64,000 bases of DNA from Primulina eburnea. Taxonomy: Eukaryota; Streptophyta; Magnoliopsida; Lamiales; Gesneriaceae. Shown in pieces: positions 1 through 64,000 of the stretch (its first letter is position 1; each line of letters opens with the position of its first letter). Location: contig NC_133101.1 in the NCBI RefSeq assembly GCF_022965805.1, positions 45,297,642 through 45,361,641 on the forward strand, given 5' to 3'. The notes under the pieces were generated by a model, which did not search any database, was not told where the DNA came from, and saw nothing but the letters and a program-made list of their open reading frames with translations. A program made the translations under genes and the position numbers.

Positions 1-600
1 ATTTAACTGCCACAGACCGGATATCATGTTTGCTGTTTGTTTTTGCTAGATTTCAATCTAACCCCAAACAATCTCATTATATTGCTGCTAAATGTATTTT
101 GAAGTACTTGAAAGGAACTCAAAACGTTGGCTTATGGTATCCCAATGATTCATCGTTAAATCTTATTGGATATTCAGATGCTGATTATGGAGGTTGCAAA
201 CTAGACCGAAAAAGCACAAGTGGTTTCTGTCAATTTCTTGGTGATAGGCTGATATCCTGGTTTAGCAAGAAACAGACTCCATAGCACATACTGTAGAAGC
301 AGAATATCTGGCTGCTGGAAGCTGCTGCTCTCAGTACTGTGGATTCAACAACAGCTAAGAGACTATGGGATTCAAGCCTCCGAATCACCTATTCTGTGAC
401 AATCCAGTGCAATTGCAATCACACAAAATCCAGTACTTCATTCCAGAACGAGCACATAGACATCAGACATCACTTTATTTGAGATCATGTGTAGAAGAAG
501 AACATTCGTCTGGAATATATGTTCTACTGATCAACAAACAGCAGTATCTTCACGAAACCCTTACCAGAAAATAAGTTTTCTTATTTCGTAATTCTCTTGG
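1..600 (+). pseudogene. Ty1/copia polyprotein tail (RNase H), broken
   Basis: Remnant of the C-terminal end of a copia polyprotein, whose RNase H removes the RNA strand during reverse transcription. The first 30 bases encode the run-in to RNase H in another frame (one-base shift). Bases 30-284 carry the typical YLKGT, GYSDADYGG and RKSTSGFC motifs, then a premature stop. After it the AEYLAAGSCCSQ block (about 298-345) and the end of the domain continue through further stops and shifts to about 574. Upstream domains lie outside the window. The motif set fits a SIRE/Maximus or related copia lineage, but the lineage is a guess. It is not functional. Confidence 0.85.
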
Positions 601-1812
601 TTTAATAGTTTAACTTGACTATTTCTGTATCTTAGTTAAACTTCTATTTTACTTGTTTGTCATCGCATTGAACTAACAGTAAGTTATTTGCAGAAAAGCA
701 GAAGAGAAAAGTCAGTAAAGCAAAACTGGAATTTTATTAGAAACCATTTCAGTACTTTACACGATGCAAAAGGAAAAACAGTAGATCTTCTTTGCTATTT
801 AACCAGTAGCGTTACATGTAGTGCTTGTCTTCTGAAATAGGAGCTTTCTGACATTTGTTGCAAAGTACTTCAACAGGAAAAAGATGGTCTTCTTCGAAAG
901 AGAAAGGCCTAGAAAGAATCTAACAAGCTTAGGTCTTGCCAGCACTAATATAATTTTTAGATGCCTTACAGGGCATCAGAGAGGATTTCAGCATCATCAA
1001 TCCACCAGCACTCTCTTACTGCATTAGCATGCTTCTGGATGAATCGATGCTATATTTCAAACTGAATCGAAGCAAAAGATCTGCATAACTGTGGAAACTC
1101 AACTCAGGAGTGTATTTCAAAGATCATTACGAAATTTATGATAACCTCAAACTTCTCTCTGGGCAATTTTGCTTCATCTCCTGAATCTAACTCTAACTCT
1201 CTTTTTACTTGAGTTTTCATTGTTGTTGTTTAACTTCGTTCAAGCCTTGCAGGTATTTATAGAGGGAACAAAGACTCTTGTGAATCGCAAGATTGCGACT
1301 GTTCATTTTCAAAGGCTCAGATTGAGATATGGCCAAGAGTCACTTATCGCAATTATGACTACTTATTAATTGCATTTACCGAGGGGGAACAGTATCTTGG
1401 TCAGACTAAGAGTTTGACACCTTTTCAGAAAACAGATGAATGTTTGTCTTTTCGATAAAACTACAAGTCTGCTGTTTTGACAAAGCGGTCTAATATTTCA
1501 GCACCTTGAAACTCTAGCAGACGTTATCATAAAATGACAAATCCTTTTTGAATCTTTTAGTAACGTCTGGACAACCCGCTCTTTTTCAAAATTTTAAAAT
1601 CATTCGTCTCTCTGACAGTTTCTGCAAAACTTTTCAAACACTCAACCAAGAACATACTGACACGTGTTTTATGTTTATTTGACGGCTGTATATCTATTTC
1701 ATATTTCACATTTTCACCTTTATGTTTCATAACGATCGCTATTCCGCTACTGCTTTCTCTCTCTCATCAACTAACTACTGCAATTTTTTTTCTGCATCAT
1801 CTGATCACAGAA
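601..1812. other. Non-coding stretch downstream of the copia remnant
   Basis: No protein with recognisable motifs in any frame. A purine run near 1388-1396 (GAGGGGGAA) resembles a polypurine tract, but no LTR start follows it. The last 250 bases look like a plant promoter and leader (TATATCTATTTCATAT near 1688, then a CT-rich stretch) ahead of the ATG at 1813. Confidence 0.4.
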
Positions 1813-2080
1813 ATGGCTGGAGCACACTCTTAACGCTTATCAGTTACTTTGCTTCCTTCTCACCATCAGGATGAGAATCTCTTGAAATGTTTCACGATAT
1901 TGAGATCAGGACTCTGGAAATTCTGGAAGCACCAGCAGTTATCTACAAAAATGCTCTCCTGGAATTTTACGCCAAAGCAACAGTGCATGAAGGAAGGATT
2001 GTTCATACCCAAGGAGATGCTTCTATCTCCATTGATGCCGCACACCTAGGAGCTCCTCTCTTCCACTTTCGGGTATGTCT
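1813..2080 (+). pseudogene. Decayed accessory ORF of a copia-type element
   Basis: The ATG at 1813 starts a short reading (MAGAHS) that stops and shifts at once. A second frame from 1887 encodes a 60-residue stretch with the block EAPAVIYKNALLEFYAKA. From memory this resembles a hypothetical protein class that is abundant next to copia elements in Lamiales assemblies; I could not search it. It lies downstream of the RNase H remnant in the same orientation, so an accessory gene carried by that element is the simplest reading. No catalytic motif is visible, and the function is unknown. Confidence 0.35.
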
Positions 2081-2433
2081 GAACTCTTGATATTTCCAAG
2101 ACAGATATGTCTGTGCTCTCAGCTCATTCTCCGCATCTGGAGAAAAGTGTCTCCTTCCTGCCACAAGAAATTGCTCAAAATAGAGTATCAGATTCTGGCC
2201 GATATGTAGTAAAGCTATTTTGATCAAGGCTGGCACCTTCGACAAGTTGACGAAGGAGAAGTTCAAGGAATGACTGCCATCACCAAGGGATTAAGGTGGA
2301 CTGGAGTCATTTTTTTTCAGAATTATGAAGGTATGGTTGTCAGGCGAAGTTCTGGTTTCGCGGTTCAGATCAGTGTTTTGTTGAAGGATGCTGGTTTCGC
2401 ATCTACCAGTGATCTCGATGCTACTTCCGTTAC

Positions 2434-2813
2434 GTATATATAATCGACTGAGTTCAACGTTCACAATCAGAGAAGTCTTCAGATAACTGATACAATCAGC
2501 TTTATTACCGAAACAAGTTCCTGCAGAAAAGCTATAAAACAATCAGTCTTATTTTATACTTAATTGGGTAATATGCATTAAATGACTCCGTATAGTATTT
2601 AATGCTGCAATTAATACTAGTATTAGGAACTCTTTAACGGTAACAATTAAGATAGCAACGTTTGAAAACGTTCTCTACTGGTTTGTGTAGTTATCCCTTT
2701 TCTACTGGTTTAGTTTTACTAGAGCATCAGCTACTGATAAGCTAGTCTGTTGTTCTGGTCTGCTGGTCTACTGGTTTTAGTTATCATCGCCACAATAAAA
2801 TTCATATCTAACA
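2434..2813 (-). repeat. Copia LTR fragment, inverted, 5' end only
   Basis: Read on the minus strand from 2813, it starts TGTTAGATATG and follows the solo LTR at 17053-18064 closely for about 375 bases, with scattered substitutions and small indels. Similarity ends abruptly near 2434, where the sequence switches to unrelated DNA. The outer end is joined to EVE-C at CACGG. Its orientation is opposite to the RNase H remnant at 1-600, so the two are probably not one intact element. Bases 2081-2433 show nothing I recognise. Confidence 0.8.
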
Positions 2814-4009
2814 CACGGATTTCTTTTCTTTTCTTTTTTCTATCTTTTTGTCTATTAGAAAAATGTCTTTTCTTATAAGTTTTTTCAACTTTATCTTTAA
2901 TTTTCTTCTTACCTTTATTAGGTAAGTCAATGCCAAATTGATCACAAAATTTACCTAGTTGTTTTTTCTCTAGTAAATTCTGTCTTTTAATTTGATTATT
3001 TAATTTTAATTCATTACAGAGAGCTAAACCCTCTTGAATATAAGTATTTATTAAATTTCCATATGTATAATTATCATAAGAAATATTTATATCATCTTTT
3101 ACTAAAACTTTTCTAACCCTTTCAGCAAATAAGAAAGGTAAGCCATCTATAAATTTAACTTTCCAAAGACTATTATTACAGTCTGAAATTTCATAAATAC
3201 GAGATAAAAAAGTATCTTTATACCATCTAAAATTAGTAAGTGTTTTATATTTTAGATTACTTAATAAAGTTCTAATTTTTTCACTATTATCAGTGAATTT
3301 TCCAGTAAAATGTTCAATCATAGTCATTATTAATGAATATACTACATTTTCTGATTGAATATTATTCTCTATCTTTATAGAATTAAAGATTTCATCTTTT
3401 TGAGAATAATGTAAATAATTGTCCCACCAACCTTTAAGTTGGCCAGTAAATCATGCTGTTATCATTTTAGCAATATTTTTATCAGTATTACCTGATGTTT
3501 TACAAACAGTACTATACATGAGCATTCTGTGAGCAGTATTATAAATTTGTCTGTCACTTAAACCATCAATATTCCATTCATAAATATTTTTCCCATTATA
3601 ACTATTAGCAAAAATATATTAATTTTCTTCAATAAGAACATTCATTGGAGTAGGTTTATTATAATAATATTTGGATGTCTTAGGTCTATCAGCCCATTTA
3701 ATTTTATTAATTTCTTCATCAGAATGATTATTAATTTTTTCTAATTCTTCAAACTCTTCATTAAGAGTATTTAGATTAAAATTTCTAAATTTTTCTTCTA
3801 ATAATTTTTCTATATCAGAAATAGAAGATTTAAATTTAAAATCTTTAATATCAGGAGGGGATTGTATAGATGAAGTAGCAACATAAACAATATTAGTTTC
3901 TGGTTCTTCTATATGAACATCTGGTTTAATTTTATTAATAGCTAAAATAATTTTATCAATACGATCTTTTAAAGAATTAATTTCTTCTCTTATAATCGTA
4001 AGATATAAA
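2814..4009 (-). other. Endogenous caulimovirid fragment EVE-C (coat-protein region)
   Basis: Minus-strand copy of the part of the viral genome between the movement protein and the coat-protein zinc knuckle. Two reading pieces are visible: 4062-3619 (a charged region containing EEINSLKDRIDKI, likely coiled coil) and 3327-2731 (coat-protein core ending in a lysine-rich stretch, then running into the copia LTR). Homologous stretches occur in EVE-A and EVE-B. It ends at 2813 through the copia LTR and at 4009 through a head-to-head junction with EVE-A. In-frame stops and shifts lie between the pieces. Confidence 0.85.
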
Positions 4010-4019
4010 ATTTTAAAGT

Positions 4020-4939
4020 TTGGTAAAACAACGCCACGTATCAGATTCCTCTTTGATTCCAAGCCTCAGATGGTATCAGAGCCATGGAAATAATCTGGTT
4101 AATAATTTAGCACAATTTATTCAAATGAATATTTTCAGTTTGAAAGAAACTGTTCATAACAGTTTAAATGAAGAATATGATTTACCTGAAAATTTAGATT
4201 TATTGAATAAATGGACTATTTCTAAGATAGAATCTAAAATGATCTATAAATTAGAAACTTTTGAAAGAATTGGTTTTAAACAAGTAGTTAAAACTACAGA
4301 ATCATCAGTACCTCTTCATAATGAAGAAATGGTTATTAGATTATTAAATAATAAAGATATTATGCCTTATAGGAAAAATTACAAATTTATTCATATAGGT
4401 TTAATTCAAATTGCTTTTAGACCTTTAACTTTAGAAGGACTACCAGAAAGCTTCATAGCAGCTTTAAGAGATGGTAGAAATTTGAATTGGAAACAATCCC
4501 TTATGGGAATAATACAATCTAGTTTGGCACATGGTCCAGTATATTTTGATGTTTATCCTAATTTATCTTTATCTTTGTCTGACATTAATATATTAGATTC
4601 TTTAACATTAAATGGTAAAACTCATGGTTATAATTATACTCATGGAACAGAAGTTATATGTATCTGTTATCGTATTTATTATAAACCATTATTTACACTT
4701 AATCCTATGTGTAAAAGAATAGATAAAAAATTAAATGAAAATATTCTGATAGAAACTAATTTTAATAGATCTAATATGACAACTCGTAGATCTATAAAAT
4801 GAGAAGAAATTGAATTTCCAGAAAACCGGATAATTGAACAAGCTGTTCCTAGAAATCCTATAATAAATAGAGATTTACAACAAGTAATATAAACTAATGA
4901 AGGATCTGTTCATATACATTTTAATAATGAACAAAGAAG
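4020..4939 (+). pseudogene. Viral movement protein (30K superfamily), EVE-A copy
   Basis: Cell-to-cell movement protein domain of the viral polyprotein; in living relatives it modifies plasmodesmata. The open frame starts at 4020, but its first part covers the leader and primer site; the Met at 4125 is the more natural protein start. The hallmark core lies at about residues 115-225 of the open frame (KFIHIGLIQI, RDGRNLNW, then HGPVYFDV). A TGA at 4801-4803 ends the frame where a Trp codon would be expected, and homologous sequence continues in frame to about 4939. Followed by Tekay C. It is a dead copy. Confidence 0.8.
4071..4083 (+). promoter_or_regulatory. tRNA-Met primer-binding site of EVE-A
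   Basis: TGGTATCAGAGCC is the complement of the 3' end of plant initiator tRNA-Met. In caulimovirids this site primes minus-strand DNA synthesis and is the conventional genome origin. Its place just ahead of the movement-protein ORF is as expected, which argues for a viral origin rather than an LTR retrotransposon: no LTR end adjoins it. Confidence 0.85.
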
Positions 4940-4944
4940 ATTAT

Positions 4945-7900
4945 TGTAAAGTCCCAAAAATCCTTACTTTGAAAATTTGCGGAAAATTTAAAATTTTCTT
5001 TTTAAAAGAACTTAAACGGTCTCATTCATAAAATCACAGGTGAATCAAGTTCAATGTTTCAAATTATTGCAGCGGAATAAAAATAAAGTTGCCAAAAATA
5101 ACTACTTAAAATTTGTCCAACGACTGATAAAAATTATTAGCGGAAAAATAACAACTGCTGCACTGAGGTCCTCGGGTGCCACTACTGCCGACCCAAGCTG
5201 GCTCACTGGTCCCCGTCCTCGGCCCTGGCCTCATCAATACCTACAACAATCAAGTCTAATGAGCCTAAAGACTCAGCATGCATATATCGCAGGTAACGAG
5301 TAAAATCTGAAGTAAAATATGCATGGGATAAAATATCATGTCATGAGGCGTGCTGAAAGTAATCTGTACTGATGCTGAAAATAATCTGTACTCATGCTGA
5401 AAATAATCTGTACTGATGCTGAAAATAATCTGTACTGAGCAATTATAATACGTGCATAACTGAACTGATAATCATAGTAAAAACGTTTGTTCCTTGGAGC
5501 CCTGTACTGAAATAACTGGTAAAATTTTCTGTTGAGATTATGTTTTACGCCTGTGGCCACTGCACTAAGCTGAACTGATCGGTAACTGACTACCGGGGAG
5601 CCTGAAACTGAGCTGGCGGTCACTGAAGACCCGATGGTACCATCCTGAACTGATAGGTCACTGGCGACCTGATGGTACCAACCTGAACTGAGCGGTCACT
5701 GGCGACCGTATAAATAATGCTCCCACATAGTGAATGAACCACAAGCCATATCGCATAAATCTCAAAAATAATCATTTTCTGTTTTCATGCACGTAAAATA
5801 ATTAACTGGCGATAATGAAAATATCCTGTAATTTTACCAACTGGAGTGGGTTGGATCGTCCCCCAGGCTCGCTGCAACCTAAAGGTGCCATGAAAATATG
5901 CAATAGCTTAAACTTGACCAACTATGCAATTTACGTTCAAAAGATGTGGTTATGACGTCTAATGACTTCGTATTTAATCGTGACTCCGAACCAACCCGAA
6001 CCAACACTGAACCGACATATAGTCATGATTAAAATACGCTGAAAATAATGAAATAATGCTCCCAAAATTATGATGGTCGAAATCTAGGTGGAATGGAGGC
6101 CAAAACAAGAAACGCTCTTTCGAGAGTCAATTTGGCACATCGCACCGTAAATTCTCGTACGACTTCAAAAATGATCCGAATGACAAACGGCCAAAAACAT
6201 GACCTTCCTAACTTAAAGGGGCACTGTCCAGTCCAAGGCCATAGGCTAAAAGCCGACCGAGAACTCGAACAAGCCTCTGAACCGACACAGCAACTTGCTG
6301 TAAAATTTTCCAGCAGCTGCGCAACTTGGCACATCGCACCGTAAATTCTCGTACGACTTCAAAAATGATTCGAATGACAAACGGCCAAAAACATGGCCTT
6401 CCTAACTTAAAGGGGCACTGTCCAGTCCCAGGCCATAGGCTAAAAGCCGACCAAGAACTCGAACGAGCCTCTGAACCGACACAGCAACTTGCTGTCCAAA
6501 AATACAGCAGCTGCGCACTTGTTTTCCTTGTGTCGTTTTCGAGTCCGCCGGCCATTGGGGCTTACACCACTGACCAGAGACCCTTACCAACATCCCAAGG
6601 AATGATTTGAACCATGGCTAAGGGCACAAGACCAGCCACAATTCGCACCAATCCAGCAAACATCAGAAAAGATTCACCCGAGAGCACAAATTCTGCGCGT
6701 CGGACTTTGTTCTTGTTTTGCTGTCACGGATAGTTCCATTGGCCATTTGATTGACCATGGCACAATCTAGACATATAGGGGCATGGTATGAACCATGGCT
6801 AAGGGCCATAGGCCAACCAAGATCCATACCAAACCACCAAACTCGAAATACATATGCTGTCCAAAAACTGAAGGGCCGAGAGGGGAGGGGCTGTTGTGAT
6901 GTTTTAATTAAAAACCGAGGAGTCATGGACCAAGCCACCAAAATGGAGACTTAGTCATGTCTTAGACATGCTAGGGGAGTGATCCAACCATGGCTAAGAG
7001 CCCTTAGAGCAGCCAAGATCAGATCCAACCCTCAAGACAAGAAACTGAAATTTTTCGAACACCATTTCCTGCACCTATGGGGAACTTGCTGTCATTTCGG
7101 TTTCCAGCAAGGGTGGGGGCTAAATGAATGGACCAACATGGTCCTAATACATCCTATTACATGTCTAGGAACAGCCTTGAGAGCCTGGAGTCGAATCATA
7201 ACCTGAAATCCACAACACAAAGCAAACCATGAAGCTGCCCAAGAAAAACCGAAAAATCTGCATGCATTTTCTTTTGACAAATTTGATATGTGTTCGGTTT
7301 TTGCATGATGAAATCTGATCATGTACTGAAAAATACTTGATAATATGACTTGATTGAGGTTTAGAAAAAGTATATACATGCCTTGGATTCATTTCGAAAG
7401 AAAACGAAAAGATGAGACGATCCGGCGCGGAGGAGATGGAGCGATTTCTTTTCTTGCTACCTTGCTGGATTTTTCTCCCTTGCTCTAGCTATGAGGGTCA
7501 CGAAATTTCCCCTCTCAAACTCTCTGAATTTCAGTGGGGAGGGGTGTGATGGAGTGGTTATGGAGGTGGGGAGAAAAATGGTTGGAAAGGTGAGAGGCAA
7601 GATCCACAAATATAGGATCTCAACTCAAGACTAAGTCCCACACTCCTTAAAATTTGGAGTGTTGTTTATCTAGTCAACTAATAATCCTTAAAGGCCTTAC
7701 TAATCCTTTAATTAATTTAGTGAGCTAACCTTTTAATTATGCAACTTAAATGGGCTTATTTCTTAATCACCTCAAGCAACTTAAATTAAATCCTCACACC
7801 TCCCTTATTAACTTAAATGAACTTACTTGCTAGTTAAATTAACTCCCGGAAATAATTCTCGAATCTTAAATCCTATCTCAAAACTCCAACTCCAGTCCGG

Positions 7901-8065
7901 CCTCACTGAAATAACTGAAATGCTAAAAATCAACTACTGAGATGAAATAATAAAATAATTAACTTCAAAGAAGTGCATTTAAAATAATCATGCAATGGAG
8001 TCAATTAAATTTAAAAATCTAGAATTATGCATGGTTTAAACGTAGACTGATTTACGGGTTCTACA
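4945..8065 (-). repeat. 3' LTR of Tekay C
   Basis: On the minus strand it begins TGTAGAACCCG and ends ACTTTACA. A TATA-like CCTATATTTG lies at about 7612-7621 on the minus strand. Contents include four copies of a 22-bp unit near 5350-5437, dyad repeats around CGGTCACTGGCGACCG near 5620-5710, and a 194-bp tandem duplication at 6134-6520. Relative to the 5' LTR it lacks 219 bp after about 7654. Short ORFs inside it are not genes. Confidence 0.93.
6134..6521. repeat. 194-bp tandem duplication in the Tekay C LTR
   Basis: The unit beginning GGCACATCGCACCGTAAATT occurs at 6134 and again at 6328, each copy running through a CAGCAGCTGCGCA block. The same duplication is in the other LTR (about 14173 and 14367). 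The related LTRs near 58699 and 62826 have one copy. Confidence 0.9.
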
Positions 8066-8103
8066 ATCCTTCCCCCCTTAAAAGAAATTTCGTCCTCGAA
8101 ATT
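8066..8103 (-). promoter_or_regulatory. Polypurine tract and conserved dyad of Tekay C
   Basis: The minus strand reads CTTTTAAGGGGGGAAGGAT directly before the LTR start, a classical plus-strand primer. Just upstream is a dyad (ATTTCGAGGACGAAAT on the minus strand, 8086-8101). Tekay B and Tekay A carry near-identical dyads at the same place. Confidence 0.85.
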
Positions 8104-11100
8104 AGAACTCACCGAATAACTCGGGGTAACGATCTCTCATCTCCGGCTCAGACTCCCATGTAGCTTCCTCCTCAGAATGATTGAGCCATTTGACTTTGAC
8201 TCGCTTAACCAGCTTGTTCCGAAGCTTTTTCTCTTGTCTGTCTAGGATCTGCACTGGTCTCTCCTCATAAGATAGGTTCGGAGTAAGCTGCAGCGGCTCA
8301 AAGTTCAAGACATGCGAAGGATTTGCCATATACTTCCTCAGCATAGAGACGTGGAAGACATTGTGTACTCCGGCCAAATTCGGCGGAAGAGCAACACGAT
8401 AAGCTAGCGTCCCAACTCTGTCAAGGATCTCAAATGGTCCAATGAATCTCGGACTGAGCTTCCCTTTCTTCCCAAATCTCATGACACCCTTCATAGGTGC
8501 CACTTTCACAAAGACATGATCGCCCACTGCAAACTCTAAGTCTCTCCTCCGCTGATCGGCATAACTCTTCTGTCGGCTCTGAGCAGTCCTCATCCTATCA
8601 CGGATCTTGACTACTACATCTGCTGCCTGCTGAACAATCTCTGGACCCAACTCTGCTCTCTCTCCTACTTCATCCCAATGAACAGGAGATCTGCACTTGC
8701 GGCCATACAGTGCTTCATACGGAGCCATACCAATAGAAGATTGGAAACTATTGTTATAGGTGAACTCTACAAATGGCAAGTTCGACTCCCAACTCCCTGA
8801 GAAGTCAATCACACAAGCACGAAGAAGATCCTCTAAGATCTGAATAACACGCTCTGACTGTCCATCTGTCTGCGGATGAAAGGCTGTGCTAAACAGCAAC
8901 TTCGTACCCATAGTCGAATGCAAGCTCTTCCAAAATGAGGAAGTGAATCTGGGATCTCTGTCGGATACTATAGAAACTGGAATACCATGAAGTCGGACTA
9001 TCTCTCGGATGTAAAGCTCTGCATACTGAATCATGGTGAATGTCGTCTTAATAGGCAGAAAGTGCGCTGATTTGGTAAGACGATCTACAATCACCCAAAT
9101 GGCATTTGATCCTCTGACTGACTTCGGCAAACCGATCACGAAGTCCATGGTAACATTCTCTCACTTCCACTCGGGAATGGGAAGAGGCTTGAGCAAACCT
9201 GCTGGTCTCTGATGTTCGGCCTTCACTAACTGACAAGTCAGACACTCGGACACAAACCGTCTGATGTCTCTTTTCATACCCGGCCACCAATACAATAACT
9301 GCATATCCTTGTACATCTTCGTACTCCCAGGGTGAATGGAGTACGGGGACGTATGGGCCTCTGATAAGATGTCTGCTCGGATAGAATCACTGCTAGGAAC
9401 CCATATCCTGTCTCGGTATCTCACAATACCGTCGCTGACTGAATATAAGACACTGCCCTTGGCCTCATCTCTTTTCTTCCACTGTGCCAATTGCTCATCT
9501 GCTGACTGACCGCTGCGAATACGGTCAAGAAGAGAGGACTGAATCGTCAAGGTAGATAGACGAGGAACTCTACCGCGAGGATAAGTCTCAAGATCAAACT
9601 TATGTATCTCAATCTGAAGAGGTTTCTGAATCGTCAGGTGAGCCATCACTGCGACTTTCCTGCTCAAAGCATCCGCAACTACATTAGCCTTACCCGGGTG
9701 GTAGCTAATGTCACAATCGTAGTCTTTCACAAGCTCCAACCAACGCCTCTGACGCATGTTCAGCTCCTTCTGCGTAAAGAAATACTTGAGGCTCTTGTGG
9801 TCGGTAAAGATCTGGCATTTCTCTCCATACAGATAGTGCCTCCAAATCTTCAAGGCAAAAACTACAGCCGCTAACTCCAGATCATGGGTAGGGTAGTTCT
9901 TCTCATGGACCTTCAGCTGTCGAGAAGCATACGCTATCACTTTCCCATGCTGCATCAGAACTGCACCTAAACCAAGCTTCGAAGCATCTGTGTAAAGGAC
10001 AAACTCACCGGGTCCTGCTGGCATGGCCAATATTGGTGCTGAGATAAGAGCTTGCTTCAAAGTATCGAAGCTCTTCTGACACTCCTTGCTCCACACAAAT
10101 TTCACATTTTTCTTGGTCAGTGCTGTGAGTGGAACGGCAATGGAGGAGAATCCCTGAATGAATTTCCTGTAATATCCTGCCACCCCAAGAAAACTGCGGA
10201 TCTCGGATGCATTCTGAGGCACAACCCAATCTCGGACTGCTGCAACTTTTGCGGGGTCTACCTCAATACTACTGCTAGAAACAATGTGGCCCAAGAACGC
10301 CACCTTCTCTAACCAGAATTCGCACTTGCTGAACTTTGCGAATAACTTGTGTTTCTGCAAGGTCTGCAACACTGTGGTCAAATGTCTGCTGTGATCCTCT
10401 TGACTCTTGGAGTAGACAAGAATGTCGTCTATGAACACTATCACAAACTGGTCAAGATACGGCTGAAATACGCGATTCATGAGATCCATGAAGATCGCTG
10501 GAGCATTTGTCAGACCAAACGGCATCACCAGGAACTCGTAGTGACCATAACGAGTCCTGAAAGCTGTCTTCGAGACATCATCATCTCTCACCCTCAACTG
10601 ATGATAACCAGAACGCAGATCTATCTTAGAGAAAATCGAAGCTCCCTGCAATTGGTCAAACAGATCCTCAATCCTCGGCAGTGGGTATTTGTTCTTAACT
10701 GTAACCCTGTTCAACTCCCGATAGTCAATGCAAAGCCTCATGGAGCCATCCTTCTTCTTTACAAATAAGACTGGCGCGCCCCATGGTGAAAAGCTCGGGC
10801 GAATGAATTCCTTGTCGAGAAGTTTCTGAATCTGCTTCTTAAGCTCTGCCATCTCTGTCGGTGCAAGTCGGTATGGCGCTTTGGATATCGGAGCCGTACC
10901 TGGCATAAGCTCAATGGAAAACTCCACCTCTCTCTCGGGTGGCATACCAGAGACGTCTTCGGGAAAAACGTCTAAGAAGTCTCTGACAATCGGAACATCT
11001 GAGGCTGACTGGCTGGGTTCCTCGGGGACAGATAAAACGGTCGCTAGAAATGCTCGACACCCTCTATGCATGAGTTTCCTAGCCTGAACATATGGAATAA

Positions 11101-11481
11101 TGCGCGGTAACGAAAAGTACCTGTCCGGCTCAAATAAGAACTGCTCCATTCCAGGTGGTCGGACAAGAATAGATCTCCGCTGGAAGTCTATCAACACTCT
11201 GTTCTTCAGTAGCCAGTCCATTCCTAGGATGATGTCAAATTCCGGCATCGGTAGCACAATCAGATCCGCATAAACAAGATTACCGTGCAGCTCAAGGTCT
11301 ATATCTCTGATAACATTGGTAGCTGCCATCTCCTCGCCTGACGGCAACACTACTGAAAAGGCTATGTCTAGCCCAATGGTCTTGATCTTGAGAAAGTTTG
11401 CGAAGACCTCCGAAATGAACGAGTGCGTGGCCCCTGAATCTATCAAGGCCTTGGTAGCTGAGCCGGCTATGAAAATTCTTC
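8102..11481 (-). pseudogene. pol: Tekay C pol: protease, RT, RNase H, integrase, chromodomain
   Basis: Enzymatic part of the element. The aspartic protease (IDSGATHSF) is at the start, then RT with FIDDILVYS, RNase H with [10 protein letters not shown], the HHCC integrase domain ([21 protein letters not shown]), the integrase core with the Asp residues in VIVDRLTKS and VSDRDPRF, and a C-terminal chromodomain (EEATWESEPEMRDRYPELF). The frame is open for 761 codons to a TGA at 9161-9163, then open again in the same frame from 9160 to 8102. The TGA replaces the Trp codon of the WKWENV-type block, a single G-to-A change. Exon 2 is inferred to start at 11481 after a 201-base intron. Confidence 0.92.
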
Positions 11482-11682
11482 CTGAAAGTTCGGAACACTA
11501 AGCGGAACCCAAAGATCATAGAAGCTAAGCTTATAGACATGCAAAGGCCACAGTTCTTCTAACTAAGTCCCGAAAATAATACTAAGTAGAGCATGCAATC
11601 CTATCGCTGTTCTAAGTTCAAATGCTCAAACCCCATTCCCAAAAACACGGAAATTCAATAATAACTTAAAGCTTAAAGGTAC
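11482..11682 (-). other. Candidate spliceosomal intron between gag and protease in Tekay C
   Basis: On the minus strand the gag end reads TTGACAG, then GTACC; 201 bases later comes CGAACTTTCAG, then GAAGAATTTTC. Removing GT...AG joins the frames exactly and gives MLLTGRIFIAG, which links gag directly to the protease. Unspliced RNA meets a stop five codons past the donor and makes only Gag. Tekay B has an uninterrupted frame here. Splicing could set the Gag to Gag-Pol ratio. Sites and frame are observed; use of the intron is inferred. Confidence 0.7.
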
Positions 11683-12748
11683 CTGTCAACAACATGGTCT
11701 CCGGGTTGGTTTCTGCGGCATGGAGCGCAAAAACCCTGCCCTGAGTAGGAAGATTCCTCTGAGGGCACTGCAGCAACATGTGGTCTAGGCTGCCACACTT
11801 GAAACACTTTCCTGAGCCAGACATACATGCTCCAGGATGACGACGTGAGCACCTGGGGCAGACTGGGTGCTCCTGAGTCCTCGGGGCTAAGCGTCCCTGC
11901 TGCTGCTGGCCTCTGTTCCTCGGCGGTCCATGGAAAGGCCTCTTGTTCTGCTGCTGATGCTGATGAGGAGGAGGGCGGTGGGGTACCTGGACTGGGCGCT
12001 TGCCCTGGCGATCCCTCTCGATGTCCCGCAGATCCTGCTCTGCGGCTAAGGCCTTGGAGACGGCAATCTCATAAGTGGTAGGGTCAGACACCCTAACATC
12101 CCGGCGCAAGATCGGTCGTAAACCCACTAGAAAGTGCATCAGCTTCGCTCTGGCATCATTCGCGATCAGGGGCACAAAGTGACAGCCCCTCTCGAACTTA
12201 CGGATAAACTCCGTAACCGTCATATCCCCCTGTCTCAGGCTCATGAACTCTGTGGTCAGTCTGGTGCGGACCTCCTCAGAAAAATACTTGGAGTAGAAAA
12301 CCTCCGTAAAGCGGTTCCAAGAAAGTGTAGCCAAAGTCAAGGCTACCGAAGCTCCTTCCCACCATAAGCGAGCGTCTCCAGTGAAAAGGTAGGTGGCACA
12401 TCGGACTCGGTCTGCGTCTCCTAGCTCCATAAACTCGAAAATGACCTCGAGAGATTTGATCCATCCCTCGGCAACCATGGGGTCGGACGTCCCAGAGAAT
12501 TCCTTCGTACGCATCTTCATGAATCGCTCATAAACAGCCTCGGGTCCTGCCGGCCTGGCTGCGGCAGCGACAACGGCATTGTTCCCCGCAAACTGTGCGA
12601 AGAACTGCGTCATCCCAGCTAGCATCTGGGCATTCATATCAGGCGGAGGGGGTGGAGGTAAGTCTTCCTCCCGCCTACGATCCTCACCGTACTCATGACA
12701 GCGCCTCGCGCCACCTCTCGGGCGCCCAACCTGGCGTCTAGGGGGCAT
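11666..12748 (-). CDS. gag: Tekay C Gag (capsid and nucleocapsid)
   Basis: 360-codon open frame starting MPPRRQVGRPRGG, the usual start for Tekay Gag. The capsid-type domain spans about residues 70-230 (ARLWWEGASVALTLATLSWN; KFERGCHFVP), followed by a Gln/Pro/Arg-rich linker and a CX2CX4HX4C knuckle (CFKCGSLDHMLLQC) near residue 316. Gag packages element RNA into virus-like particles in the cytoplasm. The last codons (GTFKL and stop) lie inside the candidate intron and would exist only in unspliced RNA. The frame is intact. Confidence 0.92.
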   Translation of the reverse strand: MPPRRQVGRPRGGARRCHEYGEDRRREEDLPPPPPPDMNAQMLAGMTQFFAQFAGNNAVVAAAARPAGPEAVYERFMKMRTKEFSGTSDPMVAEGWIKSLEVIFEFMELGDADRVRCATYLFTGDARLWWEGASVALTLATLSWNRFTEVFYSKYFSEEVRTRLTTEFMSLRQGDMTVTEFIRKFERGCHFVPLIANDARAKLMHFLVGLRPILRRDVRVSDPTTYEIAVSKALAAEQDLRDIERDRQGKRPVQVPHRPPPHQHQQQNKRPFHGPPRNRGQQQQGRLAPRTQEHPVCPRCSRRHPGACMSGSGKCFKCGSLDHMLLQCPQRNLPTQGRVFALHAAETNPETMLLTGTFKL

Positions 12749-12968
12749 ACTGTTCCATACATAACCCGTACGTAACTAACATGCATAATTCCATAATTTA
12801 TTTTAACTAAACACTGAAATACTGAAAATCTGGAAGCATGCTGACAAAATAATTCATGCTTTAAATAAAATGCTGAACAAAATGCTGAACTGTAAAACTT
12901 ACAGACCGAAGACGTGGCTTCGTGAGTTTCTCGGAGTCAGTAGTAGTGTAACCCTTTACAAGAACATA

Positions 12969-12982
12969 GGCTCTGATACCAA
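12969..12982 (-). promoter_or_regulatory. Primer-binding site of Tekay C (tRNA-Met)
   Basis: The minus strand reads TTGGTATCAGAGCC directly after the LTR end ACA, complementary to the 3' end of initiator tRNA-Met. It fixes the element orientation and makes the right-hand LTR the 5' LTR. Confidence 0.9.
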
Positions 12983-12983
12983 C

Positions 12984-15900
12984 TGTAAAGTCCCAAAAAT
13001 CCTTACTTTGAAAATTTGCGGAAAATTTAAAATTTTCTTTTTAAAAGAACTTAAACGGTCTCATTCATAAAATCACAGGTGAATCAAGTTCAATGTTTCA
13101 AATTATTGCAGCGGAATAAAAATAAAGTTTCCAAAAATAACTACTTAAAATTTGTCCAACGACTGATAAAAATTATTAGCGGAAAAATAACAACTGCTGC
13201 ACTGAGGTCCTCGGGTGCCACTACTGCCGACCCAAGCTGGCTCACTGGTCCCCGTCCTCGGCCCTGGCCTCATCAATACCTACAACAATCAAGTCTAATG
13301 AGCCTAAAGACTCAGCATGCATATATCGCAGGTAACGAGTAAAATCTGAAGTAAAATATGCATGGGATAAAATATCATGTCATGAGGCGTGCTGAAAGTA
13401 ATCTGTACTGATGCTGAAAATAATCTGTACTCATGCTGAAAATAATCTGTACTGATGCTGAAAATAATCTGTACTGAGCAATTATAATACGTGCATAACT
13501 GAACTGATAATCATAGTAAAAACGTTTGCTCCTTGGAGCCCTGTACTGAAATAACTGGTAAAATTTTCTGTTGAGATTATGTTTTACGCCTGTGGCCACT
13601 GCACTAAGCTGAACTGATCGGTAACTGACTACCGGGGAGCCTGAAACTGAGCTGGCGGTCACTGAAGACCCGATGGTACCATCCTGAACTGATAGGTCAC
13701 TGGCGACCTGATGGTACCAACCTGAACTGAGCGGTCACTGGCGACCGTATAAATAATGCTCCCACATAGTGAATGAACCACAAGCCATATCGCATAAATC
13801 TAAAAAATAATCATTTTCTGTTTTCATGCACGTAAAATAATTAACTGGCGATAATGAAAATATCCTGTAATTTTACCAACTGGAGTGGGTTGGATCGTCC
13901 CCCAGGCTCGCTGCAACCTAAAGGTGCCATGAAAATATGCAATAGCTTAAACTTGACCAACTATGCAATTTACGTTCAAAAGATGCGGTTATGACGTCTA
14001 ATGACTTCGTATTTAATCGTGACTCCGAACCAACCCGAACCAACACTGAACCGACATATAGTCATGATTAAAATACGCTGAAAATAATGAAATAATGCTC
14101 CCAAAATTATGATGGTCGAAATCTAGGTGGAATGGAGGCCAAAACAAGAAACGCTCTTTCGAGAGTCAATTTGACACATCGCACCGTAAATTCTCGTACG
14201 ACTTCAAAAATGATCCGAATGACAAACGGCCAAAAACATGACCTTCCTAACTTAAAGGGGCACTGTCCAGTCCAAGGCCATAGGCTAAAAGCCGACCGAG
14301 AACTCGAACAAGCCTCTGAACCGACACAGCAACTTGCTGTAAAATTTTCCAGCAGCTGCGCAACTTGGCACATCGCACCGTAAATTCTCGTACGACTTCA
14401 AAAATGATTCGAATGACAAACGGCCAAAAACATGGCCTTCCTAACTTAAAGGGGCACTGTCCAGTCCAAGGCCATAGGCTAAAAGCCGACCAAGAACTCG
14501 AACGAGCCTCTGAACCGACACAGCAACTTGCTGTCCAAAAATACAGCAGCTGCGCACTTGTTTTCCTTGTGTCGTTTTCGAGTCCGCCGGCCATTGGGGC
14601 TTACACCACTGACCAGAGACCCTTACCAACATCCCAAGGAATGATTTGAATCATGGCTAAGGGCACAAGACCAGCCACAATTCGCACCAATCCAGCAAAC
14701 ATCAGAAAAGATTCACCCGAGAGCACAAATTCTGCGCGTCGGACATTGTTCTTGTTTTGCTGTCACGGATAGTTCCATTGGCCATTTGATTGACCATGGC
14801 ACAATCTAGACATATAGGGGCATGGTATGAACCATGGCTAAGGGCCATAGGCCAACCAAGATCCATACCAAACCACCAAACTCGAAATACATATGCTGTC
14901 CAAAAACTGAAGGGCCGAGAGGGGAGGGGCTGTTGTGATGTTTTAATTAAAAACCGAGGAGTCATGGACCAAGCCACCAAAATGGAGACTTAGTCATGTC
15001 TTAGACATGCTAGGGGAGTGATCCAACCATGGCTAAGAGCCCTTAGAGCAGCCAAGATCAGATCCAACCCTCAAGACAAGAAACTGAAATTTTTCGAACA
15101 CCATTTCCTGCACCTATGGGGAACTTGCTGTCATTTCGGTTTCCAGCAAGGGTGGGGGCTAAATGAATGGACCAACATGGTCCTAATACATCCTATTACA
15201 TGTCTAGGAACAGCCTTGAGAGCCTGGAGTCGAATCATAACCTGAAATCCACAACACAAAGCAAACCATGAAGCTGCCCAAGAAAAACCGAAAAATCTGC
15301 ATGCATTTTCTTTTGACAAATTTGATATGTGTTCGGTTTTTGCATGATGAAATCTGATCATGTACTGAAAAATACTTGATAATATGACTTGATTGAGGTT
15401 TAGAAAAAGTATATACATGCCTTGGATTCGTTTCGAAAGAAAACGAAAAGATGAGACGATCCGGCGCGGAGGAGATGGAGCGATTTCTTTTCTTGCTACC
15501 TTGCTGGATTTTTCTCCCTTGCTCTAGCTATGAGGGTCACGAAATTTCCCCTCTCAAACTCTCTGAATTTCAGTGGGGAGGGGTGTGATGGAGTGGTTAT
15601 GGAGGTGGGGAGAAAAATGGTTGGAAAGGTGAGAGGCAAGATCCACAAATATAGGATCTCAACTCAAGACTAAGTCCCACACTCCTTAAAATTTGCACAT
15701 GCTTGTCAAATCTCCTTGGGAATGCCTTGACCGATGTATTGTATGGTATCCAAGGCTAGGATCATGCTTAATAACTAACTAATTAAGGTTTGGTTAATAA
15801 TTGAAAAGATTAGCATGCTAAAAATTTACATGGAATGGCCAAATGTGGGTTGGCAAAAATAATTGTCTAGGTACTAAGGGGTGGCCGAAATTTCACTTCT

Positions 15901-16323
15901 AAAAAATGGATGGGGAGTGTTGTTTATCTAGTCAACTAATAATCCTTAAAGGCCTTACTAATCCTTTAATTAATTTAGTGAGCTAACCTTTTAATTATGC
16001 AACTTAAATGGGCTTATTTCTTAATCACCTCAAGCAACTTAAATTAAATCCTCACACCTCCCTTATTAACTTAAATGAACTTACTTGCTAGTTAAATTAA
16101 CTCCCGGAAATAATTCTCGAATCTTAAATCCTATCTCAAAACTCCAACTCCAGTCCGGCCTCACTGAAATAACTGAAATGCTAAAAATCAACTACTGAGA
16201 TGAAATAATAAAATAATTAACTTCAAAGAAGTTCATTTAAAATAATCATGCAATGGAGTCAATTAAATTTAAAAATCTAGAATTATGCATGGTTTAAACG
16301 TAGACTGATTTACGAGTTCTACA
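12984..16323 (-). repeat. 5' LTR of Tekay C
   Basis: Nearly identical to the 3' LTR apart from about 11 substitutions and an extra 219 bp (15696-15914). That block contains TTAGCATGCTAAA and other stretches also found in the related LTR at about 60000-60140, so it looks ancestral and was probably deleted from the other LTR. The outer end TGTAGAACTCG meets the ATTAT duplication. Confidence 0.93.
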
Positions 16324-17052
16324 ATTATTACCCTCTTCTGTTTATGCTAGATCAAGATCTAGTCACTCTTTTATTTCTCCTCTAGATTATATGGTAGATA
16401 TACCACAAACTTCTAGAGCATCTACTTCTCAAGCCAGCGAAGAATTAGAATCTACTAATACAGTAGATGATTTAATTATAAATCAGAATAATATAGTTCA
16501 TAAAAGTAACTTTCAAAAAGTTAGAGAAACTGATACAGTTTCAGAAATGAATTTTAGTATTTAATGGATATTAAACCAAAAATTGATTTTACTAAAGGAT
16601 CTTCTGCTAGAGCAAAGATCAATGCAGAATTTTATTTACCCAAATGAGAATCGTTCAGAGATTGGTACTTTAAAAGTTTCTCTGAAGAAGAGTTTGAATA
16701 TATTGTTTCAACATTTTATAAATATGGTGAAAACCAGAATAAATTAATACATTTTGTTCTTGGTTTTTCAAAACATTTATTATAAATTATATGTCTATTC
16801 TTGAAAGAAATTATAAACTTTGTTCAGGACAGATTCAAAAATATGTTTATCCTCCACAACAATCTTTTATAATAGAAAAGAATAATAAAATTTTAAATTT
16901 TACTGCTTTTTCAAAATTATTTGAGAATGATATGTTACAAATCACTATTAAATATATAAATCAAATAATTGAAAAACAAAATTATACAAATTTATATCTT
17001 ACGATTATAGGAGAAGAAATTAATTCTTTAAAAGATCGTATTGATAAAATTA
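16324..17052 (+). other. EVE-A segment 2: linker between movement and coat proteins
   Basis: Continues the viral reading after Tekay C. The Ser/Thr-rich movement-protein tail and linker are followed by frame-shifted pieces up to an open frame at 16791 that ends in a predicted coiled-coil stretch (EEINSLKDRIDKI), also present in EVE-B and EVE-C. At least two stops lie between 16560 and 16790. It is cut at 17052 by the copia solo LTR. Confidence 0.75.
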
Positions 17053-18064
17053 TGTTAGACATGAATTTTATTGTGGCGATGATAACTAAAACCAGTAGAC
17101 CAGCAGACCAGAACAACAGAATAACTTATCAGTAGCTGCTGTTCTCGTAAAACTAAACCAGTAGAAAAGAGGATAACAATACAAAACCAGTAGAGAACGT
17201 TTTCTAACGTTGCTATCTTAATTGTTAGCGTTAAAGAGTTCCTAGTACTAGTATTAATTACAGCATTAAATACTATACGGAGTCATTTAATGCATATTAC
17301 CCAATTTAGTATAAAACAAGACTGATTGTTTTATAGCTTTTCTGCAGGAACTTGTTTCGGTAATAAAGCTGATTGTATCAGTTATCTGAAGACTTCTCTG
17401 ATTGTGAACGTTGAACTCAGTCGTTTATATATACTTGGATCAAATCCTTGTTTGAAACGACACTTCGCATAATATCATTTTCAAGGAACCAAGCTACTCT
17501 CTTATCAGACGAATATCAAAATTCCTTGAGCATTTAAAAAGTTCAACACAAAGAAAATTAGCACACGCTTCATAGCTTGTATCTGATCTTTTAAAAGATC
17601 ATCTTGTGCTACTAATTCTTACACTCTTCACGATCTTCACATCACTTATACTTTATCAAGAAGAGTCTGTAATCTGAAAAGAGTCTTTTCAGAACTTTGT
17701 GTTTCGCATTTTTGTGAGTTGAGAAACTAAGAGTTTCAGTAGGTTGAGGTGTAAGTCCTTCTGAAGTGGGTGTGTACAAGAGTTGTACTGTAATATCCAA
17801 AGTCTTTTAGTTATACCTTCTGGAAACAGAAGAAGGGGAGACGTAGAAGAGTTTATCTTCGAACTTCCATAAACAACTGCTGCCTACTGCTTTATTGTTT
17901 TTCAACTACTTCATCAGATTGTTTCCGCACGTTTTATTGTAATCAAGTGAAAGTATTCTCACAAGATCAACTACTATCCTTAACAGGATTTTAGTACCTC
18001 ATCAGAACGAAAAACGAGTAGAGTTTATTCACCCCCCCTCTAAACTCAACTTCGATCCTCAACA
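17053..18064 (+). repeat. Copia solo LTR
   Basis: 1012 bp, TGTTAGAC to CCTCAACA, flanked by AATTA (17048-17052 and 18065-18069). No internal region adjoins it, so the full element was lost by LTR-LTR recombination. The inverted fragment at 2434-2813 is a second copy of its 5' part. The end contains a C-rich run (ACCCCCCCTCTAAAC). The interrupted viral sequence reads straight across once the LTR is set aside. Confidence 0.92.
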
Positions 18065-18122
18065 AATTATTTTAGCTATTAATAAAATTAAACCAGATGT
18101 TCATATAGAAGAACCAGAAACT
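18065..18122 (+). other. EVE-A segment 3 (short coat-protein-region piece)
   Basis: 58 bases between two solo LTRs. They match the corresponding stretch in EVE-B and EVE-C (the IKPDVHIEEPE-type coding). They show that both LTRs entered the same viral copy. Confidence 0.85.
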
Positions 18123-20894
18123 TCTAGAACCCGTAAATTGGACTGCGTATAAGCCATGCATAATTTCTAGTAATTAAATAAAAATGATTTTTATTGCATG
18201 AGTATTTAAATTTTTTTCTTTAAATTTATTTATTTTACGCAATAGTTTAATTGTCACCTTTTCAATTAAATAAGTGAGGCCGGACTGGTGATGGAGTATT
18301 GTGATAAGCTAATAATGATTTATTTAAGAAGTGGTAATTTAGCATGTTTATTTCATTAATTTATGTTAATTATTTTTATTCATTTTAGGCATAATTCATG
18401 CATGATAGGATTTGTTTCATGAAATTTTAAAACTTCGTGCTTTAAGATTTTTAAGTTGCATTTCACGTTCGAACGAGGATCGGAGACCGGTGAATTTTCA
18501 GGAAATTATTTTATTACACGATTTATTTTCTATAAATTAAGTTGAGGTGTTTTTAAGTGTATTTTTCTAAAATGAGATTTTTCTGGATATTTTTACCCGC
18601 AGGATTATATTTTTCACGGTACGCAAATTTTTTCGAATCGAGGGACTTTTTGAGAGTTCTTCTAATAATTTCAAGAACTTGCCAACACGAAATATTTTTC
18701 GAGAGCGTGTTCAGATTTAATGAGCCTACTTTTAAGCTTTTTGGGCCTAAAATTATTCCTAGCTTTTAACTAAACATTTTAAGGCCCATTAACTAATTGT
18801 TTACTATATAATTAAGCTACTAAACACAATCTACCCTAAACCTAAACTTTGTAACAGCCTACACCTCCTTCAAAGCACCATCTCCCTCTCGTTTTCACCA
18901 ATTGCAGCTAGAGGTCCCATCGGTTTCACCATTTGCAACTAGAGGCCCCCATCGGTTTTGTCTTGTTCTTGCTCTTCCAATCATAAGGCACGTAATTGCA
19001 CCATTATTTCTGCATCATCCATGCCTTACTATCGTGTGTATGTATATGTATGAAAAGATTGATCCAGTTTCACGCATGAAACATTTTCGGTTGCATGAGA
19101 TTTTCGGTTTCTTCTTGCATAGTTGCTCACGTTTTTCTTGTTGGTTTGAAAGGGGGCTGTGCTAAGGGTTTCTGTAGAGTGTGAGGACTAGGAGTGACGT
19201 GGTCCCTAAGCTGGAGTTGATGGAGGGCCGTGCTAGTGTGTAGATCGAGAGGGTTTCGTGGTAAGGGGCTCGGTTTTGGTTCGAACGAGTGCAAGGGGAG
19301 ATAAACCATCGGGGTCGGGGCAATATCAGGCGGTGGACCTGCTTCTGGAGTGTCCAGACCACGATTTGGGAGAGCCCTCACGCTACCCGCGAGCGTAGAG
19401 GTGGTGATCGGGTGCTTGGAGTTCGGTTGGGGGTGAGAGTAAAGTTGCTGGAATTTTTCCAGCAACTGTCCAAGGAAAGCCGATTGTTTAGAAGCTGGGT
19501 TTTGGGGTTTTTAGAGTCTTTTAAGTGTTTAGTAGATGTGGGAAAAAGTTGGGAAAAGTTTGGTTAAGTTTCGGGTCGATTCGGGTTATAATCGGGACCC
19601 CGGTCCATGTTTTAAAACGAATCGGTTCAGTTGTTTTTTTTGCTCGTAATTACGTCTAGGAATGCTTTTAAAAATGTTTTGGGACATTTTAAGGAGTTTT
19701 GTAAGCTTTGGGTTAATTTTAAAGGTCCGGGGTTGAAACGAAAATTTTTGGGTTCCAGGGGCAAAATTGTCATTTTGCATCCGGAGTGAGATTTTAGTCC
19801 TAGCAGCGCCCTGAGCACAAATCATGATATTTTTAAATGTTCATGCATCACGTTTACGATTTTTACGCTATTATAATAATTATGGTGCATGCTTGGTTTA
19901 AAGGAATTAAGAGAGAGAAAATGTAAGAAAGTGAAGAGCACTCCGTCTCCGCCGCGCCGCGTCGTTATTTCATTTGTTTTCTTTCAAAACAAACCAAGGC
20001 ATGTTTATATCTTCTTTCACTCTTCAATCAAGTCATATAGGTATTTTTAAATATCGCAAGTACATGGTTTTAATGCAAGAAGATCGAAATTGTTCATATT
20101 TAATGATGTTATCTAATTATATTACGTGCAAAAATATTCATTTTGAGATTTATGCGATATTGCTTGTGGTCACTTTACTATCAGTATTAAATCCGGTCCC
20201 CAGTATCGGTCTGGTCACCAGTTACCGGTTAGTTCAGTTGTTTCACCCAGTACTGTGGCAGTAGTCTGATCAGACGTAAATCCGATCCCCAGTATCGGTC
20301 CGGTCCCCAGTATCGGTCAGCTCAGTTCAGTTCAGTTCAGGGACCACTTGCATAGACCATAATCTCACCAGAAAATTTATTACAAGTTATTTCAGTATAG
20401 GGCTCCAAGGAGCAAACATTTTTACCATGAGTTTTTCAGTTCAGCTATGCACGTATTATAATTGCTCATGATAAATTATTTTCACGATTATGCCTCATGA
20501 CATGATAATTTTACTCCCATGCAAATTTTACTATATTATTTACTCGTTATTTACGATATATGCATGTTGAGTCTTTACGCTCACTAGACTTGATTGTTGT
20601 AGGTAATGAGGTCGGGGCCGAGGGCGGGGACCAGTGAGCTAGCTCGAGTCGGCAGTAGTGGAACCCGAGGACCTCATTTCAGCATTTATTATTTTTAATT
20701 CAAATCAAGTTTTTATGTTGCTGAATTATTTTTAAGTCATTATTTTCCAAACATTAGATTTCTTCCGCTGCTATTTTGAACGCTAAACATTTTATCAGTT
20801 TTTGGTATGAATGAGGCACTCCAATTATTTTTAAAAGAAAAAAAAATTTAAATTTCCCCAAAATTTTCAAAATAAGGATTTTCAGGCCTTTATA
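18123..20894 (+). repeat. Solo LTR of the Tekay C family
   Basis: 2772 bp in the opposite orientation to Tekay C, flanked by AAACT (18118-18122 and 20895-20899). The start is TCTAGAACCCG where the family has TGTAGAAC, and the end is TTTATA where the family has TTTACA, so both terminal dinucleotides have mutated: an older insertion. Shared landmarks are the block around GGCAGTAGTGGAACCCGAGGACC near 20650 and the CCCCAGTATCGGT dyad-like repeats near 20190-20330. Small ORFs inside it are not genes. Confidence 0.9.
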
Positions 20895-22570
20895 AAACTA
20901 ATATTGTTGTTGCTACTTCATCTATACAATCCCCTCCTGATATTAAGGATTTTAAATTTAAATCTTCTGCTTCTGATATAGAAAAATTATGAGAAGAAAA
21001 ATTTAGAAATCTTAATCTAAATACTGTTAATGAAGAGTTTGAAGAATTAGAAAAAATTAATAATCATTCTGATGAAGAAATTAATAAAATTAAATGGGCA
21101 GATAGACCTACGACATCCAAATATTATTATAATAAACCTACTCCAATGGATGTTCTTATTGAAAAAAATGAATATATTTTTGCTAATAGCTATAATGGGA
21201 AAAAATATTTATGAATGAAATATTGATGGTTTAAGTGACAGACAAATTTATAATACTGCTCACAGAATACTCATGTATAATACTGTTTGTAAAACATCAG
21301 GTAATAATGATAAAAATATTGCTAAAATGATAACAGCAGGATTTAGTGGCCACTTAAAGGTTGGTGGGACAATTATTTACATTATTCTCAAAAAGATGAA
21401 ATCTTTAATTCTATAAAGATAGAGAATAATATTCAATTAGAAAATGTAGTATATTCATTAATAATGATTATGATTGAACATTTTACTGGAAAATTCACTG
21501 ATAATAGTGAACAAATTAGAACTTTATTAGGTAATCTAAAATGTAAAACACTTACTAATTTTAGATGGTATAAAGATACTTTCTTATCTCGTATTTATGA
21601 AATTCCAGACTGTAATAATAGTCTTTGGAAAGCTAAATTTATAGATGGATTACCTTTCTTATTTGCTGAAAGGGTTAGAAAAGTTTTAAGAAAACATGAT
21701 ATAAATATTTCTTATGATAATTATACATATGAAAATTTAATAAATACTTGTATTCAAGAGAGTTTAGCTCTCTGTAATGAATTAAAATTAAATAATCAAA
21801 TTAAAAGACAGAATTTACTAGAGAAAAAACAATTAGGTAAATTTTGTGATCAATTTGGCATTGACTTACCTAATAAAGGTAAGAAGAAAATTAAAGATAA
21901 AGTTGAAAAAACTTATAAGAAAAGACATTTGTCTGATAGACAAAAAGATAGAAAAAAGAAAAGAAAAGAAATCCGTGAATCATGGAAAGCTGATAGAAAA
22001 GCTGATAAAGCTAAAAATAAATTAATAATTTGTAGAAAATGTAAAAAGCCAGGACATTATGCTAATCAATGTTGGGCTAAAAACAAAATTAATAATTTAG
22101 ATATAGATGATAACCTAAACGAAACATTATTTAAAATAATAATGGATTCTAATAATAATTCTAATAGTGAAACTGAGAATTCTTCAGAATCTTATAATTC
22201 AGAAGATATTATAGATAATGAATCTGATATTTCAGATTTAGAAGAATACAATAACTGTATACTAGGAAAATCTTGTATCAGTCCTATAGAGGATAATAAT
22301 AAAAATGATGAGTTTTATAAACTTATGTCTCAATTTCAAGATTTAAATATTAATGTTTTAATAAACAACAATATTTTAGAATTCCTTAAAATGATTAAGG
22401 ATCCAGTATTAAAATCTACTATTATTGATCAAATGGAGAATACTGCTTCAACAAGTAATAATGATAATAACATTCTTGTTAAACATGAACAAGCTTATTC
22501 TATGAAAGAAGTTAAAAATCTTTTACAGAAAAATATATTCAACAAAATCCAGTTACTATACATGATTTAG
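20895..22570 (+). pseudogene. EVE-A segment 4: coat protein with zinc knuckle
   Basis: The capsid region of the viral polyprotein. The open frame 21464-22570 (368 codons) holds the capsid core, a Lys/Arg-rich stretch at about residues 135-195, and a CX2CX4HX4C knuckle (CRKCKKPGHYANQC) near residue 200, then an acidic, Asn-rich tail. In living caulimovirids this part builds the capsid and binds RNA. Bases 20900-21463 carry the upstream coiled-coil part with stops and shifts, and the tail is shifted near 22530. EVE-B holds a homologous, also broken copy. Confidence 0.85.
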
Positions 22571-23053
22571 TTAAAGAGATTAATAATCATAAAGAACAAG
22601 TAAAAATTTTACATCACAACAATAATAGTTTAAACTATCGTATTTCAGTTATTGAAAATAATAATAATTCAATTTCTGAAAGTTTTGAAAATATTCAAGA
22701 TATTTCATTTTCCTGATAATAATCAGAAACATTTATCTGTTTTAAGTATGACAATATCTCAAAAATGGTATACTAATATTACTTTATTAATTGATAATTT
22801 TTATAAGAAGAATTTTATTGCTATGATAGATAGTGGTGCAGATTTAAATGTTATACAGGAAGGATTAATTCCTACAAAATATTTTCATAAAACTACTCAT
22901 TCTCTCTCTCATGCAGGAGGAGAACAATTAGAGATAAATTATAAATTACCAAAAGCTTATATTTGCAAAGATAAAAACTGTATTCAAACCAGTTTTTTAT
23001 TAGCAAAAGATATTTCTAGCCAACTTATACTTGGCCTGCCTTTTATTTATTAA
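22571..23053 (+). pseudogene. EVE-A aspartic protease
   Basis: The frame 22652-23053 contains the active-site block AMIDSGADLNVIQ and, about 60 residues later, the hydrophobic-hydrophobic-Gly flap partner (LILGLPF). In relatives this protease cleaves the polyprotein. It is separated from the coat protein by shifts at about 22530-22700 and from RT by a stop at 23051. EVE-B carries the same domain at 53587-52979. Confidence 0.85.
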
Positions 23054-24680
23054 ATTTATCTTTTAACATATGTTGATGAAACAGGTATTATAGGAACCTA
23101 TCAAGGTAATCCTATTTCTTTTCAGTTTATAACTAAACCTGTTCATAGAATTTTAAATGAATTACAAGAACAGATTGAAAGAAAAACCTTTCAAATAAAT
23201 TCTTTAAAAGAAGAAATAAAATTTCTTACAATAGATGATAAATTACAGAATCCTAAATTACAGGAAAAAATAAAAATTATTTATAATAAATTTTCATTAG
23301 AGATATGTAATGATTTACCAAATGCTTTTTGGAATAGAAAGAAGCATATTATATCTCTTCCATATGAAGAGAATTTTGATGAAAAGAATATTCCAACCAA
23401 GGCTCGTCCTTGTCAAATGAATTCTGAATATTTCGAATTATGCAAGAATGAAATTCATTCTTTATGAGATAAAGGTTTAATAAAACCTTCTCAATCTCCT
23501 TGGTCATGTACTGATTTCTATGTTAATAAACATTCTGAACAAAAAAGAGGTGTTCCTAGATTAGTCATAAATTATAAACCTCTTAATAAGGTTTTAAAAT
23601 GGATTAGGCATCCTATACCTAATAAAAAAGACTTATTAGATAGATTAGTACATGCAATTATATTTTCAAAATTTGATTTAAAATCAGGATTTTGGCAGAT
23701 TCAAATAAAAGAATCTGATAGATATAATACTGTTTTTAATGTTCCAATAGGACATTATGAATGGAAAGTAATGCCATTTGGCCTTAAAAATGCCCCTTCA
23801 GAATTTCAACAAATTATGAATGATATTTTTTTATAATTACAGCAATTTTATAATTGTTTATATTGATGATATCTTAGTGTTTTCCAATGATATTGAAACA
23901 CATTTTAAACATTTAGAAATGTTTAAAAATATTGTTATTCAAAATGGTCTTGTTATTTCAAAATCTAAAATGATTTTGTTTCAAACTAATATCAGATTTC
24001 TTGGTCATATGATTGAGAAAGGAAAAATAATACCTATTCAAAGAAGCATAGAATTTGGATCGAAATTTCCAGATATAATAACTGATAAAACTCAGTTACA
24101 AAGATTTTTAGGAAGTTTAAATTATATTTCTCCTTATATAAAAGATCATACTAAAGATTTTGCTATCTTATATGATAGGTTAAAGAAAAATCCTTTTCGT
24201 TGGTCTGAAAGACATACTATAGCTGTTAAAAATATTAAGGAAACAGTTAAAAATCTTCCTTGTCTTATGCTTGCTAATCCCCAATGGGGTAAAATAGTTG
24301 AAACTGATGCCTCAGATATAGGTTTTGGAGGAATTTTAAAACAAAAAAATCCCCAAACAAAAGATGAATATCTTATAAGATTTTATTCTGAAAAATGGAA
24401 TAATGCCCAGAAAAATTATTCCACAGTAGCAAAAGAAATCTTAGCTATTGTTAGGTGTATTTTAAAATTTCAAGATGATTTATATAATCAAAAGTTTATT
24501 ATAAAAACTGACTGCAAATCTGCAAAATTTATGTTTAACAAAGATTTTAAACATGATGTGTCTGAACAAATGTTTACAAGATGGCAGGCTCATTTAGCTC
24601 CCTTTGATTTTGAAATCATTTATAAAAAAGGTGAAGATAATCATCTCCCTAATTTCTTAATTCGAGAATATTTATCCTAA
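23054..24680 (+). pseudogene. EVE-A reverse transcriptase-RNase H
   Basis: Replicase domain of the virus: RNA- and DNA-dependent DNA synthesis with RNase H. The first half of RT is in frame until a TGA at about 23466 and a shift in a T-run near 23825. The open frame 23820-24680 carries VYIDDILVFS, the RT thumb, and RNase H with TDASDIGFGG. The stop overlaps the ATG of the next ORF (TAATG). The YIDD box and low similarity to the Tekay and Athila RTs here support a caulimovirid origin. Confidence 0.9.
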
Positions 24681-26081
24681 TGTTTTCATTTACAGATATG
24701 TATTCCCGAGGAAGAGGAGAGTCCCCTTATAGAGGGCGAGGTGGTAGGGGAAAACCCCCTAATATTATTGCACAACATGACAAACAGAGGCTAATAGCCC
24801 AGAACTTATCTAGTTCATCAGCCAGTAATACTGAGCAGATTGAGTTATACAATGAATTTCAAAAATTCTTTAAACAAAAACAGAGAAGTAATACAGATTC
24901 TCAAGGTTCAGCATCATATGCTAACATCATAAAAGATGATGATAATGATTCAGCTCTATATACAGAGACAAAACATCGAGAAATGATTCTTCTTATAGAA
25001 GAAAAAGATATCCAATGGGAAAAAACTCCATGGACTATCATGGAAAGATATCTAACCAATACATCATATGTATATGGTTCTTACAAACAAAGAGGATTTT
25101 ATGAAAATCTTCTGATATTTATAAAAAGTGTTGATATAACTCACTTTTTCAGTAATACTCAGCAGAAAGGAAGTTATAACTTCTCAAAGTTTATCATCAA
25201 GAAGATCATATCTATTGAAGAATGGGATATATCTCCATTGGTGGAAGAAGAGTTTTATTCTGAAAATAATAAAATGAGTTTTAATTCATTTTTTGGGATT
25301 ATATTGAAAGTTTTAATAAAGCTTTGTTTTATGAAAATGAAAAAAGGAAACATACTTGGTTTCTAAAGATTTGTGAAAATGTTTTTCACTATCCTGTTCC
25401 AAATTGGTTTCTAATCTGGTGGAAGATATTCGGTCCATCTGCAAAGATTTTGCCAGAGGTTTTTATAAAACCCATGAATACTTGGTTAAATGTTTCCCCA
25501 AGTATTAAAAAATCATTTTCTGAACATTGGATCGATGGAAAGACTTTATGTCTATTTTTCATGGAATTTGGAATCCCATGGATATGGAAATGGCAGCCAG
25601 AATTCAGTTACACTGATGAAGGTATCCCTTGCATATGGAGAGTCAGTTCTACAAAATTTTGGGACAAATTATTGAGAGATGATCCAGAAACTGGAAAACC
25701 ATATGGTTATGAAAGTCTTCATCAAATGGAAGAAAAAATTTCTTTATACCAAAAAGAAATTAATAATCAACAAGAAAAGGAAAAAGCCTCCATGAGTCCA
25801 TTCAAGATTCTCACTCAGAAATATTCTGAGATTTATTCAAAGACAAAATGATTGAGATTTACATTGAAGAAATGAAGAAGGATCTTTTTCAGAATATTGG
25901 ATGTTCTGATTCAAAATCAGATAAATATATGGCGTCTGAATCTAGTGAAAATCAATTCATACATTTGATGCAAATGCAAGATGCACAGGATCCAGAGGAA
26001 GATACTCCTCAATTATCTCAAATAGAAGATATCTTTGAAAATTTGAAGAAATTTGTAAAGGATAATATCAAAGATGATTAA
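24680..26081 (+). pseudogene. EVE-A second ORF, unknown function
   Basis: About 467 codons, now in three pieces (24680-25366, 25324-25851, 25848-26081) through two frameshifts. The N-terminus is rich in Arg-Gly (GRGESPYRGRGGRGKPP), suggesting nucleic-acid binding. The middle is rich in Trp, Phe and Tyr with no catalytic motif that I can see; the C-terminus is acidic. EVE-B' has a homologous copy in which the last two pieces are in frame, so it was one protein. Florendoviruses are known to have a second ORF of unknown role, and this matches in position. Assignment to a known domain would need a profile search. Confidence 0.75.
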
Positions 26082-26601
26082 AAAATCGTTGGAGGAAGAA
26101 TCTCAAGAGTTGGTGGAATAACACATCATGGCATAACATGACAAAAGTGGGTGGAATATCACTTTATACTTTTTGAATTTTGTAACCATGTTACTTTTTG
26201 CTTTAATAAAGCATTTTACTGTTTTTATTTTGAGATGGAATCCGGGGTTTCATGTCCGGCTATTCTATCTATTTATAGGACCATTCTGTGTTCTTAGAAG
26301 GACACAGTCGAGTTTGTTCCCCTCTATACTCTCTTGTAAAAACCATTCTGAAGTTCATAAATAAAAGCTTGAAGTTCTGATAACAACTTTGTAAGTTCTT
26401 ATTGTTTTTATTTTCTGTTTTTTATTTTACTGTTTTAAATTTTTATATTAAATAGATTAGCCTGAATGACAGGCTAAAGCATTTGTGCTAAATTATTTAC
26501 CTTACTATGACATGATCTATATTTATTTGTAATTTGGAATCAGATTGATATAATAAAAGATTTATTTAAATTTCTGGAATATAATGTAATATAAGAGTCT
26601 T
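26082..26601 (+). promoter_or_regulatory. EVE-A intergenic region: promoter and poly(A) signal
   Basis: Non-coding. A TATA box (CTATTTATAGGA, 26269-26280) is followed 80-90 bases later by AATAAA (26360-26365). Both are present with the same spacing in EVE-B'. In circular pararetroviruses this layout yields a terminally redundant pregenomic RNA. After about 26601 the sequence changes to the leader of Tekay A. Confidence 0.7.
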
Positions 26602-26946
26602 TGGTTAGAACATAAGGTAAGAAGATGAACCAGGAAATGGTGAACACAAGGTTCGAGTTTATCCGAGAAAAATAAATTCATGTTGTAGCCCTTCAGCCTG
26701 CTTAGCCGAGAAATGGCGTTTAAGGCGTTTATGGGTGATTTTTTATGAATTTATGATTCTTTGGACCCTCGGTAAATCCTCTGTTGTTTAATTTCTTTGG
26801 TATATCTTTCGTAAATCCTTTTATGTTTTGTAAAATTCCAAATAAGAATCTTATATTCATTATTATTCTGGAGTTTAAATTTCTCCTTTTCTTAGCTCAA
26901 ATTGAGTATTTGTAGTATTTGGGTACTAATGTTTTGAAAAGCAGAT

Positions 26947-27850
26947 ATACCTCCACGGAGAATTCCAGAAAGGGGTAGTACTTCGACTGAACAGATAGAT
27001 GTATCAGAAACTCAGATGGAAATAAGTTGAAAGAGTTTCAGTTATTTCAGCCGCCGATTCTGAGTGGTATCGAGACGTCTGAATATTGTGAGAACTGGTT
27101 TGATGAAATAGAAATATTGTTCGATTTACTTGATTGTACAGATGAACAGAGATTTAAAATGGTGCCTAACCAGTTACGAGAAGCCGCCAGGAGTTGGTGG
27201 ATTACAAATAAAAGAATGTTAGAACAGAAAGGTACAGTGAATTCGTGGGAAATATTAAGAACTGAATTTTATCGAAGATTTTTCTCAATTTCGTACTGAG
27301 AAGACAAGAAAGCAGAGTTTGAGAATTTGAGACAAGGTCAACTGAATATTGAAGGATATGTGGCTAAATTCTCTACTATACTGCGTTTTGCTCCTCATGT
27401 AATTGGGAATGATGAAACTGTAGCGGATCAGTTCATCAGAGGATTGAATTCGGAGATAGTTGCATCGATGAATATAGAGCGACCTCACCATTTTGCTGAT
27501 GCCTTGAGAAGAGCGAAGAGAGCGGAGGCGAGTCTTATTAGACAACTAAAAAGAGTGTGTGCGATGCAACCCCAGAAACTGCAATCCCCTCTCCGATTTG
27601 ATCGCGGCAGCACGAGTGGAAAGCAAGATTTGCTGAAAGCTCGAAAGAAACATTTTAAAAATTTACGGAGCGGACCTAGCGGTTCATCTAGCTCCAGTGG
27701 TTCTAGCCCGAGTTATACTGGAGTGTATTGCAGAACTTGCGGAGGAAGACATTCCACAGAGCAATGACAGGGAGTGACTGGTAGTTGTCGTATCTGCCGA
27801 CAGCCGGGACACTTTGCTAGAGTTTGTCCCCAGAGAGATTCCTGAAGATT
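26947..27850 (+). pseudogene. gag: Tekay A gag, broken
   Basis: The expected start codon is ATA (26947), followed by codons for PPRRIPERG, the usual Tekay Gag start. Capsid-like pieces are 27027-27299 (AARSWWITNKRM) and 27327-27767 (EGYVAKFSTILRFAPHVIG), with a frameshift and stop between them at about 27298. Two Cys motifs follow: YCRTCGGRHSTEQ, then a stop, then CRICRQPGHFARVC at about 27793-27834. Non-functional. Confidence 0.85.
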
Positions 27851-30556
27851 TCAGGGATCAGGACCATCTGGTGGTAGTGACCGAGGAACAGACCCAAGAG
27901 GCACTTGATGATATAGGGGCAAGTACTGTTCTTTTATGATTATGTTGCATATGTATTGATATATACTAATGCATTTCTTATGATCATCTTTGACTGAGTT
28001 GCATTGATATATATGGTACCTATTGGGTCTGTATTGCTGTAGTATTAATCTTTGTACCTTTTGGGAAAGAAAGATTGATATCAGAGATTTTTGTAAAATA
28101 TTGTATACTACAGTAAGATGAGAATGAGATCGAGTTAGATTATGATGTACTGGTGTTTTCTGATTTGACTGCATTATTGATATTAATATGCTAAACAAGT
28201 ACAGAACTATTATAGATTCCTTTCAGGAGAGTATAAGATTCAGACCAGATATGGCTGATGAGTAGAGAGTTCACGGTAAGGATTCTAGATTTAGAATTCA
28301 TTTGATATTCGTATTGTTTATGACTTGATTGATACAGAAAGGAGCAGATGGTATCCTTATGTATTCAGTAGATGTACTGAAATCGAGCCTAGCATTGGCA
28401 GATTGCCAGTGATGTACGAGTTAGCTGATGTTTGCCCAGATAAGATTTCAGATTTACTTTGTATCAGAAAGATAAATTTCAGAATTGAACCGATACCAGG
28501 TACTGTTTGTTGTTTTAGAATTCAGTACAGAAGGATATTGAATGTACAGAATGAACTGAAAGAATTAAAAGATCCGTAGAAGAGTAACGACCAGGAGATA
28601 CATCTGATTTAGTGTTTCTCTTTGGTATGTTTCAATATGTTCAGAGATATTCTGTTGATTTAATGCTTGTTGTATCTATGATATTTTGATATATTTGCAG
28701 CATCTGATTGATTGAATCAAATATCGTAAGATTGTATTGAATATTTTGAGAACTGTGATGATTGTATACAGAAATTATTCAGATATGAATCCTGCTTGAA
28801 ACAGATCGTATTCAGAATATGCGATATCTGAAGTTAGTATACCGATTGAGTTTGACATAGTTGAGATCATGATCAGTGGCTGAGAATAATACTGATATCA
28901 GAAAGAGCAGAAATATCAGAAATTTCATAAATGTCAGAGTGATCAGAAATGTATTTTGGTCTGAGTTGGCAGATTATCTTATACGATTGTTGTTTTGTAT
29001 CTGCTTGAGTATTATTATTGTTTTAAAACAGTATTTGAGACAAATTATATTGTTTGGGGGCAGATTATATTTGCGAAGATATATAGCAGTTGATCAAAAT
29101 GAAATGAAGAGGTGATTGATTAATCAGAATTGACAGTATTGCCAGAGATTGCAATTTTATGAGTTACTGAACTCACTAGATCAGTACAGATTATTGATAC
29201 TGTGAATCTGATTTGATAGTATTGTTATTCTGAGTCAGTGTTTTGATACAGATTATTTAAGCCGAATCAGAACTGAATTCGAGAATTACGGCAGTTCAGA
29301 GATTTAACCAGAATGTTCAGAACGTAATTTCGATAATCAGAGCAGAGCATCGATCAGAGTGACAGATATGTGATTTTTACTGTATGAGAATGATTATCTT
29401 GTGATGTCAAATGTTTCAGAACTGTACAACAGAATTTGATATCGATAGTCAGAATCGAATACCAGGTAGGTATTTTTCTTTAATTTATACTATTAACTGA
29501 TTTGGTTGTACCGGATATTTCAAATTGAAATAACAGAAATGGTCAGAAACGCCCAATAATCGATTCAGTATGTATCCGGATAACAGAAAATGTTTTGATA
29601 GAAACAGATGAAAATAGATGTGGCAGAATTTGTACTCAGCTGTCTAAATTGCCGATAGATGAAAATAGAAAGAAAAACAGAAACCAAGAGATTTATTACA
29701 GGTCTTGTATAAATCTGATTAGAAATTGGGATTACATTTTTATGAATTTCGTAATGAGATTACCGCAATACTTTCCAGATTGTGATATGATATGATTGTA
29801 ATTGACAGATTGTTCAATCTATATCTATTAGATTACCGCAATACTTTCCAGATTGTGATATGATATGATTGTAATTGACAGATTGTTCAATCTATATCTA
29901 TTAGTTTGTACCAGATGACGTACAAACATGACCAGAGCACAAAGATCGATGTCAAAGAAATGGTCAGATTGAACAGAATAATAAAGTAGATTATACCAGA
30001 CTGTCATTTTGATTGATTTTGGTATTAGTGGCAGAATATACCATGAACTATTTTACATGTTATCTACCGACTGATAGATAGCCAGAGCGTATTATCCAGA
30101 TATTGAAAGATATCTGTGGAACTGTAGTGCTGGATGTTAGCCCTAGTTCACAAGATTCATTGTCACTTAAGAATTATCAAATGAGTGCTGAAATAGTTTC
30201 ATTTGAGGCGGGGTGCAATAAGAACATCAGATTCCTTGTATAAAGATAATATCTCAGAGGTATCTGAGATTAGTCTTGATAAGATCAGAGATATGACTGA
30301 AAAAATGAAGCTGATTCAGAAAAGAAAAGAAGACAACTCAGAATAGACAAATTAAATATACCGACGTCAGAAGACAACCGTTGATATTTGAGGCAGAAAA
30401 TTGAATATCGAATTCACTAGAACTAAACAGACTTGATAACAGCTGTTGATGTTGACTTGTTATGAGCTGTTGATTGATATATACGGATGTTGTATGACCA
30501 GTATTTAAGATTGATTCTATCAGAATTATTTCGAGTGGTATTATGAGATTATACTT
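27851..30556 (+). pseudogene. pol: Tekay A pol, heavily decayed, left of Athila
   Basis: Only islands are recognisable. An RT-entry stretch is at 28371-28579 (CTEIEPSIGRLPV; IEPIPGT), and integrase is near 29725-29810 (DYIFMNFVMRLP). Between them many stops and deletions have removed most of RT and RNase H; the span is too short for complete protease-RT-RNase H-integrase. A 73-bp tandem duplication covers the integrase island (29761-29906). Nothing else is readable to the TACTT at the Athila border. Confidence 0.7.
29761..29906. repeat. 73-bp tandem duplication in Tekay A integrase remnant
   Basis: TACCGCAATACTTTCCAGAT starts at 29761 and again at 29834; the two units look identical over the whole period, so this is a recent local duplication in an old element. 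Confidence 0.9.
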
Positions 30557-32139
30557 TGTCGCGACTTTGATTGTTGCACTCCCAAGAGCAGGTTGTCCAC
30601 AAGTAATATAATTCGGTGAGTCCGAATATCGTATCCACAGGGAAGCTAAGGTAATTACAAGTCCACTACAATGTCTTTTTGTTTTGTTTTTGTTTTTGTT
30701 TCTTTTTAATTTTAACTGTTTCAATATTTAATGGGTAAATTTTAATTGTTCAAATTTTAATTTAAGTAGTTGAGATTAAAGGATCCACTCTTGGTATTTT
30801 AATAAAGTTAACATTAACGAACAATATTGAAATCCACTTAATAAAATGGTTCCAATATATTAAATAATCATATTTATATTATGTTATAAATTATTATCTC
30901 ATAAATATATAATATATACCAAAACTTATAAATGTGGTCAAGTATTTATTGTGCTATATATATATTTGTAAACACTAAATCAAGGTTCCCACTTTAAATG
31001 GTTGGTAAAACCAAACTAACATTTAAATGGTACCAAGAAAATATTATTATGATATATTTAAATATAGTAAATCAAGGAATCCAAGTTAAATGGTTGGTAA
31101 AACCAAACTAACATTTAAATGGTTCCAAGAATTTAATATTATAATATATTTATATATAATAAATCAAGGCATCCACTTTAAATGGTTGGTAATACCAAAC
31201 TAACATTTAAATGGTTCCAAGAATTTAGTGTAACATATAGCAACAATAAATCAAAACTCCCACTTATAAGTAGGGTATAAAAATACTTAAAGAAATAAAT
31301 ATAACATAAACAATAAATAATGATTAAATAATATAAAACATAGATTCTTACCTTTTAATAACCTTATTATCATGCCAAGAGTTTCACCTTATCATCTCAA
31401 CTTTAGGAAGTTAGCTATTCATTATTCAAAGTGTAAAACTTTGAATATGAAATTAACATGCTAATTATATTTAAATGAAGAAATAAAAGAAAAATATAGA
31501 GAAAAATATTATGAACTCAAAGGTTTGTTCATAGAATGAGGGATATCTCAATACATTACAATGCACCCCTATTTATAGCCAAATTTGTGGAGACAACCAC
31601 AAATAAAATATTATTTTTTACACATAAGTCTTCATTGGTGTTCCAAGAAACTAATATTATATTACACATCACTTTTGAAAATCTTCTTCTCCGAATTTGC
31701 TTCTTCACATAAAATGAAACATGTGGATAATTGAGTTGTCTAGTTTTTGTATTTTTTTCAGAATATTTGACCAAGTAATTTGAGAGATATGGTCAAAATA
31801 CTAGAGCATGGTAAAACTGCCACTCCTTTGGTAACTTTAATTGTTGCTTAATTTGATCCCACTTGTGAGAGGATTTTTATCTCATGCTTGGCAACAATAT
31901 TGTAGATCTTATAATCAACTTTCTACAGGTCCAAGAATCATCTTAATCCCATTTGCAACGCCAAGGTTATTCTTGTTTTATCGAACCTGTAAAAAATAGT
32001 AAAAATTTATAATTACACAACAACTTATATTTTAAACAATTTATTATAAAACATATAATATTTAAACATTTAATAAAACAAAAACTATATATTTATATTA
32101 TAAAACATTTAATTAATGTACAATTTTTATGTTTTTACA
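30557..32139 (-). repeat. 3' LTR of Athila element
   Basis: On the minus strand it starts TGTAAAAACATAAA and ends AAAGTCGCGACA. It holds four units of about 92 bp beginning AAATCAAGG or AAATCAAAA at 30977, 31069, 31161 and 31248; each of the first three contains the short dyad TTGGTAAAACCAA or a variant. AT-rich, without coding capacity. Confidence 0.93.
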
Positions 32140-33342
32140 CCTCCCAACCAGCTTATTGCTAGTCCCTAGCAATTTAAGCGTTAATAGCAGTACAAAACAT
32201 ATTGATTGATTTAAATAGAAATGTAATCAAAACTATATAAGTGTTAAAATTAAATTTGAAAACTGTCAAAGTTATTCGAGATGATTAATTCAAAGCTTAT
32301 TTCAGGTAGTTAAATGTACACGGCCTTCAGAAATTCCTAGTAAGAGTCTCTACTCCATATCCTCACAGGTTAATAAATGTTTCAATTTATGGCAACGATT
32401 TCTCTCATAGAGTTGGAATACAGATAAATGCTCAGAAAAATGGTTTACAGAATGCAGACAGACAAACGAGCCAAACTAATCAAAAGATAGAAAATCCATT
32501 GATTTAAAATCCAGTTGTTCTTATTATATATATTTTTTTTTTCCTGATTTTTTTTTTAACATCATGGAATCAAACTAAGTTATGCTTCTTGACCACATAT
32601 TTATTTAATTTGTACAATGTATTTCTCTCTCTCTTTCTTTTTTTTTTTATTTGTATTTTTATGAGAGAAAAATGGGTCGCAGCATATAACTTAAATTACA
32701 TAAATCTTCAACATCTTTCTTTCTTTCTTTTTTTCTTCGCTTTTTTTTTTCAGGAAATATCAATTTTTTTTTTTTCAAAATAAGAACTCAAGATCTAAAC
32801 AATTGATAGCCTCTCCGATGATCAATAAAGGCTCGCAAGCTGTTTTCTCAATCCTCTCCACTCACTCACAAAATATGTGTGAGTTCAAAAATTTTAGGCA
32901 CTCTTATAAGGTATATCTTGGGCCATATACTTTAATACCTAATTTTATCACAATGGTTAATCACTCAAAAAGATTTCATAAATCATATTTTTATATTGAT
33001 CAGAATATTAAAAATGACCTTTTTTCAAATAAAAATTTAAACATTCTTAAATAGATTAATGCATATTCTAATTTAAATCTTTCAAATATGTAATGTATGA
33101 CATTTTTGCAAAAATTACTAAGGTACAAACAATAAACATGGTTTTATTTTAAAATAATATTTAATTTTTTTTTAAATTTGTTTTTTTTATTAAAATGTGT
33201 TCTCCCCCCAATCAGAATATGACATTGTCCCTAATGTCAAAATAGCTATTAATAAAGAGTACATAATGAAAGAGATATCACCTGGAATTTTATTGAAGAT
33301 AACAAACTGAAACAAACGCAAACCAATCCACGACTTTTTGAA
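32140..33342 (-). other. Athila 3' untranslated region with polypurine tract
   Basis: The polypurine tract GGTTGGGAGG lies next to the LTR start (32141-32150 on the minus strand). The rest, between it and the LOG stop codon, is AT-rich with long pyrimidine runs on the plus strand (32525-32780). I see no gene in it. Confidence 0.75.
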
Positions 33343-33981
33343 TCAATGATCCAACTTCCTTTTCTTACTGCTTGATTGCGACCAATTGATCTTTGTTATC
33401 ATCGGATCAGGCTTATGAACAAAAGCTTCCAAATCATCAATTAATTGATCGGCAGTCGAAGCACAGATGAGCATCCGTCGTGAATTTTCTGAAATGAAAT
33501 TCTGTTCCACAGCTTTATCAAGAAATGTCAACAAACTGTCATAATAATTATTGATATTCAACAAGCCCACATGTTTATTATGGATATTAAATTGTGCCCA
33601 AGAAACAGTGTGAAAAATTTCTTCTAATGTACCAAAACCACCTGGTAGTGCGATAAAAGCATCAGAATTTTCAATCATTTGAGTGATTCTTTCATACATA
33701 GAAGAAACTTTTAATTCCTCCCTAATCGTAACACCTGTAATATTTCCTTCAGCTAAAGCTGTAGGAATAATACCCAAAACCTGATTACCTCCAAGATGAG
33801 CAGATGTTGAAACAGATCTCATTAACCCAATATTACCTCCCCCATATACCAAGTGAACTTTTCTCTCAGCCAATATCTTTCCAAGATTATTCGCTGCTTC
33901 TACAAACACTTCATTTTTTCCAGGACTCGACCCACAAAATACACAAATATTTTTCAATGTTTGTGCAGAGGATCCAGCCAT
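33343..33981 (-). CDS. LOG-type cytokinin riboside 5'-monophosphate phosphoribohydrolase
   Basis: Intact, intronless 212-codon ORF. The LOG family releases active cytokinin bases from their riboside monophosphates in the cytosol. Visible features: Rossmann-type start KNICVFCGSSPGKN (residues 10-23), VYGGGNIGLM (45-54), the catalytic signature PGGFGTLEE (113-121, fitting PGGxGTxxE) and Arg98 in MYERITQM. Oddities: typical plant LOGs have Arg-Lys at that site, here Arg-Ile; residue 55 is Arg in GLMR, where Gly is usual; the C-terminus SSSKKRKLDH is a basic patch that could be a nuclear signal. Cellular plant LOG genes have several introns, so this is probably a retrocopy. It lies in sense orientation in the Athila 3' region. 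Activity is unproven. Confidence 0.9.
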   Translation of the reverse strand: MAGSSAQTLKNICVFCGSSPGKNEVFVEAANNLGKILAERKVHLVYGGGNIGLMRSVSTSAHLGGNQVLGIIPTALAEGNITGVTIREELKVSSMYERITQMIENSDAFIALPGGFGTLEEIFHTVSWAQFNIHNKHVGLLNINNYYDSLLTFLDKAVEQNFISENSRRMLICASTADQLIDDLEAFVHKPDPMITKINWSQSSSKKRKLDH

Positions 33982-34193
33982 GTTTTTACTTTCTTTTTTT
34001 TTTTTCTGCGAAAATAGAGAGAAAGATGAGAGATTTTATAGGGGTAATATGTTATCATGACAAAACTATGGGTCACAGCTGTAAACAGAATAAATAGTAA
34101 AAACAATAATGACACACATGCATATAAACAGTAGTGTGATTGTGGCTCACAATTTTCCTCTGGTTTTACGTCCAGAAACGGCTTCAACGCCTT
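33982..34193 (-). promoter_or_regulatory. Leader of the LOG ORF: TATA box and possible 3' splice site
   Basis: On the minus strand CCTATAAAATC (about 34032-34042) lies about 55 bases before the LOG ATG. It is followed by a pyrimidine-rich run ending TATTTTCGCAG (AG at 34007-34006), a good 3' splice-site shape 24 bases before the ATG. Either an internal promoter or a spliced subgenomic RNA could express LOG. The sites are observed; their use is inferred. Confidence 0.45.
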
Positions 34194-34384
34194 CTATGAG
34201 TCGAGGATATGCTTCCCATCCAATTTTCTTATAAATTGGCAAACAGGGTATTTTTTAGTCGGATTCCCAAGACTATGACGCTCATCTTGGAATTGTTTCC
34301 ATAAACGGAGAAGTTCAATATGCACATGTCCACTAGAATGCATCTCAAGAGTCAATAAGATGTTATCTAAAGACTCCTTACTCA
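34194..34384 (-). pseudogene. Athila accessory ORF, C-terminal piece
   Basis: Open to the stop at 34194-34196 and reading [19 protein letters not shown] to LDGKHILDS. It continues the cysteine-cluster reading at 41947-42070 once Tekay B and one ACTCA copy are set aside. The Met at 34385 is created partly by the LTR border and is not a real start. No known domain recognised. The same 176 bases appear again at 40318-40493. Confidence 0.65.
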
Positions 34385-35832
34385 TGTAGTGACCCGTTCC
34401 AGAATCACCTACTAATCAAAAACTAAGCATGCAATTAACCTAATTAATTATAATCAGAGATAACAGCGGAAATATGGCCAACAACAATAGTTATACAACC
34501 CAATCGAAATCGAAGTCTAGACTAACTCAAAATGAAATATCCAGTACAACCATATCGAATCAAATGGAAAACACTGAAAACTAAACCAACCAGCTACTCA
34601 ACGTCCTCCTCCTGCTCCTCCTGAGCCATCCAACCTGAGGCCTGCCCCGTGGGAATGGGGTGTCCAAGAATAAACAAAACCGAGGACGTGAGCGATAAGA
34701 ACGCCCAGTACAAAAGTATGAGTATACAAACCTATATGAAATGCACATGCTATGATATGATACCAGGGTAGTCAAGAAACAGGAATCACAAAGGATCTCA
34801 AAATGCTCAGTCTAGAGGCGCCAAGTGGATAGTGCCGCACGGTCCAACCTCTGGGTCACTGCATCCACTACAAGACAGACGTGGACCTAAAATGTCCCGG
34901 ACCACCGAAGCCCTCCCGACCCGTCGGCCACTGTGTACTCTCGGTGTCCATGCGTCCACAAGACAGGGCTGAGCGGCCCCAAGATATAGCTTATCTCGAA
35001 AGAGATACAGCTCAACAGTAAAGGCTATCTCGAAGGAGATACGGCTCAACATGATATGCAATATGCATCATAACTCGTGACATAATAGCATGCATCATAT
35101 GACATATAACAATGCAGCAAATACTCATGCAACACATATATGAATGTATACTCAACCAGGATATCTCGGATAGTACTTTCGTACCTCTATCACAGCAAGC
35201 CTAGCCTTACGCAACACCGCTAATCAGGTCTAGCACAAGCCTACGCATCAAAAGCATACTCAATCAATACTACCATGCTCGACTAGCAAAACCAGTACTC
35301 CCTAGTACTACCAAAGGTTTAGGGTTTACCTTCGTCCTTCGACAGCCCTTTGATGTCGATTGCCTTGAAACTCAGGCGCCGCTACGCTACTACTCCTGGC
35401 AGCTCTTGGCTATCGCTCGACCAACAACTAACCCTAGAAACCTTCCAAATCCTCTCAACTATGAGGCAAAATCATAAATTGGCAAGTCACAAATGAGAAA
35501 TCCGAGCACTATTTATAGGCCATGTTCGGATCCTCCGAACAACACTTCGGAACGTCCGAACGCTACGTGTCCATTGGCTCTTGACAGCTCATGATCGGAT
35601 CCTCCGATCATACACTTCGGACCGTCCGAACATGCATGGAAAATGACGTGTCGATCAACACTTGACACCTATGATCGGATTCACCGAACTACACTTCGGA
35701 TCGTCCGAACTCTTCGGTGCTTCCGAACCCTCTTCGGTCCGTCCGATCATGACCATAGCCAAAATTACACCTTAAACCTTCTTAATCACCATTACTCCGT
35801 TAATTACCCAATTTGGAATTCGGGCTACTACA
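34385..35832 (-). repeat. 3' LTR of Tekay B
   Basis: TGTAGTAGCCCG to GGGTCACTACA on the minus strand. A TATA box (CCTATAAATAGTGC, about 35507-35520) lies just downstream of a block of TTCGGA/TCCGAA dyads (about 35524-35750) that would form the upstream promoter region. Confidence 0.93.
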
Positions 35833-35866
35833 TTCTCCCCCCCTTAAAAGATTTCGTCCTCGAAAT
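35833..35866 (-). promoter_or_regulatory. Polypurine tract and conserved dyad of Tekay B
   Basis: The minus strand reads CTTTTAAGGGGGGGAGAA before the LTR. Directly upstream is the dyad ATTTCGAGGACGAAAT (35851-35866), the same as in Tekay C. Confidence 0.88.
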
Positions 35867-35982
35867 CAGGCTTAGAGAATGAACAAAACGAAATAACAAC
35901 ATCATTAATACATCTCAATTGTTGTTGAATACAACTGATACTATGATTACAACTGAAAACACAAACTTATACAAAGCACAAC

Positions 35983-38900
35983 TCAAAAGAGCTCTGGATG
36001 CTCCGAACGCATACGACTCTCTAACTCCCAAGTGGCTTCTTCAGTGCCTCGACGCTGCCACTGCACTAAGACAAGAGGAATGATCTTATTCCGCAACACC
36101 TTATCTTTGCGATCTAGAATCTGAACTGGTCGCTCCACGTAAGACAAATCCGTATCAAGTTGAACTTCAGATGGATGTAAGATGTGCGACTCATCTGCTA
36201 CATAACGTCTCAACAAGGATACGTGGAACACATCATGAATACTTGATAGGTACGGCGGCAACGCAAGTCTGTAAGCTAAATCTCCCACACATTCCAGTAT
36301 CTCGAATGGACCAATAAATCTCGGAGACAGCTTACCCTTGAGACCAAATCTCAAAATCCTGCGAAAAGGCGAAACTCGGAGAAACACCTTCTCACCTGGC
36401 TGAAAATGAAGAGGTCGACGCTTTGTGTTCGCATAACTAGCCTGTCGATCCTGAGCAGTCTTAATCCGCTTCTTGATTACTGCAACCTTATCTATAGCCT
36501 GCTGGACTAACTCCGGTCCCTCTACCTGTCGTTCCCCGACTTCATCCCAGAATAATGGAGTACGACAACGTCGCCCGTACAACGCCTCAAATGGTGCCAT
36601 ACCAATACTACGATGATAGCTGTTGTTGTACGCGAACTCAATCAAAGGCAAATGATCCTGCCAAGCGGGTCCGAAATCCATAACACAGGCTCGCAACATA
36701 TCCTCAAGCGTACGGATAGTCCTCTCTGATTGACCGTCAGTCTCCGGATGATAAGCAGTACTCAGACTCAGTGTAGTACCCAAAGCTGACTGGAAACTAC
36801 CCCAAAACCGTGAGGTAAAACGAGGATCTCTGTCACTAACAATACTGACAGGCACTCCATGCAAACGTACAATCTCCTGAATGTACAATCGAGCCATACG
36901 ATCGAAAGTGAAATCACGATTATACGGCAGAAAATGAGCAGACTTGGTGAGTCGATCCACCACTACCCAGATAGCATCGCTGTTCCTCGAAGATAATGGC
37001 AAGTGAGTAATGAAATCCATCGTAATATGCTCCCACTTCCATTCTGGAATAGGTAAGTTCAACAACAATCCTCCCGGTCGACGGTGCTCTGCCTTAACCT
37101 GCTGGCAAACTAGACACTTGGAAACAAACTGATACACGCTGCGCTTCATCCCTTTCCACCAAAACCGCATCCTCAAGTCTCTATACATCTTGTTGCTTCC
37201 TGGATGAACACTTAACTTGCTTCGATGCGCCTGAGACAATATCTCGTCCCTCAAAGTGTCATCCTCTGGTACTACAACCCGATTAGATAAGCACAGAAGA
37301 CCATTGGACTGATAATGGAAATTGCTATCACCACCAACTAACCGAGCTAATCTCTGAGTCTTGAGATCAGACATCTGAGCTTCTCGAATCCGAGTGAACA
37401 AATTGGGCTCAGATAAAATGGTAGCAACACGAATGCTCTCCATACCTTTCCGATGCTTGAAGTTAAACCCCAACGAGCAACTATCCTGGATGGCACTAGT
37501 CATAGCACAAGTCTGAAGTGCAGAGGCTCTCACCTTGCGACTAAGCGCATCAGCTGTGAGATTCGCAGAACCTGAATGGTACTTGATCTCGCAATCATAA
37601 TCCTTCAGCAAATCCATCCAACGACGTTGCCTCATGTTCAACTCAGCCTGAGTGAACAGATATTTCAGACTCTTATGATCAGTAAAGATTTCAAACTGAA
37701 CACCGTACAAATAATGACGCCAAATCTTCAGCGCAAACACAATAGCTGCCAATTCCAGATCATGAGTGGGATACTTCTCCTCGTGAGATTTCAGCTGTCT
37801 GGAAGCATAAGCAATCACATGACCGTTTTGCGTCAACACACACCCTAAGCCTTGAGTGGAGGCATCGGTGTAAACACTGAAACTATCAGATCCTGACGGT
37901 AACGCCAAAACAGGTGCGGAAGTCAGAAGTCGACGAAGCTCTCTGAAACTATCTTCGCACTCGGATGACCACTCAAATGGAACATCCCTCCGAGTAAGTT
38001 GCGTCAATGGTCTGGCTATCTGAGAGAAATTCACGATGAAGCGACGATAATACCCTGCCAGACCTAGAAAACTACGGATCTCAGCCACCGTCGTCGGACG
38101 TGACCAATTCAGCACTGCTTCAATCTTGCTGGGATCCACAGAAACTCCTTCCTTGGAAATCACATGACCAAGGAATACCACACGATCAATCCAGAACTCG
38201 CACTTATTCAGCTTAGCATACAATTGCTTCTCGCGAAGAATCTGCAACACAATCCTCAAGTGTTGGGCATGCTCTTCCACACTGTGGGAATAGATCAAGA
38301 TATCATCAATGAAAACCACCACAAACTGATCCAGAAAATCTCGGAAGATTCGGTTCATCAGATCCATGAACACCGCTGGCGCATTCGTCAATCCGAATGG
38401 CATAACTAGAAACTCGTAATGCCCATAACGAGTACGAAATGCAGTCTTGGAAATATCATCATCTCTGACTCTCATCTGATGATAACCCGATCGCAAGTCG
38501 ATCTTGGAGTAAACAGAAGTACCCTGAAGCTGATCGAACAAGTCATCAATACGGGGTAAAGGGTACTTGTTTTTGATCGTCACCCGATTCAGCTGGCGAT
38601 AATCAATGCACAACCGCATCGATCCATCCTTCTTCTTGACAAACAAGACTGGAGCTCCCCAAGGCGAAACACTCGGGCGAATATAACCCTTATCAAGAAG
38701 ATCCTGCAATTGCTGCTTCAGCTCTCTCATCTCTGACGGAGCAAGACGATAGGGGGCACGAGAAATCGGTGCAGTCCCTGGCATTAAATCTATGCCAAAT
38801 TCCACCTCTCTAACCGGAGGAAAACCAGGAATCTCATCTGGGAAAACATCAGGAAATTCACAAACCACTGGAATATCCTCTAGACCAACACTACCTGTGG

Positions 38901-40494
38901 ATGAATCAATCGCATAGATGAGGTAGCCTTCCCCGCCCGACTCTAAAGCACGACAGGCTTTCAGAGCAGATACCACTGGCATCGGAGGTCGCGCTCCCTC
39001 ACCATAGAAAAACCAACTAGAGCTTTCAGTCGTACGAAACTGAACAAGCTTCTGGTAACAATCCACAGTAGCTCGGTAGGTAGTCAATAAGTCTATACCC
39101 AAGATACAATCAAAATCTTCCATCTCTAGGATCATAAGATTCGCAGTCAACTCGTTACCCTCAAAATCTAAGGGACAACCCATCACTAGACGCTTCGCTA
39201 ACACCGAATGACCCATCGGAGTAGAAACAGAAAGAATGACGTCTAGAGAAACATAGGGTAACCTATGACGCTTAACAAATCGTGCAGAAATGAAGGAATG
39301 AGAGGCTCCTGTATCAATAAGAACAAAAGCAGGAATACCGCATAAATGAAAAGTACCTGTTATGACTCTCTCCGTCTCATCTGCAGCCTGATCCTGGTTC
39401 AGCGCAAAAACCTGACCTTGGGCACGAGGTCGAAGATTCGAACTACCCACTGCCTGACCCTGCCTCCTCTGCTGAACAGTCGTCTGAGATCCAGAACCGG
39501 ATCCTGCTCCACCTCGCAACTGAGGACAATTCTTCTTAATATGCCCCATCTCTCCGCACTGATAACAAGCTCCTGCGGCTACTCGGCATTGCTCCGATGG
39601 ATGGTTCTTCCCACAATGCGCACAAGACTCCTTCTTCTTACCAAAGCGGAAAACACCACTAGATCGAGATCCAGATCCAGAAGAAGATGAACCAGATTTC
39701 TTGAATGACTGAGATCGAGGCCTCAAAGTACTCGGAGGTCTAGAAGAAGAAAGAATAGCCCTACCACGCTGGAGACTGATCTCTGCCTGGCGACACCGGT
39801 TCACTAACCCATCATAAGAAGTAGGATTATCACAGACAGTGACTCGATCAAAGATCTCCTGATTAAGGCCCTGGAGGAAATGATCATACTTGGCCTCAGA
39901 ACTGCCACTGATATGAGGAGCGAAGGGTAACAACTCAAAGAATTTCTGCTGATACTCATCAACAGACATACTCCCCTGCTTAAGGTTCAGGAGCTCAATC
40001 GTCTTGGCCTGGCGAAGGGCTGGAGGAAAGTACAGCTGCATGAACGCTGCACGGAAATCGACCCAAGTCGCTCTTCCCTGCGACTGAACTATCGGCGCAG
40101 AAGTCGATCGCCACCACCTGCGAGCACGGCCCTCGAGAAGAAAACTAAGGGTCTCCATCTTCTGCTCATCGGTGCACTGGAATGCGCGGAAACAACTCTC
40201 CATGCGCTCTAACCAATCCTCCGCATCATCGGGAGTCTCACCGCCAACTAAAGGCTTAGGCCCCATCTGCATGAAACGATGCATATCGAAACGCCTAGGA
40301 CCATCCCGACGATGACGATGCTTCCCATCCAATTTTCTTATAAATTGGCAAACAGGGTATTTTTTAGTCGGATTCCCAAGACTATGACGCTCATCTTGGA
40401 ATTGTTTCCATAAACGGAGAAGTTCAATATGCACATGTCCACTAGAATGCATCTCAAGAGTCAATAAGATGTTATCTAAAGACTCCTTACTCAT
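35983..40494 (-). CDS. gag-pol: Tekay B Gag-Pol, fused in frame to Athila-derived N-terminus
   Basis: 1503 codons without a stop. Residues 1-58 come from the duplicated Athila flank ([11 protein letters not shown] to LDGKH); Gag begins at about residue 59 ([19 protein letters not shown]). Then come a CX2CX4HX4C knuckle ([14 protein letters not shown], about 310), protease (IDTGASHSF, about 393), RT (FIDDILIYS, about 727), RNase H ([10 protein letters not shown], about 874), the HHCC integrase domain ([10 protein letters not shown], about 1097), the integrase core (VSDRDPRF, about 1221) and a chromodomain (about 1455-1500). There is no intron or stop between gag and protease, unlike Tekay C. 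The domains look intact, so the proteins could act in trans if expressed. The natural gag start has been lost. Confidence 0.93.
40318..40493 (-). repeat. 176-bp copy of the 3' flank inside the 5' LTR of Tekay B
   Basis: Identical by eye to 34209-34384, the Athila DNA just outside the 3' LTR. It lies directly inside the 5' LTR, where the primer site and gag leader should be. At the inner junction both partners share the short stretch ATG before CTTCCCATCC. Best explained by gene conversion from the 3' LTR into the 5' LTR that ran on into the flank; assembly error is the alternative. Confidence 0.9.
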
Positions 40495-41941
40495 GTAGTG
40501 ACCCGTTCCAGAATCACCTACTAATCAAAAACTAAGCATGCAATTAACCTAATTAATTATAATCAGAGATAACAGCGGAAATATGGCCAACAACAATAGT
40601 TATACAACCCAATCGAAATCGAAGTCTAGACTAACTCAAAATGAAATATCCAGTACAACCATATCGAATCAAATGGAAAACACTGAAAACTAAACCAACC
40701 AGCTACTCAACGTCCTCCTCCTGCTCCTCCTGAGCCATCCAACCTGAGGCCTGCCCCGTGGGAATGGGGTGTCCAAGAATAAACAAAACCGAGGACGTGA
40801 GCGATAAGAACGCCCAGTACAAAAGTATGAGTATACAAACCTATATGAAATGCACATGCTATGATATGATACCAGGGTAGTCAAGAAACAGGAATCACAA
40901 AGGATCTCAAAATGCTCAGTCTAGAGGCGCCAAGTGGATAGTGCCGCACGGTCCAACCTCTGGGTCACTGCATCCACTACAAGACAGACGTGGACCTAAA
41001 ATGTCCCGGACCACCGAAGCCCTCCCGACCCGTCGGCCACTGTGTACTCTCGGTGTCCATGCGTCCACAAGACAGGGCTGAGCGGCCCCAAGATATAGCT
41101 TATCTCGAAAGAGATACAGCTCAACAGTAAAGGCTATCTCGAAGGAGATACGGCTCAACATGATATGCAATATGCATCATAACTCGTGACATAATAGCAT
41201 GCATCATATGACATATAACAATGCAGCAAATACTCATGCAACACATATATGAATGTATACTCAACCAGGATATCTCGGATAGTACTTTCGTACCTCTATC
41301 ACAGCAAGCCTAGCCTTACGCAACACCGCTAATCAGGTCTAGCACAAGCCTACGCATCAAAAGCATACTCAATCAATACTACCATGCTCGACTAGCAAAA
41401 CCAGTACTCCCTAGTACTACCAAAGGTTTAGGGTTTACCTTCGTCCTTCGACAGCCCTTTGATGTCGATTGCCTTGAAACTCAGGCGCCGCTACGCTACT
41501 ACTCCTGGCAGCTCTTGGCTATCGCTCGACCAACAACTAACCCTAGAAACCTTCCAAATCCTCTCAACTATGAGGCAAAATCATAAATTGGCAAGTCACA
41601 AATGAGAAATCCGAGCACTATTTATAGGCCATGTTCGGATCCTCCGAACAACACTTCGGAACGTCCGAACGCTACGTGTCCATTGGCTCTTGACAGCTCA
41701 TGATCGGATCCTCCGATCATACACTTCGGACCGTCCGAACATGCATGGAAAATGACGTGTCGATCAACACTTGACACCTATGATCGGATTCACCGAACTA
41801 CACTTCGGATCGTCCGAACTCTTCGGTGCTTCCGAACCCTCTTCGGTCCGTCCGATCATGACCATAGCCAAAATTACACCTTAAACCTTCTTAATCACCA
41901 TTACTCCGTTAATTACCCAATTTGGAATTCGGGCTACTACA
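40494..41941 (-). repeat. 5' LTR of Tekay B
   Basis: Same length as the 3' LTR, and I found no difference by eye. The outer end is TGTAGTAGCCCG next to ACTCA in the Athila accessory ORF. Because it has probably been converted, LTR identity does not date the insertion. Confidence 0.93.
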
Positions 41942-42465
41942 ACTCAGCCCATTCTTAATGAAACCAATTTTATCTTCTCTGTTATTGGAAACACATCCCA
42001 AAGATCTGCATCGTTTTTCACAAGTCCATCTCGCACACTTATGACAAACCCCTAAACTTTTGGCCCTTCTTTTTTCGCATAAGTGCTTTTTCCTAATCCA
42101 GGCAAATACCGAATGAGCAATGATTGTGGAACTTCTCCTCCTAATCGGACCTTAGCTTCTATTACAAGACGAATATCTTCTGGAATTCCTTTTTGCATTA
42201 GCAATCTCAATCTTTCACACCTTCCTGCATAAATTTTTTTTAGAACATTTTCAGAAACAGAGGGAAAATATTTACAAATTTTTGAGAGAATTTCATCCAT
42301 TTTGAAAAGAAAAGAAATGATTTTTTTTATTTTTGTATCAGCAATTGTGGGAAACTGATTTAACCGACTATGAGAGTCACGGAGTACCGTTATCCGCCAT
42401 TTAACCGGGAAAATAAAAAGATTAAGGAAACCTGAAATAAAAACAAACAAAATTAAATGCAACAT
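41942..42465 (-). pseudogene. Athila accessory ORF with cysteine cluster, N-terminal part
   Basis: The frame 42465-42052 starts with a hydrophobic segment (HLILFVFISGFLNLFIF) and then has MDEILSKICKYF (Met at about 42300), a stretch ending GLGKSTYAKKEG, and a stop. One base out of frame the reading continues with CHKCARWTCEKRC, a CX2CX4CX3C cluster that could bind zinc, then into the Tekay B border and on at 34384. It is in sense orientation between integrase and LOG. The protein was about 170-230 residues long depending on its start. I do not recognise it; it is not a typical env. One frameshift plus the insertion make it a pseudogene here. Confidence 0.55.
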
Positions 42466-42471
42466 AAAAAT

Positions 42472-43811
42472 TTAAGGATCAGAAAGGGAAATAAACTCTT
42501 CTTGAAAGATTTCATTTTCCAAAAATAGTTTAAGCCTTTGTCCATTCACTTTAAAAACATCACCATTTTTAGGATTTTCAATATCCACTGCTCCATAAGG
42601 ATACACATGCTTTACAATATATGGGCCTGTCCATCTTGATCGTAATTTTCCTGGGAATATGTGAAGTCGAGAATTATAAAGCAAAACTTTTTTACCAATC
42701 TCAAAAGATTTTCTAAGAATTGTTTTATCATGAAATGATTTGATTTTTGCTTTATAAATCCTTGAATTCTCATACGCATCATTTCTGAGTTCATCAAGTT
42801 CATTAAGTTGCAATTTACGCAATTTGTTGGCATCATCCATGCCTGAATTTAAAGTTTTGATCGCCCAATAAGCTTTATGTTCCAACTCTACAGGCAAATG
42901 ACAATGTTTTCAATAAACCAACCTATAGGGAGACATATTCAATGATGTTTTAAAAGCTGTTCGATATGCCCAAAGTGCATCATTAAGTCGCAGAGACCAA
43001 TCTTTTCTATTTGAGTTAACAGTTTTTTCCAAAATTTGCTTTATCTCCCTATTAGCTAATTCAACTTGTCCATTTGTTTGAGGATGATAAGGAGTAGTTA
43101 CTTTGTGAGTAATACCATATTTTTCATTAATGAAGCAAATGGTTTATTAACAAAGTGAGTTCCCCCATCACTTATCATAGCTCGAGGAATTCCGAATCTA
43201 CTAAAAATATTTTCTTTCAAAAATTTGATGACGATTTTATGATCATTTGTTCGACATGGAATTGCCTCTATCCATTTGGAAACATAATCAACTGCAACTA
43301 AAATATACAAGTATCCAAACGACGGTGGAAAAGGTCCCATAAAATCAATTCCCCAACAGTCAAATATTTCAATTTCAATGATAGGATTCAAAGGCATCAT
43401 GTTTCTTTTTGAAATCGCTCCCAATTTTTGACAATTTTCACAGATCTTGCAGATTTCGTGGGTGTCTTTAAACAAAGTGGGCCAATAAAATCCACACTGC
43501 AATATTTTTGCAGCCGTTTTCTTTGAAGAAAAATGTCCTCCGCATGCTTCTGAATGACAAAATTTAATGACACTACTTACCTCATTGCCGGGTATGCAAC
43601 GTCGAAAAATTTAATCCGGACAATACTTGAACAGATACGGATCATCCCAATAAAAGTTTTTTACCTCATTCAAAAATTTTCTCTTATCTTGGGAACTCCA
43701 TTGCGGTGGCATTTTTCCTGTCATAAGAAAATTTACTATGTTAGCAAACCAAGGTGTAGTAGTAACTGAAAATAGATGTTCATCAGGAAAATTATCGTTA
43801 ATTGGTGTCAT
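42472..43811 (-). pseudogene. int: Athila integrase, broken
   Basis: Inserts element DNA into the genome in intact relatives. Pieces: 43811-43611 (N-terminal entry), 43502-43098 (zinc-domain [17 protein letters not shown], core [11 protein letters not shown] and ISDGGTHF) and 42897-42472 (C-terminal domain, LRSRWTGPYIVKHVYPYGAVD). Frameshifts near 43080 and 42900 and stops near 43610 separate them. It ends with a normal stop 6 bases before the accessory frame. Confidence 0.88.
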
Positions 43812-43848
43812 TTCACAAGATGATCATGTTACTAGTCTCGATAAATGA

Positions 43849-45819
43849 TCAGTTACAACATTCTCGGTTCCTTTTTTTATCTTTGATCACAATGTCAAAT
43901 TCTTGGAGCAACAAAATCCATCGTATCAGTCGTGGCTTTGCATCCTGTTTCGTCAACAAATATCTAATAGCAGAATGATCAGTAAACACAATAGTCGTTG
44001 ATCCAATCAAATAAGAACGAAATTTATCTAATGCAAATATTACAGCAAGTAGTTCTTTTTCAGTTGTGGAGTAATTCATTTGAGCATTGTTTAAAGTTCT
44101 ACTTGCATAATATATCACATAAGGCTTATCGTTTCTTTTTTGACCCAGTACTGCACCGACTGCATAATCACTCGCATCACACATGATTTCAAATGGTAAA
44201 GACCAATCAGGAGGTTGCATGATAGGAGCTGATGTTAAATGTCGAATGATTTTATCAAAAGCATTTTGACATTCTTGAGTCCACTCAAATGCAGTGTCTT
44301 TTGTTAAGAGGTTACAAATGGGTTTAGAGATTAAACTAAAGTCCTTTATAAACCTCCTATAAAATCCAGCATGTCCCAAAAATGATCGAATTTCTTTAAT
44401 GGTTTTTGGAGGGGGTAAATTGGCAATGACATCAACTTTTGCTTTATCAACTTCAATTCCATGAGATGACACGACATGTCCCAAAACAATTCCAGAAGTA
44501 ATCATGTAATGACATTTTTCCCAATTTAAAATAAGACCTTTTTCCTCGCATCTTTTTAAAACTTTTTCCAAATTTTCAAGACAATTATCAAATGTATTCC
44601 CAAAGACAGTTAAATCATCCATGAAAATTTCCAAACAATTTTCAACCATGTCGCAAAAAATGCTTAGCATACATCTTTGAAATGTTGCTGGGGTATTGCA
44701 TAATCCAAATGGCATCCTTCTAAATGCAAATGTTCCAAAAGGACATGTGAATGTAGTTTTATCTTGATCTTCGAGTGCAATGGGAATTTGATAATAACCT
44801 GAATATCCATCAAGAAAACAGTAGTATGGATGACCTGCTACTCTTTCTAAAATTTGATCCAAAAATGGTAATGAAAAATGATCTTTTCTAGTGGCATCAT
44901 TTAATTTTCTATAATCAATACACATCCGCCAACTAGATGGGACTCGACTTGTTAACAATTCACCTTTTTCATTTTTTATCACTGTGATGCCAGATTTTTT
45001 CGGAACTACTTGTGTTGGGCTTACCCACTTACTATCAGAAATAGGGTAGATAATCCCAACATCAAGTAGTTTGAGAACTTCAGTTTTCACAACATCTTTC
45101 ATGTGTGGATTTAATCTCCTTTGTGGTTGTTGAGATGTTTTAGCATTTTCTTCTAAATGAATTTTGTGTGTGCAAATTAGTGGATTAATGCCCTTGAGAT
45201 CTTTTAGTGTCCAACCAATTGCATTTTTATGTCTTTTAAGCATATCAACTAATTTACCTTCTTGATCACTTTCTAGTTTGGAAGAAATTACCACTGGATA
45301 TGTTTCATCTTCTCCAAGAAATGCATACTTCAATTCTTCTGGCAAGGGTTTTAACTCCAATATGGGTGGTTCGTCTTTGTTCTCATATTTTGCATCAAAT
45401 TCTTTCTCTGATCCTGGTAACGAGTGATACCTGATAAAATCATCAAGATCAATTTCAATATTTTCTTTAACAGTTTCAATTGAACAAATATCTAATTGAT
45501 CACGAGTACTCCCTTCTTGAATGTTTTCTTCCACAAGAGTTTCAATAAGATTTTCATCTTCACTTTCATCTCCTTTGTCATGTGGTTGCTTACAAAGATT
45601 AAAAACATTGAGCTCCAAGGTCATGTTACCAAATGACAACTTCATTATTCCATTCCTGCAATTTATAAGAGCATTAGAAGTTGCTAAAAATGGACGACCC
45701 AGAATTACAGGAATTGCATTACAAGCTTCGATAGGTTGTGTATCTAAAAATATGAAATCGACAGGATTTACAAAGTTATCAACTTGGACCAACACGTCTT
45801 CTACCATACCTCTTGGCAC
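43849..45819 (-). pseudogene. pol: Athila reverse transcriptase-RNase H
   Basis: Frame of 656 codons from an internal Met; the natural polyprotein starts upstream. RT carries WRMCIDYRKLN, YSGYYQIPIA and the Athila-type IFMDDLTVFG (about 44610); RNase H carries CDASDYAVGAVLGQ and FTDHSAIRYL. A frameshift in an A-run near 43870 breaks the link to integrase. The box FMDD instead of FIDD separates this lineage from the Tekay elements in the same nest. Confidence 0.92.
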
Positions 45820-46194
45820 TTTAACAGATCTATCAGCAAGTAAAAGTGTTACCGAAGTAGATTTTAACTCGCCTAGATTGAGTTCTTAATCAACCGAATA
45901 TGGAAGTAAATTAACACTAGCTCCAAGATCAAGCAAGGCTTTTTTAATCTTTTGTTCTCCAATAATACATGAAATAGTAGGACAACCAGGGTCTTTGTAT
46001 TTCAAAGTATTGTTATTTTGAATGATTGCACTTACTTGTTTGGCTAAAAATGCTTTCTTTTTCACATTCAATTTTCTTTTCACAGTGCACAAGTCTTTCA
46101 AAAATTTGGCATATGATGGTACCTGTTTTATTGCATCTAATAAAGGAATATTAACTTTTACTTGTTTAAAAATATCATATATATCAGAATTCAA
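45820..46194 (-). pseudogene. Athila aspartic protease, broken
   Basis: The active-site block LLDLGASVNLLPYSV is at about 45905-45950. The frame ends in a TAA at 45886-45888, and the conserved continuation GELKSTSVTLLLADRS follows in frame, so this is a nonsense lesion. The junction to gag is shifted in a run of eight A near 46205. Confidence 0.85.
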
Positions 46195-47836
46195 ATTTGA
46201 TTTTTTTTGTATTTTTCAATGCATGAGGGAATGGTGGTGACACTGTCTGTTGAACCTCCTCTTCGGAAGTTATGGGTTCCACTTTCTTACCCTTTGAAGT
46301 TGATTTATCATCATATTCAGAAGGTTCAAGAATGGATTTTTCCACAACCTTACCACTTCGAAGGGTAATAACAGATTTTACCTGATCCATCGGTTGAGTT
46401 CCAGAAGTTCCAGTTTGTGAATGATGATCCTTGGGATTAGGCAGAGGTTGTGAAAGAAATTTACCTTTTTCATGAACATTAAGTGTAGATGCAAATTTAG
46501 CAAGAGTATCTTTCAAATCTGTCATGGTTTGAGCAGTTTGAGTATTGATAGACTCTTGCTTTGCAATGAAAGAATTCAATGTATCTTCCAAATTTCTTTT
46601 AGGTGGAGGAACATAAGGTGCATAATTTTGAAAATTTTGTTGATTTTGAAAATGTGGTTGCGGAAATTGTGCAACATTATCATTCCTCCAACTAAAATTT
46701 GGATGATTTCGCCAACCTGGATTGTAATTTTGAGAAAATGGTTCAAAATTTGGCCTTTTGAAATTGTTCAAAACATTGACTTGTTCTTGGAGACATTCTT
46801 TAAAAGAGGGTAAAGTGGGACAATCTTTTGTAAAATGATCACTTGTATCACAGATGTGACACACAATTTCTTGAACAGATTTTAATTGACCCTTCTTTTT
46901 CAATTCAAGTGCTTCAACTTTTCTTGCCAAAGAGGTAAATCTAGCTTGAAGATCATGTTCATCTTTGAGAGTGTACATACCTCGACCAGATGTAGGAGAT
47001 TGAATCTTGTTTGATGGTTCGATTGTACCTATAGTGTCCCAATTTTGAGCATTTTCAGCTAATGAATCGAGATACTCAATTGCCTCGTTTGGATCTTTAT
47101 CTTCAAATGTTCCATTACACATAAATTCAACAATTTGCCTATCTTTAGGTGTTAAGCCTTCATAAAATTGAGAAACAACTCTCCAAATTTCAAAACCATG
47201 ATGTGGACAAAGATTAAGCAATTCTTTGTATCTATCCCAACACTGATAAAAAGTTTCTCCTTGTTTTTGAGTGAAAGTGATGATTTGTCTTTTGAAAGAA
47301 TTTGTTCTATGAGATGGAAAAAACTTTTTCAAAAATTGTTGTTGCAATTCATCCCAAGTTCGAATGGATCCCGATCTAAGATTTTGTAGCCAATTTTTAG
47401 CTTTATCTTTTAAAGAAAAAGGAAAAAGCTTAAGTCGAATGGTGTTCATGCTACACTTTAGATCATTATATGTGTTGCACACTTCTGCAAACTCTCGTAA
47501 ATGCATGTATGGATTTTCAGAATCTAAGCCATGAAAATTGGGTAAAAGTTGGATAATACCAGGCTTAAAATTAAAATGAGATGCATCAGGGGGAAAAACT
47601 AGACATGAAGGTGCACTAGTACGTGTAGGATTCATGTGATCTCTAAGTGTTCTTCGTCTATCATGATCATGTTGAGATTGAATTTCATCTTCATTTTCTT
47701 GGATGGGTTCTTCCGCCATGTTTTGTAAAAATAAAGGGTTATTTCGAATGAGTCGACCACTAAGTGTACGTGACCAAATGCTCATGCAAATGCAAATGCA
47801 AAAGAATAAAAACACACAAAAGCAATAAAAATTCAA
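46184..47836 (-). CDS. gag: Athila Gag
   Basis: 550 codons from the first Met; the Met at 47719 (MAEEPIQENEDE) is the better start, because the upstream residues are hydrophobic leader translation. The capsid-type domain carries FHGLDSENPYMHLREFAEVC and DKAKNWLQNL, and RQIITFTQKQGETFYQCW lies in the second half. A CX2CX4HX4C knuckle (CHICDTSDHFTKDC) is near residue 325 of the long frame. The Gln/Asn/Pro-rich tail is typical. The end runs out of frame at an A8 run instead of continuing into protease. Confidence 0.9.
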   Translation of the reverse strand: MNFYCFCVFLFFCICICMSIWSRTLSGRLIRNNPLFLQNMAEEPIQENEDEIQSQHDHDRRRTLRDHMNPTRTSAPSCLVFPPDASHFNFKPGIIQLLPNFHGLDSENPYMHLREFAEVCNTYNDLKCSMNTIRLKLFPFSLKDKAKNWLQNLRSGSIRTWDELQQQFLKKFFPSHRTNSFKRQIITFTQKQGETFYQCWDRYKELLNLCPHHGFEIWRVVSQFYEGLTPKDRQIVEFMCNGTFEDKDPNEAIEYLDSLAENAQNWDTIGTIEPSNKIQSPTSGRGMYTLKDEHDLQARFTSLARKVEALELKKKGQLKSVQEIVCHICDTSDHFTKDCPTLPSFKECLQEQVNVLNNFKRPNFEPFSQNYNPGWRNHPNFSWRNDNVAQFPQPHFQNQQNFQNYAPYVPPPKRNLEDTLNSFIAKQESINTQTAQTMTDLKDTLAKFASTLNVHEKGKFLSQPLPNPKDHHSQTGTSGTQPMDQVKSVITLRSGKVVEKSILEPSEYDDKSTSKGKKVEPITSEEEVQQTVSPPFPHALKNTKKIKFEF

Positions 47837-47892
47837 ATAAAGAAAAATAAACTATAAACAAAATTAAATAGACTTGAAATTAAATTATACTT

Positions 47893-47909
47893 CCCCGGCA
47901 ACGGCGACA
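47893..47909 (-). promoter_or_regulatory. Primer-binding site of Athila (tRNA-Asp type)
   Basis: The minus strand reads TGTCGCCGTTGCCGGGG, one mismatch from the common Athila site TGGCGCCGTTGCCGGGG, which pairs with tRNA-Asp. It lies six bases inside the 5' LTR end. Confidence 0.85.
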
Positions 47910-47915
47910 AAAACT

Positions 47916-49493
47916 TGTCGCGACTTTGATTGTTGCACTCCCAAGAGCAGGTTGTCCACAAGTAATATAATTCGGTGAGTCCGAATATCGTATCCACAGG
48001 GAAGCTAAGGTAATTACAAGTCCACTACAATGTCTTTTTGTTTTGTTTTTGTTTTTGTTTCTTTTTAATTTTAACTGTTTCAATATTTAATGGGTAAATT
48101 TTAATTGTTCAAATAATTTAAGTAGTTGAGATTAAAGGATCCACTCTTGGTATTTTAATAAAGTTAACATTAACGAACAATATTGAAACCCACTTAATAA
48201 AATGGTTCCAATATATTAAATAATCATATTTATATTATGTTATAAATTATTATCTCATAAATATATAATATATACCAAAACTTATAAATGTGGTCAAGTA
48301 TTTATTGTGCTATATATATATTTGTAAACACTGAATCAAGGTTCCCACTTTAAATGGTTGGTAAAACCAAACTAACATTTAAATGGTACCAAGAAAATAT
48401 TATTATGATATATTTAAATATAGTAAATCAAGGAATCCAAGTTAAATTGTTGGTAAAACCAAACTAACATTTAAATGGTTTCAAGAATTTAATATTATAA
48501 TATATTTATATATAATAAATCAAGACATCCACTTTAAATGGTTGGTAATACCAAACTAACATTTAAATGGTTCCAAGAATTTAGTGTAACATATAGCAAC
48601 AATAAATCAAAACTCCCACTTATAAGTAGGGTATAAAAATACTTAAAGAAATAAATATAACTTAAACAATAAATAATGATTAAATAATATAAAACATAGA
48701 TTCTTACCTTTTAATAACCTTATTATCATGCCAAGAGTTTCACCTTATCATCTCAACTTTAGGAAGTTAGCTATTCATTATTCAAAGTGTAAAACATTGA
48801 ATATGAAATTAACATGCTAATTATATTTAAATGAAGAAATAAAAGAAAAATATAGAGAGAAATATTATGAACTCAAAGGTTTGTTCATAGAATGAGGGAT
48901 ATCTCAATACATTACAATGCACCCCTTTTTATAGCCAAATTTGGGGAGACAACCACAAATAAAATATTATTTTTTACACATAAGTCTTCATTGGTGTTCC
49001 AAGAAATTAATATTATATTACACATCACTTTTGAAAATCTTCTTCTCCGAATTTGCTTCTTCACATAAAATGAAACATGTGGATAATTGAGTTGTCTAGT
49101 TGTGGTATTTTTTTCAGAATATTTGACCAAGTAATTTGAGAGATATGGTCAAAATACTAGAGTATGGTAAAACTGCTACTCCTTTGGTAACTTTAATTGT
49201 TGCTTAATTTGATCCCACTTGTGAGAGGATTTTTATCTTATGCATGGCAACAATGTTGTAGATCTTATAATCAACTTTCTACAGGTCCAAGAATCATCTT
49301 AATCCCATTTGCAACGCCAAGGTTATTCTTGTTTTATCGAACCTGTAAAAAATAGTAAAAACTTATAATTACACAACAACTTATATTTTATACAATTTAT
49401 TATAAAACATATAATATTTAAACATTTAATAAAACAAAACTATATATTTATATTATAAAACATTTAATTAATGTACAATTTTTATGTTTATCA
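47916..49493 (-). repeat. 5' LTR of Athila element
   Basis: On the minus strand TGATAAACATAAA to AAAGTCGCGACA; the outer end adjoins TACTT. It carries the same 92-bp units as the 3' LTR (from about 48332). About 20 substitutions and two small indels against the 3' LTR by eye. Confidence 0.93.
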
Positions 49494-49760
49494 TACTTCT
49501 TGAATTATTATTCCAGATTGGAATCAGAATCAATAGAAGAAAAATGATTTAGAATGAAGATTATTACGCTGTTGAAAATCCAGTAGAGTTATTAGGGCAT
49601 CGAAGAGGCTACCTGGAAGATTGAGTCTGATATGAGGTAGCAATGTTCAGAGTTATTACATTGAAAGGAGTTATGACTGGTTCTATTATACATTTCTTTC
49701 TTTATCTAATTTGATTGTCTGTGATTTCGGGGACGAAATCATATCTAAAATGGGGAGAAA
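49494..49760 (+). pseudogene. Tekay A chromodomain end, dyad and polypurine tract
   Basis: Right of the Athila insertion the Tekay A pol resumes with chromodomain codons (EEATWKIESDMR, about 49594-49629) among stops. The dyad GATTTCGGGGACGAAATC (49723-49740) and the purine tract AAAATGGGGAGAAA (49747-49760) then lead into the LTR. Confidence 0.8.
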
Positions 49761-51607
49761 TGTAATGCCCGAGATTTAATTGTTGTAACCAGAAGTTGAT
49801 TAATTGACAGAATTGAGATATTAGGAGTTAAAATAAGACGTGAAAAGAGAACCGGGCGTTGGTGCATAACAATTCATGAAGTTTGGCAGAATGTGTGGCG
49901 CCCGAGCGGTAGGAAAAGACCGCCCGAGCGCCAATGCATTACAAGATTGAAGTTTGGACAGAAAGTCTGGCGCCCGAGCGGTGGTTTGTGACCGCCCGAG
50001 CGCCAGTGTTTAACACGCCGAGGCTTGGACAGAAGGCTCCGCGCCAGAGCGGTAGAGATTGACCGCCCGAGCGCCGATCGAGATTCAAGAAAAATGAGCC
50101 ACGTTTCATTAACATGCAAATGGATATATATTTATATATATGTACGTTCTTGCAATTGGATATACAGAAACGAAAAAGAAAGATCGAGAAAGCTTTCAGA
50201 AAATCCTTACGCCTTTATATCTTGATCCGTCCGTCCGATTTTTAATCCTACTACGGTATTGAGTTCTTATCGATGCAGGCTACAACCGGACGTAAGTTTT
50301 GTTACGTTTAGACATGATTTGAAATTATGATATTGTCAGAATGGAATATGAATCAGATATAGTGTTTCTGCTACAGTAAACATTGTATAATTGAAGTCAA
50401 ATTGACGAGTAGATTGTTTATACAATGGTTATGATTTTCAGAATAAATTTGATTGAGATTCGATATCAGATTGGTAGTATTATTCAGATTATGAGTTGTA
50501 ATGATACTGATTAGGAATTCTGGTATTATATCTGTGATGTTGAGATTGACGGGGTTATTGAGACTGTAATGTTATGCCGTCGATTAATATTGATCAGATT
50601 CAGTATTGATTGAGATTGTATTCTTATGTCACTGACATTAATCAGATTGTGTTTGATTTGAGTATTTATCAGAACAGGTTTTGAATTGAGTTATGTACCG
50701 ATATTGTAATTATATGATTGTCATTGCCAGACGGGGTATGGACAGATCAGAATACAAGACTTCGTCTTCGTCAGACCGGGAAGAAAAACGTATAAATAAA
50801 TGTTGATTCGGGATTGCACAACTCGAGTTAGGTTTGACTTGAGTTTCCCTAAATCACATACTTTATTTTATTGCATTGTTATTTGCAAATTATCAGATTG
50901 ATATGTTTAGCTTATTGAATTATAGCAGAGCAAGAGTTTGAGTCTAGGACAGATCAGCCTAGCTAGGGCAGAACCGCCGAGTCTTTGTCAGAACCGCTAA
51001 GACTCTAGACTTACGGTGTATCGATGAGCTTATATGTAGAACGACTTCTATTGTAGACATTCGATATAGCATACTGAAGTCTAAATTAGATCGGGATCCC
51101 TAGGTTAGAAATAAGTTAAGATAAGATAATAAGTCATTGACTTAAATACAGATTTGTATTGATTCATGTAATCAGATTGGATACATGTCTTAATAATTGT
51201 TTATGCTTTTATATATGTTTATATTAAATGCATATGTATACATTGTTTATACTGGGATATGTATATCTCACCGGAGTTATCCGGCTGTTGTCTTGTTTGT
51301 ATGTGTGCATGACAACAGGTGGGGCAGGATCAGGGTCAAGAGGATGATGAGAGATCGAGATTAGAGTGGTGATTCTGGACTTGGATGTAGACTTGGTTTA
51401 ATACTTGAAATTTAGTAGTTGAACCTTAGACTAATTTGAATAATTGTTGTAAATTATTGTACTTTTATACTGAGATGTATATTAGTTGAATTCCATTACG
51501 TTCCGCAATTATATTTTAAAAAGAAAAATTTTTAGACCCTGTTTATTTTAATTAATAATTAAATCCCAAAGATGTTTAAGAAGATGATTAGCGTCCGGGT
51601 CCCCACA
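49761..51607 (+). repeat. 3' LTR of Tekay A
   Basis: TGTAATGCCCGAG to GGTCCCCACA, 1847 bp. Three GC-rich units with GGCGCCCGAGCGGT and ACCGCCCGAGCGCC arms (about 49898-50077) lie just before an AT-rich TATA region (ATATATATTTATATATATG, about 50123-50141). Bases 50240-51540 show nothing but LTR sequence. The end adjoins EVE-B. Confidence 0.85.
49898..50077. repeat. GC-rich dyad units in the Tekay A LTR
   Basis: Three units spaced about 70 bp apart, each with GGCGCCCGAGCGGT or a variant, an 8-10 base loop, and ACCGCCCGAGCGCC. The arms could pair as hairpins. They sit directly upstream of the AT-rich TATA region. Confidence 0.85.
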
Positions 51608-52495
51608 AGTTTCAACTATTTTACCCCATTGGGGATTAGCAAGCATAAGACAAGGAAGATTTTTAACTTTTTCCTTAATATTTTTAACAACTATAGTATG
51701 TCTTTCAGACCAAGGTAAAGGATTTTTCTTTAACCTATCATATAAGATAGCCGAATCTTTAGTAAGATCTTTTATATAAGGAGAAATATAATTTAAACTT
51801 CCTAAAAATCTTTGTAACTGAGTTTTATCAGTTATTATATCTGGAAATTTCGATCCAAATTCTATGCTTCTTTGAATAGGAATTATTTTTCCTTTCTCAA
51901 TCATATGACCAAGAAAACTAATATTAGTTTGAAACAAAATCATTTTATATTTTGAAATAACAAGACCATTTTGAATAACAATATTTTTAAACATTTCTAA
52001 ATGTTTAAAATGTGTTTCAATATAATTGGAAAACACTAAGATATCATCAATATAAACAATTATAAAATTGCTGTAATTATAAAAAATATAATTCATAATT
52101 TGTTGAAATTCTGAAGGGGTATTTTTAAGGCCAAATGGCATTACTGTCCATTCATAATGTCCTATTGGAACATTAAAAGCAGTTTTATATCTATCAGATT
52201 CTTTTATTTGAATCTTCCAAAATCCTGATTTTAAATCAAATTTTGAAAATATGATTGCATGCACTATTCTATCTAATAAATATTTTTTATTAGGAATAGG
52301 ATGGCTAATCCATTTTAAAACCTTATTAAGGGGTTTATAATTTATGATTAATCTAGGAACACCTCTTTCTTGTTCAGAATGTTTATTAACATAGAAAGCA
52401 GTACATAACCAAGGAGATTGAGAAGGTTTTATTAAACCTTTATCTAGTAAAGAATGAATCTCATTCTTGCACAATTCTAAATATTCAGAATTCAT
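51608..52495 (-). pseudogene. EVE-B reverse transcriptase fragment
   Basis: Open frame with the whole RT palm: LIKPSQSPW, VPRLIINYKPLNK, FDLKSGFWKIQI, VYIDDILVFS. It lacks RNase H because Tekay A cut it; the last 19 codons of the open frame (to 51548) are LTR sequence read on the minus strand. Upstream coding continues past the Met at 52495 without a stop nearby, so this start is not natural. Confidence 0.85.
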
Positions 52496-52978
52496 TTGAC
52501 AAGGACGAGCCTTGGTTGGAATATTTTTTTCATCAAAATTTTCTTCATATGGAAGAGATATAATATGCTTCTTTCTATTCCAAAAAACATTTGGTAAATC
52601 ATTAAATATTTCTAATGAAAATTTATTATAAATAATTTTTATTTTTTCCTGTAATTTAGGATTCTGTAATTTATCATCTATTGTAAGAAATTTTATTTCT
52701 TCTTTTAAAGAATTTATTTGAAAGGTTTTTCTTTCAATCTGTTCTTGTAATTCATTTAAAATTCTATGAACATGTTTAGTTATAAACTGAAAAGAAATAG
52801 GATTACCTTGATAAGTTCCTATTATACCTGTTTCATCAACATAAGTTAAAATATAAATTTGATAAATAAAAGGGAGACCAAGTATAAGTTGACTAGAAAT
52901 ATCTTTCGCTAATAAAAAACTGGTTTGAATACAGTTTTTATCTTTGCAAATATAAGCTTTAGGTAATCTATAATTTAT

Positions 52979-53587
52979 TTATAAAGGTTCTCCTCCTGCA
53001 TGAGAAAGAGAATGAGTAGTTTTATGAAAAAATTTTGTAGGAATTAATTCTTCCTGTATAACATTTAAATCTGCACCACTATCTATCATAGCAATGAAAT
53101 TCTTTTTATAAGAATTATCAATTAATAAAGTAATATTAGTATACCATTTTTGAGATATTATCATACTTAAAACAGATAAATGTTTCTGATTATTATCAGG
53201 AAATGAAATATCTTGAATATTTTCAAAACTTTCAGAAATTGAATTATTATTATTTTCAATAACTGAAATACGATAGTTTAAACTATTATTGTTGTGATGT
53301 AAAATTTTTACTTGTTCTTTAAGATTATTAATCTCTTTAACTAAATTCTGTATAGTAACTGGATTTTGTTGAATATATTTTTTCTGTAAAAGATTTTTAA
53401 CTTCTTTCATAGAATAAGCTTGTTCTTGTTTAACAAGAATGTTATTATCATTATTACTTATTGAAGCAGTATTCTCCATTTGATCAATAATAGTAGATTT
53501 TAATACTGGATCCAAAATCATTTTAAGGAATTCTAAAATATTGTTGTTTGTTAAAACATTAATTTTTAAATCTTGAAATTGAGACAT
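52979..53587 (-). pseudogene. EVE-B coat-protein tail and protease
   Basis: Open frame of 202 codons: an Asn-rich tail with a possible coiled coil (KEINNLKEQVKILHHNNNSL), then the protease block AMIDSGADLNVIQ. The frame stops just before the flap region, where EVE-A continues. Confidence 0.8.
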
Positions 53588-55451
53588 AAGTTCATAAAAC
53601 TCATCATTTTTATTATTATCATCTATAGGACTGATACAAGATTTTCCTAGTATACAGTTATTGCATTCTTCTAAATCTGAAATATCATATTCATTATATA
53701 TAATATCTTCTGAATTATAAGCTATTATTTTAAATAATGTTTCTTTTAGATTATCATCTATATCTAAATTATTAATTTTGTTTTTAGCTCAACATTGATT
53801 AGCTTAATGTCCTGGCTTTTTACATTTTCTACAAATTATTAATTTATTTTTATTTTTATCAGCTTTCCATGATTCACGGATTTCTTTTCTTTTCTTTTTT
53901 CTGTCTTTTTCTCTATGAGACAAATGTATTTTCTTATAAGTTTTTTCATCTTTATCTTTAATTTTCTTTTTACCTTTATTAGGTAAGTCAATGCCAAATT
54001 GATCACAAAATTTACCTAGTTGTTTTTTCTCTAGTAAATTCTGTCTTTTAATTTGATTATTTAATTTTAATTCATTATAGAGAGCTAAACCCTCTTGAAT
54101 ACAAGTATTTATTAAATTTCCATATGTATAATTATCATAAGAAATATTTATATCATCTTTTCTTAAAACTTTTCTAACCATTTCAGCAAATAAGAAAGGT
54201 AAGCCATCTATAAATTTAGCTTTCCAAAGACTATTATTACAGTCTGGAATTTCATAAATACGAGATAAGAAAGTATCTTTATACCATCTAAAATCAGTAA
54301 GTAGTTTTACATTTTAAATTACTTAATAAAGTTCTAATTTGTTCACTATTATCAGTGAATTTTCCAGTAAAATGTTCAATCATAGTCATTATTAATGAAT
54401 ATACTACATTTTCTGATTGAATATTATTTTCTATCTTTATAGAATTAAAGATTTCATCTTTTTGAGAATAATGTAAATAATTGTCCCACCAACCTTTAAG
54501 TGGCCACTAAATCCTGCTGTTATCATTTTAGCAATATTTTTATCATTATTACCTGATGTTTTACAAACAGTACTATACATGAGCATTCTGTGTGCAGTAT
54601 TATAAATTTGTCTTTCACTTAAACCATCAATATTTCATTCATAAATATTTTTCCCACTATAACTATTAGCAAAAATATATTCATTTTCTTCAATAAGAAC
54701 ATCCATTGGAGTAGGTTTATTATAATAATATTTGGATGTCGTAGGTCTATCTGCCCATTTAATTTTATTAATTTTTTCATCAGAATGATTATTAATTTTT
54801 TCTAATTCTTCAAACTCTTCATTAAGAGTATTTAGATTAAAACAAATTAATATTAGTTTTGCATACACTAAAACAAATTAATATTAATTAAGAAGATTTA
54901 AATTTAAAATCATTAATATTAGGAGGGGATTGTATAGATTAAGTAGCAACAGAAACAATATTAGTTTTTGGTTCTTCTATATGAACATCTGGTTTAATTT
55001 TATTAATAGCTAAAATAATTTTATCAATACGATTTTTTAAAGAATTAATTTCTTCTCCTATAATCGTAAGATATAAATTTGTATAATTTTGTTTTTCAAT
55101 TATCTGATTTATATGTTTAACACTGATTTGTAACATATCGTTCTCAAATAATTTTGAAAAAGCAGTAAAATTTAAAATTTTATTATTCTTTTCTATTATA
55201 AAATATTGTTGAGGAGGATAAACAGATTTTTGAATCTGTCCTGAAGAAAGTTTATAATTTCATTCAAGAATAAAAATATAATCTATAATAAATGTTTTGA
55301 AAAACCAAGGAACAAATGTATTAATTTATTCTGGTTTTCACAATATTTATACAATGTTGAAACAATATATTCAAACTCTTCTTCAGAGAAACTTTTAAAG
55401 TACCAATCTCTGAACGATTCCCATTTGGGTAAATAAAATTCTGTATTGATC

Positions 55452-58400
55452 TGTGAAGGCCTCTAAAATCCTTGGTAGAAAATTTGCGGAAAATTTAAAA
55501 TTTTTCTTTTAAAATAAATGGAGTGCCTCATTCATACCAAAAACCGATAAAATGTTTAACGTTCAAAATAGCAGCAGGAAGAAATTATTACTTGCCAAAA
55601 TAACAAGTTAAAGTATTCAACAATTGATAAAATATTTGAGCATAAAAAATAAATGGCAAGTGCTGAACTGAGGTCCTCGGGTGCCACTACTGCCGACCCA
55701 AGCTGGCTCACTGGTCCCCGCCCTCGGCCCCATCCTCATCAGTACCTACAACAATCAAGTCTAGTGAGTCTAAAGACTCAACATGCATATATCGTAGATA
55801 ACAAGTAAATACTATAATAAAATTTGCATGGGATAGAATCTCATGTCATGAGGCATACTGCAAATAACTTGTACTGAGCAATTATAATACGTGCATAACT
55901 GAACTGAAAAATCATAGTAAAAATGTTTGCTCCTGAAAGGGGATCGGTTACGGTGACCGGAAGCGCAATGGAAGTTTAAAAAAATCAAATTTTTAGGGAA
56001 TAAATTTCGGCCACCACATGAATCTTGTGTAGCAAATACAAAAACACCATTATGTCATACATAGGGTGTTAAGAAATGTACCTATCAACCTCTTGAGGTT
56101 GATGTAATGGCTCCAACCAAGTTGTAAACAACTTGGCTCTTGAATGGAAGATAAATCTACAAGCTCTCCTCCTTTCTTCTTGAATCTTTCCTTCAAATTA
56201 GGCTCACCACCAACTAGGTAGATCCCCTCATATTTTGCACTAGAAAAATATGAGGATTTTTCAAAGAGAAGTGTGTGTATTCTTCAACAATTGAAGAACA
56301 CAAAAATGGAGAGAAAACTTGGAGAGAAAAGGGGTGAAGATTTCGGCCATATGGTTCTTGGGAGTGAAGTGGAAGACTTGTCTTGGTTTGTGAAAAAGTT
56401 GAGGCATAAAGTTGCATGCCATGCCTTGAAAACTCAAAAAGTAGTCTCCCAACCTTTCACCTCCCATGCATGCATATTATATGGTTTTTTATCCAAATAA
56501 AAACCATGGACTAAATTTAATTATCTCAAACATATTTGAGACTAATTAAACATTACTTGAATTTACCCAAGTCCCACTAGTTAAATAATTAATTTAAATT
56601 GAGCTCTACAAGACTCAATATAATTTAATTAATTCAACACTTGAATTAATTTAATTATTTGGACTCTACTAGGTCCACTAATGTTTAATTAATTCAACAC
56701 TTGAATTAATTTAATTTAGTCCATAATAATGTTTATGAAAATCACAATTTTCAAATACATTATTCACTTGGCCAAATTTTAATTTTAGGAACACTTCCAT
56801 AAATTAAAATTTACATTTCTCTCATAGAAGTCATACTTCTATTTTTCTTTACACTTATAAACTCATTTATAAGTCGTTCAACACATTGAACTATTTTATC
56901 CTTTATAGAAGTCATACTTCTAATTTTCCTTACGCTTATAAACTCCTTTATAAGCCGTTCAACACATTGAACTATTTTTACTTCTCAACGGGATCTAGAA
57001 AGCTAGTACTTGTGTGGCCCTCAATGGTTCATTGATACAACTAGCCGTGGGTTCACATCTCCATGTGATTCGGACTAAACATGTCCTTATATGAGCATAC
57101 CCCAATTGCTCCATTCTTACTTATCAACTCCTTGATAACAAGAACGTCAGAACTCAAGTCTGATAGTACCCAACCAATCATATTAAATGCCTAGCAGCAT
57201 CGCTTACATGATTCCCTAGGTATCAAATGATAGTGCCTGCAAGAACCATTCAATTATGGTTAGCGTACAGTACGGTCCCTTCAACTCGTATATCCCGATC
57301 GATTCTACAACCATTGGTTTATCGAGAGTTGTCAATGAATCGATACTATGTGTCATGTCGTAGTTGCATCAATGGTGTAATCTATGAAACCCATTTCATA
57401 ATTACCACCATACTCTGGCCAGAGATTTCAACCTACATACACATGATAACACATAGGATATCCATACCCGAAGGTAAGCGGTGAATCCCCGACTACAATG
57501 CATCGACTCCTATTTGTTTCGACAGAACACCCAACCTTGCAACCTGATGACCCCATGAGAGTCGGTAAACAAGTCAAAGTGTAATTCTAGCACATAGAGT
57601 CTCAATGTTGTCCCGGGTCATAAGGACTAATGGTGTACAACCATAAACCAGGACTTTTTCACTCGATAAGTGAGAACCACTTGGAAAGTCCTTTAATGGA
57701 GGGTTGTTCAGTGCACTCTACCAGGAGCACCTATCTGCATGCTCGGACATCACAATGTCCCCTACCAATGAAACATGGTACTCACATCGCAGATACTAGT
57801 CTCTAACTCGAGCGGCCTATATCCTTCTTAGCGGCGGCTGAATCGACTAGGAACCGTTTACAATATACAGTATTACAAATATGAGTTTCATGATACTCAT
57901 CATATGAGCATCTCATATTCTTTCTACTATTTGTATATTCAAGGGCTTTATCTATGCAACTAGGATGGGTATACAGATAAATATGTGCCAAAATAATAAT
58001 ATCAAATATTACTAAAATAAAGATTGCTTATACATAGAGTTTTATTGTGAACACTCGGCCAACATTTGGCTCGACGGGCACCTACTCTAACAGCTCCTTG
58101 GAGCCCTGTACTGAAATATGAAATAATTTTATGTTGAGATTATGGTCTACGCAAGTGGCCTCTGCACTGAACTGAACTGTCCGATCAATGGCGACCGGGT
58201 GGTACCAAACTGAACTGAACTGTCCGATCACTGGCGACCGGGTGGAACCAAACTGAACGGACCGGTAACTGGCTACCGGGTAAAATAATGCTCCCATGAT
58301 AGTGAATTGACCACAAGCAATATCGCATAAATATCAAAAAATAAGTATTTTCTATTTTTATGCATGTAATATAATTAAATTACTGAATTAAATATCATGT

Positions 58401-60145
58401 ACTCATTTTACTGAATGGATTGGATCGCTCCCAGGCTCGCTGCAACCTAAATATGCCATGAAAATATGCAATAGCTTTTACTTGACCAAACTATGCAACT
58501 AGGTTCGAAAATGCGACAATTACGTCTAACGACTTCGTATTTAATCATGACTCCGAACCAACTCGAACCAACACTGTAACATCATATATTCATGATTAAA
58601 ATACGCTAAAAATGATGAACTAATGCTACTAAAATAGTGAGGGTCGAAATTTATGTGAATGGAGGCCAAAACATGAAACGCTCTTTCGAGAGTCAATTTG
58701 GCACATCGCACCGTCAATTCTCGTACGACCTCAAAATGATCCGAATGAAAAACGGTCAAAAACATGACCTTAACAACTCAATGGTGCACTGTCTAGTCCA
58801 AGGCCATAGGCTAAAAGCCAACCGAGAACTCGAACGAGCCACCGAACCGACGCAGCAAGCTGCTGTACAGAATTTCCAGCAGCTGCGCTTGGGTTGCTTG
58901 TGTCGTTTGCGAGGCTAAAGGCCATTGGGGTTTGAACCACCGACCAAAACCTCTTACCAACATCCCAAGGAATGATTTGAACCATGGCTATGGGCTTTAG
59001 ACCAGCCACAATTCGAAATATTCCAGCAACAATCGAAAAGATTCACCCGAGAGCACCTTTGCGCGCGTGAGGGGTGTTTGCTTCGCTTGTCATCTCGACT
59101 CGTTCCAGTGGCCATTTGATTGACCATGGCACGACCTAGACTTCATGGGGCATGGTGCGAACCATGGCTAAGGGCTTTAGGCCAAACAAGATCCACACCA
59201 TTCCACCATACTCGAACCAACACATGCTGTCAAAATTCAAGGGGCCGAGAAGGGGAGGGGCTGTTCTAGCGTTTGATTTAAAAACCGATTCACCATGGAC
59301 CAAGCCACCAAAAAGGCGACTTAGTCACGTCTTAGACAAGCTAGGGAAGTGATCTAACCATGGCTATAGGCCTTTTGGGGCAGCAATGATCAGAATCTTT
59401 TCCCTTGACCACAATCTGAATTTTTCGAAACTCATATGGACACAAATGGGAGGTTGCTGTCATCTTCGTGTTTTCCAGCATGCATGGGGTTGAATGAGTG
59501 GACCAACATGGTCCTAATGCATCCTAATACATGTCTAGATGTCGCCTTGGGAGCCTGGAACCGAACCAAATACCTGAAACCAAAACAGCAAAGCAACCCG
59601 TGAAGAACATCAAGAAAACCGAAAATCTGCATGTGTTGTTTTCTGAAAAATTCTTGAAACCTTTTGGTTTTTGGCTATCAAAGCATGATCATGTACTGAA
59701 AATATATTAGGACTTGATTGAAGAGTCAAGGAAGAATATATGCATGCCTGGTTTCGTTTTAAAGAAAAACGAAAGAACGAGACGATTCGGCGCGGAGGAG
59801 GTGGAGCGCTTTCTTGTCTACCTTTCTTGCTCTCGATTTTTCTCTCTTGTTTCTAGCTATGAGGATCACGAAATTTCTACTCTAAATGCTCTGAATTTTT
59901 GAGATTAGGGAGATGGGGGAAATGGTTAGGGGGGTGAGGGAGATCCAAAAATAAAGGGATGCAAAGGTATGACCAAGTCTTCTCTTTTTTGAAATTTGAA
60001 TTGGTTGATATCAAATGGCTTCTTGGATGGATCTAGAATGAGTGGCCTATTCTCCCATGAAAATCTAGACTAGGATAAATCTTAATAATTAATTAATTAA
60101 GGATGATTACTAATTAAAAAGGTTAGCATGCTAAAATAACAAAGA
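55452..60145 (-). repeat. LTR of the Tekay C family, truncated, with an inserted solo LTR
   Basis: It starts TGTGAAGGCCTC at the EVE-B border and follows the Tekay C LTR (GGTCCTCGGGTGCCACTACTGCC; GGATTGGATCGCTCCCAGGC; GGCGCGGAGGAGGTGGAGCG near 59795) to about 60140. It then breaks off, about 600 bases before the expected LTR end. It has one copy of the unit that is duplicated in Tekay C. An Angela-type solo LTR occupies 55934-58092. No second LTR or internal region is linked. Confidence 0.82.
55934..58092 (-). repeat. Angela-type copia solo LTR
   Basis: 2159 bp, TGAAAGGGG to CTCTAACA on the plus strand, flanked by GCTCC (55929-55933 and 58093-58097). On the minus strand it starts TGTTAGAGTAGG. 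Its body (for example GTGGTTCTCACTTATCGAG and ATGCAGATAGGTGCTCC on the minus strand) resembles Angela LTRs from memory; the lineage is likely but unproven. Short ORFs inside it are not genes. Confidence 0.85.
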
Positions 60146-60154
60146 ATGTGTCAA

Positions 60155-62535
60155 AGGAGACTCTTATATTACATTAGATTCCAGAAATTTAAATAAATCT
60201 TTTATTATATCAATCTGATTCCAAGTTACAAATAAATATAGATCATGTCATAGTAAGGTAAATAATTTAGCACAAATGCTTTAGCCTGTCATCCAGGCTA
60301 ATCTATTTAATATAAAAATTTAAAACAGTAAAATAAAAAACAGAAAATAAAAAAAATAAGAACTTACAAAGTTGTTATCAGAACTTCTAGCTTTTATTTA
60401 TGAACTTCAGAATGGTTTTTACAAGAGAGAATAGAGGGGAGCAAACTCGACCGTGTCCTCCTAAGAACACAGAATGGTCCTATAAATAGATAGAAGAGTC
60501 GGACATGAAACCCCGGATTCCATCTCAAAATAAAAACAGTAAAATGCTTTATTAAAACAAAAAGTAACATGTTTACAAAATTCAAAAAGTATACAGTGAT
60601 ATTCCACCCACTTTTGTCATGTTATGCCATGATGTGTTATTCACCAACTCTTGAGATTCTTCCTCCAATGATTTTTTAATCATCTTTGATATTATCCTTT
60701 AGGGATTTCTTCAAATTTTCAAAGATATCTTCTATTTGAGTTAATGAGGAGTATCTTCCTCTGGATCCTGTGCATCTTGCATTTGCATCAAATGTATGAA
60801 TTGATTTTCACTAGATTCAGACGCCATAGATTTATCTGATTTTGAATCAGAACATCCAATATTCTGAAAAAGATCCTTCTTCATTTCTTCATTGTAAATC
60901 TCAATCATTTTGTCTTTTGAATAAATCTCAGAATATTTCTGAGTGAGAATCTTGAATGGACTCATGGAGGCTTTTTCCTTTTCTTGTTGATTATTAATTT
61001 CTTTTTGGTATAAAGAAATTTTTTTTCTTCCATTTGATGAAGAGTTTCATAACCATATGGTTTTCCAGTTTCTGGATCATCTCTCAATAATTTGTCCCAA
61101 AATTTTGTAGAACTGACCCTCCATATGCAAGGGATACCTTCATCAGTGTAACCGAATTCTGGCTGCCATTTCCATATCTATGGGATTCCAAATTCCATGA
61201 AAAACAGACATAAAGTCTTTCCATCAATCCAATGTTCTAAAAATAATTTTTTAATACTTGGGGAAACATTTAACCAAGTATTCATGGGTTTTATAAAAAC
61301 CTCTGGCAAAATCTTTGCAGATGGACCAAATATCTTCCACCAGATTAAAAACCAATTTGGAACTGGATAGTGAAAAACATTTTCACAAATCTTTAAAAAC
61401 CAAGTATGTTTCTTTTTTTCATTTTCATAAAACAAAGTTTTATTAAAACTTTCAATATAATCCCAAAAATTAAATTTAAAACTCATTTTATGATTTTCAG
61501 AATAAAATTCTTTTTCCACCAATGGAGATATACCCCATTCTTCAATAGATATGATCTTCTTGATGATAAACTTTGAGAAGTTATAACTTCCTTTCTGCTG
61601 AGTATTACTGAAAAAGTGAGTTAAATCAACACTTTTTGTAGATATCAGAAGATTTTCATAAAATCCTTTTTGCTTATAAGAACCATATACATATGATGTA
61701 TTGGTTAGATATCTTTCCATGATAGTCCATGGAGTTTTTTCCCATTGGATATCTTTTTCTTCTATAAGAAGAATCAATTCTCGATGTTTTGTCTCTGTAT
61801 ATAGAGCTGAATCATTATCATCATCTTGTATGATGTTAGCATATGATGCTAAACCTTGAGAATCTGTATTACTTCTCTGTTTTTGTTTCAAGAATTCTTG
61901 AAATTCATTTTATAACTCAGTCTGTTTAGTATTACTGGCTGATGAACTAGATAAGTTCTGGGATATTAGCCTCTGTTTGCCATTGCTGTGCAATAATATT
62001 AGGGGGTTTTCCCCTACCACCTCGCCTTCTATAAGAGGACTCTCCTCTTCCTCGGGAATACATATCTGTAAATGAAGACATTAGGATAAATATTCTCGAG
62101 TAAAGAAATCAGGGAGATGATTATCTTGTTTTTTTATAAATGATTTCAAAATCAAAGGGAGCTAAATGAGCCTGCCATCTTGCAAACATTTGTTTAGACA
62201 CATCATGTTTAAAATCTTTGTTAAACATAAATTTTTCAGATTTGCAGTCAGTTTTTATAATAAACTTTTGATTATATAAATCATCTTGAAATTTTAAAAT
62301 ATACCTAACAATAGCTAAGATTTCTTTTGCTACTGTGGAATAATTTTTCTGGGCATTATTCCATTTTCAAGAATAAAATCTTATAAGATATTCATCTTTT
62401 GTTTGGGGATTTTTTTTTGTTTTAAAATTCCTCCAAAACCTATATCTTAGGCATCAGTTTCAACTATTTTACCCCATTGAGGATTAGCAAGCATAACACA
62501 AGGAAGATTTTTAACTTTTTCCTTAATATTTTTAC
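60155..62535 (-). other. Endogenous caulimovirid EVE-B' (RNase H to intergenic region)
   Basis: Minus-strand viral copy starting at 62535 inside the RT end. RNase H is broken by stops (the ETDA block near 62455 is followed by a stop), then comes ORF2, then the intergenic region with TATA box (about 60479-60488) and poly(A) signal (60393-60398). It overlaps EVE-B by about 80 bases with differences, so it is a different copy or a partial duplicate. Both ends are abrupt: 60155 next to a truncated LTR, 62535 next to another. Confidence 0.85.
60680..62081 (-). pseudogene. EVE-B' second ORF, unknown function
   Basis: Homologous to the EVE-A second ORF. The ATG (62081-62079) overlaps the preceding frame as TAATG, as in EVE-A. 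The RG-rich start is shifted near 62000; the frame 61891-61178 gives the aromatic-rich middle (WFLIWWKIFGPSAKILPEVF), and 60965-60741 the acidic end. Lesions: shift near 61990, stop near 61910, a stop at 61178 where EVE-A has a Trp codon, and an early stop at 60741. Confidence 0.75.
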
Positions 62536-64000
62536 CAACTGGATTGGATCGCTCCAAGGCTCGCTGCAACCTAAATACGTCATGAAAAATATGTAATAGA
62601 TTTTACTTGACCAAACTATGCAATTAAGTTTGAAAATGCGACAATTACGTCTAACGACTTCGTATTTAATCATGACTCCGAACCAACCCGAACCAACACT
62701 GAACCGACGTATAGTCATGATTAAAATACGCTTAAAATTATGAACTAATGCTCCTTAAATGATGATGGTCGAAATCTAGGTGAAATGGAGGCCAAAACAT
62801 GAAACGCTCTTTCGAGAGTCAATTTGGCACATCGCACCGTAAATTCTCGTACGACCTCAAAAATGATCCGAATCTCAAACGGCCAAAAACGTGGCCTTCC
62901 TAACTCAATGAGGCACTGTCCAGTCCAAGGCCATAGGCTAAACGCCAACCAAGAACTCGAACGAGACTCCGAACCATCACAGCAAGTTGCTGTCAAATTC
63001 CAGCAGCTGCGCAATTGCATGTCTTGTGCTGTTTTCGAGATTACCAGCCATTGGGGCATGAACCACCGACCAGAGATTCTTACCAACATCCAAAGGAATG
63101 ATTTTAACCATGGCTAAGGGGCCTAGGCCAGCCACAATCCTCACCATTCCAGCAACCAACCGAAAACTCTTACCGAGGGCCCTCATGTGTGCGTGTGTGG
63201 TGTTGTGCTTCGCTTGCTATCTCGACTCGTTCCAGTGGCCATTTGGTTGACCATGGCACGATCTAGACATCTTGGGGTATGGCATGAACCGTGGCTAAGG
63301 GCCATAGGCCAACCAAGATCCACACCTTTCCCAAAAATCGAATCAATACATGCTGTATAATGAAGGGGCCGAAGGGTGTAGGGGCTGTTCTTGATGTTTT
63401 AATTGAAAACCGAGCAACCATAGACCAAGCCACCAAAAGGGCAACTTAGTCACGTCTTAGACATGCTAGGGAAGTGATCTAACCATGGCTATAGGCCCCT
63501 AGGGCAGCCATGATCAGATTCATTTCTCCTTTGACAGCAACTGAATTTCGAAAAAGCATCAATGGACAAAAAGTGAAGTTGCTGTCATTTTCGGGTTTTC
63601 CAGCATGTATGGGACTGAACGAATGGACCAACATGGTCTTGACACACTCTAGTACGTGTCTATACGCAGCCTCGAGCCCCTGGAGTCGAGCCAACCACCT
63701 GAATCATCAACACCACCGAAAACGTGTAGCACAATGGAACACAGAAAATTCTGTACATAATATTTTCGAACATGGCTGGGACAAATTTCGGTTTTCATGC
63801 AGAAAATTCATGAGTTTGATGTGTATTAAAAATACTACTATGAATTGATTGAGGTTTGAAAGAAATATAGACATGCCTGGTTTTTGTTTGAAAGAAAAAC
63901 GAAAAGAAGAGACGATGCGGCGCGGAGGAGGTGGAGCGCTTTATTTTCTACCTTTCTTCACACTCGATTTTTCTCTCCTATCTCCCACTGAATTCTCATG
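62536..64000 (-). repeat. LTR of the Tekay C family, partial
   Basis: It begins in mid-LTR at ACCAACTGGATTGGATCGC (equivalent to about 5841 in the Tekay C LTR) and runs past the window end. It carries single copies of the blocks GGCACATCGCACCG (about 62826) and GAACCGTGGCTAAGG (63287), and the GGCGCGGAGGAGG block near 63920. Short ORFs here are not genes. Confidence 0.85.

Follow-up and report, generated by a model that had tools for sequence, protein, structure and literature searches.

The 64,000-nucleotide stretch of the Primulina eburnea genome analysed here (contig NC_133101.1; "the window") raises the question of why a retrotransposon carries a gene derived from the cytokinin-activating LOG enzymes, and whether its product still acts as such an enzyme. 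An initial annotation had placed an intronless 212-codon LOG ORF in sense orientation between the integrase and the polypurine tract of an Athila element flanked by TACTT, and reading of the ORF, the LTRs and the target-site duplications confirmed this arrangement. The parts of the element are as follows.

30552-30556, no strand: target-site duplication TACTT, left (read from sequence)
30557-32137, right edge approximate, minus strand: Athila 3' LTR, 98.48% identical to 47915-49489
32138-32149, minus strand: polypurine tract GGTTGGGAGGTG (read from sequence; 19 of 20 copies have this motif ahead of the LTR)
34194-34384, minus strand: ORF-X, 3' part, beyond the nested insertion
34385-41941, minus strand: nested chromovirus with target-site duplication TGAGT (ORF-X uninterrupted at the insertion point in 20 of 20 copies)
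41942-42300, minus strand: ORF-X, 5' part, Cys-rich and viral NABP-like, frame broken in the window copy
42475-46215, minus strand: Athila pol (protease-RT-RNase H-integrase), with several breaks
46184-47836, minus strand: Athila gag ORF, 550 aa (Pfam PF03732, E 5.5e-21)
47915-49493, minus strand: Athila 5' LTR (LTR alignment)
49494-49498, no strand: target-site duplication TACTT, right (read from sequence)

The element has the Ty3/gypsy gene order of gag and pol, with RT-RNase H ahead of the integrase, and no chromodomain match was found in the pieces scanned. We take it to be an Athila element from its LTR, its gag type and the PBS-like CGCCGTTGCCGGGGA that follows the 5' LTR, and we take the nested chromovirus, which makes up 7.6 kb of the Athila interval 30557-49493, to be of the Tekay type. 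The K2P distance between the two Athila LTRs was 0.0141 (98.48% identity), giving an age of about 1.0 My if a rate of 7e-9 per site per year is assumed. As the initial annotation had noted, gag-pol of this copy is broken: its pol aligned with the open pol frame of another copy as four pieces in three frames, and these pieces contained four stops, though alignment running on beyond a frame break may account for some of them.

The following features belong to the LOG gene itself.

33343-33981, minus strand: LOG-derived ORF, 212 aa (Pfam PF03641, PDB match, AF2 model)
33355-33366, minus strand: KKRK basic cluster, a nuclear signal predicted from the motif; it lacks the EAR tail seen in relatives
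33619-33645, minus strand: PGGFGTLEE loop with the proposed catalytic Glu121 (site roles from PMC4979012)
33688-33690, minus strand: codon of the proposed catalytic Arg98; the next codon is Ile99, in place of the pocket Lys

The 212 codons are uninterrupted by an intron and run in the same sense as gag-pol, with ORF-X between the integrase and LOG and the 3' LTR beyond LOG. The product matched Pfam PF03641 with an E value of 1.5e-35, and its best PDB sequence match was AtLOG3 (2a33; E 6.5e-60). In an AF2 model (mean pLDDT 84.1; TM 0.95 to 2a33 by target length, with 50% identity to AtLOG3 in the structure match) it is predicted to have the Rossmann LOG fold, with a disordered tail. Catalytic roles have been proposed for an Arg and a Glu of LOG enzymes, and the prenyl pocket of AtLOG3 and CgLOG is formed by Met, His, Lys, Glu, and Trp (PMC4979012). 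PGGxGTxxE and both catalytic residues were present in the window LOG, and in its prenyl pocket Met95 and Trp128 were kept, the remaining sites being occupied by Tyr96, Ile99, and His124. The basic cluster was the sole relative-type tail feature that it kept; neither form of the EAR motif, LxLxL or DLNxxP, was found in it. It also deviated at positions 42, 87, 131, and 137, which are conserved in 93-100% of relatives; R87 was common to 1 of 20 family copies and H137 to 2 of 20.

A search of the same genome for further members of the family detected 468 exact matches to the leader junction of the element, and LOG was at the same place in all 31 copies read for it, not in the window copy alone, as the initial annotation had allowed. 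Twenty of these copies were drawn from the 150 best LOG matches, and each had the order INT-ORF-X-LOG; the other 11 were drawn from the 468 junctions irrespective of LOG, and each had LOG 178-180 nt further on. The shared position rules out a separate later insertion of LOG. Among the remaining LOG-chosen copies, which were fetched with short flanks, L153 and L166 had rearranged upstream DNA.

Athila pol/gag-LOG gene models were also found in Citrus and Acer as well as Primulina, and of 40 long gene models containing LOG, 24 matched the internal region of the window Athila (Primulina, Citrus, Acer). The initial annotation had proposed that the element captured a LOG cDNA and may spread it. The intronless LOG does belong to the element and spreads with it, but a recent capture by the window element is not supported because LOG also occurs in related Athila elements from Citrus and Acer. 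When a tree was built with host LOGs, as that annotation had suggested, the element LOGs grouped as a single clade next to the host LOGs sampled, all of LOG1/3/7/8 type, with support of 100/100, or 100/97 with bacteria included. A bacterial origin was ruled out, since element and host LOGs stood together opposite 17 bacterial LOGs (99/93), which were picked from 80 loci kept of 547 confirmed. A search of viral_contigs for LOG loci gave three pattern matches, none of which was confirmed. No host progenitor was found in a genome search with the AtLOG3-type P0121, for which 150 of 1,241 candidates were scored; all of the scored matches were near-full-length (51-53%) and many were at known element-copy places, so no spliced host LOG emerged from the scored candidates. 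The protein search does list host LOGs from P. eburnea by name. On the best reading, LOG is an old accessory gene of a high-copy Athila family.

The initial annotation had contrasted the open LOG with the lesions in gag-pol of the same copy. An open frame in a copy about 1 My old is weak evidence taken alone, and the comparison of the window LOG with 20 family copies, which gave means of 8.0 N and 2.1 S differences (pN/pS 1.08), does not support openness as a sign of selection and shows that the window's own LOG is drifting. Between two subfamilies, LOG dN/dS was 0.21-0.24 with dS of 1.1-1.2, which indicates long-term constraint on LOG and speaks against the neutral evolution of element-borne LOGs that the initial annotation had considered. 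Single pairs gave subfamily dN/dS values of 0.087 for pol and 0.275 for ORF-X. LOG variants found in at least four copies were N5:S9, versus N70:S37 for singletons (p=0.041, with the gapped L150 dropped and three multi-difference codons skipped).

We examined the pocket, catalytic residues, and tails of relatives in two full-length protein searches, for which the best 120 of 7,930 and the best 120 of 7,997 matches were listed. The 114 element-type rows were selected by similarity to the window LOG, with element linkage shown for only some of the species; the double-length P0002, P0004, and P0045 were left out of the 120, and four Xanthoceras rows were counted apart. Among the element-type LOGs listed, most kept PGGxGTxxE together with the catalytic Arg (108 of 114) and the catalytic Glu (109), whereas pocket Lys99 was kept in none and pocket Glu124 in one, compared to 117 of 117 host LOGs for either pocket residue. 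EAR-type repressor motifs have the form LxLxL or DLNxxP. A basic tail cluster was present in 93 of the 114 listed element-type LOGs versus 1 of 117 host LOGs, and LxLxL in 89 versus none; P0099 ended in DLNLTP. Both features, a short basic cluster and an LxLxL tail, have low predictive value. On a tree built without the scored columns, each pocket change took one step, the basic tail three, and EAR two (with no scorable tail in P0088 and P0070), and the two EAR changes are read as one gain and one loss. PGGxGTxxE was lost in all six aligned Citrus element LOGs, and all four that reached the C-terminus kept a KKYKLDLTLRL-type tail. The Xanthoceras LOGs, which are basal, kept all five pocket residues and lacked EAR (4 of 4), and the ancestor was thus probably canonical.

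We judge the chances to be about even that this LOG-derived accessory gene bears the mark of purifying selection and has a predicted nuclear product that is likely an element effector rather than an ordinary cytokinin-activating enzyme. The KKRK tail would bring a LOG-fold dimer into the nucleus, and the protein of most lineages would still bind or hydrolyse a nucleotide, though one with another base or side group. Most lineages would also use the C-terminal EAR to attract TOPLESS-type corepressors, thereby dampening host transcription at sites of element activity. The window lineage lacks EAR and keeps the basic tail and catalytic residues, so its functional component would be the nuclear LOG fold as such. 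Counting against a nuclear effector are the lack of EAR in the window's own clade, the presence of Lys and Glu without EAR in Xanthoceras, the catalytic Arg and Glu, which most rows conserve as an enzyme would, and the finding that only 3 of the 11 copies sampled irrespective of LOG had all 212 codons open, with a pN/pS of 0.55 among 6 of the 11.

The retained catalytic core could instead belong to a nuclear phosphoribohydrolase for a nucleotide other than a cytokinin precursor, which would act on a nucleotide pool or signal that helps reverse transcription or defence evasion, with EAR incidental. The single alteration of the pocket at each of two sites is consistent with this, as is the constraint on LOG between the two subfamilies of the EAR-less window lineage (dN/dS about 0.2), but the catalytic loop is lost in the Citrus lineage and LxLxL ends most of the listed rows, and we regard this explanation as unlikely. 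The working cytokinin-activating enzyme of the initial annotation, which would raise cytokinin where the element is expressed and favour dividing cells, is about equally unlikely. It agrees with the LOG fold of the predicted model, the kept catalytic residues, and the canonical pocket of the basal Xanthoceras rows, but is weakened by the replacement of two of the five pocket residues in nearly all listed element-type LOGs (Lys of the adenine/prenyl pocket in 114 of 114, Glu in 113), by the retention of the gene in Citrus elements despite the loss of PGGxGTxxE, and by the four changes at conserved sites in the window copy. That LOG is a functionless passenger carried along by amplification is disfavoured and very improbable: the window copy drifts, 8 of the 11 copies sampled irrespective of LOG lack the full frame, and 23 of 80 subfamily-2 LOG matches contain stops, but subfamily dN/dS, the shared-versus-singleton contrast, and retention of LOG in Primulina, Citrus, and Acer elements all stand against it.

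Retrotransposon-captured genes are usually thought to be short-lived. LOG has been kept in an Athila lineage of asterids (Primulina) and rosids (Citrus, Acer), with constraint, clade-wide pocket changes, and tails that predict nuclear entry. YgdH/LOG domains have already been noted in Citrus and Populus Ty3/gypsy consensus sequences (PMC9289625, citing Steinbauerova et al. 2011), likewise LOG-type domains within LTR retrotransposons; the passages of that report on these domains do not give the Athila placement, position, pocket change, nuclear/EAR tail, splicing, selection test, or Primulina. The same report describes Phalaenopsis Gypsy elements with an AlkB RNA demethylase, also an LTR lineage with an extra enzyme gene, although the enzyme differs and AlkB activity was assayed. 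Some Athila elements have an env-like ORF 3' of pol (PMC7264820) and share with the window element, as far as described there, the backbone and an extra sense ORF between the integrase and the 3' LTR, whereas the window element has LOG and the viral NABP-like ORF at this place. The plant enzymes AtLOG3 and AtLOG8 share the fold, PGGxGTxxE, and the proposed catalytic Arg and Glu with element LOGs, which differ in their intronless coding part, replaced pocket Lys and Glu, basic/EAR tail, and repetitive copy number. EAR-motif effectors of plant pathogens similarly have an LxLxL-type motif in a predicted nuclear protein, whereas the motif here lies in a retrotransposon LOG. In the light of these observations, it can be tested whether hormone-enzyme derivatives or corepressor motifs are used by plant retroelements to counter host control; a further caution is that what is modelled as a LOG gene in a plant genome can belong to an element.

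The leader intron and the viral NABP-like ORF add two new points.

34006-34150, minus strand: GT-AG intron, 145 nt, in the LOG leader (read from sequence)

This intron was exactly missing from 3 of 78 distinct family copies, which is most simply explained by splicing, and subfamily 2 also has the GTGAGCC donor and an AG ahead of LOG. ORF-X of L091 and L098 matched Pfam Carla_C4 at 30.9 and 30.6 bits (cut-off 20.9), over profile positions 38-78 of 91 only; Citrus ORF-X pieces and the window piece did not reach the cut-off. No match to env-like or ATHILA-domain Pfam families was found for LOG, ORF-X, or the 42052-42465 frame. We tentatively suggest, as a possibility, that in place of env these elements may carry a host-directed two-gene module, comprising a plant-virus-type Cys-rich nucleic-acid-binding protein and a spliced-leader nuclear LOG with a rebuilt pocket and, in most lineages, a TOPLESS-recruiting EAR. 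If true, an endogenous element would have turned a hormone enzyme into a modulator of transcription or silencing that was kept across rosids and asterids. Separately, hydrophobic stretches were observed in the 42052-42465 frame, part of which lies upstream of the ORF-X ATG and out of the ORF-X frame, and in some leaders.

The LOG gene of the window's Athila element is real, present in high copy number and constrained. The element contains, in order, gag, pol, ORF-X (an additional open reading frame), an intron-bearing leader, LOG, a noncoding stretch, the polypurine tract and the 3' LTR, and its two LTRs were 98.48% identical (K2P, 0.0141). Its features are as follows.

30557-49493, minus strand: Athila element, flanked at both ends by TACTT
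41942-42300 and 34194-34384: ORF-X, between integrase and LOG (4245-4790 in the family copy L091)
34385-41941: Tekay-type chromovirus nested in ORF-X, target site duplication TGAGT
34150-34006, minus strand: leader intron, GTGAGC...TTTTCGCAG

At 40318-40494, 3' of the 5' LTR of the nested element, an exact 177-bp duplicate of the Athila flank replaces the expected leader, and the 1503-codon Tekay-type gag-pol frame therefore begins with Athila ORF-X sequence. This duplicate may reflect conversion, duplication or an assembly fault.

The initial annotation inferred that the element had captured LOG, and we investigated whether other family copies carry the gene at the same place. The genome searched comprised 812 Mb in 1,224 contigs, with the window at C1:45297642-45361641. 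Searching it with LOG gave 1,464 first-look candidates, of which 150 were scored, a list selected towards good LOGs. All 150 were 95 to 100% identical to the query, 149 had no internal stop, and 148 covered residues 1 to 212. In each of 20 copies taken from this list, integrase, ORF-X, LOG and the downstream stretch followed in identical order, and ORF-X was unbroken, with the 5-base overlap expected for an empty Tekay site; integrase was partial in two (L094 and L103), and the LTR start was found in 19. Upstream DNA was rearranged in two further LOG-chosen copies with short flanks (L153 and L166). One of the 20, L090 (reverse strand), carries a tandem of two integrase-ORF-X-LOG units at 144-6922 of its turned sequence, and only a short part of integrase is present in the second unit. 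A sample independent of LOG was then drawn from the 468 exact genomic occurrences of the 26-base leader exon-intron junction (control, 0) by taking 11 early-listed places on C1. LOG lay 178 to 180 bases past the junction in all 11, but all 212 codons were open in only 3; one further copy matched residues 1 to 200, and the remainder had LOGs with stops, frame breaks or truncations. LOG is thus a component of the family whose individual copies are decaying. In subfamily 2, typified by the protein-search row P0015, 80 matches were listed ahead of the window's family (family 1) and 23 of these had stops (a hand count from the 150 scored among 1,384 candidates). In the single copy placed in context, pol, at 82.5% identity, is followed by ORF-X and LOG, the order unchanged. 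In some of the 150 scored copies, though not in many others, the open LOG frame extends upstream into a hydrophobic leader stretch, reaching up to 283 codons, as at 4797-5639 of L091.

Neutral evolution of the LOG copies, which the initial annotation had set against its proposal, was not borne out, as dN/dS between the subfamilies was 0.21 to 0.24 at a dS of 1.1 to 1.2 (six copies versus the window and one family copy). Single pairs gave 0.087 for pol and 0.275 for ORF-X, the latter from a copy with two stops. Within family 1, pN/pS was 0.28 for LOG (20 LOG-chosen copies) and 0.19 for RT (17 copies). Integrase gave 0.18 in one stretch and 0.45 in another (19 copies), and a partly noncoding stretch with the ORF-X start gave 0.205 (20 copies); among six copies of the LOG-independent sample, pN/pS was 0.55 for LOG. 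Across 77 LOG copies, for which the neutral expectation was 2.47, singleton variants comprised 70 nonsynonymous, 37 synonymous and 1 stop, variants in two or three copies were 10 nonsynonymous to 5 synonymous, and those in at least four copies were 5 to 9, a class that differed from the singletons (Fisher p=0.041). The window LOG differed from the 20 copies by a mean of 8.0 nonsynonymous and 2.1 synonymous changes, a pN/pS of 1.08 versus 0.18 for the window RT stretch (Fisher p=0.033 on rounded counts), and departed from its relatives at four sites that are 93 to 100% conserved (residues 42, 87, 131 and 137). Taken together, these patterns indicate constraint in the spreading lineage and drift in the window copy.

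The leader intron was in standard form in 69 of 78 distinct copies, and subfamily 2 retains GTGAGCCACAATC plus ACAG ahead of LOG. Six leaders deviated: L106, L123 and L149 retain the intron with an altered donor or acceptor motif, L153 and L166 are rearranged, and L129 lacks the stretch from a different GT to the same acceptor. The intron was exactly absent from the remaining three (L102, L125 and L128), at three places. Reverse transcription of spliced RNA would be the simplest reading of these three; alternatively, one event may have been amplified later, or a deletion may have run into the A-run.

When compared to the Pfam profile Carla_C4 (cut-off, 20.9), ORF-X from two open family copies scored 30.9 and 30.6 bits, over a short match, and the Citrus pieces and the window piece scored under the cut-off; the same two copies scored 18.8 and 22.1 bits against Viral_NABP (cut-off, 23). 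We describe the ORF-X product as viral NABP-like, a putative homolog. It is Cys-rich, and related sequence occurs in Citrus gene models and subfamily 2.

When proteins were searched with the window LOG, Reevesia, Diplodiscus and Xanthoceras accounted for many of the best 120 of 7,930 matches; a few were from Populus, and one was a Pterospermum cluster of 327 members. Of 40 matches to longer proteins, 24 aligned to the gag-to-ORF-X interval of the window Athila, P0238 and P0241 through ORF-X alone and P0240 through a single weak stretch; they came from Primulina eburnea, P. tabacum, Citrus sinensis, C. x changshan-huyou, Acer saccharum and A. negundo. Domains were scanned in 10 of these 24 models; RT/RNase H and/or integrase preceded LOG in 9, and LOG came first in P0240. 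Compared to the window pol, Primulina integrase stretches were 89 to 100% identical, with one at 71%, and the better-aligned Citrus models were about 70 to 73% identical in RT and 65 to 75% in integrase, with lower values in models that skip parts. The exon joins of these LOG-containing models are no evidence of splicing, since the models are automatic. P0002, a Xanthoceras model containing two LOG parts, also had a 29-residue match to the Athila interval. For the Reevesia, Diplodiscus, Populus, Pterospermum, Melia, Parasponia and Rehmannia LOGs, we infer Athila linkage from their clade and, for some, copy number.

In a tree with host LOGs, a check proposed in the initial annotation, 42 element-type rows stood apart from 25 host rows (ordinary plant LOGs), with split support of 100/100. 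With 17 bacterial rows added, support was 99/93 for the plant side and 100/97 for element-type plus Xanthoceras rows, Xanthoceras being the first branch of that clade. This tree suggests that the element LOG was probably derived from a plant LOG, the host rows being of LOG1/3/7/8 types only.

According to PMC4979012, Arg99 and Glu122 of the Corynebacterium glutamicum LOG are catalytic, Lys100 belongs to the adenine/prenyl site, and Glu125 and Trp129 belong to the prenyl site. We scored these positions in 114 element-type rows, namely, the 120 listed (best of 7,930) minus three double-length and four Xanthoceras rows plus the window, and in 117 host rows.

Residues and tails in element-type and host LOG rows
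Catalytic Arg: kept in 108/114 element-type; 117/117 host
Catalytic Glu: kept in 109/114; 117/117
Trp: kept in 112/114; 117/117
Pocket Lys: kept in 0/114 (Met 48, Ile 36, Leu 30); 117/117
Pocket Glu: kept in 1/114 (Gln 57, His 51); 117/117
LxLxL within the last 8 residues: 89/114; 0/117
Basic cluster: 93/114; 1/117

All four Xanthoceras rows kept Lys and Glu and had the basic cluster without LxLxL. On a tree built without the scored columns, Lys and Glu each changed once, LxLxL twice and the basic cluster three times. The window clade (the window, P0001, P0003, P0015 and P0023) has the basic cluster and lacks the EAR tail. From their motifs, the LxLxL tail is predicted to be an EAR motif and the basic cluster a nuclear signal. 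In Citrus elements, PGGxGTxxE was missing from all six aligned segments (models P0240, P0242, P0246, P0250, P0238 and P0256), and the KKYKLDLTLRL-type tail was retained in the four that reach the C terminus, suggesting that catalysis and the basic/LxLxL tail can be separated. An Athila-encoded nuclear effector made from a LOG enzyme would be the predicted mechanism, to which we give roughly even chances.

LOG capture by retrotransposons as such was partly known before: PMC9289625 reports that YgdH/LOG domains occur in consensus elements of Citrus and in Populus, with reference to Steinbauerova et al. 2011. Among the entries listed by a literature search of mostly non-subscription papers, judged by title and the beginning of the abstract, none concerned ORF-X or an element LOG with an EAR tail or pocket changes.

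Elsewhere in the window, direct repeats at 4945-7656 and 12984-15695 are 99.67% identical and enclose DNA similar to Tekay-type pol (span, 4945-15695); the pair is perhaps another young LTR element. Long inverted repeats of 94 to 96% identity join 20894-24305 with 54968-51608 and 24221-26600 with 62540-60158.
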